In this document: positions 1 through 35,841 of the stretch, piece by piece
How the letters are laid out: each line of letters begins with the position of its first letter
Position numbering within the stretch: position 1 is the stretch's first letter
Virus record (IMG/VR): IMGVR_UViG_3300021960_000238
Location: 1-35,841 of that record
From: a virus
Reading direction: 5' to 3' (one strand)
Length of the DNA: 35,841 nt
Position numbers and translations under genes: made by a program
The notes under the pieces: generated by a model
Told to the model about the DNA's origin: nothing
What the model saw: only the letters and a program-made list of their open reading frames with translations
Database searches by the model: none

Positions 1-323
1 GCATAGGTGACTTATGGAATTTAGAGTACGTTCAAGCGGTGAACTGAAATCACAAGGTGAAATCCGCAAACTCAATCCAAATGTTTCTTTGCCAAAGGTG
101 TGGAATAGCAACGTCTATGACACTTTGGGCATTGACCCAGTATTAGAAACACCCAGGCCAGACACTACTGGTGACTACAAGGTAGTGGTTCGTGACGGCG
201 CAGAGCAGGATGCGAATAGCAACTGGGTACAGGCGTGGATAGAGCGGGATATGTTTTCCGACACTACGGAAGACGGCGTTACTACCACAAAGGCAGAGCA
301 TGAGACTGCTTATCAGACTAGAT
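1..323. repeat. Left copy of near-identical terminal repeat
   Basis: Bases 1-323 align without gaps to 35519-35841 at a constant offset of 35518. I count 12 mismatches by eye. The repeat starts on the last sense codon and stop (GCA TAG) of a tail-fibre gene, whose complete version ends at 35524, and runs into the chaperone gene. Three mismatches lie just before the ATG. Most of those inside the gene are synonymous. It could be a terminal redundancy joined from slightly different genomes, or a true paralogous duplication. Confidence 0.9.
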
Positions 324-508
324 TGGATACAGAAGCTGCGGAGCGTGTTAGATCTGAGCGTGACCAAAAGCTAAAAGACACAGATTGGATGGGTATGTCT
401 GACGTTACTATGTCAGCGGATTGGGCAACCTACCGACAAGCACTGCGCGATGTGCCGGCACAGGAATCCTTTCCAACCGACATCACCTGGCCGACTGAGC
501 CTGTGTAG
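14..508 (+). CDS. Tail fibre assembly chaperone-like protein (Phage_tail_APC type)
   Basis: This 164-residue protein probably helps fold or assemble the tail fibre encoded just upstream on the circular map. The C-terminal third has the pattern of the Phage_tail_APC family: a charged helix at about 105-122, then TDWM, a WATYRQALRDVP-like stretch and a closing PTDITWP. The N-terminal half resembles a short beta-rich fibre-tip segment. The gene follows a fibre stop codon at 4-6. A second, truncated copy begins at 35532 with only a few amino-acid changes. Family assignment is from motif memory. Confidence 0.75.
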   Translation: MEFRVRSSGELKSQGEIRKLNPNVSLPKVWNSNVYDTLGIDPVLETPRPDTTGDYKVVVRDGAEQDANSNWVQAWIERDMFSDTTEDGVTTTKAEHETAYQTRLDTEAAERVRSERDQKLKDTDWMGMSDVTMSADWATYRQALRDVPAQESFPTDITWPTEPV

Positions 509-516
509 TATGAGCC

Positions 517-726
517 GTGATACATGTCTTTATTCTCATCGTAACGATTGGCGGTGAGGTTCAGTCTGAGGTATGCACACAAGCGTTATGCTTTCGATCA
601 CTAGAAACATGCAACTGGTACGCAGACAACCTACAAAGAGGTAGATCTCCAACTACGACAAGAGTCAGCGCGTACTGTAAACCAATCCTGGTAGACCCAG
701 ATCAAGAGGGTGTAAGAGTTTACTAA
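517..726 (+). CDS. Small Cys-containing protein, possibly exported
   Basis: I do not recognise this 69-residue protein. It has a GTG start with no clear Shine-Dalgarno sequence. A hydrophobic N-terminus (residues 3-11) could be a short signal or anchor, and four cysteines (20, 25, 32, 53) could pair if it is exported. Its stop overlaps the ATG of the next gene by one base, which supports it being real. It sits between the fibre chaperone and a membrane-anchored protein. Confidence 0.5.
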   Translation: MIHVFILIVTIGGEVQSEVCTQALCFRSLETCNWYADNLQRGRSPTTTRVSAYCKPILVDPDQEGVRVY

Positions 727-1202
727 TGGCCGCTGAAATTATTGCTGCAGTATCTGCTTGTTCTAGTGCTTACAGGTTTATCAAGAAGGCCGCAGCTGAA
801 GGAAAAGACCTGGCCGACATGGGTAGGGCAATTGGTGCGTTTTTTGACGCCAGGGAAGAAGTCAGTATCCTTGAGCAACAGGCTACCACTAGCAGCAAAA
901 TTGGTAAGTTGTTTGGAGGAAAGTCTGTTGAGTCTATGGCTCTTCAGGCGACTCTGGAGAAAGACAAGGCTCAAAGGCTAGAGCGAGAACTGAAGGATAT
1001 TTTCTTATGGAGTGGGCGAGGTGACCTCTGGGAAGATACCATCAGGCAGCGAGCCAGAATAAGAAATATGAAAATAGCCGAGGCTAAGGCAAAAGCTAAA
1101 GCCAGGGCAGACATGCTAGACCTGGTGGTCATAGGCGGAACATTGTTACTCATAGTGGTTATTGTTCTTTCTGTTACGAGTCTTATATTTGGTGCTGAAT
1201 AG
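726..1202 (+). CDS. C-terminally membrane-anchored protein of the tail/virion region
   Basis: This 158-residue protein has an Ala/Lys/Glu-rich helical body, likely coiled coil at about 70-130, with a KAKAKAKAR stretch. One strong transmembrane segment (about 131-155, LDLVVIGG to SLIF) ends three residues before the C-terminus. The topology suggests a tail-anchored membrane protein or a membrane-active virion component. It overlaps the upstream stop by one base and abuts the gp10-like gene. I recall similar proteins next to tail genes in marine podoviruses, but no function is known to me. Confidence 0.65.
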   Translation: MAAEIIAAVSACSSAYRFIKKAAAEGKDLADMGRAIGAFFDAREEVSILEQQATTSSKIGKLFGGKSVESMALQATLEKDKAQRLERELKDIFLWSGRGDLWEDTIRQRARIRNMKIAEAKAKAKARADMLDLVVIGGTLLLIVVIVLSVTSLIFGAE

Positions 1203-2684
1203 ATGACATTAGTTAGGTTAGACATTCCGGCCGGGATTTACAGAAACGGCACCGATCTGCAATCAGAGAACAGATGGCGAGATGCGAATCTTGTTCGCTG
1301 GATAGATAAAACCATGCGCCCGGTTGGCGGATGGCGCGTTAAGAGCGACACCGCTGCTGCGTATAAAATACGCGGAATGCTTGCCTGGAAGGATAACTCC
1401 AATTCCAGGTATATCGCTGGCGGCACATACGAGAAGCTATATGTCTGGAACCAAGGCGGCACCAGATACGACATAACACCAACCTCATTCACTTCTGGCA
1501 GAGAAGATGCATCCGCATTCACAGGATATGGCGCGGGCCCGTATAGCTATTACGAGTACGGCACTGAGCGTCCTGATAACCTTACTATACTGCCTGCTAC
1601 TACCTGGTCACTTGATACATTCGGTCAATACCTTGTTGCCTGTTCACCAGATGACGGCAAGCTATACGAGTGGCAGCTGAACACTGGCACACCTGCCGCG
1701 CAGATTACAAATGCGCCGACTTCCTGTACCGGGCTGGTTGTAAGCGAGGAACGCTTCCTGTTTGCTCTTGGCGCGGGCGGCAATCCTAGATTGGTTCAGT
1801 GGTGCGATAAAGAAAACAACACCACTTGGACGGCGGCCGCTACGAATGAGGCAGGAGATCTAGAGCTGCAGACGGCTGGAGAGATCCAGTGTGGTATTCG
1901 GGTCCGAGGCCAGGTTCTGATACTTACTAACGTTGATGCTCATGCGGCTACCTACCAAGGACCGCCATATGTCTACGGCATCGAGCGTGTAGGTACATCT
2001 TGCGGGATAATCAGCAGGAAGGCGGTTGCCACAACTGACCAGGGTGCTGTGTGGATGGGACGCAGATCTTTCTTTGCGTATGGCGGCGGAGCTGTGACCA
2101 AGATGGCGAGCGATGTATCTGATTACGTTTTTTCTGATATTAACGTTTCGCAGCAGAGCAAGGTCTGGGCTGTCACTAATTCTAGGTTTGGTGAAATCTG
2201 GTGGTTCTATCCATCTGGCGGATCAACTGAGTGTGATCGGTACGTGATTTACAATTTTGCAGAAGGAACTTGGTCAATTGGCGAAATGGCTAGAACCTCT
2301 GGCATAGACCATGGCGCCTTCAGAACGCCCATATGGGCCGATGCGGACGATAAGAAGATCTATGAGCACGAGGTCGGTTTGTCCTACGGATCTCTGTCTC
2401 CGTTCGCTGAGAGCGGCCCTATCATGATTGGTAATGGCGATAACGTTGCCCAGGTTACCAAGATGATTCCTGACGAGAGAGCTCAGGGAGATGTGAATGC
2501 CACGTTCAAGACTAGATTTTATCCAAATGGCGATGAAACGACTCATGGACCTTATTCTATGTCTAATCCAACGTCTCTCAGATTTACCGGCAGACAGATA
2601 AGGATCAGAGTAGAAGGTCAGGTGCTCTCAGATTGGCGTGTAGGCGTTAACAGGCTTGATGTAAGGCAGGGTGGCACCAGGTGA
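1203..2684 (+). CDS. P22 gp10-like packaged-DNA stabilisation / tail hub protein
   Basis: The 493-residue length is typical of the P22 gp10 (Phage_stabilise) type, which closes the portal channel after packaging and forms the hub for spikes and needle. The sequence begins with an IPAGIYRNGTDLQSENRWRD-like motif (residues 8-27) typical of these proteins. It then shows repeated WxxGG, YVWNQGG, GAVWMGRR and WWFYPSGG-type strands consistent with a beta-propeller. The ATG directly follows the previous stop. A GTG-started gene overlaps its end. Family is assigned from pattern recognition. A sequencing-blind alternative is another propeller-like tail hub. Confidence 0.72.
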   Translation: MTLVRLDIPAGIYRNGTDLQSENRWRDANLVRWIDKTMRPVGGWRVKSDTAAAYKIRGMLAWKDNSNSRYIAGGTYEKLYVWNQGGTRYDITPTSFTSGREDASAFTGYGAGPYSYYEYGTERPDNLTILPATTWSLDTFGQYLVACSPDDGKLYEWQLNTGTPAAQITNAPTSCTGLVVSEERFLFALGAGGNPRLVQWCDKENNTTWTAAATNEAGDLELQTAGEIQCGIRVRGQVLILTNVDAHAATYQGPPYVYGIERVGTSCGIISRKAVATTDQGAVWMGRRSFFAYGGGAVTKMASDVSDYVFSDINVSQQSKVWAVTNSRFGEIWWFYPSGGSTECDRYVIYNFAEGTWSIGEMARTSGIDHGAFRTPIWADADDKKIYEHEVGLSYGSLSPFAESGPIMIGNGDNVAQVTKMIPDERAQGDVNATFKTRFYPNGDETTHGPYSMSNPTSLRFTGRQIRIRVEGQVLSDWRVGVNRLDVRQGGTR

Positions 2685-3337
2685 GCGAATACGTTCCAGA
2701 GCCCTCTGGAGGCGCCTGGGAGACTTGGGCAAAACGCCTGAATCAGTACCTGGCTAGAACTAGGTCCATACTCAGGCACAAGATATCTGGAGAGAGCGCG
2801 TCCGAAGACGGCATTCTCCTGTGGGATCCACAGTATAAGTATCCTGTGATCTCCAAAGACGGCGAGTATGTGCAGATAGTGCTAGAAGATGGTCATGCTA
2901 ATCTATCGATTGGCTCTGACCAGACAGCCGCGGCAACTAATACTGCATATGCTCTGACTTTTGATACGCCAAGCGGTAACGTAGGCATATCACTAGGCAC
3001 ACCGTCTAGCAGAATAGTGTTTGATCAGGCTGGAGAGTACCTGCTGGCTTTTACAGCGCAGATAACTTCAACCTCGTCATCTACAGCTAACTTTTGGTTT
3101 TGGCCCAGAATAAACGGCACAGACGCTTCTGGGAGCACTATCAAGGCCGCTTTGCACCAGAATACGGCAACAACCGTGGTGTCCCGGTCAGCGATATTTA
3201 ACATATCTGCTAATGATTACCTTGAGGCAATGTGGGCGGTAGATAACACTAACGGGTTTCTGGATAACCATGCTGCGACGGCGTTTGCACCATCAACACC
3301 TGCAGTGACACTGGCAATAACAAGAATACATGGTTGA
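2681..3337 (+). CDS. Putative jelly-roll tail accessory or receptor-binding protein
   Basis: This 218-residue protein has two parts. The N-terminal ~60 residues (WAKRLNQYLARTR, SEDGILLWDPQY) look like a virion-attachment segment. The rest is Ser/Thr/Ala-rich beta sequence with FWFWPRINGTD and FNISANDYLEAMW, as in C1q/TNF-like jelly rolls of phage decoration or receptor-binding proteins. Translation starts at GTG overlapping the gp10-like stop by four bases, indicating coupling. The fold is inferred from strand pattern only. Confidence 0.6.
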   Translation: MSEYVPEPSGGAWETWAKRLNQYLARTRSILRHKISGESASEDGILLWDPQYKYPVISKDGEYVQIVLEDGHANLSIGSDQTAAATNTAYALTFDTPSGNVGISLGTPSSRIVFDQAGEYLLAFTAQITSTSSSTANFWFWPRINGTDASGSTIKAALHQNTATTVVSRSAIFNISANDYLEAMWAVDNTNGFLDNHAATAFAPSTPAVTLAITRIHG

Positions 3338-3689
3338 TGAATTCAAAAGGTGTGAGCCTTGGATAAACGCAGCCCTTCAGTACAGCGGCGGAACTCACGA
3401 AGTTGTTGACGTTTTTGATGGTATACTAGAGGGCAGAATGCAGTTATGGCCCGCAGAGAATAGCTGCCTGGTAACAGAAATATTGGCATATCCCAGGAAG
3501 AAGGTTTTGCACATATTCTTGGCTGGCGGAGATCTGGACGAGATCACCGGGATGCAAGAAGATGTTATAGCTTGGGCTAAAGGTCAAGGATGCTCTGGCC
3601 TGACACTAGCAGGGCGCCCAGGTTGGAAGAAGGCGCTAGAGAAACTTGGTTGGAAACCTACACTATTAACATTAGGTAAAGATATATGA
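3330..3689 (+). CDS. GNAT-like protein of the virion gene cluster
   Basis: This 119-residue protein resembles a compact GNAT-fold protein common in podovirus structural clusters. It has CLVTEIL followed by the VLHIFLAGGDLDEI strand-loop, then WAKGQGCSGLTLAGRPGWKKALEKLGW, matching a GNAT C-terminal helix-strand-helix. I do not see a clear Q/RxxGxG/A acetyl-CoA loop, so it may be a structural derivative without activity. It overlaps its neighbours by 8 and 4 bases, so it is embedded in the tail/ejection operon. Confidence 0.6.
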   Translation: MVDEFKRCEPWINAALQYSGGTHEVVDVFDGILEGRMQLWPAENSCLVTEILAYPRKKVLHIFLAGGDLDEITGMQEDVIAWAKGQGCSGLTLAGRPGWKKALEKLGWKPTLLTLGKDI

Positions 3690-4165
3690 GTGGCGGAAAA
3701 GGCGGAAGCCAGACAACACAGGTAGAAGTACCTCAATATGTAGAGGATGCTGCACGGGCCAACCTGGCTCAAGGCCAAGAGGTCAGCAGAATCGGTTATA
3801 CGCCGTATTACGGTCCCAGTGTCGCTGCTTTTAGTCCGATGCAGACGGCCGCTATGCAGAATACTGCAGATTTTGCGTCTGCTTTTGGCATGGCTCCTCA
3901 GATGGATGTCACGGCAGGTATGCCGCAGGCTGAGGAGTATGCGGGCGGGATTAGAGGTTACAGCTCGGCGCCTTTGTACGAGCAGGCAGTTGCAGAGCTC
4001 GCGGCTAGACGCCCTGCCCAGGCTGCCCTCATTGAATCCCAGTTTATTGATCCAACTGCTACAACCATGCAGCAAGGTTTGCTTAACCGAGGGTTTGATG
4101 ATGCCGGCATGGACTATGGCTATGACGAGAACATGGACTACAGGTACAGCGGTTACAGACCGTAA
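3686..4165 (+). CDS. Internal virion-type structural protein
   Basis: This 159-residue protein begins MSGGKGGSQTTQVEVP and has IGYTPYYGPSVAAF followed by SPMQTAAMQNTADFASAFGM. I associate this layout with internal or portal-proximal proteins of marine podoviruses. The C-terminus is Tyr/Asp/Met-rich (DYGYDENMDYRYSGY). No catalytic motif is visible. Stop/start overlap with the previous gene and an 11-base gap to the next Ala/Gln-rich protein place it in the ejection-protein operon. Function is inferred from context. Confidence 0.6.
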   Translation: MSGGKGGSQTTQVEVPQYVEDAARANLAQGQEVSRIGYTPYYGPSVAAFSPMQTAAMQNTADFASAFGMAPQMDVTAGMPQAEEYAGGIRGYSSAPLYEQAVAELAARRPAQAALIESQFIDPTATTMQQGLLNRGFDDAGMDYGYDENMDYRYSGYRP

Positions 4166-4176
4166 GGAATATATAT

Positions 4177-5892
4177 ATGGCTGGCGCAGGCGGACAACAG
4201 CAGCAACCACAGATGATGAATGTAGGTCAGCAGCAGGCTGTGCCTACCTTTGGCTCTCCTACGGCAATTGGCCAGGCAAGCGTACCCGGAGCAATCATGC
4301 AATCAATGGGCCAAGCGGCCCAAACAGCGTCTCAGGCCACGAATTACCAGCCACAGAACGTTCAGGCTGCAATGGCTCAGGCTCAGGGCTACGATGCTGC
4401 TCAGGCTTCTGCGGAAAGAGCGATGGCAGAACGTGCGGCAGCTCAAGGCTATGAGGCTACTGCAGCGGCAGCGCAAGGATACGAGGCAGAAAGAGCTGCG
4501 GCAGAACGCGCAGCGGCTCAAGGTTACGGAGCAGAAAGAATTGCCGGAGTTGGCCCTGTAACCGCAGAACGTGTTGCGGCGGGTCAGTTGGCCGGAACAA
4601 ACCTAGATCCCTATTTCAACCCATATGAAACTCAAGTAGTCCAGCAGTCGCTGCAGGACATCGAGAGACAGAGGTTGATGCAGCAGAACCTGGGAGCAGC
4701 TCAGGCAGAGGCAGCAGGCGCCTATGGCGGATCCCGGTCCGGCATTGCTGCAGCAGAGACTAATCGAGCATTTGCTGAGCAGGCAGCGAGGACCGCGGCA
4801 GGATTGCGTCAGGCAGGATTCACTCAGGCTCAGCAAGCGGCTCAGACAGACATACAGAGAGCCCTACAAGCTAATCTGGCCAATCAGGCTACCGGGCTGC
4901 AGGCAGCTACCACTACCGCAAATCTTGGGCAGCAGGCACAGCTCGCTAACCAAGCGGCGGCCAACCAGGCAGCGCAATTTGGAGCTCAGTCTCAGAACGT
5001 GGCAGCACTGCAGAATGCCCAGCTTGGCACTCAGGCAGCTCTTGCTAATCAGGCTGCAGCTAACCAAGCTTCTCAGTTTGGCGCTCAGGCACAAAATGTT
5101 GCAGCATTGCAAAACGCAGCAGCTCAGAACCAAGCGGCACAATTCGGAGCCCAGGCTCAAAACGTAGCAGCGTTACAAAACGCACAATTAGGCACTCAAA
5201 CGGCACAACAAAACGCTCAGCTTGGCACTCAAACTGCCCTGGCAAATGCAGCGGCGCAGAATCAAGCTGGCCAATTTGGAGCTGCGGCGCAAAATCAAGC
5301 AGCTCTTGCCAACCAGCAAACAGCTATGCAGGCCCAGTTAGCTAACCAGCAGGCCGGTCTACAGGGTCAGCAGGCAAGGCTCTCAGCGGCTAACCAATTA
5401 GCCAACACTGCTAACCTTGGTTTTGGCATGGTCAGAGACGTTAGGTCTGATCTTGCCGCGGCAGGAGCTCAGCAGCAGGCAGTACAGCAGGCGCTGATTA
5501 ACGCAGCTCAGCAGCAGTACGCTGGATATACTGGAGCACCACAGCAGGCTCTACAGACGCAGCTAGGCGCATTCGCGGGATCTCAGACAGGCGAGCAGAC
5601 TCAGACGGCTACACGCCAGCCTGGACTGTTTGACTACCTGTCACTAGGAGCAACAGCAGCAGCATCTGACCGTAGGCTGAAAGAGAACATCCGCCAGGTA
5701 GGCATGACTGACCGCGGCATCAATCTCTATCGATGGGATTGGAACGATGAAGGCCGCAGGGTCGCAGGCAATCAGGAGGGCTTTGGTGTAATCGCGCAAG
5801 AAGTGAAGCGCATTATCCCTGAAGCAATCTCCATGGCTGAAGATGGCTATCTGAGAGTTGACTACACCAAGATATTTCCCTGGTTACACTAA
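4177..5892 (+). CDS. Ala/Gln-rich repeat virion protein with C-terminal peptidase S74 chaperone
   Basis: This 571-residue protein has three regions. Residues ~67-123 contain AQGY repeats alternating with Ala/Glu/Arg helices. Residues ~256-388 are a run of Ala/Gln/Asn repeats built on QFGAQxQNVAALQNAQLGT, probably a long helical fibre or coiled coil. The C-terminus (from Ser497) is a peptidase S74 intramolecular chaperone: SDRRLKENI, LYRWDWN, GFGVIAQEVKRIIPEA and VDYTKIFPWL. In characterised S74 proteins the chain self-cleaves at the Ser-Asp bond after trimerisation, and Ser497-Asp498 is the equivalent. A Shine-Dalgarno-like AAGGA precedes the ATG. It may be an internal fibre or ejection protein. 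Confidence 0.75.
   Translation: MAGAGGQQQQPQMMNVGQQQAVPTFGSPTAIGQASVPGAIMQSMGQAAQTASQATNYQPQNVQAAMAQAQGYDAAQASAERAMAERAAAQGYEATAAAAQGYEAERAAAERAAAQGYGAERIAGVGPVTAERVAAGQLAGTNLDPYFNPYETQVVQQSLQDIERQRLMQQNLGAAQAEAAGAYGGSRSGIAAAETNRAFAEQAARTAAGLRQAGFTQAQQAAQTDIQRALQANLANQATGLQAATTTANLGQQAQLANQAAANQAAQFGAQSQNVAALQNAQLGTQAALANQAAANQASQFGAQAQNVAALQNAAAQNQAAQFGAQAQNVAALQNAQLGTQTAQQNAQLGTQTALANAAAQNQAGQFGAAAQNQAALANQQTAMQAQLANQQAGLQGQQARLSAANQLANTANLGFGMVRDVRSDLAAAGAQQQAVQQALINAAQQQYAGYTGAPQQALQTQLGAFAGSQTGEQTQTATRQPGLFDYLSLGATAAASDRRLKENIRQVGMTDRGINLYRWDWNDEGRRVAGNQEGFGVIAQEVKRIIPEAISMAEDGYLRVDYTKIFPWLH
4378..4545 (+). repeat. AQGY-encoding degenerate repeat
   Basis: Within the S74-domain gene this stretch encodes three to four AQGY(D/E/G)A units separated by Ala/Glu/Arg helices. 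The DNA is not an exact tandem repeat; codon differences suggest an old duplication under protein-level selection. Confidence 0.6.
4945..5340 (+). repeat. Ala/Gln/Asn repeat block in the virion protein gene
   Basis: Repeated units encode QFGAQ-QNVAALQNA-QLGTQ-ALANQAA in varying order, at least three rounds. The block looks able to expand or contract by recombination, which would change fibre length. Confidence 0.75.
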
Positions 5893-6194
5893 TGACTCCA
5901 CTTGAAGCAATCATAGCATCACAACAGGCTGGCAATATGCCTACCCAGTACGCTGCTCAACTAATGCCCGTGCAGCCGGTAGATTTGCAGATGGGAATGC
6001 CTGTTGTGCCCTCTATGACAGCCGAGGAGCGCCGGGACATGTTTACTGGCTACGGGATACAACCAAACGCTAACGGCAACTACAGCTTCGATGACAGGCT
6101 CAGGGTTGCTGGCTATAACCTTGCTAACGCACCGTTCAGGGCATACGACAACACCAGGTCTATGGCTCGCGGTCTAATGGATCTATTTAGGTAA
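5892..6194 (+). CDS. Small virion-region protein of unknown function
   Basis: I do not recognise this 100-residue protein. It has a Met/Pro/Val-rich middle (QPVDLQMGMPVVPS), then TAEERRDMFTGYGI and a C-terminal basic stretch (RAYDNTRSMARGLMDLFR) that may form an amphipathic helix. The ATG overlaps the S74 gene stop by one base. Position between two ejection-type genes suggests a minor virion component. Confidence 0.6.
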   Translation: MTPLEAIIASQQAGNMPTQYAAQLMPVQPVDLQMGMPVVPSMTAEERRDMFTGYGIQPNANGNYSFDDRLRVAGYNLANAPFRAYDNTRSMARGLMDLFR

Positions 6195-6198
6195 CACT

Positions 6199-7323
6199 AT
6201 GGCTAATGGCATAAACCCATATGCGCTACAGCAAGCTACCGGCGCGGGACCATTTACAAACCAAATGGCTAACCAGCCGATACCTGCGTTCCCGCCTCCA
6301 AGACAGGCTCCTGCGCCTCGTCAGGGAATGGGTGGGCGAGCGATGGGAATACTTGGGTCTATTGGTAACTTTATTCAAGATAACCCGGCTTTGATGAACC
6401 GTCTTGCTATTGGCTTTCAGGGAATGACCTTGAATCCAAACGCTGCAATTATTAACGCTAATCAGAGGCAGTTAGAGGCCCAGCAGCAGCTGGATTTACT
6501 AAGAGATCAGGCAAACAAGACCGCAGAGTATTTGCGTCGAATGGGTTACACCACAGAAGCGGATATAGTAGAGAAAAATCCCACAATGGCTCAGGATGTG
6601 TTTAAGGCTGTTATTGGGAAAACTATAGGTACATCAGGAATAAAGACTAGCCAGGTCTATACAGACCCATCTTCTGGTCAGCAGTATGTTGTTGAAACTA
6701 ACCCGAATACCGGGCAAATAGCTCGCAGAGATGTTGAGGGAGCAACAGGTCTTACTCCGCGGCAAGAGCAAGAAATGGAAACCCAGACAGCTCTAACGCT
6801 GGCAGACAGAGAGTCTGCTCAGGCCGCCGGTCAAAGATATTACGGGCAAGCGGAATCTCTTAATACGCAGATGACTAATTTACGAAGAGCTTATACAGCA
6901 AGCGCCGCAGGAGGTGGAAGCGGGCTTATAAGAAACTTATTGCCCGCTTTTGACGCGACTACATCTCAGTTGAGGCAAGCTGCAAATTCATTGGGTATCG
7001 ATGTTATTAACTCGGCAACGTTCGGAGCACTAAGTGCGACAGAGCTGCAGTTAGCATTGAGCACCGCTATAGATATGAGCTTAGGGCCAGAAGAACTGCA
7101 AAAACAAATAACAGCGAAGTTGGCGGCTCAGGAAAAGCTATACAACGAGCTGCTTAGATCTGCTCAACTATTGTCATCAGGTAACACTGGGTACAGCACT
7201 TTCATACAGCGGCAAGAATTTATACCAGTTACTCCGCCAGCAGGAGTACCGTTAAGTGATTGGTATGGAATGGATGCTAATCAAAAGAGACAGGCAATTG
7301 AGCTGTTTGGAGGTAACCAGTAA
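6199..7323 (+). CDS. Putative internal virion / ejection protein A
   Basis: This 374-residue protein starts with a Gln/Pro/Ala-rich low-complexity segment (to about residue 50), then long helical stretches rich in Gln, Ala and Leu (about 90-125 and 190-310) and a C-terminal DWYGMDANQKRQAIELFGG-like helix. No enzyme motif is visible. Composition, helical content and its place two genes before the portal fit ejection proteins such as P22 gp7/gp16/gp20 by role only. It overlaps the next gene by one base. Composition becomes more AT-rich from here to 9260. Confidence 0.6.
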   Translation: MANGINPYALQQATGAGPFTNQMANQPIPAFPPPRQAPAPRQGMGGRAMGILGSIGNFIQDNPALMNRLAIGFQGMTLNPNAAIINANQRQLEAQQQLDLLRDQANKTAEYLRRMGYTTEADIVEKNPTMAQDVFKAVIGKTIGTSGIKTSQVYTDPSSGQQYVVETNPNTGQIARRDVEGATGLTPRQEQEMETQTALTLADRESAQAAGQRYYGQAESLNTQMTNLRRAYTASAAGGGSGLIRNLLPAFDATTSQLRQAANSLGIDVINSATFGALSATELQLALSTAIDMSLGPEELQKQITAKLAAQEKLYNELLRSAQLLSSGNTGYSTFIQRQEFIPVTPPAGVPLSDWYGMDANQKRQAIELFGGNQ

Positions 7324-9260
7324 TGGAAGACGATCTTCTATTTACTCCTGAAGAGCTCTCGACACTTAACGAAGAGCAGAAAAATTTTCTTAGACCTATT
7401 AGGATGCAAAATCTGAGTGCACCAGGCCAGGCAGAGCCGTCTGGTCCCGTTGAGAAACAAAAATTTAGGACTCTCGCGCAAGGGTTGAGTTTTGGTTTTT
7501 CTGATGAGATTGAGGCTGTTATACGATCAGCTATACCTGGCGGTCCCAACTATACCGAGCTAAGAGATCAACTAAGGCAAAAGGTTTCTGATTACCAGCA
7601 GGCATATCCTGGCGAAGCAATTACCATGGAGGTAATCGGTGGTCTGGCTACAGGTCTTGTTCCTTTCGCTGGTCAAGCAAGAGCCGCTAGTACCATGGGC
7701 AGATTAATCGGCACATCTGCTGCTGAAGGAGCTCTGTACGGTCTAGGGACAAGCGAAGCTGACTTGTTTGGAGAGGGCGCCGATCCACTGCAAGCTGGCT
7801 TGGATGTTGCGGTGGGTGGTGTAACTGGAGCAGGAACAACAACTGCCGCTACCACAGCGTTTAGAGCGATAGGTGGCGTTGGATCCAAGTTTGTTAATTA
7901 TGTTAGAGAAAAGTTTGGAACACGATACAGCGATGATGTGCAAGCTTATATCGGCGGTCTGGCGTCACAGTCAGGAAAGTCTGTTGATGAGATAGTTGCA
8001 GACATCGCGGAAGGCAGGGCGTTCACTGACAATGCCTCCGTAAACGCAGCTTTGAAGCAGTTTATATTAGAAGGCGGAAAGCCAGCCCAGGAGCTTTTAG
8101 AGTTTGTGCAGAACAGGGCTCAAACCCTAAGAGGTCAGGCAAGAAGCGGTCTTCAAGAGTCACTTGCGCCAGGAACTGGTGATAACGTGCTCGATGAATT
8201 CATGACTAGAACTGAAAGGCTCAGAGGTCAAGAAAGCAGTCAATACACACAGATATTTGCTAATCATCCGTCGGTTACAAGACCTATTGCTAATCAGGTA
8301 GAGCGGTTGCTGCAAAGATACCCTACGGTTAGAAATGAATTAGGCTCTCTTTATCAAGAAAGAAACCTGGTTCCATTATTCAAAACTACAGATGACGGAG
8401 CGGTAGAACTCGCTAGGGCTCCCTCATTAGAGGATGCTGATAATATTTACAGATTGCTGCGTGACGAGGGTCAGCAACTGTCAATTAGCGGAAGAGGTAC
8501 ACGGTCTGGAGTGTACAAAACCGACGCAAACAACCTAAAAACCCTTTTGGACGATACTTATACAGATCTAAGAGACGCCAGAGCAAACTACTCCGCGTCA
8601 TTCTCATCATCAGAGGCTTTCGATGAAGGACTTGCGTCTCTGAACAAAAATGTCGATATGACTGCTCGAACATTTAGAGGAATGAATGCGGATCAGCAGG
8701 CATCTTTTAGGATTGGTGTTTTTGCTGCTTTAAGAGATAAATTGAGACGTACTCCGCAAAGCACAATTGCGAAGCTTGCAGAGGAAGATCAGCAGCTTGG
8801 AGATTTGTTGCGCTTAGTTGCTCCAACAGAGTCTATTGATGACCTGGCTAGAACTTTGGGAATAGCTGCCGAAGCCGGTAGAACTTCTGCATATCTGCCG
8901 CAAAGAGCCGGGTCTCAGACCTTGCCTCTGATGATGGCTAGAGATAAAGGTATACCTGTTACAGCGCAAGATTTAACCGGAGCTGCCTCTGGCGATCCGG
9001 CTGCCATGGCAAATATTGCAAACAAGACGGTCAGAGCTCTAACTCAAGCGACTCCTCTTTCTGAGCAAGGAAGGCAAGCGGTTGTTGATATACTGACATC
9101 TCAAGATCCAAACATATGGATAAAAGCCCTGACTGATAATTCTCAGTTTGATCAGTTATCTGCCTTGATAAATAGATACGCTGCAGCAGTTGCGCCAGGA
9201 GCTAGAACCGCCCTAACACAGCAATCAGCAAGTGGTATGCAAGGTCTTCTAGGAATGTAA
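7323..9260 (+). CDS. Putative large ejection / membrane-interacting virion protein B
   Basis: This 645-residue protein has a short acidic N-terminus (DDLLFTPEELSTLNEEQ) and then an LAQGLSFGFSDEIEA motif (about 53-67) that I recall from large phage virion or polyvalent proteins. A Gly/Ala-rich hydrophobic region (about 100-190, with IGGLATGLVPFAG and VAVGGVTGAG) could be a glycine-zipper membrane insertion segment. A long helical C-terminal half follows. No catalytic site is seen. It directly precedes the portal and is probably injected or forms a transenvelope channel; this is inferred. Confidence 0.6.
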   Translation: MEDDLLFTPEELSTLNEEQKNFLRPIRMQNLSAPGQAEPSGPVEKQKFRTLAQGLSFGFSDEIEAVIRSAIPGGPNYTELRDQLRQKVSDYQQAYPGEAITMEVIGGLATGLVPFAGQARAASTMGRLIGTSAAEGALYGLGTSEADLFGEGADPLQAGLDVAVGGVTGAGTTTAATTAFRAIGGVGSKFVNYVREKFGTRYSDDVQAYIGGLASQSGKSVDEIVADIAEGRAFTDNASVNAALKQFILEGGKPAQELLEFVQNRAQTLRGQARSGLQESLAPGTGDNVLDEFMTRTERLRGQESSQYTQIFANHPSVTRPIANQVERLLQRYPTVRNELGSLYQERNLVPLFKTTDDGAVELARAPSLEDADNIYRLLRDEGQQLSISGRGTRSGVYKTDANNLKTLLDDTYTDLRDARANYSASFSSSEAFDEGLASLNKNVDMTARTFRGMNADQQASFRIGVFAALRDKLRRTPQSTIAKLAEEDQQLGDLLRLVAPTESIDDLARTLGIAAEAGRTSAYLPQRAGSQTLPLMMARDKGIPVTAQDLTGAASGDPAAMANIANKTVRALTQATPLSEQGRQAVVDILTSQDPNIWIKALTDNSQFDQLSALINRYAAAVAPGARTALTQQSASGMQGLLGM

Positions 9261-9261
9261 T

Positions 9262-11349
9262 ATGCAACCGAAAAAGATGACAAACGACGAGATTGAAAGC
9301 ACCGTTGCCAAGGCAATTCAGGATGCTGTCGATTTTGTTGAATCAGAGATATCTGAAGACCGGGTAAAGGCTCAAAGATATTTCGATGGTGAGACTGACT
9401 TAGGTTACGAGGACGGCAGGTCTAGCGTTGTAGCAACTAAGGTCCGAGACATTATCCGTTCCATCAAGCCCAGCCTGATGCGCGTGTTCCTGAACACAGA
9501 CAAGCCTGTAGAGTTTGTGCCAAAGGGTCCAGAGGACGTAGGAAACGCTGAGCAGGCGACTAGCTATGTGCATTGGAAGTTTAACGAGCTCGGCGGCTAC
9601 AAGATACTGAACGACGCTTTCCATGATGCCCTGGTTAAAAAGACCGGGATTGTCAAAACCTACTGGGAAGACTACGACGAGTACGAGACATTCACTTTCA
9701 CCAACCTGAGCGACACTGAGTTTTCTCTGATTGTGAACGAGGATGACATCGAGGTTATTGAGCACTCAGAAACCATTGAGATCAGCATGGATCCGATGGG
9801 CATGGAGATGCAGGTAACCAGGCACGATATCAAGATCGTCAAGACGTTCACAAAAGGCAAGTTGTGCGTTGAGTCTGTGCCGCCGGAAGAGTTTTTTGTG
9901 GACCGCAACGCTAGATCAATTGATGACGCCTATGTGGTGTGTCACCGGGCAGAGATGCGCGTTGGTGATGTGGTTGCCATGGGCTTTGACTTTGATCAGG
10001 TTTCCGAGCTCTCAGGAATATCTGAAACAGACAGCCTGACAGACGAGGAAGAGCATGCGCGACGCGGCTACAGCCGGGACAGGATGGATGAGGACTACAA
10101 TGACCCGAGCATGAAGAATGTCTTGATCACCGAGGCATACATGCGGATGGACGTTGACGGTACTGGCTACCCTATCCTCTACAAGTTTATCCTGGGCGGA
10201 TCTGGATACGAGCTGATGGATATGATGCCCTGCGACAATATTCCGTTTGCCGTGTTTGAGTGTGACCCGGAGCCACATGCTTTCTATGGTCGCTCTGTTG
10301 CCGACTTGATCATGAGTGACCAGGACGCATCTACCTCAATGTTGCGCGGTGTGCTGGATAACGTGGCCCTCACTAACAACCCACAGCTGGGAGTTATTGA
10401 GGAACTGACAAACATGGACGATCTGCTGAACAACGAGATCGGCGCCATAGTCAGGATGAAGCAGCAGGGTGCTGTGACTCCGATGTCGGTCCCGTTTGTT
10501 GCCGGCACAACTCTTCCTGCCATGCAATATATGGATCAGCAGATTGAGCAGAAGACAGGCGTCACCAGAGCCTCTATGGGACTCGATCCAGATGCCCTAC
10601 AGAACACCACTGCTACCGCGGTAAACGCCACTATGCAGGCTGCAGCTGGCCAGGTAGAGGTTATTGCCAGGAACTTTGCAGAGGGCGGCATGAAGCGCCT
10701 GTTCAAGCTGATGCTTGAGGAGTTTATCAAGAACACTGACGATGAGACCGTCATGCGCCTGAATGGCCGTTTTACGCCAATTGACCCGCGGGTGTGGAAC
10801 TCAGACATGGACCTGAGCATCAACGTAGGTCTGGGTACCGGGCAGGAAGACACCAAGATGGCCGCGCTCAACCAGGCTCTCGGAATGCAGATGCAGATCT
10901 GGAGCAACTACGGGCCCAGCAACGGTCTTGTAACAATGACACAGATACGCAATACTCTCGCCGACATGCTTGCCATGGGCGGTCTGAGGAACTCTGACAG
11001 GTACTTTATGCCCATGGATCCGCAGACAGAGCAGTTGCTTGTACAGCAGGCTGAGAAAGCGCAGCAGGCTATGGCGCAGGGTCAGGATCCGAACCAGGCA
11101 TATCTGCAGGCTGAGACGATTAAGATGCAGGGCAGGCTACAAAGCGATCAGATGAAGACTCAGGCCAAGATGCAGGCAGATATGGCCAAGATGCAGTTTG
11201 ATGCTCAGAAGGCGGCTGCAGAGGACGATCTAGAACGTGATAAAATGGATCAGCAGCTACTGGTTGATGCTGCTGATATTTATGGCAAGTACGGCACTGC
11301 AGTTGATGTTGCCAGGATTAAAAACTTACAGAATACGCCGAGGCAGTAA
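9262..11349 (+). CDS. Portal protein (podovirus type)
   Basis: The 695-residue protein is the dodecameric DNA gate of the capsid. It has the features of large podovirus portals: an N-terminal helix followed by RAQRYFDG- and GRSSVVATKVRDIIRSIKPSLMR-like wing segments (about 35-75), the KTGIVKTYWED strand (about 117-127), DPEPHAFYGRSVADL and a clip/stem region around residues 360-450. A C-terminal Gln/Met/Lys-rich coiled-coil barrel runs from about 585 to 670. The ATG follows the ejection gene stop by one base. Position before a scaffold and capsid gene confirms the role. Codon use is GC-richer than the gene before it. Confidence 0.88.
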   Translation: MQPKKMTNDEIESTVAKAIQDAVDFVESEISEDRVKAQRYFDGETDLGYEDGRSSVVATKVRDIIRSIKPSLMRVFLNTDKPVEFVPKGPEDVGNAEQATSYVHWKFNELGGYKILNDAFHDALVKKTGIVKTYWEDYDEYETFTFTNLSDTEFSLIVNEDDIEVIEHSETIEISMDPMGMEMQVTRHDIKIVKTFTKGKLCVESVPPEEFFVDRNARSIDDAYVVCHRAEMRVGDVVAMGFDFDQVSELSGISETDSLTDEEEHARRGYSRDRMDEDYNDPSMKNVLITEAYMRMDVDGTGYPILYKFILGGSGYELMDMMPCDNIPFAVFECDPEPHAFYGRSVADLIMSDQDASTSMLRGVLDNVALTNNPQLGVIEELTNMDDLLNNEIGAIVRMKQQGAVTPMSVPFVAGTTLPAMQYMDQQIEQKTGVTRASMGLDPDALQNTTATAVNATMQAAAGQVEVIARNFAEGGMKRLFKLMLEEFIKNTDDETVMRLNGRFTPIDPRVWNSDMDLSINVGLGTGQEDTKMAALNQALGMQMQIWSNYGPSNGLVTMTQIRNTLADMLAMGGLRNSDRYFMPMDPQTEQLLVQQAEKAQQAMAQGQDPNQAYLQAETIKMQGRLQSDQMKTQAKMQADMAKMQFDAQKAAAEDDLERDKMDQQLLVDAADIYGKYGTAVDVARIKNLQNTPRQ

Positions 11350-11583
11350 TTGAGCCAAGACATAAGGCAGAGAGCTGCCAAGGCAAGAACATTACTTGCA
11401 GATGAAACCTTCAAGGAAGCAGTACAGGACTTGAAGCAGCTGCAGGTGAATGTATTCCTGAACCCAGCGAGCACTGTTGAGGATAGGGAAGAGGCGCACC
11501 ACATTGCTGGTGCATTATCTAAAATTGAGCAATATCTCCAATCCGCAGTTATGGACGAGAAAATGCTTGATAGACGAAAGTAG
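11350..11583 (+). CDS. Small helical protein between portal and scaffold
   Basis: This 77-residue protein uses a TTG start immediately after the portal TAA. It is helical: QRAAKARTLLADETFKEAVQ then STVEDREEAHHIAGALSKIEQYL. I recall small proteins of this style between portal and scaffold in podoviruses, but no function. Translation is likely coupled to the portal gene because no strong Shine-Dalgarno sequence precedes the TTG. Confidence 0.65.
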   Translation: MSQDIRQRAAKARTLLADETFKEAVQDLKQLQVNVFLNPASTVEDREEAHHIAGALSKIEQYLQSAVMDEKMLDRRK

Positions 11584-11595
11584 AGGATCAGCACC

Positions 11596-12588
11596 GTGGA
11601 AACGACTGATGATGTAATGATAGGCGACGGATCAGTAGATGCCGTTGCAAACAGCCTTTTACAAGGCGCACTAACTGAAGAGCCAACTAAGGAAGCCCAG
11701 CCAGAGGAAACCTTGCAAGAGGAAACTCAGGAGGCCGAGGAGGAGGCACAAGACGTTGGAGAAGACTCTGATGAGCCGGTTCGAGAAGAGCCTGTTGATC
11801 AGGGTGAGGATGAGCAAGAAAACGCTGATGAAGCCGGTCCAGAGGAACTTTTCACGGTCAAAGTAGATGGCCAGGAAGTGGAAGTAAACCTAGAGGATCT
11901 CAAGCGATCATACAGCGGCCAAGCTTATATCCAAAAAGGAATGCAGGAAGCGGCATCGGCAAAGAAAGAAGCCGAAGGCGTTTACCAGCAGCTCCTAAAC
12001 GAGCGACAGCAGATGTCAAATCTGATGGCTCAGTTGCAGTCTGGACAGGTACTTCAACCTCCACAGATGCCAGATAGGGAAACGTTTAAAAACGATCCTA
12101 TTGGCTACATGGAGGAGAAAATGAAGTACGACGAGGCGAAGGAAGCATATGACCAGCAGCAGGTTGCGGTGTATCAAGCAACGCAACAGCAGCAACAGTC
12201 TATGCAGATGGCGCACCAGGCTCACCTGAACGATGAGATGGCGAGGCTTGCACAGATAGTCCCTGAATTTGGTGACGCCGAAAAGGCAGGCAAATTGAGA
12301 GATGAGCTTTTAAGTTACGGTACTAGACTAGGCTACTCGGAGGCAGAGATCGCAGAGGTCTCAGATCACCGGGCGATAGTTGTGCTTCAGAAGGCGATGA
12401 AATATGACCAGCTAGTGGCTGGCAAAGACAAAGCTGTTCAGAAGGCAAGTAACGCCAGGCCGGTTAATGTGAAGCCCGGAGCTAAGAAGAGCCCGACAGC
12501 CAGCAAGCAGAAAGCCAAGGCAAATGCGGTCGCTAGGATGAAGAAATCTGGCAGCGTAGATGACGTTGCTTCTTATTTACTAAGCTAA
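11596..12588 (+). CDS. Capsid scaffolding protein
   Basis: This 330-residue protein shows the expected scaffold composition. Residues ~25-85 are very acidic (Glu/Asp-rich), followed by a VKVDGQEVEVNLEDLKRSYSG motif common in phage scaffolds. A Gln-rich coiled coil spans about 115-215. A Lys-rich C-terminal tail (about 275-320) could bind the capsid shell. It lies between portal and major capsid protein. The start is GTG with AGAGGA upstream. A C-terminal SGSVDDVASYLLS segment resembles the end of other podovirus scaffolds. Confidence 0.85.
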   Translation: METTDDVMIGDGSVDAVANSLLQGALTEEPTKEAQPEETLQEETQEAEEEAQDVGEDSDEPVREEPVDQGEDEQENADEAGPEELFTVKVDGQEVEVNLEDLKRSYSGQAYIQKGMQEAASAKKEAEGVYQQLLNERQQMSNLMAQLQSGQVLQPPQMPDRETFKNDPIGYMEEKMKYDEAKEAYDQQQVAVYQATQQQQQSMQMAHQAHLNDEMARLAQIVPEFGDAEKAGKLRDELLSYGTRLGYSEAEIAEVSDHRAIVVLQKAMKYDQLVAGKDKAVQKASNARPVNVKPGAKKSPTASKQKAKANAVARMKKSGSVDDVASYLLS

Positions 12589-12605
12589 CCGTGAGGTGAT
12601 CTAAA

Positions 12606-13568
12606 ATGGGCGTTTCCGCTAACACTAACGAGACATATGATGTCACTACGATCCGCGAGGATCTGCAGGACGCATTGATCTCAATTTCTCCGACTGACAC
12701 TCCTGTCATGTCTGCTATTGGCCGTCGCAATGTTGACAACACATTCTTTGAATGGGGTGTTGTTTCATTGGCGGCAGCCAGCAGCTCTAACCGTGTGATC
12801 GAAGGTGAAGCAGCACCTGGCAATGACGCAGCAACTAACGCTGTCCGCCAGGGTAACTACACTCAGATCTCTGACAAGGTTGTAGAAGTATCTGACACTG
12901 CTAACGCCGTTAATGGCGCTGGCGATGCTCAGACTACTGCCAAGCAGGTTGCGTACAAGCTCAAAGAGCTCAAGCGCGACATGGAAACCATGATCTGTGA
13001 CAACGTTGCAGGTAGTGCTGGTGCTTCTGGTACTGCTCGCGCATCTGCAGGTCTTCCTGCTCACTTGCGTACCAATGCAAGCCGAGGAACTGGTGGTGCC
13101 GATGGTACTACTTCAGGCTCTGGTGATGCTGGCTACGTTGACGCAGCTGCTACCGACGGCACTACTCGTGCAGTTACTGAGTCTCTTCTGAAGGGCGTTA
13201 TTGCTGACTGCTGGGATCAAGGCGCTGAGCCCTCAGTTGTTATCTGTGGATCTTCACAGAAGCAGACTATCTCTACTTTTACTGGTAACGCTACCCGTTA
13301 CAAGGAAGCAGAGGACAGCAAGCTGAATGCAGCAATCGATGTATATATCTCCGATTTCGGTGAGTTGCAGATTGTTCCATCACGCTTTAGTCGTGCCCGT
13401 GACGTTCTGGTTCTGGACCCGAACTACGCACGAGTTGCATACCTCAAGCCTACCACTCAGAAGGAACTGGCTCGCACTGGTCACAGTGAGCGTCGGTTGA
13501 TCTCTGTAGAGTACGGTGTGCAGGTAGACAACGAAGCAGCACACGGTGTTGTGGCAGACGTAAGCTAA
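12606..13568 (+). CDS. Major capsid protein, SU10 / DUF5309 type
   Basis: This 320-residue protein is the HK97-fold shell subunit by family. Diagnostic stretches are the N-terminal TYDVTTIREDLQDALISISPTDTPVMSAIG, the FFEWGVVSLAAAS segment, the G(N)YTQISDKVVEVSDTA region and LKRDMETMICDN. The C-terminus has LDPNYARVAYLKPTTQKELARTGHSERR, as in DUF5309/SU10-type capsids. A strong ribosome-binding site (GAGGTGATCT, 12592-12601) precedes the ATG, consistent with high expression. A run of small head-completion-type genes follows. Confidence 0.88.
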   Translation: MGVSANTNETYDVTTIREDLQDALISISPTDTPVMSAIGRRNVDNTFFEWGVVSLAAASSSNRVIEGEAAPGNDAATNAVRQGNYTQISDKVVEVSDTANAVNGAGDAQTTAKQVAYKLKELKRDMETMICDNVAGSAGASGTARASAGLPAHLRTNASRGTGGADGTTSGSGDAGYVDAAATDGTTRAVTESLLKGVIADCWDQGAEPSVVICGSSQKQTISTFTGNATRYKEAEDSKLNAAIDVYISDFGELQIVPSRFSRARDVLVLDPNYARVAYLKPTTQKELARTGHSERRLISVEYGVQVDNEAAHGVVADVS

Positions 13569-13798
13569 TGTCTGTCAAGATACGATGTGTATCCGAGAGG
13601 CGGCCCTGGGTTCAGGGTCGCCCTCTCTCTATTGGAGACGAGATATCTGTCGAGAAGGATGAGGCAGATGTCTTGGTTGATTCTGGAATGTTTGAAAGGA
13701 TAGCGAATGTCAGTAAAAGAAAAGATAGTGGCGGAGGACAACAAGGTACGGATAGTCCGAAGCCAAGACGTAGGCGGAATCTTAAAAGAGATTCATGA
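13568..13798 (+). CDS. Small protein following the capsid gene
   Basis: This 76-residue protein overlaps the capsid stop by one base. The first ~50 residues (RRPWVQGRPLSIGDEISVEKDEADVLVDSG) resemble small conserved proteins encoded just after phage capsid genes, possibly head completion or decoration. The C-terminus is a basic, Gly/Gln/Arg-rich tail (KPRRRRNLKRDS) that overlaps the next gene by 92 bases in another frame. The tail may be a by-product of that overlap or a nucleic-acid contact. Confidence 0.55.
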   Translation: MSVKIRCVSERRPWVQGRPLSIGDEISVEKDEADVLVDSGMFERIANVSKRKDSGGGQQGTDSPKPRRRRNLKRDS

Positions 13799-13988
13799 GC
13801 TAAAAGAAAACGTTCCAAAGACTTACGGTGACGCTAAGGTCAGATGGGCGGGCTCTATACCTTTGGTAATTGCTGAAGAGTGGGCCCGAGAATGTAATGC
13901 TCAGATAGGCACGAAAGAATACGCGGCATACGTCAAGCGTAAGCTTTCTGATCCTGATTACAAAAAGCTTTTGGTGCATGGTTACTAA
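13707..13988 (+). CDS. Conserved small head-region protein
   Basis: This 93-residue protein has a mixed N-terminal region then DAKVRWAGSIPLVIAEEWA (about 43-60), ECNAQIGTKEYAAYVKRKL and DPDYKKLLVHGY. I recall this pattern as a widespread small protein near phage capsid genes, function unknown. AAAGGA precedes the ATG by about six bases, which supports this start despite the 92-base overlap with the upstream gene. Its stop overlaps a further small gene. Confidence 0.65.
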   Translation: MSVKEKIVAEDNKVRIVRSQDVGGILKEIHELKENVPKTYGDAKVRWAGSIPLVIAEEWARECNAQIGTKEYAAYVKRKLSDPDYKKLLVHGY

Positions 13989-14140
13989 TGGAAGTAACAA
14001 TCAGATTGACTGAATCCGATATGGAGCGATTTCTAGAGCTTGTTGACCTGATAGAAGTTTTAGAGATGTCCATCAAGGATCTCAAGGAGCTTGTAGATGT
14101 TCTCCGTGTTGAAAAGTATACAAAGCCGAAAGACTTGTAA
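13988..14140 (+). CDS. 50-residue helical protein
   Basis: This short gene is overlapped by one base with the previous stop. It encodes MEVTIRLTESDMERFLELVD then a Leu/Val/Glu heptad-like helix and a KYTKPKDL tail. It probably forms a small coiled coil. Function unknown. Tight coupling on both sides (the next gene starts at 14097 inside it) supports expression. Confidence 0.5.
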   Translation: MEVTIRLTESDMERFLELVDLIEVLEMSIKDLKELVDVLRVEKYTKPKDL

Positions 14141-14318
14141 GGAGTGCGGTAGCACTTTCACCTCTCAAACATCCCGTAATCTATTTTGCTGCAAAAGATG
14201 CTCTCTCCTTTACCGCAGCAGAAAAGTTGTTGGCACTGCAGCCAGCGACAAAGAGCAGAAAAAGCAACTCGATTTAAATAACTACTGGTTTAGCGTTTGG
14301 GCTGATTGTCATGAGTAG
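14097..14318 (+). CDS. Small zinc-finger protein
   Basis: This 73-residue protein has a clear CxxC-x14-CxxC zinc site (CKECGS...CCKRC, residues ~14-35), like small phage treble-clef or ribbon proteins. AAGGAG at 14084-14089 lies seven bases before the ATG and fixes the start within the upstream gene. It overlaps the phosphoesterase gene by eight bases. It may bind nucleic acid, possibly regulating or assisting the following enzyme; this is inference. Confidence 0.6.
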   Translation: MFSVLKSIQSRKTCKECGSTFTSQTSRNLFCCKRCSLLYRSRKVVGTAASDKEQKKQLDLNNYWFSVWADCHE

Positions 14319-15480
14319 TGAAGGTAAACAAATTAGCCGTGAAATGCTGGCCTACTGTACAACGGAAAAGCAGAGGCAGGTCATCGAGCTCTACATAGAG
14401 CATAAGTCTTCCAGAAAAGTCGGCAATATAGTTGGTTTAAAAGAAAGAAGCGTTAGAGGGATAGTTGCGCGTGTAGAGCAAAACGCAGCTAAAAAAGGCT
14501 GGAAAGGTAGAAACATAATACCTGACGGCTACAAGTTAAAAGGCAGATCTGCCCTGGTTGACGCAGATGGCGCTACTAAAATTGAGTGGATCAAGACTGA
14601 GGTTGATAAAGAGCGCATGCTTGAAATTATGCGCGAGGCATCAGAGAGCATGGCTGATGAGGTTAAGCCTTGGCCGGCAGTTAAACCTCCGAGAGATACC
14701 GCCAAAGATCTGTGTACCGTTTACACAATCACTGACTACCACATTGGAGCCTATAGCTTTGCTGCTGAGTCTGGAGAAGATTGGGATCTAGATATTGCAG
14801 AAAAAACTTTGTACCAGGGCGTCAATGATATGATGGCCAGGAGCCAAAATTCCGAGCAGGCTATCTTTTGCCAGATGGGCGATTTCTTGCACTGGGACGG
14901 ACTTGCCGCGGTAACACCATTGAGCAAGCATGCCCTGGACGCTGCCGGGCGGTATAGCGAGCTGGTAACACTCGCGGTGCAAACTTGTGTTAAGACCGTA
15001 GAGATGTTGCTGCATAAGCATAAAACTGTGCATGTCGTGATGTGCGAAGGAAACCATGACATTGCTGGTTCTATATGGCTGCAGTCAATCATGAAGATGG
15101 CTTTCAAAAAAAATAAGCGGGTTACCATCGATGACTCGGCTTTTCCTTATTACAGCTACAAGTTTGGCCGGGTATTCATGGGCTGGCACCATGGTCACCT
15201 GACCAAAATAAACAACCTGGCAAGCAAGTTTTTCTCTGAGCCCAGGTTCAGAGAGGATATGGGCGCGTCTGACTATATTTACTTATCAACCGGCCATCTT
15301 CATACTAAAGAAGTCCTAGAGAGGTCTGGAGCTGTCATAGAGCGGCATCCTACCTTGAGCGCCAGGGACGCCTATGCGGCCAGAGGATTTGACCATTCAC
15401 AGAGAGGAGCTCTTGCAATTACTTATCACCGGGAGAAGGGTGAGGTGAGCAGGGTAACGGTAATACCAGATGGAGACTAG
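14311..15480 (+). CDS. HTH plus calcineurin-like metallophosphoesterase
   Basis: This 389-residue protein has an N-terminal helix-turn-helix region (about 12-55, KQRQVIELYIEHKSSRKVG then GLKERSVRGIVARV). A complete metallophosphoesterase core follows: D142xH144, G190D191, GNHD (247-250), GWHHGH (291-296) and GHLH (328-331). Family enzymes hydrolyse phosphodiesters with two metal ions. An HTH fused to such a core suggests a DNA-processing nuclease or a DNA-guided phosphoesterase. It sits between head and lysis genes and overlaps both neighbours. The substrate cannot be told from sequence. Confidence 0.8.
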   Translation: MSSEGKQISREMLAYCTTEKQRQVIELYIEHKSSRKVGNIVGLKERSVRGIVARVEQNAAKKGWKGRNIIPDGYKLKGRSALVDADGATKIEWIKTEVDKERMLEIMREASESMADEVKPWPAVKPPRDTAKDLCTVYTITDYHIGAYSFAAESGEDWDLDIAEKTLYQGVNDMMARSQNSEQAIFCQMGDFLHWDGLAAVTPLSKHALDAAGRYSELVTLAVQTCVKTVEMLLHKHKTVHVVMCEGNHDIAGSIWLQSIMKMAFKKNKRVTIDDSAFPYYSYKFGRVFMGWHHGHLTKINNLASKFFSEPRFREDMGASDYIYLSTGHLHTKEVLERSGAVIERHPTLSARDAYAARGFDHSQRGALAITYHREKGEVSRVTVIPDGD

Positions 15481-15709
15481 GCTAGAGCGGCTAGAGACCA
15501 AGATTGATGACCTGCAGGAAGCGGTGGTATCTCTGGCGCGTGTGGAGGAAAGGATTACGACTATTTTCAACAGGCAGACCACGATTGAGCAGCGGGTAAA
15601 CGATATGGATGACAAGATCCAATCCATCAGCCCTGCTGTCAGGTTTGCTGAGCGCATATTCTGGGTAGCAGTTGTAACCGGAATTTCTGTCTACTTTAAG
15701 GTTGGCTAA
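15470..15709 (+). CDS. XhlA-like coiled-coil membrane protein
   Basis: This 79-residue protein has an N-terminal coiled coil (ETRLERLETKIDDLQEAVV through about residue 52) and a single C-terminal transmembrane helix (about 60-77, ERIFWVAVVTGISVYF). This is the topology of XhlA-type lysis accessory proteins, which sit in the inner membrane and help holin-endolysin lysis. It overlaps the phosphoesterase stop by 11 bases and starts the lysis cluster. The family link is topological rather than a confirmed homology. Confidence 0.6.
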   Translation: METRLERLETKIDDLQEAVVSLARVEERITTIFNRQTTIEQRVNDMDDKIQSISPAVRFAERIFWVAVVTGISVYFKVG

Positions 15710-16405
15710 ATGAAAATTAAACAAAGGCTAGACCCAGTGCTGCTAAAGATGGCATGCAGTTGGTCAATAAAGGCGTACAACGCCGAAAACCGGGATGCCA
15801 TCAAGATTGAAAACAAGTGGACCTCAATGACTGCATATGTGGTCAAAAGAAAATCTATTGATGTAATCGTGTTCAGAGGCACTCAGCAGGCCCGTGATTG
15901 GATATTTAACGCATCCGCAATACCTGTACCCTACGCAGGCAGATTGGCCCATGGTGGTTTTGCCATGGCCCATAGGTCCATTTGGAAAAAGATCCTGCCG
16001 CACATAGATTGGAAGAAGCGTACCCTAATCTGCGGGCATAGTATGGGCGGCGCTTTGTCAGAGGTCACGGCGGCGATACTGGAGCGAGCCGGGCATAAGA
16101 ATGTGAACTTGGTGGCGTTTGGAAAGCCGAACGTATGGTTCAAGGGCAGCAAGCGGCGCATGATTCTGGACAACCAAATCTCAGTGGTCAACGGCAGCGA
16201 CAGCGTTGCCAAGATTCCGCGGGCTCTATATGGCCCGTCAAAGTCGCAGACCATGCTCTACTTCAGTAACACAGGTTTTGACTGCATAGATCCGTGCCGA
16301 GACACCAGGAGAGCGGACCGCGGCAACCTGAAGGACGGGATATCTGATCACTTTATGGATGGTTACAAGAAACGACTCGATGCATACCTGGAGGCAAACC
16401 AATGA
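15710..16405 (+). CDS. Class 3 lipase-like alpha/beta hydrolase
   Basis: This 231-residue protein matches Lipase_3. VIVFRGTQQARDW forms the oxyanion strand, AHGGF the following loop, and LICGHSMGGALSEV the nucleophile elbow with Ser111. VNGSDSVAKIP supplies Asp164, and His214 in SDHFMDGY is a likely catalytic histidine. No signal peptide is visible, so it would reach phospholipids or lipid A only from the cytosol or after membrane disruption. It lies directly before a lipoprotein, a holin-like protein and a lysozyme, which suggests a role in lysis or host envelope breakdown. Confidence 0.85.
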   Translation: MKIKQRLDPVLLKMACSWSIKAYNAENRDAIKIENKWTSMTAYVVKRKSIDVIVFRGTQQARDWIFNASAIPVPYAGRLAHGGFAMAHRSIWKKILPHIDWKKRTLICGHSMGGALSEVTAAILERAGHKNVNLVAFGKPNVWFKGSKRRMILDNQISVVNGSDSVAKIPRALYGPSKSQTMLYFSNTGFDCIDPCRDTRRADRGNLKDGISDHFMDGYKKRLDAYLEANQ

Positions 16406-16635
16406 AGGCAATACTTATTATTTTACTGGCAGTGCTGGCATCAAGCTGCACGACTGTTGAACAGATCAAGCAGGCCGAAGGTCTATACTGCAGCGAAGTG
16501 TACCGCGGCATGCGGGCTGTAGGACGATCTGTGCTGACCGCAGGAGCCGGCATAGTTATCAACGATGTCTGCGACACTATTGACGATATTGTTTCGGAGG
16601 AAAACGCCGACGGCGTTGACAAAAGCGATAGCTAA
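16402..16635 (+). CDS. Small lipoprotein of the lysis region
   Basis: This 77-residue protein has a type II signal peptide (KAILIILLAVLASSC) with lipobox LASSC, predicting cleavage before Cys16 and lipidation. Two more cysteines occur in the mature part (YCSEVY and VCDTI). The residue after the lipid Cys is Thr, not Asp, so outer-membrane sorting is likely in proteobacteria. It overlaps the lipase stop by four bases. It could replace an o-spanin, although Rz1-like proline richness and a partner i-spanin are not evident. Confidence 0.65.
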   Translation: MKAILIILLAVLASSCTTVEQIKQAEGLYCSEVYRGMRAVGRSVLTAGAGIVINDVCDTIDDIVSEENADGVDKSDS

Positions 16636-16656
16636 CATGCGACTGCTAATCAACCT

Positions 16657-17148
16657 ATGGCTGATGCTCAAATGAAAATAGGCGGATTACTAAAGGCTCT
16701 GGCGCCGACAATAGCCAAAACTGTTACCGCAGGTAATCCTGTCGCTGGCATGGCAGTAAACATGCTGGCGTCTAAGCTGGGCATTGATGAGAAGGATCCG
16801 GTAAAGATAGAGAAGTTTATAGAGCAGAACCCGGAGAAAATTGTCCAGGTGAAGCAGGCTGATAGGGAGTTTCAGGACAAGATCCGCGAGATGGAGATAG
16901 ATCTCGCTGCGTTTGAGGTCCAGACTAAGGACGCACAGGATGCTCGGGTTCACTTCAGCAAGGACCGCACCGCAAAGGCTTTCGCACTGATCTCTCTGAT
17001 AGGGTTTCTGTTTTACTGTTTTGTGGTGACGGCCATGGGTGCGGATCACGACGCTGCCACGACTAACTTGGTCATTGGGTACTTAGGAGGACTGGTATCC
17101 AGTGCGGCCTCCAGCTTCTACGGTGGTAACAGCAATGTCAGAAAATAA
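16657..17148 (+). CDS. Holin-like membrane protein (3TM phage/GTA holin type)
   Basis: This 163-residue protein has an amphipathic or weakly hydrophobic N-terminus (GGLLKALAPTIAKTVTAGNPVAGMAVNMLASKLG), a charged helical middle (about 43-105) and two strong C-terminal membrane segments (FALISLIGFLFYCFVVTAM and LVIGYLGGLVSSAASSFYGG). This matches the 3TM holin family of phages and gene transfer agents. The start is uncertain: ATG 16657 or ATG 16672, neither with a good Shine-Dalgarno sequence. It lies two genes before the lysozyme. Confidence 0.72.
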   Translation: MADAQMKIGGLLKALAPTIAKTVTAGNPVAGMAVNMLASKLGIDEKDPVKIEKFIEQNPEKIVQVKQADREFQDKIREMEIDLAAFEVQTKDAQDARVHFSKDRTAKAFALISLIGFLFYCFVVTAMGADHDAATTNLVIGYLGGLVSSAASSFYGGNSNVRK

Positions 17149-17353
17149 TGTAGTCAACTTCCCAGACTCTTCTGCAGAGAAGCTAGAAATTATGTGCGTG
17201 GAAGCGGATCAGCAGCTATGCGATTGGGTTACCATGAAGCTAGAGGCCGGGATATCTGCATACAGCCTTCTAGGCATTATCACTATTAACTCCAGCTGGC
17301 TGGCACAGCAGGTACTAGCAGAGCAAGAGAATTATGAGCCAGAAACTGATTGA
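17135..17353 (+). CDS. Small helical protein between holin and endolysin
   Basis: I chose ATG 17135 (MSENNVVNFPDSSAEK), which overlaps the holin end by 14 bases. The 72-residue product is acidic and helical, with moderate hydrophobicity near ISAYSLLGIITINSSWLAQQV (not a convincing membrane span). It overlaps the endolysin start by 20 bases. Function unknown. Position suggests a lysis modulator. Confidence 0.5.
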   Translation: MSENNVVNFPDSSAEKLEIMCVEADQQLCDWVTMKLEAGISAYSLLGIITINSSWLAQQVLAEQENYEPETD

Positions 17354-17762
17354 GATGCTCTCAGAGCACGAAGGCATAAAAAGCTACGCTTATACTTGCC
17401 CGGCTGGAAAAATCACGGTGGGAATAGGCAGAAACATAGACCCGGAAGGAGGTCTTGGGCTGTCACCTGACGAGATAGTCTATTTGGTCAGGAACGACAT
17501 TAAACGCTGCGAGGAAGAGCTCGGTAATGCCTTTCCCTGGTTCAATGACCTACAGGATTGCCCGAGGCGTGACGCGCTCATAGATATTGCCTTTAATCTT
17601 GGCATCACCCGCCTGCGACTGTTTAAGAAGGCTTTGGCTTGTATGGAGAGCCAAGAGTACGCAGAGGCTGCAATCAATTTTCTAGATAGCAAATGGGCCC
17701 GCCAGGTCAAGGGCAGGGCTATCACCGTCACGGACATGATCCGCACCAATACCTACGTCTAG
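17334..17762 (+). CDS. GH24 phage lysozyme endolysin
   Basis: This 142-residue muramidase should cleave the glycan strands of host peptidoglycan. The catalytic region is clear: EHEG (Glu13), YTCPAGK (Cys22) and ITVGIGRN (Thr28), giving an E-8-C-5-T arrangement. Some P22/P21-type lysozymes use Cys at the Asp position. ALIDIAFNLGITRLRLFK and SKWARQVKGRA are typical C-terminal lobe segments. No signal or SAR segment is seen, so it needs the holin for export. It is the last gene before a 180-base intergenic region. Confidence 0.88.
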   Translation: MSQKLIEMLSEHEGIKSYAYTCPAGKITVGIGRNIDPEGGLGLSPDEIVYLVRNDIKRCEEELGNAFPWFNDLQDCPRRDALIDIAFNLGITRLRLFKKALACMESQEYAEAAINFLDSKWARQVKGRAITVTDMIRTNTYV

Positions 17763-17767
17763 TTTTT

Positions 17768-17787
17768 GGTGGGTAGGTTGGTGGGTA
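17768..17787 (+). repeat. Direct repeat GGTGGGTA x2, G-rich
   Basis: Two exact GGTGGGTA copies (17768-17775 and 17780-17787) are separated by GGTT. The run contains five G-tracts of two or three bases, enough for a two-tier G-quadruplex or a double binding site for a regulator. Confidence 0.7.
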
Positions 17788-17880
17788 AATACATGCAATT
17801 ACGCTAAGTTATTGTTTTTGCATAAGTAAAAAATCCTGCCGCGGTATCATGTTTTAACTACGTCGAACTACTTCTACCGC

Positions 17881-17909
17881 TTGCGTCACATTTGATGCTT
17901 TGCTACACT
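17881..17909 (+). promoter_or_regulatory. Sigma70-like promoter with extended -10
   Basis: TTGCGT (17881-17886) and TACACT (17904-17909) are separated by exactly 17 bases, with a TG-C extended -10 at 17901-17903. It points into the recombination genes, with a GGAG ribosome site at 17930-17933 ahead of ATG 17943. No functional evidence beyond the match. Confidence 0.55.
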
Positions 17910-17942
17910 TGTGTTTCGTTTAACCAAGTGGAGCAATAAATT

Positions 17943-18548
17943 ATGCACGGCATAAAAACTCTGAGCGCCCAGATCTGGGACGTTCTATCTAAAGTTGACT
18001 GCAGCGAAGCAGTTGAGAAGAAGGGTGAATTCAACTACCTGTCATGGGCAAAAGGCTGGAAGATGCTCATGCAGGCTGGGTTTACTGACGTTGACTACAA
18101 TTTTGAGCTGACGCACAACCCTGACCAGACCGCACAGGTAAGGTGTACCTTCACTATTCACGTTGGTCATGATTCAGCGACTCATCACGAGACACTTCCT
18201 GTTCTAACTTGGTCTAACAAGCCAATTGTCAATCCGAACTCAATGGACATCAACACTGCTCGCCAGAGGGTGCTTGTTAAAACATTGGCCAGATTTGGAT
18301 TGGGCATAGATGTCTATGTAGGAGAGGATCTGAATGCTTCTGCCTCCGGCAGCGATGCTGTTGGCAAGGTTGAGTATGTTGATGCGGATTGGGTCAGCAA
18401 CGTTAATAAATTTCTGAAGAGCAAAAAGATTGACGTTGAAGAGGTCAACAAAATGCTGATGTCTGTCTACCAGATACCTAGCATTGAAAAGGTACCTGTG
18501 GCCCAGAAGGATGTAGTCGGAGACAGCATCCGGGAGCGTGGACAATGA
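17943..18548 (+). CDS. Single-strand annealing protein, Sak3 type (DUF1071)
   Basis: This 201-residue protein carries the DUF1071 signature EFNYLSWAKGWKMLMQAG (about 29-46), then a beta-rich TFTIHVG and NSMDINTARQRVLVKTLARFGLGIDVY. Sak3 proteins anneal complementary single strands during phage recombination and pair with an exonuclease. The next gene is such a nuclease and overlaps by four bases. The ~60 C-terminal residues are less conserved. First gene after the promoter, so likely early. Confidence 0.82.
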   Translation: MHGIKTLSAQIWDVLSKVDCSEAVEKKGEFNYLSWAKGWKMLMQAGFTDVDYNFELTHNPDQTAQVRCTFTIHVGHDSATHHETLPVLTWSNKPIVNPNSMDINTARQRVLVKTLARFGLGIDVYVGEDLNASASGSDAVGKVEYVDADWVSNVNKFLKSKKIDVEEVNKMLMSVYQIPSIEKVPVAQKDVVGDSIRERGQ

Positions 18549-19159
18549 TAGCTGTTGACGCTGATCAGCGTTCAGACGAGTGGCATGCTGCTCGTCTGGG
18601 CATACCTACGGCTAGTAACTTCAAGAGAATTATTACTGGCACCGGCAAGGCTTCTACTCAGATTGACGATTACATGGACGAGCTCTTAACGGAGCGCCTT
18701 ACTGGCAGGCGTGAAGAGATTTACGTCACCGAGGATATGCAGTACGGGATCGACAACGAGCCCAATGCTAGGGCGTGGTATGAGTACGTCAGCGGTAATC
18801 CCGTTGAGGAGATTGGCTTGTGCCTGCACGACAGCATTAGAGCGGGCGCGTCTCCTGACGGCCTTGTAGACACAAAGGACGGCAAGGGTTGCGTCGAAAT
18901 CAAGTGTCACCGCAAGCCAAAGAAAATAGTCAAGATGCACCGGGAGCAGAAGGTGCCTGTGGAGCACATACCGCAGATACAGGCGCAGCTTTGGGTGCTC
19001 GGTCCTGAATATAAATTTTGCGACTTTGTTGCATGGTCTCATGAGGTGAAACCATTCCGCATGCGTGTAGAGCGGGACGATAAGTACATCGAGAAACTTG
19101 AGCAGCTTGTTGCTGATATGGTTGCGGATCTTGATACATGGGAGGAAAAGCTGTGCTGA
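18545..19159 (+). CDS. YqaJ/lambda-exonuclease-like recombinase
   Basis: This 204-residue protein matches the YqaJ PD-(D/E)XK family: QRSDEWHAARLGIPTASNF (about 8-26), GIDNEPNARAWYEY (Glu72 region), AGASPDGLV with Asp105 and VEIKC with Glu118 and Lys120, then EHIPQIQAQLWV. It should resect double-stranded ends 5' to 3', supplying single strands for the adjacent annealing protein. Its ATG overlaps the annealase stop by four bases. Length is normal for the family. Confidence 0.87.
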   Translation: MIAVDADQRSDEWHAARLGIPTASNFKRIITGTGKASTQIDDYMDELLTERLTGRREEIYVTEDMQYGIDNEPNARAWYEYVSGNPVEEIGLCLHDSIRAGASPDGLVDTKDGKGCVEIKCHRKPKKIVKMHREQKVPVEHIPQIQAQLWVLGPEYKFCDFVAWSHEVKPFRMRVERDDKYIEKLEQLVADMVADLDTWEEKLC

Positions 19160-19356
19160 CACTGTGTGAGCATGCGTTTAAAGAACGCTACGGAATGGAG
19201 CTCAAGAACGTTTCAGACGTAGCTAGAGATCTCTGGGTATCAGGCTGGAATGCTGGCCTGCAGCAGATGAAGAGCCAAGCAGATATACTGATTGGTGAAA
19301 CTAACCGGCTCGAAGAGCCAAAGAAAGAGGAAAAGAAATATGACTTCTCAATATGA
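19153..19356 (+). CDS. Small helical protein of the recombination operon
   Basis: I start this gene at GTG 19153 because GGAGGA at 19141-19146 sits six bases upstream, whereas ATG 19138 has no ribosome site. The 67-residue product (VLTLCEHAFKERYG...) has a helical core with WVSGWNAGLQQMKSQADILI and an acidic/basic EEPKKEEKKYDFSI tail. Function unknown. It overlaps the exonuclease by seven bases and the SSB-like gene by 17 bases. Confidence 0.55.
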   Translation: MLTLCEHAFKERYGMELKNVSDVARDLWVSGWNAGLQQMKSQADILIGETNRLEEPKKEEKKYDFSI

Positions 19357-19555
19357 CAATAAGAACAAGGGTGCTTTGTGGGTTAACCAGAACAAATCCG
19401 AAGACAAGCATCCGCATTTTACCGGCGAGATAGATGTCGAAGGCAAGGTGTACAGAATAGCTGGCTGGAAGAAGGACAATCCTTCAGGTAACCAGCCTGT
19501 AATGTCACTGCAGGTTTCAGAACCGCAAAAGAAAAATGACGGTATACCATTCTAA
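19340..19555 (+). CDS. Small SSB-like protein with IPF tail
   Basis: I start at ATG 19340, after an AGAGGAAAAG ribosome site, giving 71 residues. NKNKGALWVNQNK is followed by HFTGEIDVEGKVYRIAGWKKDN, a pattern of small phage OB-like proteins. The last residues, NDGIPF, resemble the C-terminal tip of bacterial SSB that recruits partner enzymes. In a recombination operon next to an annealase this could be a mini single-strand-binding or SSB-mimic protein. The DNA-binding role is inferred. Confidence 0.6.
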   Translation: MTSQYDNKNKGALWVNQNKSEDKHPHFTGEIDVEGKVYRIAGWKKDNPSGNQPVMSLQVSEPQKKNDGIPF

Positions 19556-19776
19556 TGTTTTCTTTAGGCGATCAATTGTACAAGGGCCGGTTAGACGCCG
19601 GCCTGACTCAACAGCAGGCAGCCGATATCTTAGGCGTTAGCAGGCAGCAGTTTGGCAGGTGGGAGAATGCAGACGATCTCAAGGTGTCTGTGTTTATTGA
19701 CTGCTGCCTGGCCATGGGTATGGATGTGGAGAGTGAATTCAATGTGGCACTCAACAGTTTGGTGGACCAACGTTAG
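19555..19776 (+). CDS. Cro/CI-type HTH DNA-binding protein
   Basis: This 73-residue protein is a single HTH_3 domain: DQLYKGRLDAGLTQQQAADILGVSRQQFGRWENAD spans helices 1-4, with LTQQQAADILGVSRQQFGRW as the HTH. It has no peptidase or multimerisation domain, so it is Cro-like or an excisionase-free regulator. It overlaps the SSB-like stop by one base. Candidate targets are the repeats in 17763-17942. Confidence 0.8.
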   Translation: MFSLGDQLYKGRLDAGLTQQQAADILGVSRQQFGRWENADDLKVSVFIDCCLAMGMDVESEFNVALNSLVDQR

Positions 19777-19789
19777 TGAGGAGAATGGT

Positions 19790-20206
19790 ATGCCTCAAGG
19801 GCAATTCTGGATAGTGAATAGCGATGATGCTCTGAAGAAATTTCAGCAGCACATAGAGGAAGTTTACAAGAAGGATCGTTACCTTACAGTAACCTGGGAG
19901 AGCGGCAAGAAGCGCAGTCTAAAGCAAAACTCTGCGCTGCATGTCTGGTGCTCTGCCCTGGCTGATACTCTGAACGAGAAGGGCTTGGACATGCGTAAGG
20001 TCATCAAGGCTGATGTGGATATTCCTTGGAATAAGCAGTCAGTCAAAGACTACATATTCAAGCCTGTTCTGGAGGCGATGACCGGCGCCGATTCTAGTGC
20101 AGACGCGGAGAAGGTAGATTACATCAAGGTCTACGAGACGCTGAACAAGCACCTGGCTGAGAAGTTTGGTGTGCATGTTCCGTGGCCGGTCAAGAAAAAT
20201 GAATAA
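19790..20206 (+). CDS. Conserved recombination-region protein (NinB position)
   Basis: I start at ATG 19790 because GAGGAG sits about seven bases upstream; the longer open frame before it is a shadow of the HTH gene. The 138-residue protein has WESGKKRSLKQNSALHVWCSALADTLNE, then ADVDIPWNKQSVKDYIFKPVLEAMTG and LNKHLAEKFGVHVPWP. These resemble a widespread phage family found where ninB occurs in lambdoid phages. Identity with NinB itself is uncertain. Confidence 0.55.
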   Translation: MPQGQFWIVNSDDALKKFQQHIEEVYKKDRYLTVTWESGKKRSLKQNSALHVWCSALADTLNEKGLDMRKVIKADVDIPWNKQSVKDYIFKPVLEAMTGADSSADAEKVDYIKVYETLNKHLAEKFGVHVPWPVKKNE

Positions 20207-20720
20207 GGTAGTGATTGAGATACCTGCTCTCTGGTGGCACATCGTTGATGAGCTGCCAGAGAAGCTATCTGAGCGATCAATCAATTCATGGTCCAGCAAG
20301 GCTGGGATACTCGGAGAGCTCGCGGTTGTTCAATATTTCAACGCAGAGGGCATTGATTATGAGTATGTTGCCCAGGATAACTTTTCCTGCGATCTGATCT
20401 GTAACGGCCGCAAGGTAGACGTTAAGACCACTGAGCGCCGCGGGTTTGCTAGTGACTTCAACAATGCTCTGCTCACTGATTACCAAAAAGAGCAGGACTG
20501 CGACACCTACATTTTTACGAGCATTCCCAAAGACAAGGGACTTGTTGAGATAGTAGGCTATTGTGACAAGAAATGGTTCTGGTCAAACAACTACGCCAGA
20601 GACCTAGAGGCCGGTGAGAAGGTTGCTGTGAATGCGGTCAAGGAGCCCTGCAGGATCTTGAAGTACGGTTACTTAGCTGACATATATCAGATAGGGAGTG
20701 TGCTGCGTGACTACCACTAG
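20199..20720 (+). CDS. Putative PD-(D/E)XK nuclease-like protein
   Basis: I use ATG 20199 (MNKVVIEIPALW), which overlaps the previous stop by eight bases. The 173-residue protein has GILGELAVVQYF with Glu40, SCDLICNGRKVDVKTTE with Asp65 and the D74-V-K76 motif, consistent with a PD-(D/E)XK fold. YIFTSIPK and VEIVGYCDKKWF follow. It could resolve DNA structures or process ends. No sequence-specific restriction partner is adjacent. Fold inferred from motif spacing. Confidence 0.6.
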   Translation: MNKVVIEIPALWWHIVDELPEKLSERSINSWSSKAGILGELAVVQYFNAEGIDYEYVAQDNFSCDLICNGRKVDVKTTERRGFASDFNNALLTDYQKEQDCDTYIFTSIPKDKGLVEIVGYCDKKWFWSNNYARDLEAGEKVAVNAVKEPCRILKYGYLADIYQIGSVLRDYH

Positions 20721-21285
20721 AAGATGCTCGATGTGCCGGAAGAAGGTAAACGCTGAGTGTGCGGTGTTTGCTGGGATCAAAGCGTTCTGCTGCTGGGAGC
20801 ATTTATTTGAGTGGACCAAGACAGAATCTGCCAGAAAGCTTGCAGAGAAGTCTAGACGCAAAGAGATAACCGAGCAGCGCAAAAGGCTGTCTAGGCGCTC
20901 TGAGGTGCTCAAGAAGGCTCAGATGGCCTTTAACCTGTACATTCGGGTCCGAGATCAGAATAAGCCTTGTATCTGCTGCGCCAGGCCGCTAGAGGGTGAT
21001 GCGATTGGCGGCAAGTATGACTGCGGGCACTACAGGTCTGTTGGCAGCTGCAACTCCCTGCGTTTCGACACCAGGAATGCCCACGGCCAGCTGAAACACT
21101 GCAATAACTATCTGGGCGGTAACGTCGTTGAATATCGCAAAGGGTTGATCAGAAGGTTTGGTCAGCAATTTGTTGAGGATCTTGAGAGCGATACGACAAC
21201 GCGCAAGATGACAAAGGACTACCTGGAGCGCATAGCCAAGGTGTTTAACAAGAAAGCGCGGCTCTACCGTAGAAAATTTAGGTGA
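20707..21285 (+). CDS. ninG: NinG-like Holliday junction protein
   Basis: The 192-residue protein matches NinG/Rap. Paired cysteine motifs occur at the N-terminus (CSMCRKK) and in the middle (CICCARPLEG), followed by YDCGHYRS, SLRFDTRNAHGQLKHCNNYLGGN and VEYRKGLIRRFG. Lambda Rap is a structure-specific endonuclease acting on recombination junctions. I prefer GTG 20707 because AGGGAG at 20692-20697 is properly spaced for it; GTG 20698 would be too close. It completes an exonuclease/annealase/resolvase set. Confidence 0.83.
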   Translation: MTTTRRCSMCRKKVNAECAVFAGIKAFCCWEHLFEWTKTESARKLAEKSRRKEITEQRKRLSRRSEVLKKAQMAFNLYIRVRDQNKPCICCARPLEGDAIGGKYDCGHYRSVGSCNSLRFDTRNAHGQLKHCNNYLGGNVVEYRKGLIRRFGQQFVEDLESDTTTRKMTKDYLERIAKVFNKKARLYRRKFR

Positions 21286-21543
21286 TAAAAAAACCGCCTC
21301 GATACTGCTAAGGCGGAAAGAATCTCAAGGGAAGGCTGGGCCGCTTTGATAGCGAGAAGCGGAAATGTCAAAGGTAGGACCAAGTGGGAGTGGAGAGACT
21401 TTGACACACCAGCCGACCAGGAGTATAACACACAACCCGGTGTGGTGAATCCTGACCGGAAAAAACTCAAGGATAATGCAGACAGGTTGCTGAAAACCTG
21501 GATAGCAAAATGCCACGGGCGTGACGGGACCGGCCAAAGATAG
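21282..21543 (+). pseudogene. Small gene with probable frameshift in an A-run
   Basis: From 21287 a reading frame runs open to TAG 21541-21543 and encodes RLDTAKAERISREGW, then WEWRDFDTPADQEYN and a Lys-rich end, which reads like real protein. It has no normal start except TTG 21346. GTG 21282, overlapping the ninG stop in this genome's usual style, would be in frame if the seven-A run at 21287-21293 were one base shorter. So this is either a frameshifted gene, a sequencing error or a TTG-started protein of 65 residues. Confidence 0.4.
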
Positions 21544-21656
21544 CGAGATCTGAGGCACAAACCTGGTTAGCGGACACGATGGAGGCTCGACGCGGCTACC
21601 AATGGATGGTGAAGGCGTTCAGGCAAATTGGCATTTTTGGACTACGCAACTACTGA
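21510..21656 (+). pseudogene. Short ORF interrupted by one in-frame TGA
   Basis: ATG 21510 opens a frame with TGA as the fifth codon (21522-21524), then 43 protein-like codons (RPKIARSEAQTWLADTMEAR, ending FGLRNY) to TGA 21654-21656. ATG 21579 could give only the last 25 residues. The overlap with the upstream frame follows the gene-coupling pattern seen elsewhere. It may be a decayed or mis-sequenced gene, not a functional one as read. Confidence 0.35.
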
Positions 21657-21711
21657 ATTTCACTGATGGTGTCCCTAACCGTCAAAAGACTAGTATTGCC
21701 GGGAGAAAAGT
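21657..21711. other. Short gap before the helicase
   Basis: No gene or confident promoter is visible. GGGAG near 21699-21703 is a suitable ribosome site for ATG 21712. Confidence 0.5.
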
Positions 21712-23187
21712 ATGGTCGAGCTCAGACCGCATCAGATCAAAGCTATTGAAATGATCCGCGACAGCATGAGGCGCGGCAACAAGCGAGTAGTGCTCGGAGC
21801 TGCCTGCAGCTTTGGCAAGACGCTAACCGCGGGCGCTATCGCTGAATCTGCAGTCAAGAAGGGCAAGCGGGTTCTGTTTGTCTGTGACCGGATCCAGCTA
21901 GTCAATCAGACTCTCAATGCTTTCGACAGTCAGTACCTCAGACCTGGCGTGATCCAGGGCGAGCACTGGCGCAATGACCCAGACGCATCCGTACAGATCG
22001 CAAGCGTACAGACACTGGCAAGGCGCCGGCATATGCCTAACGTCGATCTGGTGATCCAGGATGAGTGCCATGTTATGTACAAGACCATGCGGGACATCAT
22101 GCAGCTCTGGGATCTGGTGAATTTCATAGGGCTCTCAGCCACGCCGATGAGCAAGGGCATGGCCGCGCCCGGCTTATGGCAAGACCTAGTGGTCCCAATC
22201 ACTACCGCAGAGCTGCAGGAGCAGGGCTACCTGTGCCCGATTGAGGTCTACGGCGGCCGTCAGATTGATGTCTCGAAGGTGCGGTCAAAGGGTATTGGCA
22301 CCGGAGGCAGTGACTATGACCCGGTGCAGCTCTCCGAGGCTGTCGAGCAGGATCAGGATCTTGTTGGCGATGTTGTGTCTAACTGGCTGGCTCACTGCAA
22401 GGGTAGGCAGACAATCGCATTCTCTGCGTCTATCGCGGCGTCTAAGTCCCTGGTAGAGCTCTTCCTAAAGAATGGCATACCTGCAGCTCATATTGACGGC
22501 TATATGGACCCTAAGCTGCGTGAGGAGCTCATGCAGAAGCATGACAGCGGAGAGATCGTCATACTCAGCTGCAGCCAGCTGCTGGACACCGGGTACGACG
22601 CGCCACAGGTATCTGCCTGCATAGACCTCTATCCTACTAAGTCGATCATCCGGCATTGTCAGAAGATTGGACGCCTGGCCAGAATATGCGAGGGCAAGGA
22701 GAACGCAATCGTGCTGGACCATGCAGGCAATCACCTACGCCATGGCTTCACCGACATGATCGTCCCTAAGCGGCTTGATGACGGCACTGGGCGCTTTGAC
22801 GAGAAGAAGCAAGTCAAGAAGGAGAAGGAGCCCAAAGAGCCGCGGGAATGCCCGAGCTGCAAGAAGCAGTTTGTCGGTCTGCGCTGCAATGGTTGCGGCT
22901 ACGAGATCGTGATCCGTCACGATATGCACGGAGATAAGAGCATGCTCAAGAAGCTGAACCGGGAAGACACCAGGGAGAGCAAGCAGGAGCTGTTTGCCGG
23001 GTTGCTGCATTACGCCAGGGCTCATGGATACAAGGAGGGCTATGCATCCTACGCCTATCGAGAGAAATATGGTGTCTGGCCGAACCAAATAAAACGCGGA
23101 ATTAGGCCAAAACAAAGCCAAAAAGCCGACGATTGGGTAAAACACTTGAACATAAAGCGAGCAAAATCAAAGCGTTACGGCACATAA
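21712..23187 (+). CDS. SF2 DEAD-box-type helicase with zinc ribbon
   Basis: This 491-residue helicase is of the ResIII/SSL2-like superfamily 2 type. It has RPHQIKAIE (Q-like motif, 5-13), an unusual Walker A AACSFGKT (30-37), DECH (117-120), SAT (142-144), TIAFSAS, LLDTGYDAP and motif VI QKIGRLAR (317-324). A zinc ribbon CPSC...CNGC (380-395) follows. It could unwind replication or recombination intermediates, like phage UvsW-type helicases. It lacks a primase or polymerase neighbour, so host replication proteins may be recruited. Confidence 0.87.
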   Translation: MVELRPHQIKAIEMIRDSMRRGNKRVVLGAACSFGKTLTAGAIAESAVKKGKRVLFVCDRIQLVNQTLNAFDSQYLRPGVIQGEHWRNDPDASVQIASVQTLARRRHMPNVDLVIQDECHVMYKTMRDIMQLWDLVNFIGLSATPMSKGMAAPGLWQDLVVPITTAELQEQGYLCPIEVYGGRQIDVSKVRSKGIGTGGSDYDPVQLSEAVEQDQDLVGDVVSNWLAHCKGRQTIAFSASIAASKSLVELFLKNGIPAAHIDGYMDPKLREELMQKHDSGEIVILSCSQLLDTGYDAPQVSACIDLYPTKSIIRHCQKIGRLARICEGKENAIVLDHAGNHLRHGFTDMIVPKRLDDGTGRFDEKKQVKKEKEPKEPRECPSCKKQFVGLRCNGCGYEIVIRHDMHGDKSMLKKLNREDTRESKQELFAGLLHYARAHGYKEGYASYAYREKYGVWPNQIKRGIRPKQSQKADDWVKHLNIKRAKSKRYGT

Positions 23188-23291
23188 AAATATTTAATAA
23201 ATTTGCATCAAAAAGGTTGCATAACGGGTCAGGGTTTGAGACGATACGTTTGTGGGGCGGCAACGGGCCAAACCAAAACGGAGAAAAACGA
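23188..23291. other. Intergenic region after the helicase
   Basis: This 104-base gap is AT-rich at its start and has two TTGCAT copies (about 23201 and 23218). I find no promoter with good -35/-10 spacing. GGAG near 23279-23282 serves the next ATG. Confidence 0.4.
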
Positions 23292-23513
23292 ATGAACTTA
23301 CAAACAGCTAGACAAATTTTAGATCAACAACAAACAGAGCGTCACTCAATCGCTCGATCTGAGTCAAATAAGAATGATTGGCAAGTTTGGTGGGACGGCA
23401 TAAAACTAGCTGATGGTCTGGCATCAAAAGAGTCGGCCAAAGACTGGGCAGCACAGATGGACATTGAATTCGCAAAGAATTTGATCATACCCGCCGAGCA
23501 ACGGCGCTCATAA
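23292..23513 (+). CDS. Small early-region protein
   Basis: I start at ATG 23292, since a ribosome-site-like GGAGAAA precedes it and the upstream frame is not protein-like. The 73-residue product has a Gln-rich helix (LQTARQILDQQQTERHS), then WQVWWDGIKLADGLASKESAKDWAAQ, resembling small phage proteins with a strand-loop WxVWWDG. Function unknown. Confidence 0.5.
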   Translation: MNLQTARQILDQQQTERHSIARSESNKNDWQVWWDGIKLADGLASKESAKDWAAQMDIEFAKNLIIPAEQRRS

Positions 23514-23521
23514 GCAAACCT

Positions 23522-23580
23522 ACAGCAAATAAAACCAGACCCGCTTAACTGCGGGTTTGGCAGTAGAAGCAACAGCAAAT
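23522..23580 (+). repeat. Hairpin flanked by 9-base direct repeats
   Basis: ACAGCAAAT occurs at 23522-23530 and 23572-23580. Between them CCAGACCCGC (23535-23544) pairs with GCGGGTTTGG (23551-23560) with one G-T wobble around a six-base loop. No T-run follows, so it is not a standard terminator. Confidence 0.65.
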
Positions 23581-23598
23581 TAACTTAGGAGATAGCGA

Positions 23599-23811
23599 AT
23601 GAGCGCAAACATCAATTGTCACCGGGTAGTAGAGGTTAAGGTTAGCCAGGATAGTTACTGGATTGAGTTTGAAATAATCGATAGTAGAGGATCGGTAACA
23701 GAGGTCACTGCGTTTGCTGGCACCAGCAAATCCGATGACGAAAGGAGCTCGGATGCCCGTAAGATTCTTGTTGGTCTCAAAGAGCAAATCGATAAATTGT
23801 TAAGCGAGTAA
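23599..23811 (+). CDS. Small early-region protein
   Basis: This 70-residue protein (beta-rich start, then SDDERSSDARKILVGLKEQIDKLL helix) is preceded by TTAGGAG about nine bases before the ATG. No family recognised. It is the first of a tight series of small genes to 25094. Confidence 0.5.
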   Translation: MSANINCHRVVEVKVSQDSYWIEFEIIDSRGSVTEVTAFAGTSKSDDERSSDARKILVGLKEQIDKLLSE

Positions 23812-23823
23812 GGGAGAGTGGAG

Positions 23824-23976
23824 ATGTACATGACGAGGATAACGTATCACTACGGCTACGGACCGTCTTACACGGTTAGGCTTCATAGGTCTTTGTTCAA
23901 GAAGGTTTATGGTCCAAAACTGCGTAGGCAATTCAGGAAATCCATTGTCGGCTACTATGTAGCTGCAGGTCTGTAG
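23824..23976 (+). CDS. 50-residue basic Tyr-rich protein
   Basis: This short gene encodes MYMTRITYHYGYGPSYTVRL and a basic tail with KKVYGPKLRRQFRKS and YYVAAGL. AGGGAG (23811-23816) precedes ATG 23824 by seven bases; ATG 23830 is an alternative. The high Tyr and Arg/Lys content suggests nucleic acid or membrane contact. Function unknown. Confidence 0.45.
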   Translation: MYMTRITYHYGYGPSYTVRLHRSLFKKVYGPKLRRQFRKSIVGYYVAAGL

Positions 23977-23985
23977 GAGATGTGT

Positions 23986-24273
23986 ATGACTAAGAGATCA
24001 ATGGCAGCAGGGCATTTGGTAAACAAGATCAACAGATTGATGCCGGAAGCCAATGCAGTTAAACGCGCAGAGTGGGATGGTTGTGACAAGGGCATATGGC
24101 TCAAGGGTAGCGAGAGCTATCATGAGGGAGAGCGGATCTTTGATTATTATCGATGGGATCCTGTGCATGCTTACACAATTCATCCTAAGCTGCGCGAGAT
24201 CATTGATGACGCGGAGTGGTACTCAGAACCAAATGACCCTGGTACACTAATGCTGTGGCCGGGCTACGAATAA
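23986..24273 (+). CDS. Small early-region protein with Trp/acidic C-terminal half
   Basis: I choose ATG 23986 because GGAG (23976-23979) is six bases upstream; ATG 23980 is too close. The 95-residue product starts with a basic helix (MAAGHLVNKINRLMPEANAVKR) and is then acidic and Trp/Tyr-rich (WDGCDKGIWLKGSESYHEGERIFDYY). No family recognised. It could be a host-interaction protein. Confidence 0.45.
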   Translation: MTKRSMAAGHLVNKINRLMPEANAVKRAEWDGCDKGIWLKGSESYHEGERIFDYYRWDPVHAYTIHPKLREIIDDAEWYSEPNDPGTLMLWPGYE

Positions 24274-24292
24274 CCAAGTGAGGAGAAAACGA

Positions 24293-24652
24293 ATGACAGA
24301 CGAAAAAAAGACCTTCAAAGAGATCAGCTCTCTGATTTACGACAACCTGGACAGCATTATCCGGTATGGCGAATACGAGCCTACCGACGAGGTTTTGGAT
24401 CTTGTGCTTCAGGCGCTGATGCTTACCGAGCCCGCGGTAGATATTTACTTTGATGCGGTAGACGGCAGTCACACCTTGGCAGCGATGCGTATCGAGGCCA
24501 TGCTCAGCGGCAAGCAATCAGACAAGGATGCTGCAGACCGCAGAGAAGCGAATCTGCTGCGAGAGTATGCCAAGATCAGGCTAAGCTACTACGAAGACCT
24601 TATCTGGCATGAGTGGCACCAGGTCGCTAAGCCTTTGAGGTTGGCCCAGTGA
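24293..24652 (+). CDS. Helical early-region protein
   Basis: I start at ATG 24293, seven bases after GAGGAG. The 119-residue product is strongly helical and acidic in the middle (YEPTDEVLDLVLQALMLTEPAV), then Arg/Lys-rich (DAADRREANLLREYAKIRLSYYEDL). I do not recognise it. Overlap with the next small frame suggests an operon. Confidence 0.5.
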   Translation: MTDEKKTFKEISSLIYDNLDSIIRYGEYEPTDEVLDLVLQALMLTEPAVDIYFDAVDGSHTLAAMRIEAMLSGKQSDKDAADRREANLLREYAKIRLSYYEDLIWHEWHQVAKPLRLAQ

Positions 24653-24675
24653 GGCTAGAAAAGGGAGCAGTGGCC

Positions 24676-24834
24676 ATGATCGGCTTCTGCTTCCTTGTGG
24701 TTTTTGTGACGTTTATGACCGTCAAGATTGTGCAATCTAGGGTGATGCGTAAGCAGGTCTGTGAGCAAAGGCATGCCTGGGAAGAAACTGGTCATGAGTA
24801 TGTTGGGATCCCGTTTGGATCAAGTGACTGCTAA
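24676..24834 (+). CDS. Single-span membrane peptide
   Basis: I start at ATG 24676, eight bases after GGGAG, rather than GTG 24649 with no ribosome site. The 52-residue peptide has one transmembrane segment (MIGFCFLVVFVTFMTVKIV) then a charged cytosolic or periplasmic tail with two cysteines. It could be an early membrane-acting protein, e.g. superinfection-related; function unknown. Confidence 0.5.
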   Translation: MIGFCFLVVFVTFMTVKIVQSRVMRKQVCEQRHAWEETGHEYVGIPFGSSDC

Positions 24835-25094
24835 TGAAGAAACCAGTGTTCAAAACACCCATCACACCTGTGTCTGACCCGGTAAACAGCCCGGCTCACT
24901 ATGCTAACCAGGGCATTGAGTGCATTGACTACATCAAGCAGCAGCTCAGCGGCGAGCAATACCTGGGCTATCTGCTTGGCAATGTCACAAAGTACATTCA
25001 CCGGCATAACTACAAGAACGGTCTGGAAGATCTTAAAAAGGCCCAGTGGTACCTGGACAGATATGTCTCAGAGTATCCTGGCAAACAAGAATAG
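24834..25094 (+). CDS. DUF3310 protein
   Basis: This 86-residue protein matches DUF3310: DPVNSPAHYANQGIECIDYI (about 16-35), YLLGNVTKYIHRHNYKNGLEDLKKAQWYLDRYV. The family occurs in many phages; T7 gp1.7, a nucleotide kinase, is its relative in some annotations, but kinase activity here is unproven. The start overlaps the previous stop by one base. Confidence 0.78.
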   Translation: MKKPVFKTPITPVSDPVNSPAHYANQGIECIDYIKQQLSGEQYLGYLLGNVTKYIHRHNYKNGLEDLKKAQWYLDRYVSEYPGKQE

Positions 25095-25102
25095 GTGATA
25101 GC

Positions 25103-25516
25103 ATGCACGAGTATTTTTGCGAGATAGAAAGGATAATAGATGCCGACAGTTATCGCGTTGCCATTGATTGTGGTTTCGGTATTTCTTTTCGGACCACTAT
25201 TCGCCTGGCTGGAGTGGACACACCAGAGAGCCGGACACGAGATAAGACCGAGAAGATCTACGGTAAGGCTGCAACAGCTTTCGCCAAGGAGCACTTGAAG
25301 TACGGGCTTAGATACCGGATAAAGACAGAGAAGGCGGGTAAGTTTGGCCGCTACCTTGGATATATTTACGTTGATAAGAAAACCAGCATCAATCAGCTAC
25401 TTATTGATAACCATCACGCAGTGGAGTACAACGGCCAGTCAAAAGCGGATGTAGCAAGGCTTCACCTAATGAACCGGGAGATCCTCAGACTCGAAGAAAC
25501 TAATTTGCTGGTATAA
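25103..25516 (+). CDS. SNase-type nuclease
   Basis: I start at ATG 25103, the first methionine after the DUF3310 stop. The 137-residue protein is an OB-fold Ca-dependent nuclease of the staphylococcal type. IIDADSYRVAID holds the metal Asp, RLAGVDTPESR gives Arg34, Asp39, Thr40 and Glu42, and GKFGRYLGYIYV supplies Arg83. No signal peptide, so it acts inside the cell, perhaps degrading host DNA or processing phage DNA. The downstream consensus promoter -10 overlaps its last codon. Confidence 0.82.
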   Translation: MHEYFCEIERIIDADSYRVAIDCGFGISFRTTIRLAGVDTPESRTRDKTEKIYGKAATAFAKEHLKYGLRYRIKTEKAGKFGRYLGYIYVDKKTSINQLLIDNHHAVEYNGQSKADVARLHLMNREILRLEETNLLV

Positions 25517-25517
25517 T
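25512..25517 (+). promoter_or_regulatory. Consensus -10 element of a putative late/packaging promoter
   Basis: A perfect TATAAT (25512-25517) has a TG extension at 25509-25510 (TGGTATAAT). No good -35 is visible 17-18 bases upstream. Transcription would start near 25524 and enter a structured leader before the packaging genes. Confidence 0.55.
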
Positions 25518-25677
25518 ACGGTTTTGCCGAAGCGCCAGCCGGCGGTGCGTGGGATCATTCGCCCGAAAACACCGGCAGCTCAAGGCAGTTGTATGGCATA
25601 GCAGTTTTTTCTGCGTGTCCTCCCTGCTGGGCTTGAGCCGTTTGGCCCACGAGACGGGCCATTTATTTGGAGGTAAC
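25518..25677 (+). ncRNA. Hairpin-rich leader upstream of packaging genes
   Basis: This 160-base non-coding stretch contains several inverted repeats. CGGTG 25543-25547 pairs with CACCG 25570-25574, CTCAAG 25579-25584 with CTTGAG 25632-25637, and GCAG 25601-25604 with CTGC 25611-25614 around six T. TGGCCC 25643-25648 pairs with GGGCCA 25656-25661, followed by an AT-rich TTTATTT. It could be a structured 5' leader, an attenuator or a packaging-recognition site. No tRNA pattern is seen. Confidence 0.45.
25643..25668 (+). terminator. Terminator-like hairpin ahead of the DUF6321-like gene
   Basis: A six-base-pair stem (TGGCCC / GGGCCA, seven-base loop) is followed by TTTATTT just 17 bases before ATG 25678. 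The stem is short and the T-run is broken, so it may act as an attenuator or simply a structural element around the GGAGG ribosome site. Confidence 0.35.
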
Positions 25678-25938
25678 ATGGCGAAACCGAGAAAAGGCAA
25701 GGCTAAGGTCAAGGTCACTAGCAGCGGCAAGCGCGTAAGCTATGGTCAGTCAGGCCGGGCAAAGGATGGTAGTCGGCGAGTACAGCCGGGCACCAGCAAG
25801 GGTGACAGCTACTGCGCCCGGAGCCTGGGTATCAAGAAGCGACTGCCAAAGAGCAAGCAGAATGATCCGAACACGCCAAACAACCTGAGCAGAAAGAGGT
25901 GGAAGTGTAAGGGCGCCAAGTCGATGAGGTCTAAGTAA
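25678..25938 (+). CDS. Basic DUF6321-like protein of the packaging region
   Basis: I start at ATG 25678 after GGAGG. The 86-residue protein is Lys/Arg-rich, with SGKRVSYGQSGRAKDGSRRVQPGTSKGDSYCARSLGI and NDPNTPNNLSRKRWKCKG. This pattern is common in marine phages next to terminase genes (DUF6321, from memory). It could bind DNA or the packaging motor. Function unknown. Confidence 0.7.
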   Translation: MAKPRKGKAKVKVTSSGKRVSYGQSGRAKDGSRRVQPGTSKGDSYCARSLGIKKRLPKSKQNDPNTPNNLSRKRWKCKGAKSMRSK

Positions 25939-26129
25939 TGCCAAAGAAAGGTTTGTACGCTAACATCCAGGCTAAGCGTAAGCGCATCAAGAAGCAGAAG
26001 AAGGAGGGTAAGACTCCTGAGAAGATGCGTAAACCGGGCGAGAAGGGCGCTCCAACTGCAGCTGCATTCAAAAAAGCTGCGAAGACTGCAAAGAAGAGGA
26101 AGAAGACCAGTGCCAAGAGTAGGAAATAA
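25938..26129 (+). CDS. Small basic conserved protein (MPKKGLYANI type)
   Basis: This 63-residue protein starts MPKKGLYANIQAKRKRI and continues with PEKMRKPGEKGAPTAAAFKKAAKT and a Lys-rich tail. I recall this small, highly basic family from many marine phages, usually next to packaging genes. It overlaps the previous stop by one base. Role unknown, perhaps DNA binding. Confidence 0.7.
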   Translation: MPKKGLYANIQAKRKRIKKQKKEGKTPEKMRKPGEKGAPTAAAFKKAAKTAKKRKKTSAKSRK

Positions 26130-26211
26130 AGAATACCCGTACACGCCTGCAGGCAGAGCTGCTGCCCGTAAGGTTGCTGCAAAGAAAAAGAAAAAGAAGA
26201 AGCGCAGCTAG
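26110..26211 (+). CDS. 33-residue very basic peptide (MPRVGNKEYPYTPAG type)
   Basis: GTG 26110 starts a frame encoding MPRVGNKEYPYTPAGRAAAR and a poly-Lys end before TAG 26209-26211. GAGGA at 26096-26100 is a suitable ribosome site. The peptide resembles other tiny MPRVG-type phage proteins I recall near packaging genes. It overlaps the previous gene in a different frame. Real expression is likely but unproven. Confidence 0.55.
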   Translation: MPRVGNKEYPYTPAGRAAARKVAAKKKKKKKRS

Positions 26212-26219
26212 GACACAAG

Positions 26220-26387
26220 GTGAGTCAGGTGCCGCTAACCAGGGACGAGATCGCATCCTTGCTAGTTGACCATGGCTTCCCTATCGGAGACATGAGCTGG
26301 TTCGATGAGGCTTTGCAGATCGCAAGGCTGGTTGAGTCGGCTCATGGTATATCTATGTTCGGAAGAGATGAAGATGGCGAAGACTAA
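26220..26387 (+). CDS. 55-residue acidic protein before terminase
   Basis: GTG 26220 with AGGA (26210-26213) six bases upstream opens a 55-codon gene: MSQVPLTRDEIASLLVDHGF, then SWFDEALQIARLVESAHGI and an acidic tail (RDEDGED). It overlaps the small terminase start by 14 bases. A helical mini-protein of unknown function, in contrast to its basic neighbours. Confidence 0.5.
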   Translation: MSQVPLTRDEIASLLVDHGFPIGDMSWFDEALQIARLVESAHGISMFGRDEDGED

Positions 26388-26781
26388 CCCGGTTGGCAGA
26401 CCTACCAAGCTTACAGATGAGCTGATGGACAAGGCTAAGGTCTATGTGCAGAAGGATTATCTGATCGACGAGCTGATCCCAACCATGCAGGGATTGGCTC
26501 TTTATCTGCAGGTCAACCAGGATACGGTCCACGATTGGCGCAACAAGAATGAAGAATTTTCCGAGATCACCAGGGATTTGATGGCGCTGCAGGCCAAGAA
26601 CCTGTTCAGAGGCGGCCTCACAGGCGATTTCAACGCTTCTATCACCAAACTGCTACTTACCAAGCATGGTTTCTCAGATCGCGTTGAGCAGGATCTGAAG
26701 AGCTCTGACGGCACTATGCAGCCGACACAGATAGTCCTGAATGGCGTGAGAGCCGATGAGCGCATCGATAAGCACGATTGA
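26374..26781 (+). CDS. Small terminase subunit, P22 gp3-like
   Basis: I start at ATG 26374, seven bases after GGAAGAG. The 135-residue protein has NPVGRPTKLTDELMDKAKVYVQ, then IPTMQGLALYLQVNQDTVHDWRN (an HTH for DNA recognition), and LFRGGLTGDFNASITKLLLTKHGFSD, as in P22 gp3-type DNA packaging proteins. It would recognise the packaging site and regulate the large subunit, whose gene overlaps by 26 bases. Confidence 0.82.
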   Translation: MAKTNPVGRPTKLTDELMDKAKVYVQKDYLIDELIPTMQGLALYLQVNQDTVHDWRNKNEEFSEITRDLMALQAKNLFRGGLTGDFNASITKLLLTKHGFSDRVEQDLKSSDGTMQPTQIVLNGVRADERIDKHD

Positions 26782-28039
26782 TATCCCGGACCCGCTGGTC
26801 CCTGTATTCAGCGGCAAGGCTAGATTCCGCGGTGCCTACGGCGGCAGAGGATCTGGCAAGACTAGAACGTTCGCCCTGATGACCGCTATCCGCGGCTACC
26901 AGGAAGGCATGTCAGGCCGTGAAGGGATCATACTCTGTGCCCGTGAGCACCTGAACTCCCTGGATGAGTCCTCTCTTGAAGAGATCAAGGCCGCTATCAG
27001 CTCTGTGGATTGGCTGGCGGATTACTACGAGGTCGGCGAGCGATACATACGCAGCAAGGATGGCCGCATCTCCTATGCCTTCTCAGGGCTCCGCAGGAAC
27101 GTAGACAGCCTGAAGTCAAAGAGCCGGATCCTGTTGTGCTGGGTTGACGAGTCAGAGAGCGTCAGCGAGACAGCCTGGCAGAAGCTTATCCCGACGGTAC
27201 GAGAGCACGACTCTGAGATCTGGGTAACATGGAACCCGGAGAGTAAGGAGTCAGCTACGCACAAGCGGTTCAGGGAGAACCCGCCCGAAGACAGCAAGAT
27301 CGTTGAGATCAACTGGCAGGACAACCCATGGTTCCCTGATGTGCTAGAGCAGGCCAGGCTAGAAGACCTAGAGAAGCGGCCGCATATCTACCCGCATGTC
27401 TGGGAGGGCGACTTTGTTATCCACGTTGAGGGCGCCTTCTACGCCATGGAGATGCTGGAGGCTAAGTCAGCGGAGCGCATAACTGCGGTCCCGTATGACA
27501 AGAGCGCGGCAGTGGTGACAGCTTGGGACTTGGGCATGGCCGATACTACTGCGATTTGGTTCGCGCAGTTTATAGGCAAGGAGGTCCGCGTCATTGACTT
27601 CTATGAGAACTCAGGGCTCGCGCTAGACCACTATGTCCAGGTGCTGCAGGGCAAGGGCTACACTTATGACCAACACATCCTGCCGCATGATGTCCGGGTC
27701 AAAGAGCTCGGGACCGGCAAGTCCAGGCTAGAGGTGCTGCAATCACTTGGTCTTACCAGTGTCGATGTTGCTCCAATGCTAGGCGTTGAGGATGGTATCC
27801 AGCAGGTCAGGTCTATGATCCCGCGGTGCTGGTTCGATGCAGACAAATGTGAGCGTGGCATTGATGCGCTGCGCCAGTATCGGCGCGATTGGGATGAGGC
27901 TGGTAAGCACTGGCGAGGCAGGCCGCTGCACGATTGGAGCTCTCACGCGGCAGACGCATTTCGCTACCTGGCGATAGGTTACAAGCCGGCCAACTCTTGG
28001 GGCGCACCAATACGCAGAGGCATCAAGGGAGTGGTCTAA
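26756..28039 (+). CDS. Large terminase subunit
   Basis: The 427-residue packaging motor has Walker A GGRGSGKT (29-36), Walker B ILLCWVDESE (125-134) with catalytic Glu132, and the coupling motif WVTWNP (156-161). The C-terminal RNase H-type nuclease has Asp258 (TAWDLGMADTTAI), VIDFYEN and HDWSSHAADAFRY (Asp400). It hydrolyses ATP to drive DNA into the procapsid and cuts the concatemer. Paired with a gp3-like small subunit, headful packaging is plausible. Confidence 0.92.
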   Translation: MSASISTIDIPDPLVPVFSGKARFRGAYGGRGSGKTRTFALMTAIRGYQEGMSGREGIILCAREHLNSLDESSLEEIKAAISSVDWLADYYEVGERYIRSKDGRISYAFSGLRRNVDSLKSKSRILLCWVDESESVSETAWQKLIPTVREHDSEIWVTWNPESKESATHKRFRENPPEDSKIVEINWQDNPWFPDVLEQARLEDLEKRPHIYPHVWEGDFVIHVEGAFYAMEMLEAKSAERITAVPYDKSAAVVTAWDLGMADTTAIWFAQFIGKEVRVIDFYENSGLALDHYVQVLQGKGYTYDQHILPHDVRVKELGTGKSRLEVLQSLGLTSVDVAPMLGVEDGIQQVRSMIPRCWFDADKCERGIDALRQYRRDWDEAGKHWRGRPLHDWSSHAADAFRYLAIGYKPANSWGAPIRRGIKGVV

Positions 28040-28044
28040 ATCGT

Positions 28045-28052
28045 GATATACT
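28045..28052 (+). promoter_or_regulatory. Extended -10-like sequence directly before ATG 28059
   Basis: TGATATACT contains TATACT at 28047-28052. Transcription would start at or next to the ATG, and no ribosome site precedes this gene. Weak evidence for a leaderless transcript. Confidence 0.3.
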
Positions 28053-28058
28053 CCACAG

Positions 28059-28544
28059 ATGGCTGATCAAGATACATTTGCCCAAATGGGCCTGCTGAGC
28101 AAGATGGGCTCCCTACTTAGAGGAGCTGGTCTTGGTTTCAAGTACGCACAAAAGAACTTCCCTGAATACGCTGAGCATGGCGCCTATCCGAACCAGATTA
28201 GACGCAAGCTTGAAGAGACTTACCCGGACCTTGGCACCAAGCGAATCAATTTCGGACCGCTAGACACTGCGATCAGCTACGCAGGAGCCTATGATTGGGC
28301 TGTCAGGCCGCATGTGGAGCCGCAGGACGCACGAAACATGGCCAAGGCATACCAACTAGCGGACTACATGAACCCGGGCAGGCAGGACAAGGCTGCAGAG
28401 GTTGCGGACTACATCGATAACATGGCTGGCGTGGAGGCTGGCATACTGGACCGGGCAGCAGGCAACCGGCTCAGCGACAGGGATTTGATGGCTGCAGCGT
28501 ACAGGTACGCAATGCAGCGCCAGGCAGAGAGGTCTGGTCAGTGA
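28059..28544 (+). CDS. Unknown protein after terminase
   Basis: This 161-residue protein has an amphipathic N-terminal region (LLSKMGSLLRGAGLGF), then KINFGPLDTAISYAGAYDW-type segments and a helical, Ala-rich C-terminus (DRDLMAAAYRYAMQRQAERS). No family recognised. No ribosome site precedes the ATG. It begins a block of unknown proteins lying between terminase and the adaptor. Confidence 0.55.
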   Translation: MADQDTFAQMGLLSKMGSLLRGAGLGFKYAQKNFPEYAEHGAYPNQIRRKLEETYPDLGTKRINFGPLDTAISYAGAYDWAVRPHVEPQDARNMAKAYQLADYMNPGRQDKAAEVADYIDNMAGVEAGILDRAAGNRLSDRDLMAAAYRYAMQRQAERSGQ

Positions 28545-28720
28545 CTCTCTGCGGTGACTGCTGGATCCGGTTCTCTGACCCGGAATGCAGGCACCTGACT
28601 GACAAGGAAAAGCTGCGCCTCAAGATTCAGGCGGATACTGATGAGTATCTGAGACGCGGCGGTAAGATCACCACTATCAACCAGATTGTAGTAGGACATG
28701 TGAAATGCCACAGGAAATGA
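28541..28720 (+). CDS. 59-residue Cys-containing protein
   Basis: GTG 28541 follows GAGAGG by eight bases and overlaps the previous stop. MTLCGDCWIRFSDPECRHLTD could hold a small zinc site (C-x2-C-x9-C-x1-H), and DEYLRRGGKITTINQI resembles a motif of small phage regulatory proteins. The final 16 bases overlap the next gene. Function unknown. Confidence 0.5.
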   Translation: MTLCGDCWIRFSDPECRHLTDKEKLRLKIQADTDEYLRRGGKITTINQIVVGHVKCHRK

Positions 28721-29871
28721 TTCCAGCGACACCGACTCTGCGAGAGAGAGCCTACTCAGGTATTCTCAGCGCATTAGGAGGCGGGTCAGATCCTACGGTA
28801 CGGCGCCGAGCAGGTATGCTCACAGGCGTTCTAGACTTCATTCCGGGCTTTGCTACGCCCGCGGACTTCTCTGATGCCAGGCAGATGATTGGCGAGGGTC
28901 AATATGTCCCTGGACTGCTAACCGGAGGCATGGGCATGATGGGCGCGATACCCGGAGTCGCTGCAGCGAATAAAGCCCTGAAGCCGGCAGGCAGGAAGCT
29001 TCTCTATCCAGACAACAGCATCAGCAGGCTAGACTTTAACAACCCGGCACTGATGAGCGCGGAGAGACAGCAGGAGATTAGGAACTCTGAGGCATTCTCA
29101 AGAGGTCTTGATAGGTTTCCGTCAGAGGATATCCAGAGGCAGTCAGCAGAGCTCAATGAGGCTTTGTACCAGGGACAGATAACGCCAGAGCAGTTTCAGT
29201 CAAGCATGTCAGAACTTAGCCCGATTAGGCCGATACAGGGCGTTCCGCAGCTAGAAAGCTGGGAGAATATCGTTGCGTCGATCCCAGCTGGATTTACAAA
29301 AAAGGGCATCATAGGTCTATTTGATGATGTCGTGAAGGCCGGCGACAGAGTGGCAAGCAGGCTAGATATCAATGCCTACAAGAATTTTGATAAATGGGTA
29401 GTTGCGTTACACGGCCCTGGAAGCGGCGGCAAGGCTGTTGGCTACGGCAAGAGCGCGGTTCTCGATAACGTTGATTTCACTTCCAGCCCGGAGTTTTTCA
29501 TGCGAGTAGGCAGGCAAGACAAGCAGAAAGGCCCGCTGGCCAGGATGGAAGGTAACTGGGTCGATGTATCGCCAGAGCAAGCATACGACATGGCCCTAGA
29601 GGCTGATCAGTCAGGTGATTGGGTTGAGGTAGGGTTCAACCCTGACCGAGCATCCTACTTCTACGACAAGGCTTCAAGGCAGCCTCTGGCTAGTGCCCAG
29701 AGAATCATTCAGATAGGCCCGAAGGTTCTGGCAACCAAGCCGGTCTACAGACAGCTCAGGGATCCCGCGCATGCCGTGACAACTGCGTCAGGCGAAACCA
29801 CTTACAGATCAATTGCTGCGCCAGGAATACTGGGCGCCGGCATGATGGCTACGCAGCAGGAGGAGCAATAA
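28705..29871 (+). CDS. Putative co-injected protein with polyvalent-protein-like C-terminus
   Basis: This 388-residue protein begins with LRERAYSGILSALGGG, then a Gly/Met-rich hydrophobic stretch (GLLTGGMGMMGAIPGVAAA, about 73-91) that could insert into a membrane. The C-terminal part (GDWVEVGFNPDRASYFYDK, then IIQIGPKVLATKPVY) resembles a segment I recall from large polyvalent phage proteins. Such proteins are usually packaged and injected. No enzyme motif is clear. Confidence 0.5.
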   Translation: MPQEMIPATPTLRERAYSGILSALGGGSDPTVRRRAGMLTGVLDFIPGFATPADFSDARQMIGEGQYVPGLLTGGMGMMGAIPGVAAANKALKPAGRKLLYPDNSISRLDFNNPALMSAERQQEIRNSEAFSRGLDRFPSEDIQRQSAELNEALYQGQITPEQFQSSMSELSPIRPIQGVPQLESWENIVASIPAGFTKKGIIGLFDDVVKAGDRVASRLDINAYKNFDKWVVALHGPGSGGKAVGYGKSAVLDNVDFTSSPEFFMRVGRQDKQKGPLARMEGNWVDVSPEQAYDMALEADQSGDWVEVGFNPDRASYFYDKASRQPLASAQRIIQIGPKVLATKPVYRQLRDPAHAVTTASGETTYRSIAAPGILGAGMMATQQEEQ

Positions 29872-31358
29872 TGCCACGCAAAGCTGCTTTTGATGTTATC
29901 AAAGATGCGCTGGAGTCGGCCGGATCCTCTATAACTAATAGATTGGTAGATTTGGGTTATTTGGACTCAAGCCTAACAACAAACCCAACTCAAATATCCA
30001 GAGCAACGACAAGATACAAAAACAACCTGAAGAATTCTGGTTTTAGAAATAGGGAGCTAACAGGAGCGGAAAACCAGTTTCAAACAAGCTTTGAGAAAGC
30101 AGACCTTGGCCCTCAAGTTATTGCGGACCTGGACAGCTTGCAGGGAAGCATCTTGAATGCAGTGCAAGGAGATCAGTCTGATATAGGTTTGTTATCAATG
30201 GTTGGCGGTCATCCTGTAAATGTAGATGTACAGGGTGGGTATAATTTCCCGAAACGCTACGCTAATCAGCGTGTTGGATGGGCTTCAAACAAAGGGCAAG
30301 CACAAGGCGTTTTGCAAAAAGGAAGAAATTTGCAAGAAGTCAATCCCGGCAGGGACGTTATTAATATTTACAATGCTATGGGAGCTGAAGCGACTAATTT
30401 TAGCGTTCCTCCCACAGAGTCAATATTAATTCAAATACAGAACAATGACCTTATACCAAAGTCTGTTAAGAACGATTTTGATAGAAAATTAAGAGCAATA
30501 TATCCGCAGTGGGTCGGGTTAGATGACCCTAGGGCTTTAGATCAGTTAACAGGAACTGGAGAGTTTGCGGGTAAGGCTATTGGTAAAATGCGTACCGCAT
30601 TTGTAAAAATTGCTGAAGGCGCTCCTTTTGAATCAAGAGGATTCCCGTCAACAAAAGAGACGATGCGTTCGATCAATGCTCCAGAGCTGGCCGGCAGCAA
30701 TTTAGGAGATGCCGGTTTGTCTATGCACAGGCTGGACACTTCTAGAGATATAGAGCCATCAGATTTGCATGGATCATATTCGCATATAGTTTTTGGTGAT
30801 TATGTTGGTGGAACTCCGCGTGGTGTGCCTTTTGAGGTTATGTTTCCCGATGCGTATGAAACTATTAGCCGAGACGTAAACAAACATGGCGCACCGTTGA
30901 AGAGAAACGAAATAATTAATGCAATAAACACGAGAGGGAGGGCGGGAAATTTTGATGATAAGACCAGAAGGAAGGTTGAGGGAATAACTCAGATAGCTGA
31001 TCAGAAGTGGATTGACACTGTTAACACTTATCTAGAAAAAGGAACCTTGCCTGCTGCGTTGTCTAGCGTCGGGTTGTTGGGATTGGCGTCTGGACCAGAG
31101 GCTCAGGCTGCCGCAATGTATGACAACATTTCAAGAAATGCGCCAGGATCAATCAGGGCGCCGAGATCAGGAATGGCGGCTAGTGCTGCAAACGCCATGT
31201 CAGCTTACAATGAATTTGCTCAGGATCCTAATAGGTCTGGTTTGTTAGGATACTTATTACCAACTGCTCCTGCAGATTGGATGAGAAAGGTCGCGTATGG
31301 CGATAATGTAAGCATGATGGATCGAACGGGCGCAGCGGCAGGACTATTAGGATTCTAA
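29871..31358 (+). CDS. Putative co-injected protein, AT-rich gene
   Basis: This 495-residue protein contains YNAMGAEATNFSVPPTESIL and PQWVGLDDPRALDQLTG followed by MRTAFVKIAEG, a pattern recalled from large polyvalent phage proteins. The C-terminal region has LSSVGLLGLASGPEAQAAA (membrane-like) and ends in AAAGLLGF. The gene is visibly more AT-rich in codon choice than 26756-29870 and than the adaptor after it. It may be a recently acquired cargo gene. Function unknown. Confidence 0.5.
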   Translation: MPRKAAFDVIKDALESAGSSITNRLVDLGYLDSSLTTNPTQISRATTRYKNNLKNSGFRNRELTGAENQFQTSFEKADLGPQVIADLDSLQGSILNAVQGDQSDIGLLSMVGGHPVNVDVQGGYNFPKRYANQRVGWASNKGQAQGVLQKGRNLQEVNPGRDVINIYNAMGAEATNFSVPPTESILIQIQNNDLIPKSVKNDFDRKLRAIYPQWVGLDDPRALDQLTGTGEFAGKAIGKMRTAFVKIAEGAPFESRGFPSTKETMRSINAPELAGSNLGDAGLSMHRLDTSRDIEPSDLHGSYSHIVFGDYVGGTPRGVPFEVMFPDAYETISRDVNKHGAPLKRNEIINAINTRGRAGNFDDKTRRKVEGITQIADQKWIDTVNTYLEKGTLPAALSSVGLLGLASGPEAQAAAMYDNISRNAPGSIRAPRSGMAASAANAMSAYNEFAQDPNRSGLLGYLLPTAPADWMRKVAYGDNVSMMDRTGAAAGLLGF

Positions 31359-31360
31359 CC

Positions 31361-31981
31361 ATGGCTATAACTAACTACAGCGAACTCAAGGCATCCGTGG
31401 CAGATTGGCTGAACCGGGATGATCTGACTTCCGCTATACCTGACTTTATTACACTGGCAGAGGCTCAGATGGAGCGCGATGTCAGGCACTGGAAACAGAT
31501 GCAGAGATCAGAGGGTCAGATAGACACTCGATACTCTCAGCTGCCTGCTGACTTCTACGAGCCCATACGCTGGCACTTGGATGACGGGAGCTCAACCAGG
31601 CTTGAGCTGATCAGCATGGAGGACATGCTGCAGTTTCGCATGGAGTCCAGGGACGCTATGGGTAAACCGAAGTATTACTGCATGACGGGAGACGCCTTGG
31701 AGGTGTACCCGACACCAGACACAACCTACAGCTCGGAGCTCTTGTATTACACCACTCTGCCGGCCCTGTCTGACTCCAACACTACCAACTGGTTGCTGGA
31801 TCACAGCCCGGACGCATACCTGTATGGAGCCCTTCTGCAAGCTGCTGCATATCTCAATGATGACGCCAGGGTGCCTACCTGGAGTGTGTTATACTCTGGA
31901 GCTGTGCAATCGATAAACAATCAGAGCAACAAAGCTAGGCATGGCGGCTCTGGACTACGAATGAAGATCAGGAGTTACTGA
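31361..31981 (+). CDS. Head-tail adaptor, SU10 adaptor-like
   Basis: This 206-residue protein matches the SU10-type adaptor pattern: ITNYSELKASVADWLNRDDL, IPDFITLAEAQMERDVR, LPADFYEPIRWHLD and LLDHSPDAYLYGALLQAAAYLND. Adaptors of this type bind the portal and provide the tail attachment surface. It agrees with the SU10-type capsid. It precedes tail genes with a one-base overlap. Confidence 0.78.
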   Translation: MAITNYSELKASVADWLNRDDLTSAIPDFITLAEAQMERDVRHWKQMQRSEGQIDTRYSQLPADFYEPIRWHLDDGSSTRLELISMEDMLQFRMESRDAMGKPKYYCMTGDALEVYPTPDTTYSSELLYYTTLPALSDSNTTNWLLDHSPDAYLYGALLQAAAYLNDDARVPTWSVLYSGAVQSINNQSNKARHGGSGLRMKIRSY

Positions 31982-32364
31982 TGAGTTTTACAAACGCTTT
32001 TGAGACTGATGTGCTTGAATGGGCATTGACCACTACATCAGTGACACGCCCTACAGCATGGTATGTTGCCCTGTTTACCTCTGACCCTACAGACACTGGA
32101 TCTGCCGGCACAGAGCTCTCAGGTAGCGCCTACGCCCGTGTGGCAGCCACATTCACCGTATCTGGTGACACAGCTACCAACAGCGGAGCGGTAGAGTTTG
32201 CCGCAGCAACTGGATCATGGGGCACCGTGACGCATATTGGCATTTATGACGCATCAAGCGCAGGCAATATCCTGGTGCATGCTGCCCTGACTTCTAGCAA
32301 GGTTATTGATACCGGAGACGTTTTCCGCATTCCTGCTGGCGATCTAGATATTACTCTGGACTAG
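31981..32364 (+). CDS. Small tail protein (gp80-like)
   Basis: This 127-residue protein has FETDVLEWALTT, WYVALFTSDPTDTGSAGTELSG and GTVTHIGIYDASSAGNILVHA, a beta-rich pattern recalled from tail-fibre-linked phage proteins. It overlaps the adaptor stop by one base. Likely a virion tail component. Confidence 0.65.
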   Translation: MSFTNAFETDVLEWALTTTSVTRPTAWYVALFTSDPTDTGSAGTELSGSAYARVAATFTVSGDTATNSGAVEFAAATGSWGTVTHIGIYDASSAGNILVHAALTSSKVIDTGDVFRIPAGDLDITLD

Positions 32365-32367
32365 TAA

Positions 32368-32976
32368 ATGGCTCTCAGGACAGGCTTTGGCACTGGAGCA
32401 TACGGTGTCCACTTATATGGATACCCGGAGGTGTGGGAAGGATCTGCCACTGCCTCCTGTGCTGCGTCTGTCACTGTTAACGGCGCCTATATCAAAGAGG
32501 CGTCTGTTACAGCTACTGTAACAACATCGGCCACAGCGAGCCTCTCAAGGCGTCGTATAGGGTATGGCAGCGGTCCATATGGCATTGACCAGTATGGCTA
32601 CCCAGAGATCTGGGAAGATGCGGTTGCGATTAGCGTTACTTCTAGTATCACTCAGTCTGACGGAGAAAGAGTCAGGACCGCGGCAGCGAGCCCGGCAGCA
32701 TCTGCATCGACTACAGTATCGGCGCAGAGGATACAACAGCCAACTGCTACTGCGTCCTGCGCCGTTACAGCGTCTGCCCAGGGCTTTATGTCGATAGTCG
32801 GAGCTGCTTCAGATACCTGTTCGGCTAGTGTTGGAATTAGTTATGTTAGAATTAGACCATTTGCTGCATCTGACCAGGTTCTCAGCTCAATTACAGACTC
32901 TGACTGCAGATACAAATGGATACCAGTTACCGGCCCATCAGACACTTGGACCGAAGCCAGCTACCGAGGTGATTAA
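32368..32976 (+). CDS. Tail protein with duplicated Gly/Tyr motif
   Basis: This 202-residue protein carries two related copies of a Gly/Tyr-rich segment: GFGTGAYGVHLYGYPEVWE (about 5-23) and GYGSGPYGIDQYGYPEIWE (about 68-86), each followed by Ser/Thr/Ala-rich strands. The rest is Ala/Ser/Thr-rich. It is probably a fibre or needle-like tail component. No family recognised. Confidence 0.6.
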   Translation: MALRTGFGTGAYGVHLYGYPEVWEGSATASCAASVTVNGAYIKEASVTATVTTSATASLSRRRIGYGSGPYGIDQYGYPEIWEDAVAISVTSSITQSDGERVRTAAASPAASASTTVSAQRIQQPTATASCAVTASAQGFMSIVGAASDTCSASVGISYVRIRPFAASDQVLSSITDSDCRYKWIPVTGPSDTWTEASYRGD

Positions 32977-32978
32977 AA

Positions 32979-33644
32979 ATGGCTGATACAACTACCACTA
33001 CTTTTAGTTTAACCAAGCCAGAAGTCGGAGCATCTGACGATACCTGGGGCACCAAGTTAAACACCAACCTGGACGCCATCGACGATTTGCTTGATGGAAC
33101 TACTGCTATCGAACCAAACCTGACCGCAGGCTCCTGGAAGATTGGTGGTACGGCAATTTCTGCTACGGCAGCTGAACTCAACCTGCTTGACGGTGTGACT
33201 GCTACAACCACTGAACTTAACTATGTAGACGTTACAACTCTAGGAACTACAGAAGCCTCCAAAGCTGTCACAGCAGACGCTAACGGTGTAGTGACTTTTG
33301 ATAACGGCATATCTGAAGAGTACACAGCGGTCACTTCAAGCTCTAACGCTACGACTGTCAATCTTCAAGACGGTACAAACTTCTCTCATACACTGACTGA
33401 GAACACTACGTTTACTTTTAGTAACCCAGCGTCTAGTGGTAAGTCTTCTTCATTTACTTTAAAGCTAGTACAGGACGCTAGTGCTTCAGGCTACACAGTA
33501 ACGTGGCCAGCATCTGTTGATTGGCCAGCAGCCACAGCACCAACGCTCACAGCTACGGCCAGCGCAGTTGATTACTTTGTCTTCATAACGCATGACGGCG
33601 GTACTACTTGGTACGGCTTCACAGCAGGACAGGCTCTCGCATGA
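32979..33644 (+). CDS. Tail fibre-type protein
   Basis: This 221-residue protein starts with TTTTFSLTKPEVGASDDTWGTKLNTNLDAIDD-type sequence, the usual N-terminal tail attachment segment of marine phage fibres. The AAELNLLDGVTATTTELNYVD repeat follows, then a beta-rich tip (FTLKLVQDASASGYTVTWP, FITHDGGTTWYGFTAG). It overlaps the long fibre gene by four bases. Confidence 0.8.
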   Translation: MADTTTTTFSLTKPEVGASDDTWGTKLNTNLDAIDDLLDGTTAIEPNLTAGSWKIGGTAISATAAELNLLDGVTATTTELNYVDVTTLGTTEASKAVTADANGVVTFDNGISEEYTAVTSSSNATTVNLQDGTNFSHTLTENTTFTFSNPASSGKSSSFTLKLVQDASASGYTVTWPASVDWPAATAPTLTATASAVDYFVFITHDGGTTWYGFTAGQALA

Positions 33645-35524
33645 GTAAGAAGCTAATACAAGCAGCCGCAGGTGCAGCAGGTGGAGAATCCGTCTATGTA
33701 GAGGATGTGTTCTCTACTTACTTGTATACGGGTACTGGTTCTGCTTTAGATATAACAAACAATATTGACTTGTCTGGAGAAGGTGGGGCTGTATGGATAA
33801 AAAACAGAACTAATGTTTCTAATCATGCTCTATTTGACACAGAACGTGGCGCAGAAAAATTATTATTTCCAGATGATTCAGCCGCAGAGCAAGACAGAAC
33901 AGCAGACAATGATTCTCTTGGTGCTTTTAATTCTGATGGTTTTTCTCTTCAAGCAAGCTCTGGAAATAGAACAAACGAATCTGGTTCAGACTTTGTTTCT
34001 TGGTCATTCCGCAAACAAGCAGGCTTTTTTGATGTTGTGACTTATACGGGTGATGGGACTAGCAGTAGAGATATTGCTCATAACTTAGGCAGCAAGCCCG
34101 GATTTATGCTGACCAAAAGATTAACTACAGGAAATTGGACGGGCTATCATCAATCTTTAGGTTACACAAAAAGAATTTATTTAGATTTGACCAATTTTGC
34201 ATCAACTAATGCTGCAACTTGGGTGCAAGAACCAACAGCAACTCATTTTACAGTTGGAAGTGAAAACACAAGCGGAAACAACTACATAGCCTACCTATTC
34301 GCCCACGATGACCAATCATTCGGTGATAATAGTGATGAATCTATTATTAAGTGTGGGAGTTTTACAACAAATGCTAGCGGCAATGCGGTAGTTAGCGACT
34401 TAGGTTTTGAGCCGAATTGGTTGATGATTAAGCGTTCGTCTGGCTCAGGTAACTGGGAAATTAGGGACGACATGAGAGGGTTTGGGGTCGGGGCTTCGGT
34501 TGACTTAAAAGCCAATGTCAGTGACGCAGAAGGCAGCCCTGAAGCTAATAAAGTTTTTGCTACAGCAACAGGTTTTGAAGCAAATGTTAGTAGCAGCTCA
34601 GACTACATCTACATAGCCATCCGCAGACCAATGAAGACTCCCGAAGCGGGTACTGAGGTTTTTGATTTATCTAACCCAAATACTACTAGACAAGCTAATG
34701 CAGAAATATCAAGCAATCTATCGTATGTTGATATGTTTTGGACAAGGTTTACTGGGCTTACAGATGGTTTTGATTTTTATAACAGGTTAAGAGGCCAAGT
34801 AAAATTAGACCCAACATCTACAGCGGCAGAAGCAACTCAAGATAGAATTAAATTTGACAAAATGAATGGAGTTACATCTGTTGTAGATTGGACAGGAGGA
34901 ACTTCATACGATTTTATAGATTATTTTTTCAAACGCGCCACAGGCTTCTTTGATGTGGTGGCTTATACGGGTGATGGAACATTTGGTGGGAAAAACCACA
35001 ATCTTGGTGTTGTTCCAGAACTAATAATAAATAAAGGGCGAAATTCCACGCAAGATTGGTATGTTTGGTTACCCAACTCCGCTAGTCCGGGCTATGGGTT
35101 TTTAAGACAAATAACGGCTTTTAATAATTTGAATATTGCCGCTACATCCACAACATTTGACCCAGTTTGGGACACAAGTAGCAACACCTACATAGCCTAC
35201 CTATTCGCCACACTAGCAGGAGTAAGCAAAGTAGGCAGCTACACAGGCACAGGCAGTAACGTAGACGTAGACTGCGGCTTCTCGGCAGGTACTAGGTTTA
35301 TTCTCATTAAGCGTACAGACTCTACTGGCGATTGGTATGTTTACGACAGCGAGAGAGGAATCGTGGCAGGTAACGACCCATACTTGCTCTTGAACACCAC
35401 AGCCGCCGAAGTCACGAACACTGACTACATTGACCCGCTCAACGCAGGTTTTACAGTAACATCATCTGCTCCTGCTGGTCTTAACGCCAGTGGCGGGAAT
35501 TATATCTTTTTAGCAATAGCATAG
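33641..35524 (+). CDS. Long tail fibre with repeated beta modules (DUF7483-like)
   Basis: I start at ATG 33641, overlapping the previous stop. The 627-residue protein is built of about five similar modules (YTGTGSALDI, FFDVVTYTGDGTSSRDI, FTTNASGNAVVSDLGFEPNW, FFDVVAYTGDGTFGGKN and SYTGTGSNVDVDCGFSAG), each with a following WYVW/IxKR-type strand. This resembles the repeat fibres of marine phages. It is probably the receptor-binding fibre. It is AT-richer than the genes before it, and its end is followed by the chaperone copy. Confidence 0.78.
   Translation: MSKKLIQAAAGAAGGESVYVEDVFSTYLYTGTGSALDITNNIDLSGEGGAVWIKNRTNVSNHALFDTERGAEKLLFPDDSAAEQDRTADNDSLGAFNSDGFSLQASSGNRTNESGSDFVSWSFRKQAGFFDVVTYTGDGTSSRDIAHNLGSKPGFMLTKRLTTGNWTGYHQSLGYTKRIYLDLTNFASTNAATWVQEPTATHFTVGSENTSGNNYIAYLFAHDDQSFGDNSDESIIKCGSFTTNASGNAVVSDLGFEPNWLMIKRSSGSGNWEIRDDMRGFGVGASVDLKANVSDAEGSPEANKVFATATGFEANVSSSSDYIYIAIRRPMKTPEAGTEVFDLSNPNTTRQANAEISSNLSYVDMFWTRFTGLTDGFDFYNRLRGQVKLDPTSTAAEATQDRIKFDKMNGVTSVVDWTGGTSYDFIDYFFKRATGFFDVVAYTGDGTFGGKNHNLGVVPELIINKGRNSTQDWYVWLPNSASPGYGFLRQITAFNNLNIAATSTTFDPVWDTSSNTYIAYLFATLAGVSKVGSYTGTGSNVDVDCGFSAGTRFILIKRTDSTGDWYVYDSERGIVAGNDPYLLLNTTAAEVTNTDYIDPLNAGFTVTSSAPAGLNASGGNYIFLAIA
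34022..35209 (+). repeat. Nucleotide-level repeats inside the fibre gene
   Basis: A 36-base segment at 34022-34057 recurs at 34943-34978 with about four mismatches. A 22-base segment at 34282-34303 recurs exactly at 35188-35209. These repeats could recombine to change module number or exchange fibre tips. Confidence 0.75.
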
Positions 35525-35841
35525 GTGCAATATGGAATTTAGAGTACGTTCAAGCGGTGAACTGAAATCACAAGGTGAAATCCGCAAACTCAATCCAAAT
35601 GTTTCTTTGCCAAAAGTGTGGAATAGCAACGTCTATGACACTTTGGGCATTGACCCAGTATTAGAAACACCCAAGCCAGACACTACTGGTGACTATAAGG
35701 TAGTGGTTCGTGACGGCGCAGAACAGGACGCGAATAGCAACTGGGTACAGGCGTGGATAGAGCGGGATATGTTTTCCGACACTACGGAAGACGGCGTTAC
35801 TACCACAAAGGCAGAGCATGAGGCTGCGTATCAGGCTAGAC
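35519..35841. repeat. Right copy of near-identical terminal repeat
   Basis: Same alignment as 1-323 with no gaps and 12 mismatches. It includes the fibre gene end and the first 310 bases of the second chaperone copy. Confidence 0.9.
35532..35841 (+). CDS. Tail fibre assembly chaperone-like protein, second copy, truncated by window end
   Basis: This partial gene encodes the first ~103 residues of the same protein as 14-508. Relative to that copy it has Arg48 to Lys and two Thr to Ala changes near the end, with other changes synonymous. No stop occurs before the window ends. It directly follows the fibre gene, the expected position for a fibre chaperone. Confidence 0.8.
   Translation, partial: MEFRVRSSGELKSQGEIRKLNPNVSLPKVWNSNVYDTLGIDPVLETPKPDTTGDYKVVVRDGAEQDANSNWVQAWIERDMFSDTTEDGVTTTKAEHEAAYQAR

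Follow-up and report, generated by a model that had tools for sequence, protein, structure and literature searches.

A putative pseudoknotted RNA related to Proteo-phage-1 in the leader before the packaging genes of a phage

Introduction

In phage lambda the pR′-tR′ late leader (6S RNA) places a promoter, a short RNA and a terminator at the early/late junction, and its action depends on Q protein together with a site in the DNA. Proteo-phage-1 (Rfam RF03044) is a known phage RNA for which, to our knowledge, no function has been explained; our literature search found no description of it, the original publication lying outside that search. The put element of phage HK022 consists of two stem-loops of about 70 nt, present in two copies behind the early promoters (PMC9378689), and T4 gene e provides a precedent for sequestration of a start site (PMC3014915).

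Here we consider a leader of 166 nt (25512-25677) in a viral DNA of 35,841 nucleotides (IMG/VR record IMGVR_UViG_3300021960_000238), the whole of which we call the window. Like put it would be a phage leader RNA of similar length placed before terminators, but it carries a predicted pseudoknot, in one copy per record, instead of two stem-loops in two copies. It resembles lambda pR′-tR′ in the combination of promoter-like box, putative short RNA and terminator-like hairpin at the early/late junction; unlike in lambda, no Q homologue was recognised among the proteins examined here. As in T4 gene e, the predicted transcription start falls within the upstream strand of a predicted helix lying over a start codon, although this helix spans about 150 nt, the promoter is of another type and there are no compensatory changes. 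With Proteo-phage-1 the leader shares a P2 loop AGCCGG..RGUG, an A-rich linker, a tail AACaCCGGCAGC able to pair with the loop and its occurrence in phages.

Results and discussion

The locus

The leader is located at the replication/packaging (early/late) junction of the phage, approximately 630 bp upstream of the small terminase gene (Table 1). An earlier note on this DNA had proposed a structured RNA leader at this junction, worth a covariation test, and the proposal is borne out by compensatory changes in a wider class of RNAs. Inverted repeats of the kind that it described are present (25578-84/25632-38, 25643-48/25656-61 and GCAG-TTTTTT-CTGC at 25601-25614), the extended -10 box spans the SNase stop codon as described, and the terminator-like hairpin lies immediately 5′ of the Shine-Dalgarno sequence. 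The product of the downstream gene, called DUF6321-like in that note, gives no Pfam match at E ≤ 0.001. For 78 of 80 viral loci with a relative of this gene the upstream DNA was compared with the leader, and with the exception of L001 it is unrelated (by eye and blastn). Over 590 relatives of the 86-residue protein occur in viral contigs, and in several of the 80 loci the gene stands directly behind a terminator-like hairpin. The frame of this gene is open back to 25549 but the variable columns display no codon pattern by eye, and coding within the leader was rejected.

Table 1. Features of the leader and its surroundings; positions are those of the window
Feature	Start	End	Strand	Basis
Upstream gene, SNase (PF00565)	25103	25516	+	Pfam match
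Extended -10 box TGGTATAAT, predicted start 25524-25526	25509	25517	+	Single match; chance expectation 0.96
Complement of 25679-25689, in the start codon region of the 86-residue protein gene	25519	25529	+	Fold, inverted repeats, shuffles
Predicted P2 helix, 25532-25535 with 25547-25550	25532	25550	+	Both changes in relatives keep pairing; class covariation
Class core AGCCGG-C-GGTG ... AACACCGGCAGC	25537	25579	+	0/100 shuffles; model R1 match
Predicted pseudoknot helix PK, 25538-25542 with 25572-25576	25538	25576	+	Invariant in relatives; middle pair C-G or U-A in class
Small inserted hairpin GGG...CCC between P2 and A-rich linker	25551	25564	+	Fold
Predicted P3 hairpin, outer helix 25578-25584 with 25632-25638, enclosing six-T hairpin 25601-25614	25578	25638	+	Fold, inverted repeats
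Terminator-like hairpin 25643-25661 and TTTATTT tail (TTCATTT in relatives)	25643	25668	+	
Shine-Dalgarno GGAGG (25669-25673) and ATG start codon (25678)	25669	25680	+	Sequence
Downstream gene, basic protein of 86 residues	25678	25938	+	ORF translation
Small (PF16677) and large (PF04466) terminase genes	26305	28039	+	Pfam matches

The -10 box is the single match in the window to the sigma-70 extended -10 pattern TGNTATAAT. It is kept in all six known leaders (four distinct sequences), no -35 box is seen upstream of it, and it may have arisen by chance. The terminator-like hairpin, of six pairs, is weak and in the relatives weaker still; in the region 18001-35841 terminator-like sites are not enriched, with 14 found and 14.6 expected.

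Nested folding and close relatives

By simple folding energy the leader is unremarkable, and the earlier description of it as the most structured non-coding DNA of the window has to be given up. The interval folds at -60.0 kcal/mol compared to a mean of -55.7 kcal/mol for 30 dinucleotide shuffles (z -0.88), and in a scan of 649 segments of 166 nt on the + strand, ranked by z against dinucleotide shuffles, 212 are equal or better (28 by raw folding energy). Values of -0.72 and +0.95 are obtained on folding from 25524 and on folding 25400-25760. With the start codon included (25512-25690) z reaches -3.00, because 25519-25529 then pairs with 25679-25689 in one long-range helix. Nested folding cannot display the real structure of the leader, a pseudoknot. 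The strongest fold of the scan is a hairpin within 13476-13700 (13531-13696, z -7.5), just behind the major capsid gene (12606-13568), and is probably a terminator or processing site of that gene.

Other candidates were set aside. An antiterminator pairing of 25548-53 with 25646-51 is disrupted in L001 and L083, and weak Rfam matches of the window to anti-hemB, mir-72 and SorY score at chance level. A DNA pattern search with the hairpins only returned, beyond the known kin, just coding or chance matches.

Five further viral contigs carry the leader with 94-97% identity (blastn), making four distinct sequences in all. Twenty of the 22 base pairs examined are invariant and two vary on one side with pairing kept; the sequences are too alike for covariation to be read from them. 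The covariation check suggested in the earlier note thus gives no compensatory changes among these few near-identical relatives and a positive answer in the wider class. The six-T loop reads TTTTCC in L001, L083 and L084. The first two also have approximately 1 kb extra before the DUF3310 gene, between the counterparts of 24821 and 24881. Two of the nearest contigs, L096 and L037, have their first bases no more than about 40 nt from the start of the 86-residue protein gene (window 25695-25718); the structured leader might have caused this during assembly, or it might hint faintly at a genome end.

The pseudoknot and Proteo-phage-1

The leader is modelled as an H-type pseudoknot (P2 and PK) followed by the long hairpin P3 and the terminator-like hairpin. 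In the window as in its relatives the sequence allows both P2 and PK to form, and a predicted hairpin comes immediately after the pseudoknot. The block 25537-25579 fits AGCCGG-N-RGTG...AACNCCGGCAGC, which none of 100 dinucleotide shuffles of the window does. The blocks AGCCGGCGGTG and AAAACACCGGCAGC of the window match the loop and tail of Proteo-phage-1, for which the consensus in the alignment shows AGCCGG..AGUG in the P2 loop and, as a tail that could pair with this loop, CCGGCAGC. The genome of a distant small-terminase relative, which scores 31.9 bits against RF03044, likewise has pairing letters, AGCUGA in the loop and UCAGC in the tail. We do not claim the pseudoknot as unreported, because the Rfam structure line cannot show pseudoknots.

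Against RF03044 itself the window scores 14.3 bits (E 2.6; gathering cut-off 42 bits) and four relatives score 14.1-14.3 bits, the poor match taking in an unbroken 14-letter identity with the 3′ end of the model, where it is conserved. The P1 hairpin 5′ of P2 is absent from this alignment of the window, which has just 6-8 nt between the predicted start and P2. The cut-off is passed by all seven P1-bearing loci and by none of the 25 compact loci; three loci of other kinds also fall below it. The window further differs from Proteo-phage-1 in a spacer one base shorter than the two-base form, an inserted hairpin and its own promoter-like box. Inserts at the position of this hairpin occur also in L518, L523, L547 and L554. 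Given the failure at the cut-off and a match to our own covariance model, R1, the window lies outside Proteo-phage-1 as curated and inside a wider class that includes it. Judged by sequence, its RNA appears to be a diverged, compact variant of the Proteo-phage-1 type.

The wider class

Two pattern scans of viral contigs, with two-base and one-base loop spacers, gave at least 120 matches each, and the window fits the one-base form. Among 240 matches listed there are 165 distinct elements; 134 of these have a P2 of at least 4 bp with no pairing filter applied, and slid controls give 5, 7, 7, 7, 8 and 30. An earlier P2 figure of 146/152 cells is biased, its elements having been pre-selected for at least three pairs (82 of 120, thinned to 38). 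Coding coincidences or open-frame matches (L349, L428 and L341; L362, L391 and L396) are kept in the 134/165 count and in the count of following hairpins below, whereas in the terminator, -10 and flank counts they are dropped only where P2 is shorter than 4 bp. In L362, L391 and L396 the members lie inside long open frames and retain a perfect P2 helix.

A structural alignment holds 69 sequences (67 distinct), those passing E ≤ 1e-4 out of 77 sources chosen by us. P2 and PK are 98.3% paired in it, with 51 both-side changes compared to 17.4 after shuffling, and pairing falls to 13-58% when the helices are slid by 1-3 columns. P2 covariation is established by these data.

The scan patterns had fixed the PK letters and PK was therefore tested separately. 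A scan requiring a T-A middle PK pair matched 66 viral contigs. In the 24 that have a P2 of at least 4 bp the free outer PK pair is GC 20 times, AT three times, GT once and A-C never; in the remaining 42 that position is A-C 20 times. A pattern free at both PK positions matched 55 of 249 Pseudomonas genomes, and among the 30 loci listed there are 23 distinct elements, 12 with P2 and none of these with a PK mismatch, two of the 12 resembling coding sequence in our judgement. PK thus contains a covarying pair.

Model R1 was trained on 32 members, this phage and its kin being excluded. Its sole match in the window up to E 10 is at 25528-25579 and scores 43.9 bits (E 3.4e-11, a rough value); four relatives score 43.5-43.9 bits. 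A hairpin directly behind the pseudoknot is general, being found in 144 of 162 members with enough sequence, compared to 208 of 495 random sites (among the matches listed). Of 32 long motif-bearing records 22 match the compact model, each with exactly one copy; the other 10 carry a longer-loop form that this model scores poorly.

The same pseudoknot is carried by hundreds of other phages, as viral contigs. A real, conserved RNA structure is present in the leader, a chance origin is refuted at the class level, and we are highly confident that the leader belongs to this class.

Genomic settings

The settings of the class vary. In Pseudomonas phage phiAH14a the element follows NinB, NinG and a 228-residue protein and precedes holin and terminase, a position corresponding to that of the late promoter and leader in lambda. 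Pseudomonas phage PS-1 has it in a leftward operon between repressor and recombination genes. It stands directly before a small terminase in L394, after an HTH protein gene and ahead of one for a transcriptional regulator in L365 and L353 (one protein per locus scanned), and in mid-operon in, for example, L450, L463 and L511. Members are often intercistronic, 10-20 nt behind a stop codon. A riboswitch for one metabolite was rejected, the neighbouring genes being too diverse. Where a flank could be assigned a coding strand, this agrees with the strand of the element in 189 cases and is opposite to it in 67 (256 in total, among the matches listed).

Processing signals occur near some members. 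tRNA genes lie close upstream in L339, L378, L379, L422, L537 and L525, and T-loop-like letters are found upstream of 6 of 226 members compared to 12 of 4520 random sites (among the matches listed). L560 has a type II hammerhead ribozyme (RF02276, 51.5 bits; 7649-7719, minus strand) 77 nt downstream of its member. Other Rfam phage RNAs (RT-15, int-alpA) are present in class-bearing contigs (L470 1190-1381; L519 7060-7127; L463 9764-9831).

Within 350 nt behind the element a terminator-like hairpin is seen for 88 of 218 members with enough sequence and for 145 of 1522 random sites (among the matches listed); the window and its kin contribute four of the 88. Sixty-two of the 88 terminator-like hairpins are 100-149 nt behind the pseudoknot, those listed being nearly all from the P1-bearing Pseudomonas group. 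Boxes of the -10 type are not enriched upstream of the class (223 members among the matches listed), which leaves most of the class without a recognisable promoter.

Possible function

The best explanation, which we favour tentatively, is a compact, discrete RNA of the Proteo-phage-1 type that acts on a conserved host partner. Transcription from the -10-like box to the downstream terminator would yield a separate RNA some 145 nt long. Polymerase reading through the weak terminator would continue into the packaging genes, and the RNA, instead of controlling one downstream gene, would bind a conserved host machine for transcription, translation or RNA turnover. A working promoter and terminator, a free RNA molecule and its binding to a host machine are what we infer. 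The discrete, trans-acting mode taken by itself is possible, and we hold it a shade more loosely. The single copy, the many positions, the constant 3′ ends within one group and the processing signals near some members favour a discrete RNA with a conserved host partner. The terminators at 100-149 nt, the upstream tRNA genes and the L560 ribozyme argue for a discrete RNA; the one copy per record in 22 of 32 records and the widely differing neighbours argue for action in trans. Several observations point the other way. The three members inside long open frames do not suit a separate RNA gene, the fixed-distance terminators listed come nearly all from one Pseudomonas group and the terminator here is weak, the -10 boxes are not enriched and that of the window is possibly due to chance, and the members are mostly co-oriented with the operon (189 of 256 flanks, among the matches listed), as a cis element would be.

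In its widest form this explanation would make the class a very widespread set of free, pseudoknotted phage RNAs, terminated or excised in any operon, that in trans, during infection, bind a single conserved host machine. Proteo-phage-1 would be the P1-bearing fraction and the window a compact version equipped with a promoter and a terminator; we regard the whole as somewhat unlikely. That hundreds of phage contigs keep a structured RNA beside differing genes, at one copy per record where copies were counted, points to a host target common to these phages and to a phage function of a general kind. The pseudoknot model, the compact variants below the Rfam cut-off and the named phages phiAH14a and PS-1 make the function testable in culturable Pseudomonas phages.

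The attenuation or antitermination reading of the earlier note, put-like antitermination included, is possible. One version of it, which we consider unlikely, is that the nascent pseudoknot acts in cis on polymerase, in the manner of HK022 put or lambda pR′-tR′, for read-through of 25643-25668 and of later terminators in the packaging operon. The position at the junction here and in phiAH14a, where the element comes after NinG and ahead of holin and terminase, is consistent with this, as are the element directly before the small terminase in L394, the terminators behind the element and the co-orientation with the operon. The single copy per record is less so, HK022 having two put sites downstream of its early promoters (PMC9378689), and the element is far from a promoter in the leftward operon of PS-1 and in mid-operon in other members.

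It is less probable again that the pseudoknot marks an mRNA processing or stability boundary, blocking exonucleases or guiding cleavage such that parts of a transcript decay at different rates. Intercistronic positions, often 10-20 nt behind a stop codon, the tRNA and ribozyme neighbours and conservation whatever the next gene would all suit such a role. Several members, however, are placed just before a terminator, where guarding downstream mRNA makes little sense.

Translational gating is possible for the leader, and a start-codon sequestration resembling that of T4 gene e might add a third layer in this phage alone, yet as the explanation of the leader we judge it improbable. Read-through transcripts would hide the start codon of the 86-residue protein in the helix 25519-29/25679-89, and transcripts from about 25524, lacking the 5′ arm, would be translated. 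The predicted cost of opening -10 to +6 drops from 6.1-10.5 to 2.9-4.4 kcal/mol in six of six leaders (four distinct), a drop reached by 1.3% of shuffles. The first 12 nt of the leader make 10.0 expected pairs with the gene start, and 0 of 600 leader shuffles make as many, with the caveat that the pairing was noticed before being tested. On the other hand the read-through opening cost is ordinary (58% of shuffles are as high), two one-sided changes leave the helix intact, another disrupts an end pair and none is compensatory, and the mechanism needs a promoter that is possibly due to chance and is not common to the class.

A DNA packaging (pac/cos) site, an option of the earlier note to which the nearby small terminase gene lends itself, or a chance set of inverted repeats, with which the unexceptional nested folding would agree, is highly improbable; the packaging site is not supported, since the leader is absent by blastn beside terminases 82-84% identical (large terminase, loci L113-L130), and for both options the element recurs in phages with differing neighbours and its covariation reflects selection on RNA pairing. 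R1 likewise gave no match in six searched loci of that set, weak matches in the contigs of L114 and L124 (16 bits) being judged from their sequence to be chance.

Follow-up and report, generated by a model that had tools for sequence, protein, structure and literature searches.

The non-identical ends of a near-complete phage contig probably carry two alleles of one fibre-chaperone cassette

Why do the two ends of a single phage contig match each other closely without being identical? The window analyzed here is an entire IMG/VR virus record of 35,841 bases, so positions 1 and 35841 are true contig ends (w marks a window position where needed). Bases 35519–35841 align with bases 1–323 over 323 bp without gaps and with 12 mismatches (96% identity, pairwise alignment), a match that cannot be due to chance. 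In a repeat search of the window, this was the sole long repeat pair. The overlap lies where a tail-fibre gene meets its chaperone gene, and the surrounding features, followed across the joined ends, are these:

31361–32976, + strand: left cassette flank, virion structural genes (PHROG 2941 and 240)
32979–33644, + strand: fibre-like adaptor, 221 aa, inside which population variants and homology to unrelated phages both start
33641–35524, + strand: allele B of the tail fibre, which has two DUF7483 domains (listed open reading frame 33608–35524; ATG at 33641 likely)
35519–35841, + strand: right contig end, carrying the same chaperone gene as far as its nt 310, where the contig stops; allele B
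1–323, + strand: left contig end, with the final two codons of a fibre gene (6 nt, GCA TAG), a 7-nt spacer and 310 nt of the chaperone gene; allele A
14–508, + strand: tail-fibre assembly chaperone, complete, 164 aa (Pfam Phage_tail_APC, PF16778; PHROG tail fibre assembly)
1203–2684, + strand: right cassette flank, virion structural protein (PHROG 3287)

The chaperone gene lies directly 3' of the fibre stop codon, and its product scored 73.6 bits against PF16778 (cut-off 26.6).

The initial annotation had described an ungapped match of this length with 12 mostly synonymous mismatches, three of them just before the chaperone ATG, and realignment gave the same picture. In left-copy numbering, the mismatches fall at sites 10, 11, 12, 97, 156, 178, 205, 211, 305, 310, 317 and 323. 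Sites 10–12 read ACT in the left copy and CAA in the right, and lie in the spacer that separates the stop codon of the fibre gene from the chaperone ATG. Six of the nine coding mismatches are silent, with silent differences in codons 28, 55, 64, 66 and 99; site 323 opens a leucine codon, TTG in the left copy, and changing this T to C is silent provided that the other two bases are the same. The other three change an amino acid (R48K, T98A and T102A). The dN/dS alignment of the two copies proposed in the annotation gave a dN of 0.013 and a dS of 0.078 (Nei–Gojobori).

Two kinds of programmed variation were considered and rejected. An inversion switch was set aside as the repeat search found no inverted repeats of at least 30 bp in the window, and a diversity-generating retroelement because silent changes predominate and a scan of the larger proteins showed no reverse transcriptase.

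The window represents the near-complete genome of a podovirus-like phage, ~35.5 kb long and circular when read through, as terminally redundant or permuted DNA would be. In Octadecabacter virus DB2, a complete circular isolate whose portal protein is 49% identical to that of the window, the genes for TerS, TerL, tail, fibre, portal and capsid are contiguous. The ends of the window divide this terminase-to-capsid block, and closing the circle restores the gene order found in DB2. The nearest isolates infect Rhodobacteraceae, which are a likely host group. A nucleotide search against isolated phages gave no match.

Closely matching contigs show that the cassette varies on a nearly constant backbone. 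One of them, L014, which is of the same species as the window, differs from it by 8 mismatches over w324–23584. Within w1–323 it differs from the left copy at three sites (156, 205 and 211), in each case carrying the base of the right copy, so that three haplotypes of the chaperone start exist, one at each end of the window and one in L014. Upstream of the chaperone, L014 has a fibre end unlike that of the window despite the near-clonal backbone, so fibre alleles segregate on that backbone. The L014 sequence, representing allele A, is 92% identical to allele B over the final 657 bp of the alignment, which span the fibre end and the chaperone start, and the fibre proteins of the two alleles are about 72% identical in their best segment. 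A second contig, L122, has 17 mismatches to the window in 7,966 bp, all within 33111–33458, and none over w25718–33110. We infer that both contigs come from phages that co-occur with that of the window.

We consider it very probable that the end overlap consists of two alleles of one gene, contributed by different strains with a circular genome, and that it is not a repeat within one genome. The population would contain phages with almost equal backbones and differing alleles of a host-recognition cassette, made up of the 221-aa fibre adaptor, the two-domain DUF7483 tail fibre and the chaperone, and the assembler would have broken the genome there. The contig would then begin in the cassette of allele A, run around the backbone and end in the cassette of allele B, with both alleles presumably present in the window's own sample.

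Contig ends in relatives carry a signature consistent with such a break. An assembly edge ending at a branch point retains a single shared k-mer, a trace that allele bubbles leave behind. One of the k-mer sizes used by SPAdes is 127, the maximum in JGI assemblies, which are made with this program. The first 127 bases of L014, and no more, match w34842–34968 exactly, after which the two diverge. Similarly, a related phage from another sample (G018, 34,642 bp) has both contig ends inside its own fibre gene, where blocks of 75%–85% identity lead into a 220-bp alignment at 98.6%, of which the last 127 bases are exactly identical. The window's own ends share no exact 127-bp overlap, as expected if alleles A and B do not rejoin before site 323. 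We note that in a contig-end survey of two sets of 80 relatives, breaks in the cassette were not above those in control flanks, so the cassette is not a preferred break site in general.

The initial annotation had left two options, a meeting of two strain variants at the assembly junction or a longer genome with two fibre-chaperone copies. In the second, two tandem units would occupy the site, the contig would lack the middle (the end of chaperone B and all of fibre A) and the genome would be ~2.4 kb longer. Tandem fibre genes and second chaperones do occur in some relatives (L003, L005, L006 and L066), and a de Bruijn graph would likewise break at two copies within a single genome. Against this arrangement, L017, the nearest sister phage (94% identity over w1–10457), carries on one contig the left flank, the 221-aa gene, one fibre, one chaperone and the right flank. 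The flank-to-flank distance is 3,760 bp in L017 and 3,748 bp in the closed window, and L017 overlaps L094 by 1,998 identical bp, with L094 leading back to w23624. Among ~70 distinct contigs with both flanks, the recognisable chaperone is single except in L066, which has two divergent ones (54% and 31%), and two units between the same flanks are absent from L017 and most spanning relatives. L066 and L003, the latter with fibre, chaperone and fibre in tandem, are more distant relatives. The second chaperones of relatives are divergent or shorter, and none was seen as a 96% copy. Additionally, several haplotypes of the cassette sit on one backbone in L014 and L122, so population alleles are needed in any case. 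We therefore regard tandem units as quite unlikely, and a version in which the phage keeps two near-identical units as a switching store of receptor-binding variants, reshuffled by gene conversion, as very unlikely. The strain-variant option is strongly supported by the fibre alleles on a near-clonal backbone, the 127-bp signatures in relatives, the single cassette of L017 and the gene order restored on closing the circle.

Under a different reading, the mismatches would be sequencing or assembly errors at low-coverage contig ends whose true sequences are identical. The differences do sit at contig ends, and the G of the left copy at site 156 was in none of the relatives examined. Against this, the right-copy bases at all 12 sites are present in independent natural relatives, so the mismatches are not errors; this is the opposite of the single identical end sequence that the annotation had named as grounds for refutation. 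The CAA at sites 10–12 was found in alleles of the L008–L012 type and the bases GGGC at sites 305, 310, 317 and 323 in L010–L013. The two occur together in L010, L011 and L012, which we call type II chaperone alleles, with L013 carrying GGGC. With these natural alleles and six silent changes among nine in coding sequence, sequencing error was rejected and the reading as a whole is extremely improbable. It is next to impossible that the overlap is a genuine terminal repeat, on a linear genome, whose two copies have drifted apart. A direct terminal repeat could well be 323 bp long, but replication copies one end from the other and so keeps them identical, whereas these ends have 12 mismatches in 323 bp. 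The overlap also lies within the fibre and chaperone genes, a position that in the complete relative DB2 is halfway along the tail block, and relatives run straight across the site.

The reading as two alleles also bears on how the ends should be joined. Type II alleles part from the left copy immediately past site 323, and four of the 12 mismatches fall in the last 19 bases of the overlap, which suggests that the allele B chaperone continues into a different 3' end. Joining 35841 to 324 may thus create a hybrid chaperone gene. No contig linking allele B to a chaperone end and to w509 onward was found, and a search for the window's fibre allele elsewhere gave no near-identical copy.

The limits of the variable segment point to the unit that is exchanged. 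Homology shared with otherwise little-related phages usually starts at about w33139–33267, inside the adaptor, or at the fibre start, and ends near w500, at the chaperone stop. The first population variant of the cassette is at 33111. From these limits, the exchange unit appears to be the end of the adaptor, the fibre and the chaperone. We note that 33150–33220, the usual left homology limit with unrelated phages, is the AELNLLDGVTATTTELN stretch of the 221-aa adaptor, which is possibly a recombination hotspot. The genome also encodes three proteins relevant to exchange:

17943–18548: Sak-like annealing protein
18545–19159: RecE-like exonuclease
20698–21285: NinG

Their presence makes homologous exchange at conserved patches plausible, and alleles may have been swapped in this way. 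Within the fibre gene itself, two pairs of near-identical stretches lie ~910 bp apart (34020–34059 with 34941–34980, and 34266–34303 with 35172–35209), and these are possible substrates for gene conversion or for assembly confusion.

Variable host-recognition genes on near-clonal phage genomes have been described as metaviromic or metagenomic islands (Mizuno et al. 2014, PMC3909814; Bellas et al. 2020, PMC7468147). The phage of the window similarly combines a near-identical core with variable host-recognition genes: the backbone is ~100% identical between strains in L014 and L122, and sharp divergence is confined to 33111–33458, the fibre allele and the chaperone variants in w1–323, apart from a smaller variable spot near w23585. 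Judged from its sequence, the cassette is a variable receptor-recognition cassette of this already-known kind, and a clear example of it. In the window, two alleles of the island stand at the two ends of one contig. Microdiverse islands, including tail genes, are known to defeat de Bruijn short-read virome assemblies (Warwick-Dugdale et al. 2019, PMC6487183); unlike those breaks, the one here left an almost complete contig whose overlapping ends are not identical. Fibre and chaperone modules move between distantly related phages, as in the host-recognition module shared by Alteromonas phages A5 and V22 (PMC10579305). The tail fibre and chaperone of the window likewise appear to travel together between distantly related phages, but the fibre family is DUF7483 and the hosts are probably roseobacter-type.

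A non-identical end overlap escapes end-repeat detection that relies on identity. Where the ends of a near-complete contig overlap imperfectly within a fibre gene, they should be taken to indicate a circular genome whose host-recognition cassette varies, not duplicated genes or a linear fragment. Such seams mark sites of within-population variation in receptor-binding alleles. The near-complete phage contig G018 (L284, L286) likewise has ends that overlap in its fibre gene without being identical, so the seam in the window is not a unique case, and others may be findable in the same way.

Variation was also observed outside the fibre cassette. A second, smaller variable spot lies near w23570–23632, past which the L014 contig has a ~230-bp insertion with a small open reading frame between two copies of a CAGACCCGCTTAACTGCGGGTTTGGCAGTAGAAG repeat (L201, G001:20000-24662). 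Additionally, the 1.5-kb gene at 29871–31358 is swapped in L094 and L123 for ~1.19 kb without a nucleotide match, between flanks that are 93%–97% identical.
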